Source: Flavobacteriales bacterium
GTDB lineage: Bacteria > Bacteroidota > Bacteroidia > Flavobacteriales_G > JALEGO01
Reading direction: 5' to 3'
Assembly (NCBI GenBank): GCA_020629755.1
Contig: JAHDCS010000014.1
Span: forward strand, 1-46,386
DNA length: 46,386 nt
Shown: in pieces, positions 1-46,386 of the stretch
How the letters are laid out: each line of letters opens with the position of its first letter
Numbering within the stretch: position 1 is the first letter of the stretch
Position numbers and translations under genes: made by a program
Notes under the pieces: generated by a model
The model's database searches: none
Seen by the model: the letters and a program-made list of their open reading frames with translations, nothing else
What the model was told of the DNA's origin: nothing

Positions 1-91
1 ATAAAAACACGCTCTTTTTTTATGCCCTCTAAAATTTATTTAGGACGGGATTGATGCATTTACTTTCTTTATAAATTCGAGGAAAAAATTA

Positions 92-577
92 ATGGTGAAA
101 AATAGTTTTATTCTAAAAAGAGGTTTAGTAATAGTATTCAGTGTATTTATTTGCTCTAGTCAAGGATGTATAAAAAAAGTTGAATTTGATGTTGATTTAT
201 ATTTTGCAGAGAGGTTTACTCAATTTGGTCAAGATTTAGGTTCTGGCGATGAATGTCACTTAGGTGATTTAAATTTAGAAGAATCATCTTGGCTTACAGA
301 AGACATGTCAGATATATATAAGTGGAATTATCGAGCTTATTTTCATGAGAACGGTGATCTTTTATCCGTAGTTTACAATACCAAACTATTAGAGTTTTAT
401 AATAAGCTGAAAGACTTTAATCCAAATATTCACCAAATTACAGATGCCCATATCTCATCAAGCATTTATCAAATACGTTCAGCTAATGAAAAATATTATT
501 TAGAAGTTCAAGCTTTAAGTGTTGCGGAATTTAGGTCGAGTAGTAAACTGTGGGGATTTAAAGATTTAAATTTATGA
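92..577 (+). pseudogene. 5' part of a lipoprotein gene interrupted by an insertion sequence
   Basis: This reading frame encodes 161 residues that begin with a basic N-terminus, a hydrophobic stretch (about residues 10-22) and a Cys in the context SSQGC at about residue 26, so it looks like a lipoprotein. The last codons spell DLNL and the stop codon is supplied by the first bases of an insertion sequence. The downstream fragment resumes with DLNL followed by YNCDG in the same frame. Removing the element and one copy of the 12-bp repeat would rebuild a protein of about 234 residues. I recognise no family. The fragment may still be translated as a truncated product, but the intact gene is lost. 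No close -7 box is evident upstream. Confidence 0.7.
563..574. repeat. Left copy of 12-bp direct repeat (target duplication)
   Basis: GATTTAAATTTA lies directly outside the left terminal inverted repeat of the insertion sequence. An identical copy lies directly outside the right end (1562-1573). The 12 bases are four codons (DLNL), so the interrupted gene stays in frame. IS1595-family elements are usually reported to give 8-bp duplications, so the last 4 bases may be chance or part of the element. Confidence 0.75.
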
Positions 578-597
578 TTGTCCGCAAAAACTCATAA
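575..597 (+). repeat. Left terminal inverted repeat of the IS
   Basis: It begins TGATTGTCCG and pairs with the reverse complement of 1539-1561 over 23 bases with mismatches at positions 11 and 17. Confidence 0.8.
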
Positions 598-635
598 TTC
601 ATAAAAAATAGTTACTTTTATGAAAAGGAATAGTT

Positions 636-1544
636 ATGAATATATTCAGTTTCACGGCAAATTTTGGTAGTGAAGATGCTTGTAGAGAGCATTTTAAGTT
701 AGAAAGAGATAAACAAGGGGTTAAATGTCATAGATGCGCACATACAGAGCATTTTTGGATAAAATCTAAGTGGAGTTATGAATGTAAAAAGTGTAGAAGT
801 CGAACATCTTTAAGAAGTGGAACAATAATGCAGAGTTCTAAGCTATCTTTTTTAGTGTGGTACAAGACAATGTTTTTATTGAGCGCTACAAAGAAAGGGT
901 TTTCAAGTAAAGAGATACAGCGCCAGTTAGGGTTAAAGCGTTATGAGCCAGTGTGGGCAATGGTTCATAAATTACGTAAAGCAATGGGCAAGAGAGAAGG
1001 TCGTTCTACATTAGAAGGCATGGTAGAAATGGATGAGGGCTACTTTACAGTTGAGTCTTCAGGGTTACAGAAAAGTAAAGGGGTAAGAGGTAGAGGAGCT
1101 GTAGGTAAATCAAATGTGTCAATCATGGCTGAATCCACACCTGTTGAAGATCTTGAAACAGGAAAGAAAGATCGAGTAGCAGGATACTTTAAAGCAAAAG
1201 TATTAGAGGATCATACTCGGGAGGGTATTAATGAAACCATTACACAATCGATCAATGAGAAAAGTATCGTATTTACAGATAAAAGCACATCTTATGTTGA
1301 TATTACTGACTTTGTAGAACTCCATCTGACTGAAAAATCAGATGCTAATACAACAAAAACAACCTTAAAATGGGTTCATTTAGTCATTAGTAATGCTAAA
1401 AGAAACTTCCTTGGAAATTATCATACAATCAAAGGAAAATACCTGCAACTCTATCTTAATGAATTTGTTTACAAGCTTAATAGACGATATTTTGGTGATC
1501 GTATCTTTGAAAGGCTTGTTGTTGCTAACATTACAGGGTTATGA
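636..1544 (+). CDS. IS1595-family (ISXO2-like) transposase
   Basis: This 302-residue transposase is predicted to catalyse movement of the surrounding element. The N-terminus has a zinc ribbon with two CxxC pairs (CHRC near 31-34, CKKC near 50-53), a hallmark of the IS1595 family. A helix-turn-helix-like segment follows (about 86-118). The DDE/DDN-type catalytic core shows Asp133 in EMDEGYF and Asp215 in VFTDKS. A third position is probably Asn253 in the ISNAKRN segment, as in the DDNK subgroups. The C-terminal YLNEFVYKLNRR block is typical of ISXO2-like domains. The length is normal and I see no frameshift, so the protein is probably active. The ATG at 636 lies 61 bp inside the element. Confidence 0.9.
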   Translation: MNIFSFTANFGSEDACREHFKLERDKQGVKCHRCAHTEHFWIKSKWSYECKKCRSRTSLRSGTIMQSSKLSFLVWYKTMFLLSATKKGFSSKEIQRQLGLKRYEPVWAMVHKLRKAMGKREGRSTLEGMVEMDEGYFTVESSGLQKSKGVRGRGAVGKSNVSIMAESTPVEDLETGKKDRVAGYFKAKVLEDHTREGINETITQSINEKSIVFTDKSTSYVDITDFVELHLTEKSDANTTKTTLKWVHLVISNAKRNFLGNYHTIKGKYLQLYLNEFVYKLNRRYFGDRIFERLVVANITGL

Positions 1545-1561
1545 CTTTTTACGGACAATCA
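1539..1561 (-). repeat. Right terminal inverted repeat of the IS
   Basis: Read on the minus strand it begins TGATTGTCCG and matches the left end (575-597) with two mismatches. The transposase stop codon (1542-1544) lies within it. Confidence 0.8.
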
Positions 1562-1573
1562 GATTTAAATTTA
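1562..1573. repeat. Right copy of 12-bp direct repeat (target duplication)
   Basis: GATTTAAATTTA is identical to 563-574 and abuts the right inverted repeat of the insertion sequence. Confidence 0.75.
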
Positions 1574-1795
1574 TATAATTGTGACGGTGCATTTTTAGCT
1601 TCTGAAATTGCGTCTAATTCAACAGATAAAATTCAATTATTAAATAATTTCTTTGGAATAGATATGACCGCAGAAGAGTTGTGGATAAAAGGAAGGCTTG
1701 GGGGATGGAGTCAAGATGAGGCTAATAATTCAAATATGACTCATATATACAGAGAAAGTCATAAGATTTTTTTGGAAATATTAACCCGTATTTAG
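1574..1795 (+). pseudogene. 3' part of the lipoprotein gene interrupted by the IS
   Basis: The frame continues from the 5' fragment after the DLNL repeat and encodes 73 more residues (YNCDG to ILTRI) before a TAG stop. An ATG within the IS end (1541) opens an 84-residue frame into this fragment, but it has no promoter or signal peptide of its own, so I treat it as a remnant. The fragment has an acidic, soluble-looking composition with the segment GLGGWSQDEA. I recognise no family. Confidence 0.65.
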
Positions 1796-2066
1796 TGAAT
1801 AATTTTTCTAGTAAGTACAGTGGCGAATATGTCACCGGTTACCATAGTCAGTTTTTCACACCTCCACCAATTAGTTTGTAGAGAAATAATTTGAGGTGTA
1901 AGTGATTTAAAATGAGATGCAAATACCTTTCTTTTTTCAGTCATTTTGTGATTTTTTTCAGAGGGAGGTGCTAAAAAAAAATAGAGCTATTCAGATTGCT
2001 AGCCTATAGGTTTTGACACAAAAATAGAATGTGAAGCTTGTGCGTGTAGCAACTAATCTTTTAAGA

Positions 2067-2552
2067 CTAACTCCACACATCTAAAATGCCGCCCATAAGC
2101 GCAAAACAGATCACCCAAAAAATAGCGCCTAAAACAATGGTTTTGGCTTTCATTTTGTGAAACATAGCAAAAGAAATCATCACCGGAACAGCTAAAGTTA
2201 TGGCTAACATTGCGCCGTGAAGTGCACCATGTTTAAACGTGTGAAAACTACTGAAAACCAATTCGCCTGATTCGTTTATCCCTTTGTGTACAAGTTCAAT
2301 GGTGAATTTTAAGAACATTGACATCATTAAAGCCAAAACAAAAGAAAGACCATAGACTACAGCCGGATTTTTGGGCTCCATTTCTTCTTTGGTTTTTCCT
2401 AAAGAGGCCAGCCATTGCTTGCCAAGAAGTGGGCCAAAATAAAGGGCGCCAAAAGCGCCAGGGATTAATGCAGCTACTAGTACTGCGATATAGTTAATTT
2501 CTGGTAACATGTTTAAAATTTTAGCCAAATCTAACTTAAAATGTTTAAACAA
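2067..2552 (-). CDS. DUF1761 family membrane protein
   Basis: This 161-residue protein has about four hydrophobic helices. Its N-terminal block, running through GAFGALYFGPLLGKQWL (residues about 32-48), matches the DUF1761 pattern (small residue, Gly-Ala-Leu-x-[YF]-GP, Gly-Lys-x-W). The function of the family is unknown. The start lies 14 bp downstream of the Wzy-like gene, so it is probably the last gene of the EPS transcript, although DUF1761 proteins are not known EPS components. A second Met at residue 15, before LPEINYIAV, could be the true start because residues 1-14 are not hydrophobic. Confidence 0.75.
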   Translation of the reverse strand: MFKHFKLDLAKILNMLPEINYIAVLVAALIPGAFGALYFGPLLGKQWLASLGKTKEEMEPKNPAVVYGLSFVLALMMSMFLKFTIELVHKGINESGELVFSSFHTFKHGALHGAMLAITLAVPVMISFAMFHKMKAKTIVLGAIFWVICFALMGGILDVWS

Positions 2553-2566
2553 AAAACAATCTAGTT

Positions 2567-3799
2567 TTATAACAGTTTTTGCTTGATGTTAAAGGCAAAT
2601 ACCACAATTAAAAATTGATAAAACAAAATGCCAAAATTAGCCTCACCAAAAATACCAAACTCGGTAAACGAATTGATTAAAACCGGAATAAATACCGCCA
2701 CAAAAAAGGTGTTTACTGCTTTATTGTTTGATTTTATAAAAGCACGTAGTTGATAAAAAAGCTGCACTAGAACAATTGTAAAACCTACAAACCCTAAATT
2801 CATCAAGACTTGAATAAAGGTGTTGTGGGTCATCTTGCCTGCATAGGTATGAGCCGATTGAAAATGCTCGGTGTAGGCAATACGCATATAGCCAAAACCA
2901 AAGAGGGGTTCTTTAGGTAATCCTTCGGTTAAAAGCGCCTTCCAAAAAGGCAAACGCCCAGTCATACTCATCACTTCAGACAAATCGCCTTGTTTTAAGA
3001 AAATCTGCTGAAACACTACTGGTGATAATAGTGCGGCACCAATTAATACAGTGGTGCCCATCCACTTATTTTGGCTTGTAAACACAAAATAAAGCATAAT
3101 TAAAAAAAGCCCTATCATTGAAGAACGCGAAGCGGTAAGCCAGAGCACTGATAATCCTACTATAAACAAGATGCTATTCAATAATTTTTTATGATTTTTT
3201 TGCCATTCAATTATGGTGCATCCTAGACCCACTACCGCCATCATGCCTAATTCATTAGGGTTCATAAAATATCCACCTAAACGCTGTTCAGATCCGCCAT
3301 GGGTTAAGCGTAAGAAAATGTCGGGCGCAAAAAAATATCCCCCCAAAAATAAAAGGTTAATCCAAAAGATACTCCATGAAAAAAGATAACTCCAACTGAT
3401 TTTCTTAAGGGTGTGTTTGTAATTCTTAAAGAATACCAAAAATGTTTTAACATATAAGATCACAAATACAAAGCTCTCTGTATTCATAAGCAACTGAAGG
3501 GCAGAGTACCCTGGGTTGGTTGACCAAAGTAAAGAGCAAAGCCCTAAGAAGAGATACAAGCTATAAAAGAAAATTGCCAGAGGTTTGTCAAGAGTCACTT
3601 GGTGTAATTTGCCTTTATTGCGCATTGATTTAAGAGCCAAAAACGTGAAAAAAGTCATAGAAAAACGAATCGTAATTTTTAAAATTCTAGTTAGGGTAAT
3701 ATTCTCAGAAAGAGTATAGTACCCCAATATTTTAAAACACAAGATAAGCGTAAGAACACCGAGCATTCGTTTGGCGTATTTTTGAGTTGCATTATCCAT
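2567..3799 (-). CDS. O-antigen ligase/polymerase-like membrane protein (Wzy_C type)
   Basis: This 410-residue, roughly ten-helix protein probably polymerises lipid-linked repeat units, or ligates glycan, on the periplasmic face of the inner membrane. Wzy_C-type landmarks are visible: GGYFMNPNELG (about 175-185), the TASRSSMIGL segment and the periplasmic-loop motif THNTFIQVLMNLGFVG (about 323-338) with its conserved His-Asn-x-Phe. Its start overlaps the preceding glycosyltransferase gene by 8 bp, implying coupled translation. The downstream end of the EPS operon fits a Wzy role. Ligase and polymerase cannot be told apart by sequence alone. A GGGGGGAT word encodes part of its FLGGYFF segment. 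Confidence 0.8.
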   Translation of the reverse strand: MDNATQKYAKRMLGVLTLILCFKILGYYTLSENITLTRILKITIRFSMTFFTFLALKSMRNKGKLHQVTLDKPLAIFFYSLYLFLGLCSLLWSTNPGYSALQLLMNTESFVFVILYVKTFLVFFKNYKHTLKKISWSYLFSWSIFWINLLFLGGYFFAPDIFLRLTHGGSEQRLGGYFMNPNELGMMAVVGLGCTIIEWQKNHKKLLNSILFIVGLSVLWLTASRSSMIGLFLIMLYFVFTSQNKWMGTTVLIGAALLSPVVFQQIFLKQGDLSEVMSMTGRLPFWKALLTEGLPKEPLFGFGYMRIAYTEHFQSAHTYAGKMTHNTFIQVLMNLGFVGFTIVLVQLFYQLRAFIKSNNKAVNTFFVAVFIPVLINSFTEFGIFGEANFGILFYQFLIVVFAFNIKQKLL

Positions 3800-4895
3800 T
3801 TTTGAGAATCAAAGCATAGTGTTTTGCAAATGTTTTAGCGATAGTTTGCCAATTAAAAGCATGTTTTATCATTTTTAAAGCACCTTGTTTAAAAGCATTA
3901 GTCGAGTGCTCGGAGAAGTGTGCTATAGCCTCTTTAAGAGATTCAGTATTCAATGAATCTAAGGCTAATCCGGCATTAAAATTTTTGACATATTCGTGAA
4001 TATTGCTTTGTTTACTCACAATAAGTGGTATGCCTAGGGCGGCTGCTTCTAAGGGGGCACCAGGTAATCCTTCGTTTCTCGAGGCACATACATACACGTC
4101 TAAGCGGCGCAATAATCTTACTTTGTCTTCGCCAAATTTTTTACCATGAAAGCTGATGTTTTTAGAGATATTTAAGTCTTGAGCCATTTTTTTTAATCTA
4201 TTTTCTTCGCCACCACCACCGATGATGTGTAGGTGAATATTTTTACTGTTTTTTAAAGTGCCTAAGGCGTGTAATAGAAGGTCTAATCCTTTGGTTTTTA
4301 TGTCTATGCGGCCAAGAAAACCGATGTGTAGGGTGTTGGTTTTTTTCTTTGGGGGGATGGTATATTCAGGGCTAATTTGGCCATTTGGGATTAATAGGCT
4401 CTTCTTATAGGAGCTGAAAAAAGAGTGCTCACTCTCTCCGATTAGGTGAATCTTGGCGCAGTGATGGATGATGAATTTATCAAAGCATAAGTGGTATATT
4501 TTTTTTCTTAGCATAGACGTTTCAAGTGCTTTTTTATTGTAGGCGCCATGTGGGGTGAATACAAAAGGAATGTTTCTGTGTTTTAAACGTTTGGCGATAC
4601 TGAAATTTAGAGGAATAAATCCGCCATGCAGATGTACAATAGTAGTGGGGGATATTTGGTTTATGGCCTGTTGTAAATTCGGTTTTAATCTAAAGTCAGT
4701 GCCCTTTCCATTGAAAAGTATGGTTTTGAAATTCCGCTTAGGATAATCATGGGTGAGGGTGCTAGGGGTAATCCCCCAAAAACAGACCTGAAGTTTAGCT
4801 TTTTTTTGAGCAGAAATAAGTTCATGAAGTACTTTGTTTACACCATTTGCTCTGTGTGGGTTGGCTTTGCCTAATGCGATGTGAATGATCTTCAT
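3792..4895 (-). CDS. Glycosyltransferase, GT4 family (GT-B fold)
   Basis: This 367-residue cytoplasmic enzyme probably adds one sugar to the growing lipid-linked EPS repeat unit. The N-terminal Rossmann half carries HLHGGFIPLNF and FTPHGAYNKK (about 94-130), typical of GT4 acceptor-domain loops. The C-terminal half carries IGFLGRIDIKTKGLDLLL (about 192-209) and the nucleotide-sugar binding NEGLPGAPLEAAALG (about 274-288) with the family's Glu-x7-Glu pattern. Donor and acceptor cannot be predicted. It overlaps both neighbours by 4-8 bp. The IPPKKK segment is written by an ATCCCCCC word. Confidence 0.85.
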   Translation of the reverse strand: MKIIHIALGKANPHRANGVNKVLHELISAQKKAKLQVCFWGITPSTLTHDYPKRNFKTILFNGKGTDFRLKPNLQQAINQISPTTIVHLHGGFIPLNFSIAKRLKHRNIPFVFTPHGAYNKKALETSMLRKKIYHLCFDKFIIHHCAKIHLIGESEHSFFSSYKKSLLIPNGQISPEYTIPPKKKTNTLHIGFLGRIDIKTKGLDLLLHALGTLKNSKNIHLHIIGGGGEENRLKKMAQDLNISKNISFHGKKFGEDKVRLLRRLDVYVCASRNEGLPGAPLEAAALGIPLIVSKQSNIHEYVKNFNAGLALDSLNTESLKEAIAHFSEHSTNAFKQGALKMIKHAFNWQTIAKTFAKHYALILKNG

Positions 4896-6115
4896 ACGAT
4901 GCTTGAACTTATAGATTTAATACAATACCACTGAAAAATAACTTGAGAGAGAGCCATGCCTATCACAAGGCCATATACGCCAAATAATTTGAGTAGTGGG
5001 TAAGCCAAAACAATACTACATGTACCAGCTAAGAGTTGTCCGTAAAAAAAAGGACGATTCCTTTCAAGGGTGCGCATCCAAAAGCGCATAAATGTGCCAG
5101 AAATTACTAGAGCATACAGTCCCATAAATAAGAACATTAAAATAAACGTAGGTTGAGGCTCTTTCGGATACAAGGTTTGAAAAATAGGTTTATAGCTCAA
5201 TAAGAGAAGACTGCCCATCCCCCCGAAAAAAATAAAAGAGGTTAACGCGCTTTTTCTTAGATAGCTAAACATGACTTTGTGGCCGCTGACTTGTAAGAGT
5301 TTAGAAGCACTTAAAGGTATTTTATGTTCTAGCAGTTGCAAGAATACACTGATTACCCCCCAAAAACTTTGCACAATCCGTACCATGCCTATTACGCTTA
5401 ATGCCAGAAATTCAGCCCCTATAAATAAAAAGAAATGTGAAGAAAAAAACTGCAGTATACCTCCCATGATTAAATGACTTGAAAAAGAGAAATGTTCGCA
5501 GATGGTACGTTTGATAAATCTGGTGTTTTTTAAAGATAAATACCATTTTGGAAGGTATAAAAGTGCAACAAAGCACATGGCAATGCTTTGAATAAGTAAG
5601 ATTCTTTCAAGGGTTAAACGGGTAAAGAAATAACCAAGTAATGCGATTTGTATAACAATAGATAGTCCATCATAAATGAGCGTTGTTTTAGCTGAAGAAT
5701 CTTTAATAAAACACAAGCGTTTCGAAAAATCATACAGTAAATAAGCCATTAGAAAAAAGGCGGTGTAGCTTGGTAAAGAAAAAATAATAAGCTCTACACC
5801 TAAGTGTTTGAGAAGATACGAAAGGGCAAGAAAGATCAAAGCAAGCGTTAGGCTAAGTGCCAGTGCCAACATACTAAGTGTCTGAAGATAAAGGGTCGAG
5901 CTCGAGGTTTTTTGAGCAAATTTGCTGTAAGCAGGTACCGATAAAAAATTTTGACTCAAATTTCCAATGAAATAGACCAACATCCAGAGCAAAGAGAGTG
6001 TGCCAAAATCTTTAAGACCGAGAGTTTTAGAAACAAAAAGAGCAAATGTAAAATTGTATCCGCTCACTAAAGTCTGGTCGGTTAAAAACCACTTATTTTT
6101 TAAAATGCTTTTCAT
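4892..6115 (-). CDS. Polysaccharide flippase-like protein (Wzx/MATE-type)
   Basis: This 407-residue protein has about twelve hydrophobic helices. It starts with a pattern seen in Wzx-type exporters (QTLVSGYNFTFALFVSKTLG, then KDFGTLSLLWML). It is predicted to flip undecaprenyl-linked repeat units across the inner membrane. There are few charged residues in the helices. It sits between the Wzc-like gene and a glycosyltransferase and overlaps both by 4 bp, as expected in a Wzx/Wzy-type cluster. Family membership is inferred from topology, the N-terminal motif and context; the sequence of these flippases is poorly conserved. Confidence 0.75.
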   Translation of the reverse strand: MKSILKNKWFLTDQTLVSGYNFTFALFVSKTLGLKDFGTLSLLWMLVYFIGNLSQNFLSVPAYSKFAQKTSSSTLYLQTLSMLALALSLTLALIFLALSYLLKHLGVELIIFSLPSYTAFFLMAYLLYDFSKRLCFIKDSSAKTTLIYDGLSIVIQIALLGYFFTRLTLERILLIQSIAMCFVALLYLPKWYLSLKNTRFIKRTICEHFSFSSHLIMGGILQFFSSHFFLFIGAEFLALSVIGMVRIVQSFWGVISVFLQLLEHKIPLSASKLLQVSGHKVMFSYLRKSALTSFIFFGGMGSLLLLSYKPIFQTLYPKEPQPTFILMFLFMGLYALVISGTFMRFWMRTLERNRPFFYGQLLAGTCSIVLAYPLLKLFGVYGLVIGMALSQVIFQWYCIKSISSSIV

Positions 6116-8421
6116 CGATTCAGATAGATTTTCACTGTTTTTGATAGACGCTTTAATAGACTTGTATTTGCTTTGTAAGCAAAGTTACTGCCCAGATAAT
6201 CACCGGTGTAGTTAGAGGCTTTGTGCATGCCATTCAGTACCAGTTTAATGTTTTTGATGTTGTGCTTTTTGCTTGTGTCTTCTAAAAACGGAAGCATTGA
6301 TTTAGCTGTGTTTTCTGCTCTAATAACACATAGGTTCTCCGTGCATAATTGCATAATTTTAATGGTTTCTCTTGCAATTGAAAGCGCAGGCATATCAAAG
6401 AGTACAAAGTCAAATTCGGCTGATAAAGCCTCAATTTTTTGTGGCGTTTCTTTATCAAAATACAAAGGGATTGGGTCAATTTGCGTATGCCCTGCTTTAA
6501 TATCAACAAACAGTTTAGATTGATTTTCTTTGTAGAGTTCTTCTAAAGTAGCCTTGTTAGAGAGGTAGTCAGCAAATCCAGGTTTTCTAATAGTTGTTTT
6601 TCTTAGATTACCGTCAATTAAACAGACGTTATAGCCCATTAAAGCTAAGGCTTTACTTAACCCCCTTGCGATATGTGTTTTGCCTTCTTTTTTTTGGGGG
6701 GATGTGATGCCAATTTTAACTGAAGGTTGACCGGCAGTTTTATCGAGTATTTCTGCGGCCATTATCTGAAAATCTTCATGAGTTTGTGCCGTGTTTTTGT
6801 GCAGCTTAATACTGCTGATAACACCAAGAGAGCTGAAGTTTTTAATCTCACTAATTGAGCTAAGAGAGTTTTTGAGATATTCTTTTATATATACTAAGCC
6901 AAGGGCAAACACAAGACCGATAAACCCAGCGATCACCAAGGTGAAAAAACGTTTTGGATGCGCTGCGTTTATTGGTGTACTGGCTTTTTGTAAAACACGG
7001 TGAAAGGTGATGTTGGCAGCAGCGGCAATGGCGGCTTCTGTTTTTTTCTCAGTTAAAAAGGTATAGACTTTTTGATTGAGATTAAACTCGCGCTCTAACA
7101 AAATCATTTTTCTTTCTTTTGTAGGCAAGTCATCTAAAGCGCGTTCGGCGGTTTGGATGGCTTTGATTATTTCAGTGTGTTTTTCTTTTAAGTTTTTTTG
7201 CGTGTTGCTTACACTTTCATTTAAATAACTCGTTAAGTCTTGTAATGTTAAATCTAAAGCCTTTACTTTTTCATTGTCTGGAGTGTATTTAATTAAGAGT
7301 TCTTTTTTTTCAGCTTGAATAGCTTTTATTTTTTTGATGATTTCTGTAGAGAGTAAATCGTTAAAAGCCTCAAAATTTGGAGCCAGTTCTAATGGGTTTT
7401 TTTGTTGCATATATGACTTTAGGCTGTCAATTGCCCTGATGTTCATTTCTAAATTGGTTAACTGAATTTTTTGCTGTGCAATTTTTCTTAGATCGGTTTC
7501 GGTTTCTTGCCGCATGTTTAAAATGCGCTTTTGCAGCCTGTATGTTTCAAGGGCATCTTCAGAACGGGTGAGCTTTTGATTGACGTCTTTAAGCTGTTTG
7601 TCAATAAATTCAACGGTTTTTTCAGCGGCGTAGATTTTGTTTTCTACATAGTCTTCAATGTATACGCGCATTAGGGTGTTTAAAAAACGACTTGCTTTTT
7701 TTGGGTTCTGTGCGCTAAAGTTTAAATGAATAACTGCTACTTCTTCTTTGGTGGGGTAAACATCTAAATACGGAAGGATGTATTGGCTAATTAAAAGCTC
7801 TTTATTAAGTATTTCAAAACGGTATTTGTCAGAAAATTTTAAGTGTTTCTTTTTACGGAGTAAAGCCTGGTTTTTTTCAATAGTTAATATGCTGTTTTTA
7901 AAAGTGATGGGCGTTGAAAAAGAAGAGCTGACACTAAAGTCTTGATTTTTGTTGTTAAGCGTAAAATGAGAAGAGTCATGAATAATAAGGTCGAATATTT
8001 CGCCTGCTAAAAGAGCGTTTTTTTCATACGATACTTTGAATGGGCAATCATCATACAATTCAGTTGATTTAAGTTTTCCAACGCGCAAATAGCGCACGTC
8101 AAAATCTAGGCTGTCTAAAACTTGAGAGAGCAGTATTTTAGAGGTTAAGACTTCAACCTCAGTGGCTATTTTATGCGTGTTAGAAAATACATCAAAGTTT
8201 TTAAATAAATTGGCACTTGAAGCCCCCGTATTAATGTCGTCTAATTTGAGTTTGCTGTGCGCCTGATATCTTGGTGTGGCGTATTGAAGGTATTTGTGTG
8301 CGATCAGTAAGCAAATACCTACACACAGTAAGATAAAAGGTAAAGCCTTGAGTAGATTAAGGAGATGTTTTTTGAGTTGTTGTTGCGGATCCATCTTAAT
8401 TTTTAAATAATGAAAACACAA
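6112..8421 (-). CDS. Wzc-like polysaccharide co-polymerase with BY-kinase-like domain
   Basis: This 769-residue inner-membrane protein is predicted to set chain length and couple polymerisation to export. After a first helix (about 20-38) there is a Wzz-type periplasmic domain with long coiled coils (about 265-460) and a second helix near 490-515. The cytoplasmic part is kinase-like: Walker A TSPQKKEGKT (about 570-580), Walker A' LIDGNLRK and Walker B VLFDMPAL (Asp676). The A' motif reads Asp603-Gly-Asn605 instead of the usual Asp-x-Asp. The C-terminal tail has only about four tyrosines, none in a dense cluster, so autophosphorylation may be weak or changed. The gene overlaps the Wza-like gene by 26 bp and the flippase gene by 4 bp. 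Confidence 0.88.
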   Translation of the reverse strand: MCFHYLKIKMDPQQQLKKHLLNLLKALPFILLCVGICLLIAHKYLQYATPRYQAHSKLKLDDINTGASSANLFKNFDVFSNTHKIATEVEVLTSKILLSQVLDSLDFDVRYLRVGKLKSTELYDDCPFKVSYEKNALLAGEIFDLIIHDSSHFTLNNKNQDFSVSSSFSTPITFKNSILTIEKNQALLRKKKHLKFSDKYRFEILNKELLISQYILPYLDVYPTKEEVAVIHLNFSAQNPKKASRFLNTLMRVYIEDYVENKIYAAEKTVEFIDKQLKDVNQKLTRSEDALETYRLQKRILNMRQETETDLRKIAQQKIQLTNLEMNIRAIDSLKSYMQQKNPLELAPNFEAFNDLLSTEIIKKIKAIQAEKKELLIKYTPDNEKVKALDLTLQDLTSYLNESVSNTQKNLKEKHTEIIKAIQTAERALDDLPTKERKMILLEREFNLNQKVYTFLTEKKTEAAIAAAANITFHRVLQKASTPINAAHPKRFFTLVIAGFIGLVFALGLVYIKEYLKNSLSSISEIKNFSSLGVISSIKLHKNTAQTHEDFQIMAAEILDKTAGQPSVKIGITSPQKKEGKTHIARGLSKALALMGYNVCLIDGNLRKTTIRKPGFADYLSNKATLEELYKENQSKLFVDIKAGHTQIDPIPLYFDKETPQKIEALSAEFDFVLFDMPALSIARETIKIMQLCTENLCVIRAENTAKSMLPFLEDTSKKHNIKNIKLVLNGMHKASNYTGDYLGSNFAYKANTSLLKRLSKTVKIYLNR

Positions 8422-9145
8422 GTGCTATGGTTGTGAGAACACTTGCAAAAGGGATAAGTGTTGGAGCTTTTTTATCAAGTTTTTTACCTTTTGAAGAAGG
8501 GATGTGTATCACATCACCGTGCTTGAGTAAAAGATTGGTTTTTTGAATTTGATCGGCTCGATTCAAATTCAGTTGATAGGTTTTGTTGTCTCTAATCAAA
8601 AGCACAGATTTTGTATTGGCATAAAAGTTTGTGCCTCCTGCTTTCGCTATATATTCCAGAAGGCGATTCTCTTGTTTTTCAATGGGGTAATTCCCCGGAT
8701 CTCTAACCTCACCTAAAATACTCACCGAGTGGTTCAGAATTTTAAGATCTATGATGGGATTTTGAATATGTTTTTTATAGTGTTCACTTAGTTTTTGTTC
8801 AGCTTCAGAAATGCTGAGCCCTTCAATTTTTATGTTTCCGATCATTGGTAAGCTCACCGTTCCTTCGCTGTTGATCATTTCCCATTTGCCATAGACTTCA
8901 TTAGAATTGTAAATGCCGTAGATTGAACCAATGCTTAAATCATCGTGATTCCAAATACTTAGGCTAATTTTATCATCGGCTTTTAGCTTATATGTGCTTT
9001 GAGGTGTCATTTGGTCTATAGATTGTACTTGATCTCTTTGTTTGTCAAGCATATAGGTTGAGCGACAAGACCCTAAAAATGCCATACAAGCTATGCCGAT
9101 GAATATTATGTGTTGTTTTTTCACTGGTTTAGTGGTTAACAACAA
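8396..9145 (-). CDS. Wza-like polysaccharide export lipoprotein (SLBB)
   Basis: This 249-residue protein has a signal peptide ending in the lipobox LGSC (Cys about 27), so it is probably anchored to the outer membrane. The poly-export domain follows (about 50-130: YKLKADDKISLSIWNHDDL, then GTVSLPMIGNIKIEGLS). An SLBB domain comes next (about 135-220: VSILGEVRDPGNYPI and LLEYIAKAGGT). A C-terminal hydrophobic helix (about 228-246) recalls the membrane-spanning helix of Wza. It is predicted to form the export channel with the Wzc-like partner encoded immediately downstream. The start overlaps the upstream receiver gene by 17 bp. Confidence 0.9.
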   Translation of the reverse strand: MLLTTKPVKKQHIIFIGIACMAFLGSCRSTYMLDKQRDQVQSIDQMTPQSTYKLKADDKISLSIWNHDDLSIGSIYGIYNSNEVYGKWEMINSEGTVSLPMIGNIKIEGLSISEAEQKLSEHYKKHIQNPIIDLKILNHSVSILGEVRDPGNYPIEKQENRLLEYIAKAGGTNFYANTKSVLLIRDNKTYQLNLNRADQIQKTNLLLKHGDVIHIPSSKGKKLDKKAPTLIPFASVLTTIALVFSLFKN

Positions 9146-9614
9146 GTTGAATTAAAAATAGGGCTACAACTGCAATAGCAGCAAGCGCCCACTTGCGCTT
9201 TTTGATCATGGTTTCTTCTCTTTGAATGAAGGCATTGAGTTCCATGATTTTTCGAATCAAAAAATGAATGCGATCACTTGTTTTTTCATTTTTAGAGACA
9301 TAATCGTATGCTCCATATTTAAGACAGTTTACAGCAACCTTTACGTCGTCTTGACCTGAGAGTAAAATAACTTGAATATTCGGGTCGTAAGCCTTAATAC
9401 GTTTAAGAACATCTAGCCCGTTATGGTCGCCAAGGTTATAGTCTAGAAGTATAACTTTAGGTTGTTTGTAAAGATTTTTAAGTGCCTGTTTGCCATTGTT
9501 GAATACACAGATATTGCTATGTTCTTTTTGAATAAGTTGGCTCTTTAGAATTTCTGCATAAAACAGATCGTCTTCTATGATAAAAATCATTGGTTTTTTT
9601 GCATTTGTTTTCAT
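9129..9614 (-). CDS. Receiver-domain protein with C-terminal membrane helix (REC-TM)
   Basis: A complete response-regulator receiver fills residues about 8-125: acidic pair IIEDD, phospho-acceptor Asp in VILLDYNLGD (about residue 57), LLSG for the Thr/Ser position and the conserved Lys in YDYVSKNE. It has no DNA-binding or enzymatic output. A basic linker (KKRK) instead leads to one hydrophobic helix, WALAAIAVVALFLIQLVV (about 142-159), at the very C-terminus. The receiver would therefore be tethered to the cytoplasmic face of the membrane. The gene overlaps the Wza-like gene, suggesting that phosphorylation tunes the EPS machinery directly, which is inference. A paralogue with the same layout is at 15425-15904. 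Confidence 0.85.
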   Translation of the reverse strand: MKTNAKKPMIFIIEDDLFYAEILKSQLIQKEHSNICVFNNGKQALKNLYKQPKVILLDYNLGDHNGLDVLKRIKAYDPNIQVILLSGQDDVKVAVNCLKYGAYDYVSKNEKTSDRIHFLIRKIMELNAFIQREETMIKKRKWALAAIAVVALFLIQLVVNH

Positions 9615-9638
9615 GATATTGATTTTAAGGGTATTAAA

Positions 9639-10031
9639 TTAAGCAGCAAGTTGTTTGATAATCGAGTTGATGTGATCGGCAGCGTAATGATCTTTTAAAA
9701 TGTACCGCATAGAGCGAAATGTATGATAACTCTCCATAAGCGTTTCGTTGTGCTCGCCTGTAATAAAAACCACTTTTTTTCTGGCCGTGTTTTTATCGAC
9801 ATATTCTAAAAAGTGATGGCCTGAAATATTGTGTTTATTTTCTAAGTCCAGATAAAAATCAAGCAAGATTAAATCTGGATTTTCACCGATGTGTTCTAAG
9901 CAATCCTCTGCACAAGAAAAAACTTGTGTTGAGATGTGTTTATGTCTGCCTAAAAGTTCTTTTAAATATGCTCTGTAAAACGGATCGTCTTCTACAATAA
10001 ACACTTTTTTTTGATTTGGGGTTGTTTTCAT
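9639..10031 (-). CDS. Single-domain response regulator (CheY-like)
   Basis: I place the start at ATG 10031 (MKTTPNQKK), giving about 130 residues, because the 17 residues of the longer frame add a hydrophobic stretch unlike a receiver start. The receiver signature is complete: VEDD, phospho-acceptor Asp in PDLILLDFYLD, VVFITGEH with the conserved Thr, and Lys in YILKDHYA. There is no output domain, so it may pass phosphate to the HPt protein (11584-11931) or act by protein contact. It sits between the sigma-54 activator and the REC-TM gene, after a 168-bp gap that contains a long palindrome and a TTCTC-N5-GAGAA dyad, so it may have its own regulation. Confidence 0.82.
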   Translation of the reverse strand: MKTTPNQKKVFIVEDDPFYRAYLKELLGRHKHISTQVFSCAEDCLEHIGENPDLILLDFYLDLENKHNISGHHFLEYVDKNTARKKVVFITGEHNETLMESYHTFRSMRYILKDHYAADHINSIIKQLAA

Positions 10032-10117
10032 AATTCCTTTTGCTATAAGAATGACGAAAAACGATCCAAAAACATAAAGCACTTATAGTCAATTGGTTAA
10101 TTTTTTTCCGATGTCAC

Positions 10118-10144
10118 GAAAATTCTCTTTTAAAGAGAGTTTTC
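10118..10144. promoter_or_regulatory. 27-bp near-perfect palindrome between regulator genes
   Basis: The arms GAAAATTCTCTTT and AAAGAGAGTTTTC are 13 bases each around one central base and differ from perfect symmetry at one pair. It is too compact and AT-rich for a normal intrinsic terminator and fits an operator or an RNA-processing hairpin. It lies downstream of the sigma-54 activator stop and upstream of the receiver gene. Confidence 0.45.
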
Positions 10145-10156
10145 TCAAATCGAGAA
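10142..10156 (+). promoter_or_regulatory. TTCTC-N5-GAGAA dyad, site 1
   Basis: TTCTCAAATCGAGAA has inverted 5-bp arms spaced by five bases. It shares TTCTCAAA..GAGA with sites at 18329-18343 and 20742-20756. It is a candidate binding site for a regulator, possibly the sigma-54 activator encoded just upstream. Confidence 0.4.
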
Positions 10157-10199
10157 GATTATTGAAAATAAGATAGAGTCAAAGTGTGTGCAAGCATAG

Positions 10200-11558
10200 C
10201 TACACCTCTTTGTTCTGAATCATGCGGTAAAGGGTAGATTTGCCAACATCTAAAATGTCTGCCACTTTACTGATATCTCTAGGATATTTATCAAGATAGT
10301 GCCTTATAATTTGTGCATTATATGCTTTTAGGCTCATTTGTGTTTTTAAAAGTCCATCAAGTGTGTTTGCAGATTTAAAGATAATGTCTGAAGCACTAAT
10401 CTGATCGCCTTCACTCATCACATGAGCCAACTCAATGACAGATTTTAATTCTCTGATATTCCCAGCAAAAGGATGACTTAAGAGTTTCTTTTTTGCATCC
10501 TCACCTAAATGCTTTGCTTTAAGTTTGTTTTCTTTGGCAAAGTGCTCAATAAAATGATCGGCGAGTAAAAACAAGTCTGTTTTTCGTTCTCTTAAGGGTG
10601 GATTGTGTATGGGGAGCCCCATTATTCTGTAATAAAGATCTTCTCTAAAAGAGCCATTTTCAACCAATTCTGATAAGTCTTTATGTGTCGCAACGATTAA
10701 GCGTGTATTTATCTTAATAGGAGAAGTGCCACCGACCCGTGTGATTTCTCTTTCTTGAAGTACGCGTAAGAGTAGCACTTGGGCAGACGCCGGAAGCTCG
10801 GCAATTTCATCTAAAAAAATTGTGCCATTCTGTGCTTGTTCAAATTTGCCAATATGCCTTTGGTGGGCACCTGTAAAAGCCCCTTTTTCATGGCCAAATA
10901 ATTCACTTTCTATTAAGTTTTCTGCAATTGCAGCAATATTTACGGCAATAAACTTGCCTTTTTGAAAGCCAGAATTGTAGTGAATACATTTGGCAACAAG
11001 TTCTTTTCCACTCCCTGTTTCTCCTGAAATGGACACATTAATGTTTGTTTTAACGGCTTTGTCCATTAATCGAAACACATCTTTAATAGCAGGCGAATTG
11101 CCTATAATGGTGTTTTGGTAATCGTATTTTTCTTTTACTTCAGCAGAGAGCACCTCTACCTTTTCTTTTAGAGCTCTGTTTTTTGATAGATTAATCAGTG
11201 ACTTCCAAAGTCTATCAGTGGTATCTTGGTCTTTTACAATGTAATCGTAGACCTCTTCTTTTTTAATAAGATCTAATGCTTTTTTGATGTCTTCGTTTGA
11301 AGAGATAAATATAATGGGCGTATTAGGCGCTTGTTTTTGGATGTCATTACAAAGCACATCTCCTTTGTAGTCAGGCAATGAAAGATCTAAGCAAATAACA
11401 TCTGGCTTTAGATTTAATGCTTCTAAACAGGCTTTGCCTTTGCTAAACGTATGGAGCTCATACGACGGATTTAAAGCCAAATGATGTGTTAGTAGCTTAG
11501 CGTAAAACGGGTCGTCTTCTACTAAAAAAATACGTAAATGATTCATCTGTTGAGCCAT
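10200..11558 (-). CDS. Sigma-54-dependent response regulator (NtrC family)
   Basis: This 452-residue regulator has three domains. The receiver spans about 8-125, with phospho-acceptor Asp58 in VICLDLSLPD and Lys109. The AAA+ domain spans about 149-375, with Walker A GETGSGKE (179-186), GAFTGA (226-231) for contact with sigma-54, and Walker B TIFLDE (246-251). A Fis-type helix-turn-helix ends the protein (DISKVADILDVGKSTLYRM). All catalytic motifs are intact, so it should activate -24/-12 promoters when phosphorylated. Likely partners are the hybrid kinase and HPt encoded immediately upstream in the operon. Possible targets are the sigma-54-like elements in 20640-20851. Confidence 0.93.
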   Translation of the reverse strand: MAQQMNHLRIFLVEDDPFYAKLLTHHLALNPSYELHTFSKGKACLEALNLKPDVICLDLSLPDYKGDVLCNDIQKQAPNTPIIFISSNEDIKKALDLIKKEEVYDYIVKDQDTTDRLWKSLINLSKNRALKEKVEVLSAEVKEKYDYQNTIIGNSPAIKDVFRLMDKAVKTNINVSISGETGSGKELVAKCIHYNSGFQKGKFIAVNIAAIAENLIESELFGHEKGAFTGAHQRHIGKFEQAQNGTIFLDEIAELPASAQVLLLRVLQEREITRVGGTSPIKINTRLIVATHKDLSELVENGSFREDLYYRIMGLPIHNPPLRERKTDLFLLADHFIEHFAKENKLKAKHLGEDAKKKLLSHPFAGNIRELKSVIELAHVMSEGDQISASDIIFKSANTLDGLLKTQMSLKAYNAQIIRHYLDKYPRDISKVADILDVGKSTLYRMIQNKEV

Positions 11559-11583
11559 ATCAGGTGGCTTACGGGAAAAAGCA

Positions 11584-11931
11584 TTACATAGTTTCTATTT
11601 CTTTTTTTAGCCCGTCAATTAGACCGTCAAAACTATTGATTAATTTAGGTACAAGCGTATTTAAAACCTCTTGGCTTTCTGGGTTGGGCATTTGATTAGC
11701 GTGTTTTTCAATCTCTACGATTTCATCTTTAAGCTCATTAATATCAAGTATAGCGAAAGAAGGTTTTATTTTATGTGCCGCTGATTTTACATTTGGCCAA
11801 TCTTGACTTTGAAAGCTGTTTTTGATGGTGTCTACAGATGAGGGCGTTTCATCAATAAATAATTGAATCATTTTCTTAACAAAATCAGTGTTTCCTGCAG
11901 CTGTTTTTTTGAGGTTTTCTAGGTTAAACAT
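11584..11931 (-). CDS. HPt-domain phosphotransfer protein
   Basis: This 115-residue, all-helical protein carries the HPt signature AAHKIKPSFAILDI, with the phospho-accepting His at about residue 52. It probably shuttles phosphate from the C-terminal receiver of the hybrid kinase encoded 10 bp upstream to the stand-alone receivers and the sigma-54 activator of this cluster. It lacks any other domain or membrane segment. Its size matches single HPt proteins. Confidence 0.88.
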   Translation of the reverse strand: MFNLENLKKTAAGNTDFVKKMIQLFIDETPSSVDTIKNSFQSQDWPNVKSAAHKIKPSFAILDINELKDEIVEIEKHANQMPNPESQEVLNTLVPKLINSFDGLIDGLKKEIETM

Positions 11932-11941
11932 AGCTTGGTGT

Positions 11942-14311
11942 TTAAAGGTTTAATAGGGTTATAATCTTATTGATTAAGTCTTTTTCTTCAAAGGGTTTAG
12001 ATAAATAATCGCTCATGCCAGCATCCAGACATTTTTGATCATCCCCCCGAATAGCATTTGCAGTTAAAGCAAGAATTGGCCAATCTAACTTAAGATCTTG
12101 TCTGATTTTTTTGCTTGCAGTAAGCCCATCCATTACAGGCATTTGCATATCCATTAGTATCAAATCATAAGTATTTTTTTGTGCCATTTCCAGCGCGATT
12201 TGACCATTGTCAGCAATGTCGATTTTAAGCTTGTATTTTTCTAAAATGCTAGAGGCATAAAATTGATTGATTTTATTGTCTTCGACCAGTAAAATACGTT
12301 TGTTGATTAATAACGCTTCTTGTGTTTTGTTTTTTTGGGGGGATTTAAGATCAAGGCTTAGGGGAATTTCTTCTTTTTGAAATTCAAGTTCTACATAAAA
12401 ATCAGACCCTTTATTTAGAGTGCTTTCTACCCAAATTTTACCGCCTTGTAACGTGGTGAGTTGTTTGGTAATGGTTAATCCTAAACCAGTTCCGCCATAT
12501 TTTCTAGTGGTACCATCTTCTGCCTGAGAAAAACTCTTAAAGATGTGGTCTAGTTTTTCTTTTTCAATACCAATGCCGCTATCAGAGACTTTAAACTGTA
12601 AGGTTACATTATTGTGTGTTTCTCTAAGAGGTACAATAGACAGTATGATGTTTCCTTTTTTTGTAAACTTAATGGCATTGCTTAAAAGGTTAATTAAAAT
12701 CTGGTTTAATCGTGTTGGGTCACCAATGATGTTAAAGTCCTTTAAAGAGGCATCAATCTGAGCGTATAGTGCCACATCTTTTTCACTTACTTTGTATTGC
12801 AAGGAGTCAATAAGGGTATTGGCTAAGGTATTGATGTTGAAAGATGCCGATTCAAAGGTCATTTTTCCGGACTCTATTTTTGAAAAATCTAATATATCAT
12901 TGATAATCACCAACAAGTTTTCTCCAGATTGCTGAATGGTATTTAAGTATTTTTTTTGTTTTTCACTTAAAGGGTCGTCTTCTAAGAGTTTACTCATCCC
13001 TAAAATAGCATTCATAGGAGTTCTAATCTCATGACTCATATTGGCTAAAAAGATCTCTTTTGAATGCATAGATTCTTCAGCGATATTTTTGGCTTTCAGT
13101 AATTCTAATTCTGTGGCTTTAAGTTTTGTAACATCAATACCATATCCAATGACCATTTGTAAATGCCCTTTCAGATCAAAAACAGGAGAAAGACGCCTAA
13201 TGTGGTATTCAATCTCGCCTTTTTGATTGATGACTTTTTCTTCCCACTCATATTGTTTCTGAGTGTTTTTGGCGTTATTAAATTTTTCTCTGCGTTGTTC
13301 GGCAATTTTAATAGGCTTGTTCTTTTCTTTAACATAATCAAAGTCTGTTTTTCCAATAAGCCATTGCCTGATTTCTTGATTTTTAACCGCTACGGGGTTA
13401 ATAAACGTGTACCGATGCTGATGATCAAAAGCCACTACATCTGTGGGTAGGCTGTTTAAGATATTTTCATAAAAAACTTTTTGTTTATCAATTGTCGCAG
13501 TGGCCTGTTTTATGGATGTGATGTCTTTGCCGTAAATATTTACATAGCCATACTCTTTAATGGGGGTAAAAGAGAGCGCATAATCAGTGCCTTTAGCATT
13601 TACCTCAAGATCAAGTACTTTTTGTTCTTGTAAAACACGATCGACAATCTCTTTTAAGGGTGTGTCAAAAAGATTTTTTTCATTAATAGCGAGTTCATCT
13701 AATAAAGGTTTGCTTGCGTCATTAAAAAAAAGAATATTGCCTTGTTTAGAAATTCTGAATACCGGATTGGGGTTTTGCTTCGGGAATTTTGAGACTGAGT
13801 CAATGCGTTCGATTTGTTTTTTAGAAAGTTCATAGAGTAAACACGCTTTTAAAGAAACACCAAATTTTTCAATTACAGAAGAGAGTTTATTGAGTTCAAT
13901 AGAGCTAAAGCGGCTTTCTTTCTGTGAGTATATGACCATAAAACCAATGTCAGAAAGCTTAAATATGGCATAATCGCCTTTGGTTTCTTTACACACTTCA
14001 GGGTATTGGTTTTCTTTGAGATCTACATTGATAAACCGTTCTTTTTGAAGGTGATGGATTAACGTATAGTTTGATTTTAGCTGTTCTACATGTGTTTTAA
14101 TTTTAATAGGATATTCGTATTGTATAGAATAATGATCAGAAGCGTAAGGGTCTACAGAGCCATTACTGGTATAAATGGCAGCATGTTGGTAATTTTTTCT
14201 AGAGAGTAAAATTTTAACAAAGCCTTCGGCTGCTTTTTTAAACTCTAGTGAGCTTCCAATACTTAAAGAAAGCTCATAGAGTAAGGATATTTCAGAAATA
14301 ATATCGTTCAT
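11942..14311 (-). CDS. Hybrid histidine kinase (GAF-PAS-PAS-HisKA-HATPase-REC)
   Basis: This 789-residue kinase has no membrane segment, so it appears cytoplasmic. It has an N-terminal GAF-like region (about 15-160) and two PAS domains (about 175-275 and 285-405). HisKA follows with phospho-His427 in ANMSHEIRTPMN. The ATPase domain (about 535-655) has the N box NLLSNAIKFTKKG, DSGIGIEKEKL and GGTGLGLTI. A C-terminal receiver carries Asp721 in LILMDMQMPVMDG. It starts 2 bp after the FIST gene ends and precedes the HPt gene, the usual order for a His-Asp-His-Asp relay. A FIST partner for a soluble kinase fits known FIST-kinase pairing. Confidence 0.93.
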   Translation of the reverse strand: MNDIISEISLLYELSLSIGSSLEFKKAAEGFVKILLSRKNYQHAAIYTSNGSVDPYASDHYSIQYEYPIKIKTHVEQLKSNYTLIHHLQKERFINVDLKENQYPEVCKETKGDYAIFKLSDIGFMVIYSQKESRFSSIELNKLSSVIEKFGVSLKACLLYELSKKQIERIDSVSKFPKQNPNPVFRISKQGNILFFNDASKPLLDELAINEKNLFDTPLKEIVDRVLQEQKVLDLEVNAKGTDYALSFTPIKEYGYVNIYGKDITSIKQATATIDKQKVFYENILNSLPTDVVAFDHQHRYTFINPVAVKNQEIRQWLIGKTDFDYVKEKNKPIKIAEQRREKFNNAKNTQKQYEWEEKVINQKGEIEYHIRRLSPVFDLKGHLQMVIGYGIDVTKLKATELELLKAKNIAEESMHSKEIFLANMSHEIRTPMNAILGMSKLLEDDPLSEKQKKYLNTIQQSGENLLVIINDILDFSKIESGKMTFESASFNINTLANTLIDSLQYKVSEKDVALYAQIDASLKDFNIIGDPTRLNQILINLLSNAIKFTKKGNIILSIVPLRETHNNVTLQFKVSDSGIGIEKEKLDHIFKSFSQAEDGTTRKYGGTGLGLTITKQLTTLQGGKIWVESTLNKGSDFYVELEFQKEEIPLSLDLKSPQKNKTQEALLINKRILLVEDNKINQFYASSILEKYKLKIDIADNGQIALEMAQKNTYDLILMDMQMPVMDGLTASKKIRQDLKLDWPILALTANAIRGDDQKCLDAGMSDYLSKPFEEKDLINKIITLLNL

Positions 14312-14312
14312 C

Positions 14313-15413
14313 TTATAAAATGCCTACCACAATTGTTTTGTTGAAAAACTCAAGCTTACCACCATCGCCAAATGAAGAGATTTCTCCTAGGGTTAAAACC
14401 CCATTTGGTATAATGTGGTCTAAGTTTTTTTCTTTGAGTTCTTCAAGCACAACACCTAGTTCATCTTTAAAATCATCCCCTAAAAAAAGTACCCTTGAAA
14501 TACAATCAAAAATAAGGCAGTGGTTAACGTTTTTATTTCTTTTGGATAGACCTTGAATAGCGGCTTGTCTAGCAGCATCAACAAGTGTTTTTTTATTGCC
14601 TTTTAGTATGGTAAGTACAGAATTTTTTGGCACTGCACCAATACATATCAAAGACTGATTTTCGCGCAATAAGGGGTCTCTGACGACAAATTCTTCGTAG
14701 TCTTTTTTGATTCCAAAAGGATACGCTTTAGCTAAATCAAAGAAATTATTTTGGGTAAAGGTTTTGCCTGAATCTTCTTCGACAACTTCTTTATAAACAT
14801 CAAAAGCACTGACCCAATTAAGTCCATGAATAGTGTTTTTCTCAGTTTCAGTTGCAACAAATGGTCCTTTGAGTTCTTCCCATCCGTGCTTTACGCCAGA
14901 TGAACTTTTAGTAGGAATAACAAAAAGAATGGCGGCATCTTGCACAAGCCCTTGAGGGGTAAATACACAAGGTTTTTGTACAAAGTCTAAATAGCCAGCG
15001 CCTCCTCCAATATAGGTGCATGAGTCGCTGTATGTATTGTATAATTCATCTAAAAAATGTGCAATATGAGCACTTAGCCCATCAAGTAAGCATAAAAGTG
15101 TACTGTTTTTGTCTTTAAAATTTAGTGTGGGTAGTTTTATGCTCCCCTCTTTCATTTGTACCACTATGGGGTTGTTAGGGCTGGTTATTTTTTCGATGGT
15201 TAATCCTTTGTCACTGTGTTCGCCTTTATAAATCACAGAAGGGTAAACCCCGCCATAAAACCGAAGGTTTTTTTTGTTTAATTCGTCAATGAGTTTTGGG
15301 ATGTCGATGGTGTTTTTCTCGCCAATAAAAAACTGAAGAACATCATCTTTTGATGGAGAAAGTTTTTCAATTTGGGCTAAAACTTCAGGGATAGATCGGG
15401 TGTGGATATTCAT
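14313..15413 (-). CDS. FIST-domain sensor protein
   Basis: This 366-residue soluble protein matches the FIST N/C pair: an N-terminal half with YIGGGAGYLDF and LVQDAAILFVI (about 130-190) and a C-terminal half with YPFGIKK, FVVRDPLL and CLIFDCISRVLFLG (about 225-315). FIST domains are thought to bind small ligands, perhaps amino acids, and often work with histidine kinases. Here the next gene, 1 bp away, is the hybrid kinase. The protein has no output domain, so it probably modulates the kinase. The ligand cannot be predicted. Confidence 0.85.
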   Translation of the reverse strand: MNIHTRSIPEVLAQIEKLSPSKDDVLQFFIGEKNTIDIPKLIDELNKKNLRFYGGVYPSVIYKGEHSDKGLTIEKITSPNNPIVVQMKEGSIKLPTLNFKDKNSTLLCLLDGLSAHIAHFLDELYNTYSDSCTYIGGGAGYLDFVQKPCVFTPQGLVQDAAILFVIPTKSSSGVKHGWEELKGPFVATETEKNTIHGLNWVSAFDVYKEVVEEDSGKTFTQNNFFDLAKAYPFGIKKDYEEFVVRDPLLRENQSLICIGAVPKNSVLTILKGNKKTLVDAARQAAIQGLSKRNKNVNHCLIFDCISRVLFLGDDFKDELGVVLEELKEKNLDHIIPNGVLTLGEISSFGDGGKLEFFNKTIVVGIL

Positions 15414-15424
15414 AATATACTAGG

Positions 15425-15904
15425 TTAAAAAATAAAAAATAAAAATGATAAAAGGGCTACGCAAAAGACCAATAGGTTCATTAAATCTGCTTTGATGTTT
15501 TGTTTGTGATGATTAATGTTATGTTTTTGTGTTTTGAGGGTTAAAATTTTTTCTATGCTTTTTTCTAGTTTAAAAAGCACGTTTTCATCTTTTACAATAT
15601 AGTCATATGCACCTTGCTTAAGTAGTTTAACAGCGATGTCTATTTTTCGTTGTCCAGAAAGTATGAGCGTAGGAAAACGCTTGGTTCTTTTAAGAAAAAA
15701 ATCACCATTTTTGCTTTCGCCCAAATGGTAGTCTAAAATTACCACATCTGGGTTTTGATGAAGCGCTTTAAGTAAATCATGGCCCTGTGTGAAGTACTGT
15801 ACATTCCAGTTGTTATGTTCTGAAAAATGAAAGGCTAAAAGCTCTCGAACCACTTTGTTGTCGTCTAAAATAAAAATAAGGGGTTTATGCTTAGTTGTGT
15901 TCAT
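15425..15904 (-). CDS. Receiver-domain protein with C-terminal membrane helix (REC-TM), second copy
   Basis: This 159-residue protein repeats the layout of the one at 9129-9614. The receiver (about 9-125) has ILDDN, phospho-acceptor Asp in DVVILDYHLG (about 56), TLILSG and Lys in YDYIVKDE. A basic, His-rich linker (KTQKHNINHHKQN) leads to a final hydrophobic helix, LMNLLVFCVALLSFLFFIF (about 141-159). It lies between the WecA/TagO-like transferase gene, which it overlaps by 14 bp, and the FIST gene. One copy is thus coupled to the initiating enzyme and the other to the exporter, consistent with (but not proving) control at both ends of the pathway. Confidence 0.85.
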   Translation of the reverse strand: MNTTKHKPLIFILDDNKVVRELLAFHFSEHNNWNVQYFTQGHDLLKALHQNPDVVILDYHLGESKNGDFFLKRTKRFPTLILSGQRKIDIAVKLLKQGAYDYIVKDENVLFKLEKSIEKILTLKTQKHNINHHKQNIKADLMNLLVFCVALLSFLFFIF

Positions 15905-17012
15905 AACGTTTGATAAAGGTGTTGTGTAACATGAGTTGTTTTTTTGAGTAGTATGCTTTTTTCAGTAGAGCATAATTCTTTTTAATCTTTAAAACATTGA
16001 GTAATTCATGCAGAAAAAAACCACCAAAAAACAAGACGATACAAGTTAGGTGCGCAGCTAAATTTGAGAAAGAGAGTGTGGTAGCCATCAATAGTAATAT
16101 AAAGTGCGAACTTAAAATAGAGAGGGCTGCAGTCTGGTGATTAAATCCGAGTTTTAACAAAAGGTGATGAATGTGGCTTTTGTCGGCTGAAAAGGGCGAT
16201 TTCTTTTGCATTATTCTTTTGATAAAAACACGAAGCGTATCCCATGTTGGGATAAAAATAAGCGCAAATACTAAAGGGATTACGATTGGGTGTTCTGCGG
16301 TTGTGCTGAGAAGTTCAAGCACTCCGCTTCCAAATATAAATCCAAGAGGCAAGGCGCCGGTATCTCCCATAAAAAGTTTGGCTTTTTTCCAATTAAAGGG
16401 GAGGTACCCTGTTAATGCAAAAGCTAAAAAGAGAAAAAATAAAGCGTATGACATCCCCCCCAAAAACATAAAACTAATGGCAAATAGCATGCTGTTTAAT
16501 AGTGCCATCCCGCCTGCTAGACCATTAATGCCATCAATTAAATTAAACGCGTTAATAAAACCTACTAGAAAAAAGAGGTGTATGAGAAATGAGAGCGCAT
16601 AAGGTAATGGATAACCGGTAAGAGGAATGGTGTTAAAAAGGCATTCTGGATGGGTGCCTAGCCATGCTAAGGCCAGTAAGGTCTGGATGCCTAGTTTTTT
16701 TAATGAAGAGAGGTTTTTTAAATCGTCAAGATAACCAAGTAGGCAGAATCCTAAAATACACATAAGCCAAATAGGCGATAGCGTTGTGAATGGGAGAAAA
16801 CAAATAGCAGCCACACTTACCGGAAGAATAAAAGCAAGTCCACCGCCTGCGGCCGTTGGTGTTATATGTGAAGACCGCTCATTAGGCTTTGAGACAAGCC
16901 CTAGTGCAGCAGCCTTAGTGATTAAGGTTAAACATAAGTGCTTAGCGCTAAATATTACAGCCACGCAAACAGCGGCAATGAGCAAGATTATGATGTAACT
17001 AGAAGAGATCAT
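15891..17012 (-). CDS. WecA/TagO/MraY-type undecaprenyl-phosphate sugar-1-phosphate transferase
   Basis: This 373-residue protein with about eleven helices is predicted to start EPS repeat-unit synthesis by moving a sugar-1-phosphate (often GlcNAc-1-P) from its UDP donor to undecaprenyl phosphate. Family motifs are present: TPTAAGGGLAF near residue 50, the Asp pair in GYLDDLKNL (about 93-94), the catalytic NAFNLIDGINGLAGG (about 155-169) and FMGDTGALPLGF (about 214-225). A cytoplasmic DKSHIHHLL (about 279-287) fits the His-rich loop of WecA-type enzymes. It is the only initiating transferase in the cluster. The GGGGGGGAT run at 16453 encodes FLGGMS. Confidence 0.92.
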   Translation of the reverse strand: MISSSYIIILLIAAVCVAVIFSAKHLCLTLITKAAALGLVSKPNERSSHITPTAAGGGLAFILPVSVAAICFLPFTTLSPIWLMCILGFCLLGYLDDLKNLSSLKKLGIQTLLALAWLGTHPECLFNTIPLTGYPLPYALSFLIHLFFLVGFINAFNLIDGINGLAGGMALLNSMLFAISFMFLGGMSYALFFLFLAFALTGYLPFNWKKAKLFMGDTGALPLGFIFGSGVLELLSTTAEHPIVIPLVFALIFIPTWDTLRVFIKRIMQKKSPFSADKSHIHHLLLKLGFNHQTAALSILSSHFILLLMATTLSFSNLAAHLTCIVLFFGGFFLHELLNVLKIKKNYALLKKAYYSKKQLMLHNTFIKRYEHN

Positions 17013-18241
17013 CTGTTTTCGTAAAATTTTTGGTTATACATTAGGTGTGCAAGATGTTTTTGAACATGTGATTTAGGTAAGTATTCTAAGGTTTTACTTT
17101 GTATGTTTTGTTTGGCATATCCCTTTTCAAGACTTTTAAAAATTTGAAGATATGACTGGGCAATATGCTTCCAGGTATATCTCTCTTCTGCAATTTTGTA
17201 GAGTTCTAAGCGCATTTTTTTAAGCGTATTTTCTGAGGTGTGGGTGCTTAAAACACTCAAGTCTGATACGTTTTTAAAATAAAGGGCCTTGTGCTGAGTG
17301 GTTTCTTTGTTGTAGGATACATTGAATGCAAAAACAGGAAGTTTTAAGTACATGGCTTCAACTAAAGATGGGTTGGTGCCTCCGGCGCTGTGGCCATGCA
17401 CGTATACTTTGGCGTTTGCTCTTAAAACATTGAGTTCTTTTTGTGCATAGATTGGGTCTAAAAGGTGTAGGTTAGGGTAGAGTGTGCTTTGGTATTGTTC
17501 CTTAAGTGCACGGCCATAGGGCGAATGATTCCAGTTGCCTACAAATACAAGTCTTTGCTTAGTTTGCGCGTACGCTTTTAAAATAAGATGGATGTTATTC
17601 TCAGGCTCTATTCTGCAGACTGAAAAGGCGTAGTCTTTAAATAAAAAAGGATAGGTTTGGTAATCTTTTGGCGTACATGTGGGATGACTCACATGATCGG
17701 CCCCGTAAGCCACTAAGTAACTTAAGGTTTTGTAATAGATGGCCGTATATTTTTTTAAAGCCGCATTGTCTGTAATATCAATGTGTGAGTATTTAACGGC
17801 CAAATATTCAGAAAATTTAAGATACTTTTTAACCCATCTGTTCCATTTGGGTCTTCGCCATTCAAGACCATCGATATGTACAATCATTTTTTTTGACGAA
17901 AAAAGACGCACAAACGGCATAATAATCCCCCCAGATACACCTAGTATGAGTAGATAATCGGCATAAAAAAGAGCGTGAATAATCGAAAGCACATCATAAA
18001 ATATACTTGAAAGCCCATTGGCTGATAAAGGCAAATAATAACATCTTGCGCCTTTATAGTAGCGTTTGCGCTCTGATTTAGTATACAATTTAGAAGATCC
18101 GTACACCGAAAGGTCTATCTTTTTTGAAAGTCTACGGACCAGATGTTCGGCCAGTGTTTCAAACCCACCGTACCTGGCAGGTACTCCGGCTGTTCCGATG
18201 ATGGCTATTTTCTTTTTTCTTTTCATTTTATTAAAAAGCAT
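17009..18241 (-). CDS. Glycosyltransferase with DUF1972 N-terminus (rhamnosyltransferase-like)
   Basis: The 410-residue protein opens with the DUF1972 signature GTAGVPARYGGFETLAEHL (about 16-34), seen in rhamnosyltransferase-like GT4 enzymes. A GT4 C-terminal half follows (CRIEPENNIHLILKAY, then HGHSAGGTNPSLVEAMYL with the conserved Glu). It is probably a cytoplasmic transferase acting early on the lipid-linked acceptor. Start alternatives are ATG 18241 or the internal Met at residue 6 (MKRKKK); both keep the domain. It overlaps the WecA-like gene by 4 bp. The sugar it transfers is not determined by sequence. Confidence 0.87.
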   Translation of the reverse strand: MLFNKMKRKKKIAIIGTAGVPARYGGFETLAEHLVRRLSKKIDLSVYGSSKLYTKSERKRYYKGARCYYLPLSANGLSSIFYDVLSIIHALFYADYLLILGVSGGIIMPFVRLFSSKKMIVHIDGLEWRRPKWNRWVKKYLKFSEYLAVKYSHIDITDNAALKKYTAIYYKTLSYLVAYGADHVSHPTCTPKDYQTYPFLFKDYAFSVCRIEPENNIHLILKAYAQTKQRLVFVGNWNHSPYGRALKEQYQSTLYPNLHLLDPIYAQKELNVLRANAKVYVHGHSAGGTNPSLVEAMYLKLPVFAFNVSYNKETTQHKALYFKNVSDLSVLSTHTSENTLKKMRLELYKIAEERYTWKHIAQSYLQIFKSLEKGYAKQNIQSKTLEYLPKSHVQKHLAHLMYNQKFYENR

Positions 18242-18247
18242 GAATAA

Positions 18248-19408
18248 TCATGCCGTTTTCATAACTATTTCATTTTCAGTTAGTTTTGGTTTTAAAGAGT
18301 CTTTGTTTGTCTTGTTTTTAGACAGAGATTCTCTTTTTGAGAATAATGATGTTATTGTTTGTTGCATTTGACTCTGGAACACGGAGCTGCTGAATAGGGT
18401 GCTGTGCGCATAGGCTCGACGGCTTAAGTCATCGTAGAGGGTTTTGTTACAGGCTAAGTGTTTAATGGTTTGACTTAGTGTATTTATATGTTTTGGGTGG
18501 ATGTGATAGCCAACGCTTTTGTTTGGGCTAATTTCAGCAATACCTCCTACAGGAGGTACAATTACGGGTGTGCCGTATGCCATCGCTTCAAGTGCAGTAA
18601 GGCCAAAGGTTTCTATCCAGGCACTAGGCAAGGATAAGTTTACAACCAAATTGGCTTGTTTGTAAAAGCGGTGTACGTCTTTTTGTTTGGGGTAAATCTT
18701 TAGATTTTTAACCGCCCTATATTGGGCTTTAAATGCTGCGATTTTTTGTGTATCTGCATTTAAAACTAAATGAAAGGTGATGTTTTTAAGACTCTTGGCT
18801 ACACGTACAAACTGGTAGATGCCTTTGTAAGGTTTAAAAGAACAGAGCATAAGTACATTAAAGGAGGCGTTTGTTTGTGTCTTTGATTTTTGAGATTGAG
18901 CAATAAAATGATCATCTAAAGCATTGTATATTCTAGAAAAAGGCTTCAGATGAGCATAGTGGTTTTGCACGTAATCAGATACAAAAATAAAATGAGAGGC
19001 TGTCTTTTTAGCCATATAGACCAGGGTCGATTTTAAGGCAGAATGCAAAGACACCTCATGGATGTGGTAGAGTACCTTAGCGCCTTTTAGTTTGCCTGCC
19101 AGTGCAGCAGAAAAAGGCAAAAGGGTATTGATGTAAATAAGGTCTGTTTTTTGGGCATGTTTGATCAAAAACCAAAATAAGTAGGCTTGTGCCTTTAAAA
19201 AATAGAATAGCGTTATGATTTTATACTTACTGTAAGTATATGGGATGGTTTGTTTGTGTGGCAAGTCTGATAAAAAACCTTCAGAGTTAGAACATAAGAC
19301 GGTATTCTTTCCAGGATAAGACTGCGCGACTTGCCGAAGTATTTTAGGGCTACCGCTGTAGTCGTTTAACAGGTGAACAAAATAGGTGTGATTAGGCAGA
19401 TTGGGCAT
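18248..19408 (-). CDS. Glycosyltransferase, GT4 family
   Basis: This 386-residue GT-B enzyme has an N-terminal half with VLYHIHEVSLHSALKS (about 115-130) and a C-terminal half with MLCSFKPYKGIYQFVRVAKS (about 184-203). The donor-site block ETFGLTALEAMAYGTPVIVP (about 266-285) contains the Glu-x7-Glu pattern. The last 35 residues are a basic, Ser/Lys-rich tail (SKRESLSKNKTNKDS) outside the fold. The DNA encoding that tail holds a perfect TTCTC-N5-GAGAA dyad at 18329-18343. The gene overlaps the first gene of the operon by 17 bp. Confidence 0.87.
   Translation of the reverse strand: MPNLPNHTYFVHLLNDYSGSPKILRQVAQSYPGKNTVLCSNSEGFLSDLPHKQTIPYTYSKYKIITLFYFLKAQAYLFWFLIKHAQKTDLIYINTLLPFSAALAGKLKGAKVLYHIHEVSLHSALKSTLVYMAKKTASHFIFVSDYVQNHYAHLKPFSRIYNALDDHFIAQSQKSKTQTNASFNVLMLCSFKPYKGIYQFVRVAKSLKNITFHLVLNADTQKIAAFKAQYRAVKNLKIYPKQKDVHRFYKQANLVVNLSLPSAWIETFGLTALEAMAYGTPVIVPPVGGIAEISPNKSVGYHIHPKHINTLSQTIKHLACNKTLYDDLSRRAYAHSTLFSSSVFQSQMQQTITSLFSKRESLSKNKTNKDSLKPKLTENEIVMKTA
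18329..18343 (-). promoter_or_regulatory. TTCTC-N5-GAGAA dyad, site 2
   Basis: Read on the minus strand it is TTCTCAAAAAGAGAA; the symmetry extends one base further on each side (18328-18344). It lies in the 3' end of a glycosyltransferase gene and matches the dyads at 10142-10156 and 20742-20756. Its role is unknown. Confidence 0.35.
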
Positions 19409-20639
19409 ATAGATTATAATAATGGGTGATGTGATTGGCTTTTCTTTGCCAGGTAAAATAATTAAGGTGTCTTGCTTTAGCGCCTTTGCTGAGTTCTTTT
19501 AGTTGTTTTGGTTCTTTGAAGAGTAGAGCTAACTTGCTAGAGAAAGCGTTAATTGCGTTTTGGTAGTTGGGGTAATACGGAATTTTATAACCACACCCCT
19601 CTGTAATGAACTCGCCTGGTCCACAGCCATCAAAGCAAAGTACGGGTAATCCCGCAGAAAGGGCTTCTGAAACAACCATTCCGGCACCTTCATGCGAAGG
19701 AAATAAAAACACAGAGGCTTGTGTGTATAGCGCCATAAGTTCAGAACGCTCTATCCAGTCTATGAATACTACCTTGTGCTTAATACCCAGGCTGTGGGCT
19801 TTTTGTTCGAACGTATTTTTTAATGGGCCTTTGCCCACTAAGGTGAGCTGAACCTTTTGTTGGTTATGTCGGTCTAATTGATGGTAAAACAAAGCAAAGC
19901 TTTCTAGTGTCACATCAAAACCCTTAAGTGGCACAAAGCGGCCTACAGAAAGAATGTTAAATGTTTTTTTGGGGGGATGTTGATTCGATGACGGATAAGG
20001 CGCTGAGCCTACTGAGGGCAGTAAAGAGGTTTTTGGTGTTGCGCGTCTGTTTTCAATTTTGCTTTGCGCTTTTGAGTGCATGCAAAAGATATGTTGCGTC
20101 TTTTTTCTGGATAGATATACCAAAGGATCGATGTTCCAAAACCATAGTTTTAACATGTAATTTAAGCGGTTTTTTAAATAGCTTATTAGACCATAGTGTG
20201 TTAGCAAATAGGGTTTTGGGATTTTAGGATGGTGACCAACGGGCCCCCAGAAGGTTGGTTTTTTAAATACCCACAATAGAGTGGGGGCCCAATCGGTATG
20301 AAAATTAAGGTTGTGGGCAATATCAAATTTGAGATTTCTTTTAATTACAAACAAAGGCAAAAAGCATTGCCATAAATAAAAATAGAGCATAGCTCCTCTC
20401 GATTTTTTTTTCCAAAAACGCATCCAGTACGGAAGATCGTAATACAAAAAACAGATATTTTTATAATGAATACTTGGGTGTTGTGATTGATACCTTTCAA
20501 TGGCTTCTTGGTTGTTTTTTCTTGTGATGGCAATCACCTTATGTTGATGTGCTAGATGAATGATCATTTGCCATCCCATTCCGTCTTCAGATCCTTTGTA
20601 AGGATTTATAGCATAAGCGCTTGCAAGAATTGTTTTCAT
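19392..20639 (-). CDS. Glycosyltransferase, GT4 family, first gene of the EPS operon
   Basis: The 415-residue enzyme begins ILASAYAINPYKGSEDGMGW (about 4-23), an N-terminal pattern found in a GT4 subgroup of EPS clusters. GPVGHHPKIPK lies near residues 132-142. The C-terminal half has ILSVGRFVPLKGFDVTLESF (about 229-248) and SHEGAGMVVSEALSAGLPVLCF (about 312-333) with both donor-site Glu residues. As the first gene of an 18-kb run it should lie next to the main promoter. The sigma-54-like element at 20651-20666 would, however, place the transcript start right at the ATG, leaving no leader. Confidence 0.87.
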   Translation of the reverse strand: MKTILASAYAINPYKGSEDGMGWQMIIHLAHQHKVIAITRKNNQEAIERYQSQHPSIHYKNICFLYYDLPYWMRFWKKKSRGAMLYFYLWQCFLPLFVIKRNLKFDIAHNLNFHTDWAPTLLWVFKKPTFWGPVGHHPKIPKPYLLTHYGLISYLKNRLNYMLKLWFWNIDPLVYLSRKKTQHIFCMHSKAQSKIENRRATPKTSLLPSVGSAPYPSSNQHPPKKTFNILSVGRFVPLKGFDVTLESFALFYHQLDRHNQQKVQLTLVGKGPLKNTFEQKAHSLGIKHKVVFIDWIERSELMALYTQASVFLFPSHEGAGMVVSEALSAGLPVLCFDGCGPGEFITEGCGYKIPYYPNYQNAINAFSSKLALLFKEPKQLKELSKGAKARHLNYFTWQRKANHITHYYNLYAQSA

Positions 20640-20650
20640 GCTTATGCTTA

Positions 20651-20666
20651 GGCAATCCGTGTGCCT
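20651..20666 (-). promoter_or_regulatory. Candidate sigma-54 (-24/-12) promoter for the EPS operon
   Basis: The minus strand reads AGGCAC-ACGGA-TTGCC, with GG and GC ten bases apart as in TGGCAC-N5-TTGCA. The operon it faces encodes a sigma-54 activator. The predicted start near 20640 would give a leaderless message. The same bases also form a 7-bp inverted repeat (TTAGGCA/TGCCTAA), so an operator or hairpin is an alternative. Confidence 0.35.
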
Positions 20667-20741
20667 AAAAATCTTAAGTATTGATAGCCAGCCTCTTGTG
20701 TGTTTTATTAGCCCCTTTACCGCTCCCGATTATAGACTTTA

Positions 20742-20756
20742 TTCTCAAAATGAGAC
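20742..20756 (+). promoter_or_regulatory. TTCTC-N5-GAGA dyad, site 3
   Basis: TTCTCAAAATGAGAC lies about 90-100 bp upstream of one candidate sigma-54 element and about 70 bp upstream of the other, a suitable place for an enhancer-type site of an NtrC-family activator. It matches sites 1 and 2 at TTCTCAAA..GAGA. Confidence 0.4.
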
Positions 20757-20813
20757 AGTATTCGAAAATGTTTATTGGTGTAAATATTTGGTTATCAGTT
20801 TTTTATATAAAAA

Positions 20814-20828
20814 GGCATATGCTTTGCA
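20814..20828 (+). promoter_or_regulatory. Candidate sigma-54 (-24/-12) promoter for the divergent unit
   Basis: The plus strand reads AGGCAT-ATGCT-TTGCA, with GG-N10-GC spacing intact and two departures from TGGCAC-N5-TTGCA. The predicted start is near 20839, 13 bases before the ATG at 20852. It is weaker than the oppositely oriented element. Confidence 0.3.
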
Positions 20829-20851
20829 TTAAGTAGATTAAAAAGAAAACC

Positions 20852-23320
20852 ATGTCTACATCCTTTTTGCAAGAAGATTGCCAATTGATCAAAGAAATAG
20901 TATCGCCTTTAGATGACACCCTAGAAATAACATCCCCAAAAATCCCCCCAAAACAAACACATATTACCCCCTTTTATTACACACAAAATAGAGATAAAAG
21001 CATCCGTTTCTTATTCAAGACCACCAACATATATCCTGGGTTTTTAGACATGTATAACAATAGCTCTATACGCGCCAAACTTTATAAATGTATGGTGCGA
21101 TTGGTTTTTCTCATCCCCATTTTAAAACGGCTTGTATTTAAAACATTGTATGTGCATAGTTCTGAGCCACTTAGTCTGTTTGAAGACAAAACACTAAAAG
21201 CCTATCAAAAAAGTATTTTTTTAGGAACGAAAGGCAAGGAGCGTAACATCTTGGTAGCACTCTCTACACACAACGGGGTCAAGACGTTTTTAAAACACCC
21301 ATTACGTAACCCTAATTCGAATAAAGCGTGGCGGGTGTCTAATTATTTGACCTGTCTTCAAATCAAAGGGCTAAGCGTTCCAGATATAGAAAAAATAGCC
21401 CAGGGTCATTTACAAGAAAACATTCGCCCCGATTCGCCAGAAAAAAACGACCAAATAAGCACCCAACACCTTCGGGTTTATAAAGCGCTTTTTTCAAAAA
21501 CAAGATCATTGTTTGATCTTCAAATTTTCTCAGAAAAAACAACTCGAAAACTTCAAAAGATCGACAAGTCTACCCCGCATTTTAATGTGCCATTTTTAAC
21601 ACATTTATTAAGCGAAAATCTAGCAGAGATAGATCTGTCTAAAAAGACCTATGCTTGTTTTAAGCACGGTGATTTTACGCCTTGGAATTCGTATCTCTCC
21701 AAATCAAGTTTATGTATGTTTGATTTTGAACATGCAGAGTTTAAGGGCAGTTATTTTTATGATGTATTTCATTTTATAATGCAATCAGAAGTATTGCTTG
21801 GGCAGCGTAATTTTAAAGACATCCTCCCAAAACTAAAAGAAGCGTTTCACAATAAGCGTTTACCTAAAAAAATAAAACCTGGTACATTCTCACATTATTT
21901 TAGACTCTATATATTGGATTGTGCCAGCCAGTTTTTGGTACATTATTCACAAAGTGAAAAACTTCATAAACAGGCCTTTGATCTAATCAATGTTTGGCAA
22001 CAAGCATTATTGTGGCTCATGCCAAAGCCTAAAACAAGAACACAGGCGATTACTCTGTTTTTTTCTTTTTTATCTGATAAACAATATGCTTTGATTAAGC
22101 ATCCCTATAACACCGTTCAAGAGATTCCTCAGACTTCTGATTTAGACTTAATTTTAGATGCTACACAAACTAAAACGAGTATTGGGTTTTTTAAAACGCT
22201 TTTTGGTAAACAGGCTGTTAAGATAAGAGGCAAAAGCTTTATGACCACTTTGCACATAGAGACGTCTGACCTCTCATTGGCTATTGATTGTATCCATAAC
22301 CCTGTAAGAAAATCTTTAGCATTTTTTACCTCTCAACAGCTCATTAAAAATCGCAAGAAAACACAGGCTATTTATAGGCTGAACTCAACCTATGAAGTGG
22401 CTTATATGTTCTTTTTTTATTTTTTGAATAAATCTGCCATCCCTCTAAAATATCGGTCATATGTTTTAGGCATATCGCCTGAAAAAAAAGACGAGATTTT
22501 ACGTTTTATAAACCTTAGATTACATGTTAATCTTCATAATCTAGAACAGTTATTCGTCTTTGATATAAAGCTGTACTTTCAATTAAAAATAGGGCTTAAA
22601 AAACAAGCCGAAAATCATCTGATCAAAAGAGCCAAATACGCTCTGTTGTATCTAATAGATGTACTCTTTATGTCTAAAGATAAAGGCTATGTAGTCACCT
22701 TTAGTGGGGTAGATGGAGCTGGAAAATCAACCTTAATTGAGCACACACGTCACCTTTTAGAAACCAGACATAGAAAGCGCGTGAAAGTACTTAGGCATCG
22801 CCCGAGTATTTTACCTATTCTAAGTGCGTTTAAATACGGGAAATCCAAAGCAGAGCAAAGGGCCAGTCAACGTTTGCCAAGATTAGGTAAAAACCAATCT
22901 AAGCTAAGTTCACTCTTGCGTTTTTCATACTATTTTTTAGATTATTTCTTTGGGCAATGGCTCATTAAATTCTTATACACTTGGCAAGGGTATGTGGTGG
23001 TATACGATCGGTATTATTACGATTTCATCTCTGATCCAAAGCGGAGTAACCTTTTGTCTTTTCCTAAATTGACCTATTATTTGTTCAAATGGGTAGATAA
23101 GCCAAAAGTAAATCTGTTTTTGTATGCGCCGGCACATGTGATTTTACAACGTAAAAAAGAGTTAGACGCCCAAAGCATTGGGCTGTTAACACATCGTTAC
23201 AAACAACTCTTCACACGTTTGCAAAAACAATATGATTCGAAATCATTTGTGAGCATCGAAAATATAGATTTACAACACACATTACATCAAATCGGACGGT
23301 TAATTTCTAAAGTAGCCTAG
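20852..23320 (+). CDS. Three-domain protein: APH-like kinase, nucleotidyltransferase-like, thymidylate-kinase-like
   Basis: This 822-residue protein joins three nucleotide-handling modules. Residues about 110-390 resemble aminoglycoside/choline phosphotransferases, with the catalytic loop HGDFTPWN (about 271-278) and metal-binding FDFE (about 289-292). Residues about 415-560 have a nucleotidyltransferase-like SDLDLILD (about 429-436) and a later Asp in LAIDCIHN; the usual Gly before Ser is Thr. Residues about 610-820 are thymidylate-kinase-like, with P-loop GVDGAGKST (about 618-626) and DRYYYDFISDP. Facing the EPS operon, it may phosphorylate or activate a glycan precursor, which is inference. 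A true dTMP kinase role is unlikely given the fusion and its context. Confidence 0.75.
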   Translation: MSTSFLQEDCQLIKEIVSPLDDTLEITSPKIPPKQTHITPFYYTQNRDKSIRFLFKTTNIYPGFLDMYNNSSIRAKLYKCMVRLVFLIPILKRLVFKTLYVHSSEPLSLFEDKTLKAYQKSIFLGTKGKERNILVALSTHNGVKTFLKHPLRNPNSNKAWRVSNYLTCLQIKGLSVPDIEKIAQGHLQENIRPDSPEKNDQISTQHLRVYKALFSKTRSLFDLQIFSEKTTRKLQKIDKSTPHFNVPFLTHLLSENLAEIDLSKKTYACFKHGDFTPWNSYLSKSSLCMFDFEHAEFKGSYFYDVFHFIMQSEVLLGQRNFKDILPKLKEAFHNKRLPKKIKPGTFSHYFRLYILDCASQFLVHYSQSEKLHKQAFDLINVWQQALLWLMPKPKTRTQAITLFFSFLSDKQYALIKHPYNTVQEIPQTSDLDLILDATQTKTSIGFFKTLFGKQAVKIRGKSFMTTLHIETSDLSLAIDCIHNPVRKSLAFFTSQQLIKNRKKTQAIYRLNSTYEVAYMFFFYFLNKSAIPLKYRSYVLGISPEKKDEILRFINLRLHVNLHNLEQLFVFDIKLYFQLKIGLKKQAENHLIKRAKYALLYLIDVLFMSKDKGYVVTFSGVDGAGKSTLIEHTRHLLETRHRKRVKVLRHRPSILPILSAFKYGKSKAEQRASQRLPRLGKNQSKLSSLLRFSYYFLDYFFGQWLIKFLYTWQGYVVVYDRYYYDFISDPKRSNLLSFPKLTYYLFKWVDKPKVNLFLYAPAHVILQRKKELDAQSIGLLTHRYKQLFTRLQKQYDSKSFVSIENIDLQHTLHQIGRLISKVA

Positions 23321-23322
23321 TT

Positions 23323-24015
23323 ATGACAACAATATTGCAACAGATCATACGGTTTAGAAATCCACATTTTAGTTTTGATCGTTCTGTTAAGACAAGCTGG
23401 CTAGTGTCTCTTTTTTTAGAAAAAGCGTTCTGCTTGTTAAGGGGGATCAGCATGCTTTTTAGAGGAAAACGCCCAAAGTTTATTTCTTTAGCAAAAGGCG
23501 TAAAGGTCAAGTATATATCAAATATTTCGTGGGGCAAATGGGTGATGCTTCATTCTAATGTTTATTTGAGTGGTCTTGGGAAAGGCCAACTAAAACTTGG
23601 CAATAATGTAAGTATAGGCGCCTTTAGTCGGCTTATTATTTCGACGACCTTTAATCGTTTAGGGGCGTTCATTACAATAGGTGACAATGTAGGTATTGGT
23701 GAGTTTGCGTATTTGGGTGGAGCCGGAGGGCTAACCATTGAAGAAGACTGTATTATTGGGCAGTATTTTTCGTGTCATCCAGAAAATCATTGTTTTAGCG
23801 ATACAACTAAGCCCATTCGCTTGCAAGGCGTTACGCGCAAGGGCATTCATATTTCTAAAAACTGTTGGATTGGTGCAAAAGTAACTTTTCTAGATGGAGC
23901 TTTTCTTGGTGAAGGGTCAGTGGTGGCAGCCGGATCCGTTGTGCGTGGCAGCTTTCCGCCTGGATCTATAATCGGAGGCGTGCCTGCTCGGGTGTTAAAA
24001 AGAAGAGCATTTTAA
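23323..24015 (+). CDS. Left-handed beta-helix (hexapeptide) acyltransferase
   Basis: The 230-residue protein has an N-terminal region rich in basic residues, then hexapeptide repeats from about 85 to 215 (LKLGNNVSIGAF, ITIGDNVGIGEFAY, IHISKNCWIGAKVTFLDG). It ends with VVAAGSVV and IIGGVPARVLKRR, the typical WbbJ/Maa-type C-terminus. The catalytic His is probably in HPENHCF (about 157-163). It likely O-acetylates a sugar of the polysaccharide. It begins 2 bp after the three-domain protein, so the two are co-transcribed. Confidence 0.9.
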   Translation: MTTILQQIIRFRNPHFSFDRSVKTSWLVSLFLEKAFCLLRGISMLFRGKRPKFISLAKGVKVKYISNISWGKWVMLHSNVYLSGLGKGQLKLGNNVSIGAFSRLIISTTFNRLGAFITIGDNVGIGEFAYLGGAGGLTIEEDCIIGQYFSCHPENHCFSDTTKPIRLQGVTRKGIHISKNCWIGAKVTFLDGAFLGEGSVVAAGSVVRGSFPPGSIIGGVPARVLKRRAF

Positions 24016-24038
24016 AGTATCTGATAAAAAGTATAATT

Positions 24039-24905
24039 TTGGGCATGTTTAGATGTATAGTATTTGTCCTTCTTTTTTTTCTTGGGGGGATGGGAGTGTT
24101 TGCCCAAAAGGGGCTGTTATGGCAAATTAATCATGCTGATTTAGAAGAGCCCTCTTACCTTTTTGGCACAATTCATATCATTGATTCTGCAGACTTTTTC
24201 TGGCCTTCAAAGACGCTTGAAAGTTTATCTAAAACAAAGGAGCTTGTTTTAGAGCTTAATTTAGAAGACCCAATGGGAGGCTTAAATATGATGTCAATGA
24301 TGTCTAAAATGTTTATGAAAGAGGGGGTGCGTTTGCCTGAGTTATTGTCTGAAAAAGACTATCAGTATGTCAAGACAAAACTTTCTCAGATGGGCTTACC
24401 TGCCATGATGTTTGATCGCATTCAGCCCTTGTTTTTGCAAATGTTACTCTTGGCTGATTTATCTGGAATGCAAAAAGAAAAAACACGTTCATACGAGTTT
24501 GAATTAGCAGCCTTAGCTAAAAAGAAACAGATAGAGTTTTCGGCCTTAGAAACTATTGATGATCAGCTTTCGGTGTTTGATTCAATACCTTATAAAGCAC
24601 AATTAGAGATGCTCTTAAAAAGTCTCAGAGATACTTCGGTTGCATCTTTTGATGTTATTACAAAAGCATATTTAGATCAAGACTTAGACGCCATGCAAAA
24701 TATTACAGAAGAAGAATTACAGATCTATGATGGGTTTAAACGCATTTTTTTAGAAAATAGAAATGAAAATTGGGTAGAGAAAATTCCTGAATTAATTGCA
24801 GGAAAGCCTTGTTTTATAGCTGTTGGAGCCGGGCATTTAGGGGGCGAAAAGGGGCTGATTAAACTCTTAAGTCAACAAGGATTTAGTCTTAATAGAATTG
24901 AATAA
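24039..24905 (+). CDS. TraB/GumN family protein, secreted
   Basis: This 288-residue protein has a signal peptide (hydrophobic 5-20, ending VFAQ) and the TraB/GumN core. FGTIHIID is near residues 42-49, with the conserved Gly-Thr-x-His, and ELVLELNLED is near residues 68-77. The C-terminal FIAVGAGHLGGEKGLIKLLSQQG is also typical. The family is thought to be metal-dependent proteases (Tiki-like), and GumN is found in xanthan clusters, which fits the EPS surroundings. It starts 23 bp after the acyltransferase and may be in the same transcript. Confidence 0.88.
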   Translation: MGMFRCIVFVLLFFLGGMGVFAQKGLLWQINHADLEEPSYLFGTIHIIDSADFFWPSKTLESLSKTKELVLELNLEDPMGGLNMMSMMSKMFMKEGVRLPELLSEKDYQYVKTKLSQMGLPAMMFDRIQPLFLQMLLLADLSGMQKEKTRSYEFELAALAKKKQIEFSALETIDDQLSVFDSIPYKAQLEMLLKSLRDTSVASFDVITKAYLDQDLDAMQNITEEELQIYDGFKRIFLENRNENWVEKIPELIAGKPCFIAVGAGHLGGEKGLIKLLSQQGFSLNRIE

Positions 24906-25017
24906 AGTATGGACTTATAGACCTTTAGAAACTTTGGAGTTACCCCGTTTTTTTTAAGTTATTTTCTTCTATCCTTATTTTTTGTCCTTTTTCTTGAAGA
25001 AAAGAACGAAAATTCAA

Positions 25018-25083
25018 GCCAAGAATGAAGCTATCAGCCCACGCCCGCCATTCTTGGCAGGCCAGCGCACTTTTGAGCGCACT
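25018..25083. repeat. Intergenic hairpin element with direct repeats
   Basis: The arms GCCAAGAATG (25018-25027) and CATTCTTGGC (25049-25058) are perfectly complementary around a GC-rich 21-base loop. They are followed by two copies of AGCGCACT (25064-25071 and 25076-25083). Just upstream is a TTTTCTT-G-AAGAAAA palindrome. It sits between convergent genes, so it may be a dispersed intergenic repeat or a two-way terminator. No second copy was found in this window. Confidence 0.5.
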
Positions 25084-25173
25084 ATGAAAATTTTCTTTTT
25101 CACTTGTGAAATCTCTATCATTCTAAAATTTATCGACTAACAGAAAAAGTCTTAACTATAACTATTTTTACGA

Positions 25174-26958
25174 CTAAAACTTAAACAGTTTCTTAGAAAA
25201 CTGTCGTTTTTCTTTTTCGGCTAAGGTTTTGTAAAATCCGTCTTGTTTTTTGAGTTGGTCGTGTGTGCCTTGTTGGATGATTTTTCCTTGGTCAAGTACA
25301 ATGATTTGATCGCAGTGCTTTACTCCTGCAATACGTTGAGAGATCATACAGAGGGTTTGTTGGTTGTTTTTTGAAAGAATCATCTGAAGTATTGATTGTT
25401 CGGTTTTAGTATCTACGGCAGACAAGCAATCATCAAAAAGTAAAATATGAGGGTTTTTAATGAGCCCTCTAGCAATAGAAATACGTTGCTTCTGACCACC
25501 AGATAAATTCACGCCTCTTTCACCCAAAAGGGTTTGATATCCCTTTGGCAATTGCTCAATTTCTGTGTGTATGCAGGCCTTTTGGGCTACCTGAATAACC
25601 CTCTTGTTTTTATCTTGACTATCCAGTAGGCCAAAGCCTATATTTTCTTCAATGGTGTCTGAAAACAAAAATACATCTTGAGGTACATATCCAATGTGAT
25701 CACGAAGTTCAGCATCAGAGAGTTCGGTGTAATTTGTGTGATCAATACATAAAGTGCCCGTGTCAAAGGCAATGGTTTTAGAAAGGATTTCTAACAGTGT
25801 GCTTTTGCCCGATCCGGTTTTGCCCACAATGCCCAATGAACTCCCTTTTGGGATGTTTAAACTGATATTATCTAGCGCTTTAATGCCAGTTTCAGGATAG
25901 GTATAGCTGGCATTTGAAATGGAAATGTCTCCAAATGTAAATGGACTTAGGCTTTTGCTACTTTGGTCTTTAATCGGATGTTGTAAAAAGGCATTCACGC
26001 GTTTGAAAGAAGCAAGTGCTCGTTGTGTTAGAGAAGTGACCCAACCTAGAGAGGCGACTGGCCAAGTTAACATATTTACATAGATAACAAACTCAGCGAT
26101 GTTTCCAGTACTCACTTCGCCTTTAATGGTTAGTTTTCCGCCAATGTAGATAGTGGCAATGGTGCTTAATCCAATCAATAAAATCATAAACGGATGAAAA
26201 AGGGCATTGGTTTTTGCTAAACTTAAAGCATAGGTTTTATAGGTTTCGCTTTCTGTTATAAAAGAGGAGATCCTTCTTTTTTCTATGTCAAATGCTTTTA
26301 TAACGCGAATGCCTGCAAATGTTTCTTGTGTATAGGTAGAAAGGTTAGAGAGTTGCCCTTGTACTTTTTCACTTTTTTTATGGATGGTTCTACTTACAAA
26401 ATAGATAGTAAGGGCTAAAAAGGGCAGTGGGGTTAAACAATATAATGAAAGCAAAGGGTGGATAGAGACCATGGTAGAAATCACCAAAATAAATAATACA
26501 ACTAAATTAATGCTATACATAATGGCAGGTCCAAAATACATGCGTATTCTTGAGATGTCTTCACTGATACGGTTCATCATATCGCCCGTGTTATTTTGTT
26601 TATAAAATTGAACAGGTAAAGCCTGGTAATGGCGATACAATTTATTTTTTAAATCAAATTCTACTTTTCTGGAGACCACAATAATGGTTTGCCGCGTGAG
26701 AAAAAGAAAAAAACCATTGATTAAAGCCGCTCCCACAATGTATAAACCATAGGTGCCGACAACTGGTAAAGCCTTTTCTATAAGTGCTTCTGTGGCTAAA
26801 TTTAGTTCAAGTATGCGGGTGATTTCATCAAATGACTTGCTGATAATACGCGCCGGAAAAAGCGCAAATATTTTAGAGAACACAATAAAAACAACGCCCA
26901 ATAATAAAGGCAATTTATAAGGCGCTAAATATCTATTTAATGCAAAGAAAGACGACAT
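25174..26958 (-). CDS. ABC exporter, fused membrane and ATPase domains (MsbA/LmrA type)
   Basis: The 594-residue half-transporter has six hydrophobic helices within about 15-310 and an ATPase domain (about 335-575). The ATPase carries Walker A GKTGSGKST (about 377-385), Q-loop VPQDVFLFSDT, signature LSGGQKQRISIARGL (about 488-502), Walker B ILLFDDCLSAVD and a switch position in MISQRIAG where Gln replaces the usual His. It should act as a homodimer exporting lipids or drugs. It is transcribed away from nusB, a common arrangement in this lineage. Confidence 0.93.
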   Translation of the reverse strand: MSSFFALNRYLAPYKLPLLLGVVFIVFSKIFALFPARIISKSFDEITRILELNLATEALIEKALPVVGTYGLYIVGAALINGFFLFLTRQTIIVVSRKVEFDLKNKLYRHYQALPVQFYKQNNTGDMMNRISEDISRIRMYFGPAIMYSINLVVLFILVISTMVSIHPLLSLYCLTPLPFLALTIYFVSRTIHKKSEKVQGQLSNLSTYTQETFAGIRVIKAFDIEKRRISSFITESETYKTYALSLAKTNALFHPFMILLIGLSTIATIYIGGKLTIKGEVSTGNIAEFVIYVNMLTWPVASLGWVTSLTQRALASFKRVNAFLQHPIKDQSSKSLSPFTFGDISISNASYTYPETGIKALDNISLNIPKGSSLGIVGKTGSGKSTLLEILSKTIAFDTGTLCIDHTNYTELSDAELRDHIGYVPQDVFLFSDTIEENIGFGLLDSQDKNKRVIQVAQKACIHTEIEQLPKGYQTLLGERGVNLSGGQKQRISIARGLIKNPHILLFDDCLSAVDTKTEQSILQMILSKNNQQTLCMISQRIAGVKHCDQIIVLDQGKIIQQGTHDQLKKQDGFYKTLAEKEKRQFSKKLFKF

Positions 26959-26968
26959 ACGATCCCTC

Positions 26969-26976
26969 CAAAGTTA
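26969..26976 (-). promoter_or_regulatory. -7 box of Bacteroidota type (TAACTTTG)
   Basis: The minus strand reads TAACTTTG, matching TAnnTTTG, 10 bases before the ABC exporter ATG. No clear -33 TTTG is seen at the usual distance. Confidence 0.3.
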
Positions 26977-27073
26977 GAGATAAAACTGTTCTTATCCGAT
27001 GCTGAAATTAAATATAAAGAACTATTGACTTGTGCACCTCCAGTATGTACCTTTACGCACAAGTTCTTTTTGT

Positions 27074-28036
27074 ATGATAACGCGTAGATATATTAGAGTT
27101 AAAGCATTTCAGGCCCTTTATGCTTGGTTTCAAAACCAAACCATTAAACCGCTGGCTTTGCAAAAAAATGCAGACACCTCATGTGAGAACATTCGCGAAT
27201 TATACGCTTTAATTTTACTCTTATTTGTAGAGCTTAAAATAAATTATGAATTAAAGCTCAAGAAAAATAAGCAGAAGAAATTACCAACCCACCAAGACTT
27301 AAACCCTTCAATGCGATTTTTAGAGAATCCCTTTCTTTTGCTCATCAATAGAAATATCCCCCTAAAAAAAATAACAGAAGAAAAAAAACTGAGTTGGTCA
27401 GACCATCAGGGGCTTATTCGTCAGATGCTGCAGCAATTTTTAAGCACCAAAGAGTATGAGGATTATATGCGATTTCCTGAGCCCTCTTTAGATGACCATC
27501 GAGAGATTTTGCTTTTCTTTTTACAAGACATTGTGGCAACCAACCAGAATGTATATGCCATTACAGATGCCTTAAATATCTCATGGCACGACGATATTTC
27601 TTTTGTTTTAGAATTGGTTAATCAAACCCTTTCGCTAGTGAACTTGACAAATAAGCCAAGTTTTTTGCTTGCTGACGGGGTTTTTAAAAACAAGGATGAC
27701 CGCTCTTTTTTGCATGAATTAATGGCGGGTGTGTTAGAGCATCAGGCAGAAAATGCCAAGCGAATTAAGCAATTGGCAGAGAATTGGGAGTATGAGCGTA
27801 TTGCGCTTATTGATCGCATTATTTTGCAAATGGGGCTTACTGAATGCATGTGTTTTGAGTCTATTCCTCTGAAAGTGACCATCAATGAATATTTAGACCT
27901 AGCCAAAACCTACAGTTCTGAAAAAAGCCATGTATTTATTAATGGTATTTTAGACAAGGCCATTGCAGACCTAAATAAAGAGGGTAAAATCAAAAAAATC
28001 GGAAGAGGATTACTTGACCAAAAAATAGGCGGATGA
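27074..28036 (+). CDS. nusB: Transcription antitermination factor NusB
   Basis: I place the start at ATG 27074 (MITRRYIRVKAFQALYAWF), the usual start of Bacteroidota NusB proteins; the longer frame adds 14 unrelated residues. The protein has about 320 residues, much longer than the 140 of E. coli NusB. This is normal for the phylum, which has a middle insertion before the conserved C-terminal NusB fold (about 200-310: LMAGVLEH, ENWEYERIALIDRIILQMGLTE, and INEYLDLAKTYSSEKSHVFINGILD). It binds boxA RNA with NusE/S10 and promotes rRNA transcription. The downstream gene overlaps its stop by 4 bp. Confidence 0.95.
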   Translation: MITRRYIRVKAFQALYAWFQNQTIKPLALQKNADTSCENIRELYALILLLFVELKINYELKLKKNKQKKLPTHQDLNPSMRFLENPFLLLINRNIPLKKITEEKKLSWSDHQGLIRQMLQQFLSTKEYEDYMRFPEPSLDDHREILLFFLQDIVATNQNVYAITDALNISWHDDISFVLELVNQTLSLVNLTNKPSFLLADGVFKNKDDRSFLHELMAGVLEHQAENAKRIKQLAENWEYERIALIDRIILQMGLTECMCFESIPLKVTINEYLDLAKTYSSEKSHVFINGILDKAIADLNKEGKIKKIGRGLLDQKIGG

Positions 28037-28479
28037 AAAACAAGCGTACTTTTTTTATACATATAACACTATTGGCGTTGTTTACTATAATTAATGCGCA
28101 TAGCTCATGCCATGGGTTATCTACACAACATAACTCTGAAGATGTATGTGACCAAAGTTTTTATGGCTATCACTTTTCTAAGTCGGCTGAAAATTGGTTA
28201 ACTGATTTTGTAAGAGAAAAAGATCCTGAATTTGATCATTATTTTATGGAGGGATATGTATTTAATAATCAAGTCTACCTATTTGTTGAGGTTTCATCTG
28301 ATTACACAGGGGGCAAGCAACTTTATGCAATGGATTGTAATGGGCAAATATTGTACGATCATGTAGGCTCAGATTTTAATCAAGCGCAAGGATTTGTAAG
28401 CAATCTTCTTGATGAACCTGGCAATGTATTTAATCAAGAAAATCAGATCTGGGTGTATTACCCCAATTGTTGTTATTAA
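28033..28479 (+). CDS. Secreted hypothetical protein coupled to nusB
   Basis: This 148-residue protein begins with a signal peptide (hydrophobic about 8-22, then SSC) and has cysteines at about 26, 39, 105, 146 and 147. The core repeats a pattern of short strands (YVFNNQVYLFVEVSSDYTGGKQLYAMDCNGQILYD), as seen in small secreted Bacteroidota proteins. I cannot assign a family. Its ATG overlaps the nusB stop (ATGA), so translation is probably coupled, an odd pairing for a secreted protein and an antitermination factor. Confidence 0.7.
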   Translation: MKNKRTFFIHITLLALFTIINAHSSCHGLSTQHNSEDVCDQSFYGYHFSKSAENWLTDFVREKDPEFDHYFMEGYVFNNQVYLFVEVSSDYTGGKQLYAMDCNGQILYDHVGSDFNQAQGFVSNLLDEPGNVFNQENQIWVYYPNCCY

Positions 28480-28500
28480 ACGGATTTACGGATAAGAATC

Positions 28501-30657
28501 TTATTGAATGATATCTAGTTCGTTTATCAGATAATCCATGCCTCCGAGTTTGTCAATTAAAAATAAGACATAGCGAATATCAACGGAGATGTTTCTGCAG
28601 ATGTCTGGATTAAAATAAAAATCACTCATGGTACTTTCCCAGCTTCTATCAAAGTTGATGCCGATCAGTTCACCGTTTTTATTTAATACAGGGCTGCCAG
28701 AATTTCCGCCAGTAGTATGGTTGGTGGCAATAAAACAGGTATTGACATAATCTTTGCCATAGGGCGCAAAATCCTTAGCGCTTAGCACTTTTTTTACAGG
28801 CTCTATTAAGGTGTATTCTGGATTGTTCATGTTTTGTTGGTGTTTTTCTAAAAGTGACGCAGTGGTAGTGAAATACGACACATCTTTGCCCTGGTAATTT
28901 GTGTAGCCATCTACCTCTCCATAGGCTAAGCGCAGCGTACTATTGGCATTAGGATAGAATTTTTGTTCAGGAAAAAGAGACATTAAGGCCTTCATATATT
29001 GGCGGTCTAAGGCCTGAATCTTTTTTTGTATGGGTGCTCTTAACGTTAAGATGGCATTATAATGATTGCGATGATCACGAATGAATTGAAAGGCTAAATC
29101 TTGTTCTAGGGCCTCTTTTACCTTTTTATACGTTGTTTTTGAAGGTTTATCCATCCACTTTTGTAGTTGTGTGGTATTGGTAATAATACTTTTTTGATAA
29201 AAGGCCTCATACAAAGCTTCTGGTGAAAGGTCTTTGTGTTGCTCTAAAAAATGTTTTGAAAATCTAAAGGCATCAAAATCGGTAGAGGCATTAAGATGCT
29301 CTTTACTTAAAGATAAGATGCTTAAAAACGCTTCTTTTTCAAGGGCTTTATTTTTTTTAGGGCTCATAAGCATTTGGTTTGATTTTTCAAGTTGAGCCAG
29401 TAGCAATCCAAGCTTATCTGTATTTGTGTCTTCTTCAATATTTTGAAGAGATAATGGAAAAGAGAGCACTTGCATCATTTGTTTTGATTCATAGAGATAA
29501 ACCAGTTCTTTGGCTATCGGGATGTAGTCTACATGGAGTTTATTCAGCGAATCAATGATGCTTTTTACCTTGTGATTTTTGGAAGGAGCGTCTCTTTGAA
29601 CGGCTTGCTTTTGCAATGTTTTTTTAATTGTGGATATCCCTACTTTATCTAACCCCATTTGTTGCCCCTTCATTTTTTTATAATAATTGGCCACACGGTT
29701 GTATTTAGAGGTGTAATTCAACATGTCTGCATTAGAGGCGTTCATGTATTTTGAGAGGATGTCTAGGTATGTTTTTCTGTAGGCCATCCGCAAGGGATTG
29801 GCATGTTGGGTGTAAACCTCAACACCTTTATTGGTTTCGTATTGCATGGTGCGTCCAGGAAATCCATAGACCATAGTGAAATCACCTTGGTTGATGCCAG
29901 AGAGGTTAATTTTAAAGTGTTTTTTAGACTGAAAAGGGATGTTAGAGGGGCTATATGTGCTGGGTTTATTCAAAGAATCTGCATAAATTCTAAAGACGGA
30001 AAAGTCGCCAGAATGTCTGGGCCACATCCAATTGTCGCTCTCGCGGCCAAATTCGCCAATGCATCTAGGTGGAGCGGCGACTAAACGGATGTCTTTGAAG
30101 GTTTTTAACGTGATAAAATAAAAAGCATTTCCCTGATAGAAGGGCAAGATTAAATATTCATAGAAGGGTTGTTTGCGAATTTTAGCATGAAAGGCACTAA
30201 TGTTTGCTCCAGCAATAGAATCTCTTTGCGCTTCACTCATTTGCGGATCAATCCCTTTTAAGACCATTTGGGTCACCTCTTGATAGCTTTCTACAACAGA
30301 TACTTTTAAACCAGGATTAGGCTTTTCTTCGCTCATGTTTTTTGCCCAGAAACCGTTGTTTAAGTAGTCATTGATGGTATCGCTATGCTTTACTACATAA
30401 GAGTAACCGCAGTGATGATTGGTGAAGATTAATCCTTGCTCTGAAACAATTTCGCCTGTGCATCCCCCCCCAAACAAAACCACAGCATCTTTTAAACTTC
30501 CTGGGTCTGAAGAAAAAATATCAGAATAAGAAATCTCTAAGCCTTTTAGTTTTAACAAAGACGAATCTACCTTTGAAGGAATCCACATGCCCTTGTCTGC
30601 ATATAGATTTACACAAACTATAAAAAAGGCCAACAGAGAAAAAAGTTGTTTTTTCAT
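28501..30657 (-). CDS. S46-family dipeptidyl-peptidase, DPP11-like
   Basis: I place the start at 30657 (MKKQLFSLLAFF), which gives a proper signal peptide; a -7 box at 30678-30685 lies inside the longer frame. The mature enzyme is a chymotrypsin-fold S46 peptidase of about 718 residues. His is in LIFTNHHCGYSYV and Ser653 in GGNSGSPVLN, each at the family's position. Residues 669-674 read FDRSWE. Arg at this place (Arg673 in Porphyromonas gingivalis DPP11) selects Asp/Glu at P1, whereas DPP7 has Gly. It is predicted to release acidic dipeptides in the periplasm. Confidence 0.92.
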   Translation of the reverse strand: MKKQLFSLLAFFIVCVNLYADKGMWIPSKVDSSLLKLKGLEISYSDIFSSDPGSLKDAVVLFGGGCTGEIVSEQGLIFTNHHCGYSYVVKHSDTINDYLNNGFWAKNMSEEKPNPGLKVSVVESYQEVTQMVLKGIDPQMSEAQRDSIAGANISAFHAKIRKQPFYEYLILPFYQGNAFYFITLKTFKDIRLVAAPPRCIGEFGRESDNWMWPRHSGDFSVFRIYADSLNKPSTYSPSNIPFQSKKHFKINLSGINQGDFTMVYGFPGRTMQYETNKGVEVYTQHANPLRMAYRKTYLDILSKYMNASNADMLNYTSKYNRVANYYKKMKGQQMGLDKVGISTIKKTLQKQAVQRDAPSKNHKVKSIIDSLNKLHVDYIPIAKELVYLYESKQMMQVLSFPLSLQNIEEDTNTDKLGLLLAQLEKSNQMLMSPKKNKALEKEAFLSILSLSKEHLNASTDFDAFRFSKHFLEQHKDLSPEALYEAFYQKSIITNTTQLQKWMDKPSKTTYKKVKEALEQDLAFQFIRDHRNHYNAILTLRAPIQKKIQALDRQYMKALMSLFPEQKFYPNANSTLRLAYGEVDGYTNYQGKDVSYFTTTASLLEKHQQNMNNPEYTLIEPVKKVLSAKDFAPYGKDYVNTCFIATNHTTGGNSGSPVLNKNGELIGINFDRSWESTMSDFYFNPDICRNISVDIRYVLFLIDKLGGMDYLINELDIIQ

Positions 30658-30677
30658 CACATTTAAAAATTGAATGG

Positions 30678-30685
30678 CAAAATTA
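30678..30685 (-). promoter_or_regulatory. -7 box of Bacteroidota type (TAATTTTG)
   Basis: The minus strand reads TAATTTTG, 20 bases before the ATG at 30657 of the S46 peptidase. It supports that start over an upstream one at 30738. Confidence 0.4.
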
Positions 30686-30780
30686 AGTAATCTATTTCGC
30701 ACTGAATTGTATTTAAAAAAATGTTTAAAACTTATCATAAAATCTCAGATCAGTGCGCAAAGTCTCATCTGCAAACCCTT

Positions 30781-30788
30781 TAAATTTG
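30781..30788 (+). promoter_or_regulatory. -7 box of Bacteroidota type (TAAATTTG)
   Basis: TAAATTTG lies 22 bases before the ATG of the 30811 gene and matches TAnnTTTG. No convincing -33 element is seen. Confidence 0.4.
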
Positions 30789-30810
30789 TAAGGCAATTTT
30801 ATTTGCATCT

Positions 30811-33012
30811 ATGATTAGACAGAATGCGTTTTTCTTTTTGTTCTTAATGGCCCATTTTTTTGGCTTACTGCACGCACAAACACCATCTGTTTTAGTCATC
30901 AATGAAATTTCTCAAGGAGCCTCTGGGGCACAAGAGTATATTGAACTTTTAGTGGCAGGCACACCCAGTTGTCAGGGCGATAATTGCAAAGATTTAAGAG
31001 GGATTATAATAGATGACAACAATGGGTTTTATGGCAGTGGCTCAGGAACAGGAATAGCGCAAGGAGCAGTACGGTTTTCAAATGATCCGTTTTGGTCTTG
31101 TGTGCCTTATGGTACACTGATTACCTTTTACAACGATTTAGATGTAAATCCCAGCATGCCACCCATTGATACGGATGCAAGTGATTATACTCTCACACTT
31201 CCAATTAGCTCATCTTTAATGGATGGGCATGAGTTTTTGCCAAGTGCGTCTTCGGCCATATACGCGTCTACAGGATGGGTTAACGCCGGGGCCTTGTGGC
31301 AATACATTGGAATGAGTAATGCCTCAGATGCATTTCAAATTATAGAAAACGGGGTAGTCGTTTCATCTGTGAGCTGGGGCACAAACTTAGGTGGACAAAT
31401 TCAATTTTTCACGCCTGCCTCAGGGCTTACATTTTACAATGCGGCCAATGATTTTTCAGCACAAAATGCTTGGCATTTTGAGCCGGTGGCCTCTTCGGAA
31501 TCGCCCTCAGATTTTAATTCTTCTGCCAATCAATCATGGATCGAGCAAATGCGAGAAACCCCTGAAGGTCCTGAACTAACACTTTTAGAAACTCTGTCTG
31601 ATTGCAATGGGTTGTGTAACGGATCTCTATCCCTTGAGGTGCAATCTTCAGCAGCCTATCAGGTCTACTGGTCGAATGGTCAGGTAACAGAACAAATAGA
31701 TGGGTTATGTGCTGGCACATATAGTGTTTCAGCGACGGATGCTTTAGGTTGTGAGCAAATAGATTCATTTTTAGTAGAATCGTCTGCCTTACATTTTCAA
31801 ACGCAAGTCACTAATCAACACCAATGTGCCAGTGCTTGTGATGCTTCTATTGCCTTGCAAGTAGATCCGTTGGTAAACGTGTTTTGGGCAGATGGGGTAA
31901 CTGCGTTTAATCGTACTGATTTATGTGCAGATGTTTACCGCTATACCCTTACAGACCAAAATGGATGTATGCACGAAGATTCAGTCACCATAACGGCATC
32001 TTTACCACCTGTCTTTACCACCGATATTCAACCGACAGATTGTTTTTCGTCTAATGGTGAAATTTGTTTGGGCCTAGACCCTGTTTCGTCTTCTCTTTTT
32101 ATGGAGTGGTCTTCTGGAGCTCAAACGCCTTGTGTTTCGCAGCTAGAAAGCGGATCTTATACGGTTAGCTTAACCGATGATTCTGGTTGCGTGTTTCAGC
32201 ACAGCTATCATGTACCTTTAGATTCTCCTTTAGTTGACGATTTTTTCATTGACCAAACAACAGGCTGTGCCCCACATCCATTTTCTATTCCAAATAATTT
32301 ACCTGAAAATACAGAGTTAAACTGGGATTTACCTCCAGGTGTAGTCGCTTTAAATGATTCTGAATTTGTCGCGTATCAAAATGTGTCTGACATTCTTATG
32401 GGAGAACTTCAAATCGGACTTTGCACCTTAGATGTACAAACTGTAAATGCGCTTGATGTGGTAGAGCCTCCAGACTTAGAGATCAGCTATCAAATAAATG
32501 ATTTACAACCTCAAGATGTTGTGTTTACTGCGCGCAGTAATTGGGAGGTTGAATTAGATTCTTTTGGGGTGGATGGGTTTATCATAGACCAGAGTTTGAC
32601 TGAATTCTCTTGGCGACATGTTTTTGATTCATCTGGGGTGTATAACGCTTGTGTTTATGCGCATTCAAATCGTTTGGGTTGCCCAACAAGTGCCTGTGCA
32701 GAGGTATATGTTGATCGCCCTAAATTTTATTATTACCTCCCCAATGCCTTTAGTCCGAATCAGAATACTGTAAATGAAACATTTGGGCCAAAAATAACCT
32801 CTGAAAAGATCCAAGATTATGTGTTTAAAATATTTGATCGCTGGGGGGGATTGGTTTTTATTTCAAGAAGCGCACAAGTAGAATGGCAAGGCCAAAAACA
32901 ATTTACAACAGATCAGGTGCCTCAAGGGATGTATCTTTGGACTTTGGAATTTACTGAAGAGCAAAGCCAAACATGGGTGCAAGACGAAGGTTTTGTATTT
33001 TTGATTCGTTAG
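30811..33012 (+). CDS. Secreted multidomain protein with T9SS type B (gliding-type) C-terminal domain
   Basis: The 733-residue protein has a signal peptide (about 1-22, ending LHAQ). A lamin-tail-like domain follows (VLVINEISQGASGAQEYIEL, about 27-46). Two or three SprB-like repeats come next (YQVYWSNGQ, LCAGTYSVSATDALGC, then similar units to about 470). The end is a CHU_C domain (about 645-733): YLPNAFSPNQNTVNETF, FDRWGGLVF and VPQGMYLWTLEF. It should be exported by the type IX system and attached to the cell surface or released. Regularly spaced Cys pairs suggest disulfides. It is divergent from the S46 peptidase gene. Confidence 0.9.
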   Translation: MIRQNAFFFLFLMAHFFGLLHAQTPSVLVINEISQGASGAQEYIELLVAGTPSCQGDNCKDLRGIIIDDNNGFYGSGSGTGIAQGAVRFSNDPFWSCVPYGTLITFYNDLDVNPSMPPIDTDASDYTLTLPISSSLMDGHEFLPSASSAIYASTGWVNAGALWQYIGMSNASDAFQIIENGVVVSSVSWGTNLGGQIQFFTPASGLTFYNAANDFSAQNAWHFEPVASSESPSDFNSSANQSWIEQMRETPEGPELTLLETLSDCNGLCNGSLSLEVQSSAAYQVYWSNGQVTEQIDGLCAGTYSVSATDALGCEQIDSFLVESSALHFQTQVTNQHQCASACDASIALQVDPLVNVFWADGVTAFNRTDLCADVYRYTLTDQNGCMHEDSVTITASLPPVFTTDIQPTDCFSSNGEICLGLDPVSSSLFMEWSSGAQTPCVSQLESGSYTVSLTDDSGCVFQHSYHVPLDSPLVDDFFIDQTTGCAPHPFSIPNNLPENTELNWDLPPGVVALNDSEFVAYQNVSDILMGELQIGLCTLDVQTVNALDVVEPPDLEISYQINDLQPQDVVFTARSNWEVELDSFGVDGFIIDQSLTEFSWRHVFDSSGVYNACVYAHSNRLGCPTSACAEVYVDRPKFYYYLPNAFSPNQNTVNETFGPKITSEKIQDYVFKIFDRWGGLVFISRSAQVEWQGQKQFTTDQVPQGMYLWTLEFTEEQSQTWVQDEGFVFLIR

Positions 33013-33053
33013 AGGGAGGAGTTACTGTTTCAACTCAAAAAAGAGCAATCCTT

Positions 33054-33383
33054 TTACATGTCAATACTCGACAATAGGTTGTCAATTTTATTTATGAGGT
33101 GTTCTTTTTCTGCGTCTTGGGTATTCTCAAGTAAGCCATTGTTTGATGAAGGTTGTGGGTTTGGTGAAACCTCTTCTTTTTTATCGAGTGCGTCTACTTT
33201 ATATCGAAAAACCAACATAGATAATAAATCTTGTTTGTCTGAGGATGCACCAAATGATTTTTGTAAAGCCTTAAGATCTTTATTGATATTTTCTTGCGCC
33301 TCTATGGCCACCTTTACTTCAGAGGCTTCTACCTGCAAAGGATATACTCTGCCTGCAATGGTAATTTCTATGCGTTTACTCAT
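33054..33383 (-). CDS. zapA: Cell division protein ZapA
   Basis: With the start at ATG 33383 (MSKRIEITIAGRVYPLQV) the protein has 109 residues and the ZapA layout: an N-terminal alpha/beta head (about 1-50) ending LKALQKSFG, then a long helix that would form the coiled-coil dimer. ZapA bundles FtsZ filaments at midcell. The upstream ten residues of the longer frame do not fit the family. It overlaps the preceding coiled-coil gene by 8 bp, the arrangement commonly seen beside zapA in this phylum. Confidence 0.9.
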   Translation of the reverse strand: MSKRIEITIAGRVYPLQVEASEVKVAIEAQENINKDLKALQKSFGASSDKQDLLSMLVFRYKVDALDKKEEVSPNPQPSSNNGLLENTQDAEKEHLINKIDNLLSSIDM

Positions 33384-33594
33384 TCTGAGATAGTTTTTTG
33401 ATAAGAAGGTCAATTTTAGTCAGAGCACTATCTATTTCTTGGGCCTGCTGCGCTTGAGAAGTAGAGTTGCTAGGCGCCTTTGAAATGCTATCTTGGATTT
33501 CTTTTTTTAAAAGACTGTTCTCTTCTTTAAGGGCGCTATAGGCAGCACTTAATTTTTTAACTCTAGAGAGAATATTTTCAAGGTTTACACTCAT
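33376..33594 (-). CDS. Small coiled-coil protein upstream of zapA
   Basis: This 72-residue protein is almost entirely helical, with heptad-like spacing at both ends (VKKLSAAYSALKEENSLLKKEI, and IDSALTKIDLLIKKLSQ). A Ser/Gln/Ala-rich hinge lies in the middle. It resembles ZapB in size and nature but I see no defining motif. The 8-bp overlap with zapA suggests coupled translation and a shared division role, perhaps as a ZapA partner. Confidence 0.75.
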   Translation of the reverse strand: MSVNLENILSRVKKLSAAYSALKEENSLLKKEIQDSISKAPSNSTSQAQQAQEIDSALTKIDLLIKKLSQNE

Positions 33595-33629
33595 TAAAAA
33601 TAAAAGTATAAAATTCTCTGCGCTTTATC

Positions 33630-34742
33630 GTGATAATCTCTTTAAATTTACCTTCCCTTAGACGCTTTACATTGGCAAAAAAAAGAAATAAAATAAGTTA
33701 TGTTCGCCTTTTATTAGACCCTAAGCGTTACATTGTTGTTTCTTTGCTTTCACTTGGTGTAGCATTCTATTTAATTTACACTCAGGTTGATTTTAACACC
33801 CTTGTTCAAACACCATTAACGTTTAAGTTAGGGCTTTGCCTTTTAGGAGCTGTGGTGTGTTTGGCTATTAGAGTATTAGCCTACATGTGGCGGTTGAGAA
33901 TCTTAACCTATCAGCAAATTTCTTGGCGAAATGTATTTCAAGTGGTTTTTATGTGGGAATTCACCTCAGCCATTACCCCTTCAGCAGTAGGTGGGGCGCC
34001 TGTGGCTATTTATTATTTAACCAAAGAAGGACTAAGCGGAGGTAAAAGCACTGCTGCAGTGATGCTTACTGCCCTTTTAGATGAGGTCTTTTTTATTGTG
34101 ATGCTGCCGATTTGTTATTTTTTCATGAAAGGAAACCTGTTTCCGTCAGCTGCTGATTTTTCTATACTAGAAGGGGTAAAGTATGTTTTTTTTACAAGCT
34201 ATTTTCTTATTGTGCTTTATGCCATAGTTATCAGTTATGGCCTTTTAGTAAATCCGGTATTGCTCAAAAAAGTACTGATGAATTTGTTTAAATTACCCTT
34301 TTTAAAACGCTGGCAATCTAGTATCGATAAAGTAACCAATGATATTGTGGTGTCTTCAAAAGAGATCAAAAACAAATCATTTTCTTTCTGGACCTCAGCC
34401 ATAACAGCCACCTTTACCTCATGGACCGCACGTTTTATTTTGGTAAACTTTTTAATTCTTGGGATTAGCCAAGTCCCCTTAGATCATTTTTTAATTTACG
34501 CACGCCAACTGGTGATGTGGGTAGTGATGTTAATTAGTCCAACACCCGGAAGTAGCGGTGTGGCCGAAATAGCTTTTGATGTGTATTTGCATGAGTTTAT
34601 CCCTAAAGGGATGAGTGGCATTTTAGCTATTATTTGGCGAATACTAAGCTATTATTTCTATATTATAATGGGTTTTATTGTATTGCCTCGCTGGTTAAAG
34701 CGCGTGCTGATTAAACGAAATTTAATACGCTTTAAATCTTAA
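33630..34742 (+). CDS. YbhN/UPF0104-type flippase-like membrane protein
   Basis: This 370-residue protein has about eight helices and the lysylphosphatidylglycerol-synthase-type membrane domain: WEFTSAITPSAVGGAPVAIYYL (about 110-131) and the C-terminal SPTPGSSGVAEIAF (about 301-314). The family is thought to move lipids or lipid-linked sugars across the membrane. No ATG fits the N-terminus; the frame opens with GTG at 33630, and a TTG before AKKRNK is an alternative. It precedes the PLP enzyme gene by 11 bp. Only 35 bp separate it from the divergent zap genes. Confidence 0.85.
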   Translation: MIISLNLPSLRRFTLAKKRNKISYVRLLLDPKRYIVVSLLSLGVAFYLIYTQVDFNTLVQTPLTFKLGLCLLGAVVCLAIRVLAYMWRLRILTYQQISWRNVFQVVFMWEFTSAITPSAVGGAPVAIYYLTKEGLSGGKSTAAVMLTALLDEVFFIVMLPICYFFMKGNLFPSAADFSILEGVKYVFFTSYFLIVLYAIVISYGLLVNPVLLKKVLMNLFKLPFLKRWQSSIDKVTNDIVVSSKEIKNKSFSFWTSAITATFTSWTARFILVNFLILGISQVPLDHFLIYARQLVMWVVMLISPTPGSSGVAEIAFDVYLHEFIPKGMSGILAIIWRILSYYFYIIMGFIVLPRWLKRVLIKRNLIRFKS

Positions 34743-34753
34743 AATAATTTACA

Positions 34754-35893
34754 ATGGATATTAAAACAAAGGTTATTCATGCAGGGATTCATCCTGATTC
34801 TGCTACAGGCGCTATTATGACGCCTATCTATCAAACCAGTACATATGTCCAAGATTCTCCAGGCAAACACAAAGGCTATGAGTATTCTCGAACACAGAAC
34901 CCCACAAGACACGTCTTAGAAAAAAATTTAGCAGCATTAGAAAACACCAAGCATGGGTTGTGTTTTTCAAGCGGAATGGCTGCAGCCGACTGTGTAATTA
35001 AATTACTCTCGCCTGGCGATCATGTGTTGTGTTCTGCTGATGTCTATGGAGGCACGTATCGTATTTTCAAAAAGGTATATGAGCGTTTAGGTATTCAAAG
35101 TTCTTTTGTTGATTTTCAAAACCAAAGCAACATTGAACAGTATATTCAAGAAAACACCAAAATGATATGGATTGAGACACCGTCTAATCCAATGTTGCAA
35201 ATCATTGACATTAAAAAAATAGCACAAATTACAAATCAGAAAAAACTATTACTGGTAATCGACAACACCTTTGCTACGCCGTATTTGCAACAACCTGCGC
35301 CCTTGGGCGCAGATATCATTTTGCATTCGGTAACCAAATACCTGGGCGGACATTCTGATGTAGTGATGGGCGCTTTATGTTTGAACGACGATGGCTTATA
35401 TGAGTCTTTAGCTTTTTATCAAAATTCTTGTGGAGCAACCCCAGGTCCGTTTGATAGTTTTTTAACTTTAAGAGGTATTAAAACATTGGCTCTTCGCATG
35501 GAGAGACATTCTGAAAATGCCATGAAAATAGCACACTATTTACAGGAGCATGCAAAAATAGATCAGGTGTATTATCCTGGTTTAAAAGATCATCCCGGTC
35601 ATCAAACGGCCAGTAGCCAAATGCGTTTATTTGGCGGAATGCTTTCTTTTACACTTAAAGAAGATACTTTGCAATCGGCCTTTAAGGTTGTTGAAAAATT
35701 ACGCGTATTTAAACTTGCAGAATCTTTGGGAGGGGTTGAGTCATTAGCGGGGCATCCAGCTACGATGACCCACGCGTCTATTCCAAAAGAAGAACGTATA
35801 AAAACGGGGGTTAAAGATTCTTTAATCCGTTTGAGTGTAGGGATAGAAGACATCGAAGATTTACAACAAGATTTAGAGCAGGCATTATCGTAA
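34754..35893 (+). CDS. Trans-sulfuration PLP enzyme (cystathionine gamma-synthase/beta- or gamma-lyase)
   Basis: The 379-residue enzyme belongs to the Cys/Met-metabolism PLP family. The PLP-binding Lys195 is in [12 protein letters not shown]. The cofactor-binding [11 protein letters not shown] lies near residues 42-52, FSSGMAAAD near 75-83 and [14 protein letters not shown] near 170-183. The [20 protein letters not shown] block is present near the end. It handles cystathionine or O-acyl-homoserine in methionine/cysteine metabolism. MetB, MetC and CGL subtypes cannot be separated by eye, so I give no symbol. Its 3' end overlaps the convergent neighbour by 9 bp. Confidence 0.92.
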
Positions 35894-38053
35894 TTGCTCA
35901 AAGTGTTCAATTAATTCGTTAATCGCAATTTTATATAAGCCTCTTCCGTAAGTAGAGAGATAGAGCTCTTGATCTTTTTGGTGGTGGGTCATATCCGTAA
36001 TAGGGCAGCGTGGTAAATTTAAAGTAATATCCGTCCAGGATGCGTCTTTATTTTCTTCTCTTATAAATAATCCGTTTTCTGATCCAGCCAAAAGGTATTC
36101 TTTGTTATTTTCTTCATTTGTAATAAGATACAATGACCTGATAGGATACCCATTTAACCCCTTAGAATAGTCATAAAAATTTTGGCCCTGATTATCACTC
36201 TTAAATACCATCTTTTTATTCGGAATCACTTTGGTCTGATCGGTATTGAAATGCATAAAGCTCAAATACATAATACTAGGGTTTTTATCTGATTGAGCGA
36301 TATCAGAGATACCCATCCATCCGGTAGCGGATGCTAGGGTAGAAGATTGTATGTCGTGTTGAACCGTCTGATTAAAAGAGGCATTGCTTAGGTCTTCAAA
36401 TGTGCCGTCTAAAACATTAAACCTAAAAAACTTGCCCGTACGTTTAGGCGGGGTAACCACTTTTTGATCGGTGAGATACATCCAAGGGTAGGTGTTAGAG
36501 TTAAAGAGTATTTGCCCTGCTTTTTCAAAGTCAGAATAAGGAATGCGTATTTTTGTTTGTGCTTTGCTGTAAAGGTTTAAGTGTATTAAATGCGCATTTG
36601 TTTGTTTCTTTTCACTGGTAAAATAGACCATTGAATCATTGAAAACATCAAGGGCAATAGCCGCGTTTAAGAACCAGTAATTATTGCTAAATACATGTTT
36701 TTTATTAAAAAGTAAACTCTGGTTGCAGCTGTATATAAGATTGCTGTCATTACTAATTTTAGCAATCCCTCCATCCCCACAGCCAATTTTTTCCCATTTA
36801 TACTGGTCATAGTAAAATGTATTGTTATGCATGGCAGAGGTTAATATTTTTGGCGGAGAACTCTCAGAAACATCTACTCGCCAAAGCTCATGTATAGAGA
36901 GAGAATCGTCTTGAATCATTTTAAAAGTGGTGCTCAAAGATTGTGTGTCTACCCTAACCAGACTCAGCCCGCCGTCATTGGCCATAAATACAATTTCTTT
37001 ACCTTCTGATATGCCCATACAAACAATATCTCTTACATCATCATGCCCGGCATTAAAATTGATTGTTTTTTTCTTCTTTAGATCTATAAGCGACGGCTGT
37101 ATCCCCCCTAAATAAAGAAAATCACTATAAGCAGACCGAAACAAACCGTTTTTAACCCCATCTTTTTTTGTAAGCATACCATAATTTATAGGCGTGCAGG
37201 TGTTGCACTGAGCGTCACATCGATACACTTTGTGATTAGAGGTTCTTAAGAAAATCTCTGCATTTTCTGCCTTTTGTATCTGAGTAGACTGAAAGGCACT
37301 TCTCTTTGGCAAAGCAGTGCTTTTATTTATCCAACGAATTTTTGCTTTTGGTTTTTTTCTATAGCCATAAAATATCTGCGGATCATGCCCATACGGATCA
37401 GAGCAAGTCATCAAATAAGACGTTGGGCTAAGTTGTGTAAAATCGTCAATCCTATAAGCATTATGCTCTTTTGCAACCACATGAGGCATTAGATTTTGAT
37501 GATTGATCCATTTGTTGTCTATGTACTCATAAAGGTTGTAATTGGCTTTGGTTCTGGTAATGACAAAAAAATGCTCAAAAGACTCTTTTTGTGTGTCATT
37601 TTGATCACAAACCAATTTCATGATAGCCGTTTTAGGGCTAAACCCATAGAACATGTTCTTAAAAGGTTTCCATGAATCGCCGTTGTCATCAGAAAAGAGT
37701 AAACCTGCAGCGTTTCCTATGGTAATGTAGATGTGTTTGGTGCTGCCACAACTGGCCAAAATATGATCTGGATTTACAATAGAACGCTTAATATCTGTGA
37801 TAGACATATTTGGTAAATCAAGCGCATCTGTAACGGGCACAAAACTAAACGAATCTTTAGCATATGCCATATTTTTGAAAATACCGCCATGTTCAGTGCC
37901 AATCAAGCAATTTTTTTGGGGGGATGTGTGTATGCTTCTGGGGTCTGGGCACACTCGATTGACAAAACCTGTCCATTGCTTATTTTGATCGGCGTAACTC
38001 CATGGGCCTATAGATTTAAATCCATTTTGAGAACCCCCTAAAACGCCATGCAT
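35885..38053 (-). CDS. Large beta-propeller-like (BNR/sortilin-type) protein, likely exported
   Basis: From ATG 38053 this gives 722 residues. The sequence holds repeated units resembling BNR/VPS10-type propeller blades: GLLFSDDNGDSWKPF, MVFKSDNQGQNFYDYSKGL and GLFIREENKDASWTDI, with a final LYLSTYGRGLYKI. Proteins like this are usually exported. The frame runs on to 38185 and includes a hydrophobic FGLIFWICMHG stretch before this Met, but no ATG, GTG or TTG lies between 38185 and 38053. The 38185 start would overlap the divergent gene by 56 bp and be antisense to its signal segment. The start is uncertain and the function unknown. Confidence 0.7.
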   Translation of the reverse strand: MHGVLGGSQNGFKSIGPWSYADQNKQWTGFVNRVCPDPRSIHTSPQKNCLIGTEHGGIFKNMAYAKDSFSFVPVTDALDLPNMSITDIKRSIVNPDHILASCGSTKHIYITIGNAAGLLFSDDNGDSWKPFKNMFYGFSPKTAIMKLVCDQNDTQKESFEHFFVITRTKANYNLYEYIDNKWINHQNLMPHVVAKEHNAYRIDDFTQLSPTSYLMTCSDPYGHDPQIFYGYRKKPKAKIRWINKSTALPKRSAFQSTQIQKAENAEIFLRTSNHKVYRCDAQCNTCTPINYGMLTKKDGVKNGLFRSAYSDFLYLGGIQPSLIDLKKKKTINFNAGHDDVRDIVCMGISEGKEIVFMANDGGLSLVRVDTQSLSTTFKMIQDDSLSIHELWRVDVSESSPPKILTSAMHNNTFYYDQYKWEKIGCGDGGIAKISNDSNLIYSCNQSLLFNKKHVFSNNYWFLNAAIALDVFNDSMVYFTSEKKQTNAHLIHLNLYSKAQTKIRIPYSDFEKAGQILFNSNTYPWMYLTDQKVVTPPKRTGKFFRFNVLDGTFEDLSNASFNQTVQHDIQSSTLASATGWMGISDIAQSDKNPSIMYLSFMHFNTDQTKVIPNKKMVFKSDNQGQNFYDYSKGLNGYPIRSLYLITNEENNKEYLLAGSENGLFIREENKDASWTDITLNLPRCPITDMTHHQKDQELYLSTYGRGLYKIAINELIEHFEQLR

Positions 38054-38095
38054 ACAGATCCAAAAAATTAAGCCAAATCGAAGTCTAAATTCTGC

Positions 38096-38103
38096 TATAT
38101 TTG
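38096..38103 (+). promoter_or_regulatory. -7 box of Bacteroidota type (TATATTTG)
   Basis: TATATTTG lies 26 bases before the ATG of the BatA-like gene and matches TAnnTTTG. It falls within the 5' extension of the opposite reading frame, which argues against that extension. Confidence 0.4.
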
Positions 38104-38129
38104 TCTTAGAAAAAGTTAAATCTATTGAT

Positions 38130-40154
38130 ATGCAATTCGGAGCTCCGGCCTTTCTTTTTTGCTTCTTTTTGCTTCTAGTACCCATTGTTATTCATCTTTT
38201 TAACCTTAGAAGGCATAAAAAAGTACAGTTTTCAAATGTAGCTTTTTTAAAACAAATATCGGTGTCAGCAAAACCTAAAAGCGATTTAAAGCGTTGGCTT
38301 TTGCTTGCTTCTCGTTTGCTTGGTTTGGCCTGTTTGATTCTGGCCTTTTCTGAGCCTTATTTACGTTCTAGCGTATCACATAGTAGCCCTAACAAAGTAA
38401 TTGGTGTTTATGTAGACGCCTCGATGAGTATGTCTTGTTCAGATGGTGAGGTCACGCTTTTTGATCGCGCGAAAATGATGGCAACCCAGATTATAGATCA
38501 GTTTAGTTTAAATGACACCTATATTTTGTTTGGTCCCGAAATCCGATCGCAACAACTCACCCAAGAGCAAATCACCGATCAGGTACAGTCTATGGTGTAT
38601 GCAAATGATTTTCAGTCGTTTGCCTCAGATTTTAAACACATTAAAAAAACGATTAAAAAGAATCAGATCTCAGAGATGCATCTTTTTATCATTTCAGATT
38701 TTCAAAAGAATACCTTTGAGAATCTTAGCGAGAGTGATTCTGTAATCTCATCTTTTTTAGTGCCCATACAGGGCTGTAATACAGAAAATGTCTTGATTGA
38801 TTCGGTGTGGTTCGACACCCCTAGAAGGCTAAAAAATGATCAAGAAAAGTTGCATTATTCTATTCGAAATACCTCTGAAAATCCGTATGAAAATATTCCT
38901 TTAGAATTTACAATTAATACGCAAAAGAAAGCATTATCAAACATTTCGTTAGGCGCAAATCAGCGTTTAGATTCTTTTATGACGTTTCAGTCTAATCAGG
39001 GCGGAACGCAATCTGGTGTTTTGACTATTTCAGACGGTGCTCTTTCTTTTGATAATAGTTATTATGTGAGCTATTTTTTAGAAGATTCTATTAAGGCCTT
39101 ATGTGTCTATCAAAAAAATGACAAATACATTAAGCCATTATTAGAAAATGAACCTTTTGTTGACTTAAACACCACTCTATTTTCTGAGGTGAATCTCGGC
39201 GAATTATCTGAATACGATGTTCTTATTTTAAAAAACATAGAGGCGTTTCATTCTGGTTTTTCAAGAGCAGTTGATCGGTTTGTTTCTCAAGGCGGAACGG
39301 TAGTGGTTTTCCCGCCGACTACACTCAAAGATTTTAGTGCATACAATGCCTTTTTAAAGGCTTCTGATTTACCTGAAATCACGGGCCTTGATACCCAAAA
39401 GGTATTTATTTCTCAGATCAATGACAATACTGAATTGTTGGCAAATGTATTTGAAAACACACCTGTTAGATCAAAATACGGTCGTGTTCAAAATGTGTTA
39501 CAAACACGTACCTCTTCGGCTTCAACGGCAGAGCATCTTATTGTGCTAGAAAATCAACGTCCGTTTTTATCATCTATGATAAAAGAAAAAGGGCGCGTGT
39601 ATATGTTTTATGCAGCACTTTCACCTAATGAAAACTCCTTTTATGCCAATGCATTGTTAGTTCCGGTGGTTTTAAATGCAGTGTACCAGAGCGTATTTTC
39701 TCCTTCATACAATGTGCTTTTTTCTAAGCACATTTTCTTTGATGTAGATCTTCCATCCTCTGTTAGATCAGATGCTCTTTTTTCTGTAGACCGCTATCCT
39801 AAAGGTCTCTCTGTAATCCCAAAAGTGAAACAAATTGAACACAGAGCCTCAGTTCAACTTTTTGATGCGCTTGATGCCCCAGGAAACTATTCCCTAAGAC
39901 AAGAGGCTTTAACTATTCCGTTTTCAGTGAATTATAACAGGCAAGAATCAGATTTAACCCCTCTTTCTGAGGCACAACTAGATCAGTTTGCCGAAGGTCT
40001 TGGAGCCAAGATTTTAACCTCAGATGTGTCTAACTTTCAGGCAAGTGTTCAAGGTCTGCAGATTAAAACACAAGATATTTGGTGGTATTTTATTTTATGC
40101 GCACTTTTATTTTTTATCGCTGAGATGTGTATAGCTAAATTTTTAAAGGTTTAA
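38130..40154 (+). CDS. BatA-like membrane protein with VWA-type region
   Basis: The 674-residue protein begins with the BatA N-terminal domain (about 1-80: APAFLFCFFLLLVPIVIHLF, then RRHKKVQFSNVAFLK and LLLASRLLGLACLILAFSEP), giving two helices. A VWA-like region follows (IGVYVDASMSMSC, about 91-103, then MHLFIISDFQKNTF). A large domain and a final helix (WWYFILCALLFFIAEMC) complete it. The MIDAS-like motif reads DASMS. The family is poorly understood and linked to envelope stress and moxR-type systems. It sits just before the dihydroorotase-like gene, a pairing known in Bacteroidota. Confidence 0.85.
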   Translation: MQFGAPAFLFCFFLLLVPIVIHLFNLRRHKKVQFSNVAFLKQISVSAKPKSDLKRWLLLASRLLGLACLILAFSEPYLRSSVSHSSPNKVIGVYVDASMSMSCSDGEVTLFDRAKMMATQIIDQFSLNDTYILFGPEIRSQQLTQEQITDQVQSMVYANDFQSFASDFKHIKKTIKKNQISEMHLFIISDFQKNTFENLSESDSVISSFLVPIQGCNTENVLIDSVWFDTPRRLKNDQEKLHYSIRNTSENPYENIPLEFTINTQKKALSNISLGANQRLDSFMTFQSNQGGTQSGVLTISDGALSFDNSYYVSYFLEDSIKALCVYQKNDKYIKPLLENEPFVDLNTTLFSEVNLGELSEYDVLILKNIEAFHSGFSRAVDRFVSQGGTVVVFPPTTLKDFSAYNAFLKASDLPEITGLDTQKVFISQINDNTELLANVFENTPVRSKYGRVQNVLQTRTSSASTAEHLIVLENQRPFLSSMIKEKGRVYMFYAALSPNENSFYANALLVPVVLNAVYQSVFSPSYNVLFSKHIFFDVDLPSSVRSDALFSVDRYPKGLSVIPKVKQIEHRASVQLFDALDAPGNYSLRQEALTIPFSVNYNRQESDLTPLSEAQLDQFAEGLGAKILTSDVSNFQASVQGLQIKTQDIWWYFILCALLFFIAEMCIAKFLKV

Positions 40155-40160
40155 AATTAT

Positions 40161-41408
40161 ATGATACTCAAAAATCTTACTGTTGTCGATTCTCAGTCTA
40201 GTTTTGATCAAAAAAAAGTACATCTAGTTTTAGAAAAAGGGCACATCAAAGAGATCTTGCCTGCTTCTAAAAAAGTAAGCTCAGCCATCGACTATAACGG
40301 CAGTTTTGTTTCGCCTTCTTGGGTAGATGGCTTTGCCCATTTTAAAGATCCTGGCGAGCAAATGGCAGAAGATATATATTCTGGGTCAATTGCTGCATTT
40401 CATGGTGGATTTACTGATGTTTTTTTAAACCCAAATACAAATCCCCCCATAGAAAAAACCGCAGACATACTGTATGTATTATCTCAGAATAAACATCCTT
40501 GCGTAAAGATACATCCTATTGGCAGTGTGCAAACAAAAGCTCAACCTAATCAGATGGCAGAATTGCGCTCTATGCATCAACATGGGGTCAATGTGTTTTC
40601 AAATGTACCCCTAGGCATTCAAGATCCATCCCTCCTAAAAAAAGCATTGCAATACACGGCCTTATTTGACGGTCTTATTGTGCAAAATCCTTTTGATGCT
40701 CGACTCACAGATCAATTGTATTATGCGGAGAGTGTCGAGACTCAAAAATTTGGATTAAAAGGCATTCCTGAATATGCTGAAACAAGTATAGTGTATCGGG
40801 ATTTGCAAATTCTTAAACACGAAGGTGGGCGTCTTCATTTTTCAGGGCTTAGTTGTGCGCAAAGTATTGAACTTATCGCATCGTATAAGAAAAAAGGGCT
40901 CGATGTAAGCTGTAGTGTAAGTTTGCCGCATCTTTTATTTTCAGATCAAACTACAGGCTTGTTTGACGCGAATTACAAAGTATTTCCGCCTTTTAGAGAT
41001 CAAAAAAACAGAAAAAAGCTGATTGCGCTTCTTAATAAAGGGGCTATTGATATGATTTATTCTGGGCACTGGCCTGTTAAGGTTGAAAATAAACAAAAAG
41101 AGTACGATGCCGCTGAACCTGGCGTAAGCTTTTTAGAATATGTGTATCCGGCCTATCAAACCTATTTGGCAAACCAGGTCTCTATATCTACTTTTATTGA
41201 GCGTATTGCCATACAGCCACGCCAGATATTTGGCCTGTCTGAATGTAGTATTGAAAACGGATCTAAGGCATCTCTCACGATTTTTTCTTCTGATGAAAAG
41301 AGCGTTATTCAAGGCCATTCAAAATCGGCTAATAACCCCTTGCTAGACCATGATTTGCAAGGCAATATTAAGGCAGTTTATACACAAAATAAGCTGCGTG
41401 AGCGCTAA
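40161..41408 (+). CDS. Dihydroorotase-like protein lacking key metal-site residues
   Basis: The 415-residue protein has the amidohydrolase layout of type I dihydroorotase. N-terminal VSPSWVDGFAHFKDPGEQMAEDI replaces the usual Asp-x-His-x-His-x-Arg: the first His is Phe and the Arg is Lys. NPNTNPPI (about 92-99) is present. The catalytic Asp-His-Ala-Pro-His near the end reads SGHWPVK. With at least two metal ligands and the catalytic Asp changed, pyrimidine-pathway activity is doubtful. It may be a non-catalytic partner, like the inactive homologues paired with aspartate transcarbamoylase. It follows the BatA-like gene by 6 bp and overlaps the convergent gene by 4 bp. Confidence 0.85.
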   Translation: MILKNLTVVDSQSSFDQKKVHLVLEKGHIKEILPASKKVSSAIDYNGSFVSPSWVDGFAHFKDPGEQMAEDIYSGSIAAFHGGFTDVFLNPNTNPPIEKTADILYVLSQNKHPCVKIHPIGSVQTKAQPNQMAELRSMHQHGVNVFSNVPLGIQDPSLLKKALQYTALFDGLIVQNPFDARLTDQLYYAESVETQKFGLKGIPEYAETSIVYRDLQILKHEGGRLHFSGLSCAQSIELIASYKKKGLDVSCSVSLPHLLFSDQTTGLFDANYKVFPPFRDQKNRKKLIALLNKGAIDMIYSGHWPVKVENKQKEYDAAEPGVSFLEYVYPAYQTYLANQVSISTFIERIAIQPRQIFGLSECSIENGSKASLTIFSSDEKSVIQGHSKSANNPLLDHDLQGNIKAVYTQNKLRER

Positions 41409-42166
41409 AGCGTTAAGGTTAATCCATCAAAAGCCAGCTTCACATTTTGTGGCAACTCTTTTTGAACGTCTTCATGTTTGCCTAAATAATGGCTAATGTG
41501 TGTAAGATATGTCGTCTCTATATCGAGTTCATTGGCTAAATCTAGGGCCTCTTGCAGCGTGAAGTGAGAAAGATGTTCTTTTTTTCTCAGGGCATTTAAA
41601 ACTAAAATTTTACTTCCTTTTATTTTTTCTTTTTCTTTAGGGGGGATGTGTTTGGCGTCTGTGATATACGTGAAATCAGAAATGCGAAACCCTTTTACAG
41701 GCAGTTTATGGTGTAAAACATCAATAGGCGTAATAGAGAGGTCATCTATCTTAAACGGATTTTGGTCAATGGTCTTGAGTGTTAGTTTTGGGATGCCAGG
41801 ATAGGGGTTTTCTGAAAATGCATAATGAAACTCGCGCCGAATGGCTTCGCATACTCTTTGTGAGGCATACAAAGGCATGTCGCACTGCTGTTTAAAATTA
41901 AAGGCGCGTATATCATCAAGTCCAGCGACATGATCTTTGTGTTCGTGGGTAAACAAAACAGCATCTAATCGTTTAGGATTTGCACGCAGCATCTGCTGGC
42001 GAAAGTCAGGCCCCGTGTCAATCACAATAGTGTTGTGTTTGGTCTGGATCAGTACAGATGAGCGCAGACGCTTATCTTTTTCGTTTGTAGATTGACAGAC
42101 CAAGCAATCGCAACCTATAACAGGTACACCTTGTGAGGTGCCAGTGCCTAAAAAAACAATGTTCAT
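41405..42166 (-). CDS. MBL-fold metallohydrolase (PhnP-like)
   Basis: The 253-residue enzyme begins FLGTGTSQGVPVIGCDCLVC. The GC-x-C-x2-C zinc knot is typical of PhnP-like phosphodiesterases. The metal-binding FTHEHKDHVAGLDD (about 73-86) contains HxHxDH, and later ligands are in FTYITDAKH (Asp about 170) and LTHISHYLGKH. PhnP acts on cyclic phosphoribosyl compounds; close relatives have other roles, so the substrate is open. It is divergent from the gene at 42238. Confidence 0.88.
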   Translation of the reverse strand: MNIVFLGTGTSQGVPVIGCDCLVCQSTNEKDKRLRSSVLIQTKHNTIVIDTGPDFRQQMLRANPKRLDAVLFTHEHKDHVAGLDDIRAFNFKQQCDMPLYASQRVCEAIRREFHYAFSENPYPGIPKLTLKTIDQNPFKIDDLSITPIDVLHHKLPVKGFRISDFTYITDAKHIPPKEKEKIKGSKILVLNALRKKEHLSHFTLQEALDLANELDIETTYLTHISHYLGKHEDVQKELPQNVKLAFDGLTLTL

Positions 42167-42203
42167 TTGGCTTAAAAATACACGAAAAACTTGAAACTTC
42201 TTG

Positions 42204-42211
42204 TACCTTTG
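42204..42211 (+). promoter_or_regulatory. -7 box of Bacteroidota type (TACCTTTG)
   Basis: TACCTTTG lies 26 bases before ATG 42238 and matches TAnnTTTG. It supports this start over the frame opening at 42133. Confidence 0.45.
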
Positions 42212-42237
42212 GGCGTAGAAAGAACAAATGTCTTTTC

Positions 42238-43707
42238 ATGAAAGAGCAGCATAATTTAAGCCCTAAGAAAAAAGCCCTTAAATTAAATTTAGATCAAAGC
42301 GTATATGGCAGCTTTGCTGAGATAGGCGCAGGCCAAGAGGTGGTTCGGTTTTTCTTTCGCGCTGGTGGCGCTTCCGGAACCATAGCCAATGCGATGTCGG
42401 CCTATGATAAAGAATTTTCAGATGCCAAGTACGGCAAAGAAGAATCAGGCCGATATGTATGTCAAACACGTTTAGACAAAATGCTTGATTTTGAATTTAA
42501 CTTAATTAATCAGAGACTTTCTCATGTTGAAAAACATCAAGATAAACGGTTTTTTGCTTTTGCCAACACGGTCGCTACCATAAACTATTACAAAACGTTT
42601 AAGGGACACGGGTGGCTCGGCGTGCGTTTTCAATTAACACCAGGAGGGCAAACCAACGAGTTTGTGATTCATATTCGCTTGCATGATAATGACGCTTCTT
42701 ATCAACAAGAAGCCATAGGTATTTTAGGCGTTAACATGATTTATGCCTGCTATTATTTGTCTGACGATCCAAAGGCAATGTTACTGTCTTTGTATAATGA
42801 GCTTGATAGAGACCGCATAGAAATTGATATGGTGCAGCTCACTGGGCCAGACTTTACAGATGTCGATAATAGATTATTGAGTCTTTGTCTAGTGAAAAAC
42901 GGAATGACTGAAGCGGTTATTTTTGGCCCTGATGGGAAAAATATGCATCCAGGTGATGTGTTATATAAAAAAAATATCTTAACTCTAAGAGGGCGCTTTA
43001 GGCCAGTGACTAAAGTAAATATAGACATGATCAAAAATGGCTATCAGGCCTTTTTAAAAGAAAAAAGAGTTGATCCAGATCAGGTAGTGGTGCTCTTTGA
43101 GATGACCTTAAATAATTTAAATACAGAGAGTGGCGATGTCAACGAACAAGATTTTATTGACAGAGCAGAAATTTTGTGTTCTTTAGGCCAGACCGTTTTA
43201 ATTTCTACGTATAGTAAGTATTTTAAATTAGTTGAGTACTTTTCAAGGTTTACCTCTAAGCGTTTGGGGTTAATTATGGGTGTGCCTAATTTAACGGAGC
43301 TCTTAAATGTAAAATATTATAGAGACCTAAAAGGCGGGATATTAGAGGCTTGTGGTATTTTATTCAATCGTGATTTAAAGCTGTATTTGTATCCGTATTT
43401 AGAGCAGAAAACAAAAAAACTGATTACTTCTAAAAATTTAGACATCCACCCAAGGGTACGTCCGTTATTTGAGTATCTGTGTTTTAATGGTATTGTTTCT
43501 GACTTAGAAGATGTAGACCGAGCCTTGTTGACTATTTTTTCAGATGATGTCATTGCAGCTATAAAAGAGAATACACCCGGATGGGAAGAGAAAGTGCCCA
43601 CTTATGTGGATAATATCATTAAAGAGAAACAACTTTTCGGATGTAAGTTGCCTACAGCTTCAACGTCTTTAAAAAAGAAAGCGAACAAACTGATAAAAAG
43701 TGTGTAA
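42238..43707 (+). CDS. Conserved Bacteroidota protein of unknown function
   Basis: I take ATG 42238 as the start because a -7 box lies just upstream and residues before it overlap the divergent gene. The 489-residue protein has the conserved opening LKLNLDQSVYGSFAEIGAGQEVVRFFFRAGGASGTIANAMSAYD (about 11-54) in a form widespread in Bacteroidota. Databases often call these nicotinate-nucleotide adenylyltransferases, but I see no HxGH or ISSTxxR motif, so I do not adopt that name. It is soluble and lacks a signal peptide. It is near, but not overlapping, the thioredoxin gene. Confidence 0.78.
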   Translation: MKEQHNLSPKKKALKLNLDQSVYGSFAEIGAGQEVVRFFFRAGGASGTIANAMSAYDKEFSDAKYGKEESGRYVCQTRLDKMLDFEFNLINQRLSHVEKHQDKRFFAFANTVATINYYKTFKGHGWLGVRFQLTPGGQTNEFVIHIRLHDNDASYQQEAIGILGVNMIYACYYLSDDPKAMLLSLYNELDRDRIEIDMVQLTGPDFTDVDNRLLSLCLVKNGMTEAVIFGPDGKNMHPGDVLYKKNILTLRGRFRPVTKVNIDMIKNGYQAFLKEKRVDPDQVVVLFEMTLNNLNTESGDVNEQDFIDRAEILCSLGQTVLISTYSKYFKLVEYFSRFTSKRLGLIMGVPNLTELLNVKYYRDLKGGILEACGILFNRDLKLYLYPYLEQKTKKLITSKNLDIHPRVRPLFEYLCFNGIVSDLEDVDRALLTIFSDDVIAAIKENTPGWEEKVPTYVDNIIKEKQLFGCKLPTASTSLKKKANKLIKSV

Positions 43708-43772
43708 TTCTTTTTTTATCTGAGGTTAAATTTTTAAGTTCACTTTTTAAAAACCAATTAAGAAATTAGAAC

Positions 43773-44093
43773 ATGGCATTAGAAATTACAGATGCAAATT
43801 TTCAGGAAGTAGTCTTAAACAGTGAAAAACCTGTGTTGGTTGATTTTTGGGCAGAATGGTGCGGGCCATGTCGAATGGTTGGGCCTATTGTAGATCAAAT
43901 TCATTCAGAATACGATGGCAAAGCCATTGTCGGAAAAGTGAATGTCGATAATAACCCAGAAATTTCTGCCAAATACGGTATCCGTAGCATACCTACGATT
44001 CTGTTTATTAAGAATGGTGAGGTCGTTGACAAACAAGTGGGTGCCGCTACAAAAACAGCCTTGGCTGAAAAACTAGACGCTCAACTTTCTTAA
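43773..44093 (+). CDS. trxA: Thioredoxin
   Basis: The 106-residue protein is a standard cytoplasmic thioredoxin with the active site AEWCGPCRMVGP (Cys 31 and 34), the buried Asp in VDFWAEW and the cis-proline in SIPTILFIKNG. It reduces protein disulfides with thioredoxin reductase. Its length matches the family and there is no signal peptide. It lies 13 bp before the DUF58 gene, so the two may be co-transcribed. Confidence 0.95.
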   Translation: MALEITDANFQEVVLNSEKPVLVDFWAEWCGPCRMVGPIVDQIHSEYDGKAIVGKVNVDNNPEISAKYGIRSIPTILFIKNGEVVDKQVGAATKTALAEKLDAQLS

Positions 44094-44106
44094 ATAAGAG
44101 ATACTT

Positions 44107-45030
44107 TTGGATATTCATTCTGCTGTTCAGGCAGTTAAAACCTTTGGATCTTTAGATTTACTAGCCAAGTCTGCTGTTCAAGGTTTTGTAACAGGCTTGC
44201 ATAAAAGCCCCTTACATGGCTTTTCGGTAGAGTTTTTAGAACATCGGCAATACTTGCAAGGCGAGTCTACTCGCCATGTAGATTGGAAGCTCTTTGGTAA
44301 AACAGATAAGCTGTACACTAAGAAATACGAGCAAGAAACCAACTTAAGGTGTCACTTTTTATTAGATACCTCGGCTTCTATGCATTATGCAACTCAACAA
44401 AGCTTGTCTAAAAAAGATTTTTCAGCGTTTATGATTGCATGCATTACAGAGCTTTTAAAAAAACAACGTGATGCCTTTGGTTTAACCACTTTCGGAGCTC
44501 AAGTAGAGACACACATCAAAGAAAAGTCTTCAGCTTCGCACATTAAGCTGATTCATCAGCGTTTAGAACAGATAATGCGTAGTTCTTCTGAAAATGCCAA
44601 TGATTCACAACTGGTATCCTCTATTCACTGGCTAGCAGAACACACACACAAGCGCTCATTGGTGGTTATTTTCTCAGATTTAATGTGTCAAACTGCATTA
44701 ACAGATAAAAGTAAACTCTTCTCCGCTCTAGAACATCTTAAGCACAAAAAACACGAAGTGATTGTATTTCATGTAGCTAATAAAGACAAAGAGATAGGCT
44801 TTAATTTTGAAAATAGGCCATACACCTTCATTGATTTAGAATCACAAGAAAAAATAAAAGTTAGCCCAGCAGAAATAAAAGAAAAATACAAAGAGAGTAT
44901 TCAAGCATTCTTATCAGATATAAAATTGAGATGTGGCCAACAAAACATAGATTTTTTTAGTTGTGATACTGGTACGTCTTTTGATCAGGTTTTACGCCGG
45001 TATCTTATAAAACGCAATAAAGTTGCTTAA
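44107..45030 (+). CDS. DUF58 (MoxR/VWA-associated) protein
   Basis: The 307-residue protein matches the DUF58 family: GLHKSPLHGFSVEFLEHRQY (about 30-49), GESTRHVDWKLFGKTDKL and a VWA-like core with HFLLDTSASMHYA (about 79-91). The frame starts with TTG at 44107; family members begin at exactly this point (MDIHSAVQAV), so I accept the TTG. DUF58 proteins work with MoxR-type ATPases in envelope or cofactor assembly; no moxR lies in this window. It is cytoplasmic with no membrane helix. Confidence 0.88.
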   Translation: MDIHSAVQAVKTFGSLDLLAKSAVQGFVTGLHKSPLHGFSVEFLEHRQYLQGESTRHVDWKLFGKTDKLYTKKYEQETNLRCHFLLDTSASMHYATQQSLSKKDFSAFMIACITELLKKQRDAFGLTTFGAQVETHIKEKSSASHIKLIHQRLEQIMRSSSENANDSQLVSSIHWLAEHTHKRSLVVIFSDLMCQTALTDKSKLFSALEHLKHKKHEVIVFHVANKDKEIGFNFENRPYTFIDLESQEKIKVSPAEIKEKYKESIQAFLSDIKLRCGQQNIDFFSCDTGTSFDQVLRRYLIKRNKVA

Positions 45031-45069
45031 CTTTGAATAGGTTAGTTTAATCGGGTAAATAGTATAAAT

Positions 45070-45495
45070 ATGATTTTAAAAAATAAGTATAAACAAATAG
45101 GTGTTTTAGGGCTATTGCTTTTGGGGGGATTGTCATCTTGCAAAAAAGACAAAGAAAATCCAATCATTACGGTGTCTAGTCCGGCTAATCATAGCAATAT
45201 TATGCTTGGATCAACATTAGATGTTCAAGCCGTTTTTACTGACGATAAAGAATTGGCTGAATATCACGTGCATATGGGGGATCAGGCAGGCGAGCATGTT
45301 CATGATTTTCATGATGTTGAATACACAAAGAGCATAACTGGTGATTCGTATCAATTCTCTGAGCAAATCAATATACCAGAGATGTTATCTTCTGAAGTGT
45401 ATTACCTTCATTTTGAGCTTACAGATGCAGAAGGAAAAATCTCAACTGAAAGAATCATGCTTCATGTTGGTGCGCATGATCACGGACATGAATAA
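45070..45495 (+). CDS. DUF4625-type lipoprotein, His-rich
   Basis: The 141-residue lipoprotein has a signal peptide with lipobox GLSSC (Cys about 24) followed by a charged KKDKE tether. It then has an Ig-like DUF4625 domain (ITVSSPANHSNIMLGSTLDVQAVFTDD onward). Histidines cluster in YHVHMGDQAGEHVHDFHDVEY (about 58-78) and in the C-terminal HVGAHDHGHE. This suggests metal binding, which is inference. It is followed by convergent lipoprotein genes. Confidence 0.85.
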   Translation: MILKNKYKQIGVLGLLLLGGLSSCKKDKENPIITVSSPANHSNIMLGSTLDVQAVFTDDKELAEYHVHMGDQAGEHVHDFHDVEYTKSITGDSYQFSEQINIPEMLSSEVYYLHFELTDAEGKISTERIMLHVGAHDHGHE

Positions 45496-45500
45496 AGCAC

Positions 45501-45893
45501 TTATTGTAGTGGTTTAAACTTTCTTTCTGGTATGTCTGCTACGATAAAATCGTAGTGTTTTTTTACCCAAAGATCTCCTTGTGAGAACCAATAGTCGTAT
45601 TGAGTGCTATCAAAGGTCATGATTTGATTAATAGCACCAACATCTAAGACGTGTGTATCAGATGGGAAAGTAATAGGATGCATTGCATGGATGTTGTTTA
45701 GTATGATTAGTTGATTGTTTTCAACATCTATTTTCCAGGTGATATCCCCTGGTTCGGGCTGAACAGGTGTTGCAAGACGCGCTACAAAGTCAGTCATTTC
45801 CCAGTTTCCTGTTAAAGGACTAAGATCATCTTGTTCATCCTCACAAGCGATGATAAATAAAAGTGGTAGAATAAACAGAAGTATTTTTTTCAT
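45501..45893 (-). CDS. Lipocalin-like lipoprotein, copy A
   Basis: The 130-residue lipoprotein has lipobox LFIIAC (Cys about 17) and an acidic stretch, then LTGNWEMTDFV, the Gly-x-Trp motif of small lipocalin-like domains. Strands include ITWKIDVENNQLIIL. Function is unknown; such proteins probably bind small hydrophobic ligands. It shares layout and motifs with the gene immediately upstream in transcription (45905-46354), suggesting a tandem duplication. Confidence 0.8.
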   Translation of the reverse strand: MKKILLFILPLLFIIACEDEQDDLSPLTGNWEMTDFVARLATPVQPEPGDITWKIDVENNQLIILNNIHAMHPITFPSDTHVLDVGAINQIMTFDSTQYDYWFSQGDLWVKKHYDFIVADIPERKFKPLQ

Positions 45894-45904
45894 AATGAAA
45901 GGAA

Positions 45905-46354
45905 TTATTGGTTAGATACTCTAGTGAATGTTCTGGTGTAAATTTTAGTATCATCACCTTCATACTGTTTTCCTTCTTCTAAAATTAATTGATTGTCTTG
46001 AAGGGTAATGATATGTGATATATTGTTGTCAACCACCAAAAGGCTGTGGTTAGTGTATTCGCCTTGTACATAGTCTTTTCCAAAGTATGTAATAAAAAGT
46101 GATGTGCCATCTTGATAGGTGCAATCATCATCAGAGGTATTAGAGTTACTAATGTAAATGCGGTTGTTTTGAATGTCAATATTCCAAATCACCGTATGTT
46201 GATGCTCAATAACTACATCTTGTTGATTGTCTGTTTTATAATGAGTGAGTTTCCAAGATCCATTAAGAGAATCTATTAAATTGTAATCTATATCTTTTTC
46301 TTCACACGCTATAAGGCAAAAGAAAAATGGCAAAATAAATAAAAGCTTTTTCAT
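45905..46354 (-). CDS. Lipocalin-like lipoprotein, copy B
   Basis: The 149-residue lipoprotein begins KKLLFILPFFFCLIACEEKD (lipobox LIAC) and has LNGSWKLTHYK, then VIWNIDIQNNRIYI, parallel to WKIDVENNQLII in its neighbour. It is 19 residues longer, with an extra strand near the C-terminus. The two genes are 11 bp apart and co-oriented, so they are probably one transcript. Confidence 0.8.
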   Translation of the reverse strand: MKKLLFILPFFFCLIACEEKDIDYNLIDSLNGSWKLTHYKTDNQQDVVIEHQHTVIWNIDIQNNRIYISNSNTSDDDCTYQDGTSLFITYFGKDYVQGEYTNHSLLVVDNNISHIITLQDNQLILEEGKQYEGDDTKIYTRTFTRVSNQ

Positions 46355-46386
46355 AGTGGTAAGCGTTAATTCAACTATGCAAAGTT

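Follow-up and report, generated by a model that had tools for sequence, protein, structure and literature searches.

Three-domain fusions of an APH-like kinase, a nucleotidyltransferase-like domain and a thymidylate-kinase-fold domain in exopolysaccharide loci of Bacteroidota, with separate counterparts in other phyla

Several pathways combine a kinase, a nucleotidyltransferase and a P-loop kinase, among them those of methyl phosphoramidate and PAPS; APS kinase and the Campylobacter cytidine-diphosphoramidate kinase are nucleotide-phosphorylating enzymes suited for comparison with the last of these activities. The AmgK/MurU and Cj1415-Cj1418 pathways serve cell-surface glycan synthesis, and LicD and fukutin are glycan phosphotransferases of the Pol-beta fold. 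The protein analysed here joins an APH-like kinase domain (APH), a nucleotidyltransferase-like domain (NT) and a thymidylate-kinase-fold domain (KIN). It shares with AmgK/MurU and Cj1415-Cj1418 the logic of a kinase plus a nucleotidyltransferase (plus a P-loop kinase) and a probable place in cell-surface glycan synthesis, whereas in those pathways the nucleotidyltransferase is of another fold, the genes are separate, and no accessory genes were seen in common. Its locus resembles the Wzx/Wzy-dependent exopolysaccharide (EPS) loci with Wza-Wzc export in possessing an initiating phosphoglycosyltransferase, GT4 glycosyltransferases, Wzy-like, Wzc-like and Wza-like proteins, and a putative flippase; the kinase-NT-kinase fusion, however, is an addition for which such loci offer no described function. 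No description of the fusion was found in the open-access literature searched, which misses most subscription journals; thus, the way the domains are combined, how widely this occurs and how it stays together with shared glycosyltransferases appear to be new to that literature, whereas the domains and the type of locus are already known.

The window, i.e., the whole stretch of DNA analysed, comprises 46,386 nucleotides of a Flavobacteriales contig. A single ORF, free of internal stops, encodes the fusion, and the motifs quoted in an earlier, sequence-only reading of this DNA were all located in it, as listed below, where fractions refer to a family alignment of 78 sequences.

20852-23320, plus strand: APH / NT / thymidylate-kinase-fold fusion (822-residue ORF; model pLDDT 89.9; homologues)
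20969-22027, plus strand: APH/choline-kinase-like domain (residues 40-392, including the N-terminal R-W...FL.FY segment; Foldseek match to LicA, separate homologues)
21665-21688, plus strand: APH catalytic loop HGDFTPWN (272-279; D274 and N279 78/78, H272 76/78)
21719-21730, plus strand: APH metal-binding FDFE (290-293; D291 and E293 both 78/78)
22028-22669, plus strand: NT, predicted divergent Pol-beta-type nucleotidyltransferase-like domain with helical tail (393-606; model, Foldseek, hhalign)
22136-22150, plus strand: NT metal-binding motif SDLDL (D430, D432, 78/78), the start of SDLDLILD (from 429)
22286-22288, plus strand: third NT Asp, D479 (78/78; Asn in the decayed copy, G061)
22670-23317, plus strand: KIN, thymidylate-kinase-fold P-loop kinase domain (607-822; Foldseek matches 4nzy, 3hjn)
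22706-22732, plus strand: P-loop GVDGAGKST (619-627; K625 78/78)
22793-22804, plus strand: RHRP (648-651), at the putative position of TREP in dTMP kinase (H649, R650, P651 78/78; R648 77/78)
23006-23011, plus strand: DR of DRYYFDFI (D719, R720, 78/78)

Pfam recognised these motifs weakly, with Thymidylate_kin at 7e-5 (under its cut-off when the C-terminal part was searched alone), APH at 0.14, and no match at all in the middle region of the fusion; the identities of the modules were therefore settled by structure and family evidence. The AlphaFold model of the full fusion, for which the 78-sequence alignment was the input, had a mean pLDDT of 89.9 and a pTM of 0.83. In Foldseek searches of the PDB, the N-terminus matched the choline kinase LicA (4r77, E 1.8e-5) as well as ethanolamine kinase and other APH-fold kinases, all with probability 1.00, and PF01636 was matched by 12 of 16 relatives (best 2.5e-7). 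With the KIN matches described below and the family alignment, these results bear out the three module types named in the sequence-only reading, NT being consistent with Pol-beta. The same reading held that all three modules keep recognisable catalytic residues. Those of the quoted motifs (D274, N279 and D291; D430 and D432; K625) are indeed each present in 78/78 sequences, as are D479 of NT and D719 and R720 of KIN, and the statement is sound for NT and KIN. It needs a qualification for APH of the window, where the alpha-C Glu, found in 77 of the 78 sequences, is replaced by Val162 in this protein alone; the K, alpha-C E, HxDxxxxN and D set of the APH superfamily thus occurs across the family, with V for E in the window copy, whose own APH module would appear not to be wholly intact. 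In common with LicA and the APH kinases (PF01636), the fusion has the fold, the HGDxxxxN loop and the DWE/DFE motif; it differs from them in its N-terminal segment, its two further enzymes, the missing alpha-C Glu of the window copy, and the lack of recurrent choline genes nearby. Mean pairwise identity in the 78-sequence alignment was 54% for KIN as opposed to about 30% for APH and NT, a difference suggesting that the substrate of KIN is constant and that those of APH and NT vary more; by the same token, KIN might be the sole essential activity. An origin of the fusion in assembly artefact or frameshift was ruled out by the many independent full-length copies.

The middle domain, modelled alone, reached a pLDDT of 95.4. 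Foldseek with this domain alone found no match in the PDB at E<=0.001; the Pol-beta superfamily made up most of the top 50 matches (best 3nyb, E 7e-3), the list including Trf4, CCA-adding enzymes, PolX, TUTases, LinB, CD-NTase and SpoT. The check on the fold of this region thus gave a nucleotidyltransferase-consistent answer with weak statistics and no contradiction. The Asp triad (DxD...D) of the superfamily is present in 78/78, and the hG[GS] triphosphate loop is not found in the fusions, which have LKF instead, with SG or HG in some of the separate forms; fused and separate NT domains are matched by hhalign (probability 84.8, E 6.6e-6). None of the Pfam families fits NT in a set of 27 such domains: membership of NTP_transf_5 (PF14907) was rejected (hhalign probability 5.5; one of the 27 at E 0.074), and LicD (PF04991) had no match among the 27 in sequence-to-profile searches; among 41 sampled genomes, a single one had LicD. 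Compared with the Pol-beta nucleotidyltransferases, including PF14907 and PsmN, NT shares the S-D-x-D motif, the third Asp and a predicted palm-like fold, but has no significant Pfam match and carries LKF where the hGS loop is expected. Overall, the model and the alignment are consistent with a Pol-beta-like domain that has diverged, its Asp triad being intact and its triphosphate loop atypical.

The EPS genes of the window are as follows; cluster names (c1 etc.) are from the clustering of proteins encoded around 87 fusion genes.

23323-24015, plus strand: hexapeptide O-acetyltransferase c7 (Pfam Hexapep; start codon 2 bases past the fusion stop)
19392-20639, minus strand: GT4 glycosyltransferase c4 (Agrobacterium relative 28%, 6e-46; Streptomyces 29%, 3e-38)
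18248-19408, minus strand: GT4 glycosyltransferase c3 (Agrobacterium relative 33%, 3e-55)
17009-18241, minus strand: DUF1972 / Cps2T-like rhamnosyltransferase c1 (NCBIfam Cps2T 7e-58, under the equivalog cut-off; Agrobacterium 42%, 1e-103)
15891-17012, minus strand: WecA-like initiating phosphoglycosyltransferase c10
8396-9145, minus strand: Wza-like outer-membrane export protein c11 (Pfam Poly_export)
6112-8421, minus strand: Wzc-like co-polymerase c8 (Pfam GNVR, Wzz)
4892-6115, minus strand: probable Wzx flippase c9 (from conserved operon position; no Pfam match)
3792-4895, minus strand: GT4 glycosyltransferase c5
2567-3799, minus strand: O-antigen ligase/polymerase-like Wzy c6 (Pfam Wzy_C)

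The phosphoglycosyltransferase, glycosyltransferases, Wzy, Wzc and Wza that characterise Wzx/Wzy-dependent EPS loci thus co-occur in the window, with Wzx assigned by position. Across the 87 loci, the usual order runs from a receiver protein through Wza, Wzc, Wzx, GT4 c5 and Wzy-like c6 to the fusion, and from there through acetyltransferase c7, GT4 c4, GT4 c3 and DUF1972 glycosyltransferase c1 to WecA-like c10; the acetyltransferase is the next same-strand gene in 65 of them, and the sigma-54 regulator c13 and the histidine kinase c12 are often close to the operon. The window holds every typical cluster, with the order permuted: the block 2567-20639 lies on the minus strand, and the fusion and acetyltransferase are read divergently from it. 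The connection to EPS drawn in the sequence-only reading is therefore stronger than was proposed, the gene being normally within the operon, and the description of the fusion as facing an EPS operon gives way to that of a rearranged form of being inside one. In the Bacteroidota core, no sugar-nucleotide synthesis gene was recurrent in the 87 loci.

The fusion had also been taken for an unusual one, which it is not. While the full-length architecture was found in 15 of 99 sampled relatives, at 30-37% identity, a profile scan in which each species was represented by one genome returned at least 313 relatives, a lower bound because only the kinase domain supplied the scan patterns; the best 80 of the 313 were nearly all full-length fusions, from a wide range of Bacteroidota families and from one record with the label Limnohabitans. 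It is, in other words, a common Bacteroidota gene. A single-sequence scan of genome contigs detected none of these relatives. Copies on complete replicons include one on chromosome CP012155.1 (L103) and one on a Hymenobacter swuensis plasmid. The Limnohabitans record (L090, JASGCW010000037.1), a MAG assigned to Pseudomonadota, has a Flavobacterium-like EPS locus and groups with Flavobacterium, and its label probably reflects binning contamination.

A survey of fused versus separate homologues near EPS genes, proposed earlier, indeed found both forms, and both in EPS loci. Three Bacteroidota loci (L051, L102, L169) have an APH ORF and an NT-KIN ORF in place of one protein, and two others, from more distant Bacteroidota (L170, L171), have NT-KIN and APH genes that overlap or are adjacent. 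When the Agrobacterium NT-KIN and APH proteins were used as queries against 72,556 annotated plasmid records, each matched an identical set of six (E<=1e-6): four from Leisingera, one from Agrobacterium, and that of the fused Hymenobacter gene. The two proteins are separate in Leisingera and Agrobacterium, where they belong to one EPS cluster and are annotated as ‘phosphotransferase’ and ‘hypothetical protein’. In Legionella adelaidensis, the NT-KIN and APH genes overlap within a surface-polysaccharide locus. A Streptomyces plasmid has an APH (weak against the fusion profile, E 0.04), a lone 202-residue KIN and a 271-residue GDLD-motif protein in one locus, which also holds DUF1972, GT4s, a ligase and an acetyltransferase; its NT candidate, WP_327249814, has the motif only (hhalign probability 0.1). 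Glycosyltransferases related to c1, c3 or c4 occur in the Agrobacterium, Leisingera and Streptomyces loci as well, and c7 is 40% identical over 221 residues (E 4e-53) to the acetyltransferase of the Streptomyces EPS locus, so that the companion genes are related across phyla, beyond mere likeness of kind. The module thus keeps company with the same EPS genes in at least three bacterial phyla, and the sequence comparisons show one uncharacterised EPS module that is fused in Bacteroidota and encoded elsewhere by separate genes (APH; NT-KIN or KIN alone).

One copy of the fusion (G061) is shorter, having lost the P-loop and most of KIN and having Asn for the third NT Asp, with APH intact, and its locus is without c6, c7 and c1; such decay of NT and KIN alongside the EPS locus is as expected if NT and KIN need one another and also need the EPS locus. 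In the kinase tree, all Bacteroidota forms close to the fusions share one side of a branch with 100/99 support, the backbone being without resolution, and the tree does not separate an ancestral from a secondary status of the split Saprospiraceae forms. The pairing across families of Flavobacterium sp. SUN052 with Fibrivirga, and of Brumimicrobium with Cyclobacteriaceae, suggests transfer of the locus.

As KIN has the fold, P-loop and DR motif of thymidylate kinase, and as Foldseek matched the C-terminus to dTMP kinases (best 4nzy, E 1e-5, probability 1.00), the domain could in principle be the dTMP kinase of the cell, all the more since no protein of the window's genome exceeds the TIGR00041 cut-off. 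The one TIGR00041/PF02223 match of that genome (L115; 30 bits against a Pfam cut-off of 27) looks, by its sequence, more like a deoxynucleoside kinase than Tmk. It is to be noted that most Tmk-type matches across the relatives look like deoxynucleoside kinases, and that Bacteroides ihuae was the only control genome absent from the TIGR00041 matches listed. The fusion itself scored 20.5 against the curated TIGR00041 cut-off of 83.25 bits, and KIN differs from dTMP kinase (PF02223, TIGR00041) in falling under the curated cut-offs, in having RHRP for TREPGGT and another substrate region, and in being found only in EPS loci. Of 100 relatives, 17 carry the fusion and only 3 have a Tmk over the TIGR00041 cut-off, from which it follows that dTMP kinase activity must have another source; as most of the Tmk-negative relatives also have no fusion, the fusion cannot be a general substitute for Tmk. 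The check on this point, which found about 17% of relatives with the fusion and about 97% without an over-cut-off Tmk, whether or not they carry the fusion, makes it very unlikely, to the point of being scarcely credible, that the P-loop domain is the dTMP kinase of the cell.

Considering the gene order and the occurrence of the parts as separate genes in other phyla, the fusion is very probably an enzyme of the EPS pathway. The best explanation overall, to which we give about an even chance, is an enzyme of three domains that works in the cytosol and serves a single family of Wzx/Wzy-type exopolysaccharides. In this enzyme, APH would phosphorylate a sugar or small alcohol, kinases of choline, ethanolamine and sugars being its closest folds; NT, by means of its Asp triad, would add a nucleotidyl or phospho group to the APH product or remove one from it; and KIN would act in the same reaction by phosphorylating an intermediate that is nucleotide-like or a sugar phosphate, with the fusion channelling the intermediate between domains. 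The resulting phosphate-containing precursor or substituent would be placed on the repeat made by the WecA-like and GT4 enzymes, before flipping and polymerisation. The presence of KIN in Streptomyces without a clearly demonstrable NT counts against this explanation, as do the weak fold statistics and atypical triphosphate region of NT, the lower conservation of APH and NT relative to KIN, and the missing alpha-C Glu of the window copy. That the fusion makes or attaches a phosphate-containing moiety of the repeat unit, as the enzyme classes imply, is in itself about a balanced proposition, and any stated order of the catalytic steps is doubtful, the kinase-then-nucleotidyltransferase scheme of the sequence-only reading being a possible one; no result pointed to the lipid head group that this reading also offered as a product. 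More tentatively, the module may embody an undescribed chemistry of three steps (a kinase, the transfer of a nucleotidyl or phosphoryl group, and another kinase) leading to a new phosphorylated or nucleotide-activated donor or substituent for a widespread EPS family of several phyla.

Among the more specific alternatives, a phosphotransferase that decorates the glycan is unlikely, though it is the least so: APH would phosphorylate a small alcohol, NT would pass the phospho-group on to a hydroxyl group on the lipid-linked repeat, and KIN would recycle the NMP set free. LicA, a choline kinase, is the top fold match of APH, and LicD and fukutin supply a precedent for such transfer by Pol-beta folds; however, NT did not match LicD and barely matched NTP_transf_5, no CTP:phosphocholine-type cytidylyltransferase is among the conserved genes of the 87 loci, and we know of no dedicated domain for NMP recycling. 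In a somewhat less probable scheme, APH makes X-P, NT makes NDP-X and KIN phosphorylates the nucleotide, giving an activated donor for a conserved glycosyltransferase; the resemblance of the set to the methyl phosphoramidate and PAPS pathways and the lack of a recurrent sugar-nucleotide gene speak for it, but Pol-beta-fold enzymes usually attack with hydroxyls rather than phosphates, so that NDP-X is not an obvious product, and the nearest fold of KIN is dTMP kinase, not APS kinase. As most EPS are made without a module of this kind, it is also conceivable that it regulates or recycles energy, and the regulators c2, c12 and c13 recur beside the operon. Nonetheless, a regulator or scaffold whose kinase and nucleotidyltransferase domains modify Wzc or response regulators to control EPS output is improbable, given that the glycosyltransferase and acetyltransferase companions persist across phyla in which the regulators differ, and that two kinases of small-molecule type retain their catalytic sites. 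The decorating scheme has a further precedent in PsmN, a lasso-peptide enzyme annotated as a nucleotidyltransferase, which adds hexose to phosphoserine (PMC9266682), an example of the unforeseen modifications of phosphorylated groups of which proteins resembling nucleotidyltransferases are capable.

The dedicated EPS enzyme would bring orphan ‘hypothetical protein’ and ‘phosphotransferase’ genes in EPS loci of several phyla together as one testable module, its fused form offering a single protein for purification and assay at once. If the building block is phosphorylated or nucleotide-linked, this would reveal an EPS step that structure models based on counting glycosyltransferases miss, in a common polymer of Bacteroidota. 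Mutants of F. collinsii and F. johnsoniae in wza/wzz-like genes have altered spreading and glycans (PMC9950754), and these may or may not concern the same locus as the fusion.

Several further features were seen in these loci. In the window, the ORFs at 9129-9614 and 15425-15904 (minus strand) are stand-alone receivers whose C-terminal tail is hydrophobic, suggestive of membrane anchoring; receivers of this cluster (c2) are found in 65 of the 87 loci, beside wza or wecA. The EPS operon is interrupted midway by 9639-15413 (minus strand), an insertion between its two halves that encodes a sigma-54 activator, an Hpt protein, a large hybrid histidine kinase, a FIST-like protein and a further receiver. 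An ORF resembling an IS1595/ISXO2-type transposase (636-1544, plus strand) lies near the rearranged operon. In three Flavobacteriales loci (L026, L027, L054) an ORF of about 2,170-2,310 residues lies directly upstream of the fusion, in two of the three between it and the Wzy-like gene. Lastly, in 12 loci (L024-L027 and others) a 788-residue protein (c14) takes the place of separate c4 and c3, and its N-terminal half is 43-46% identical to c4, indicating that the EPS module also undergoes glycosyltransferase fusion.
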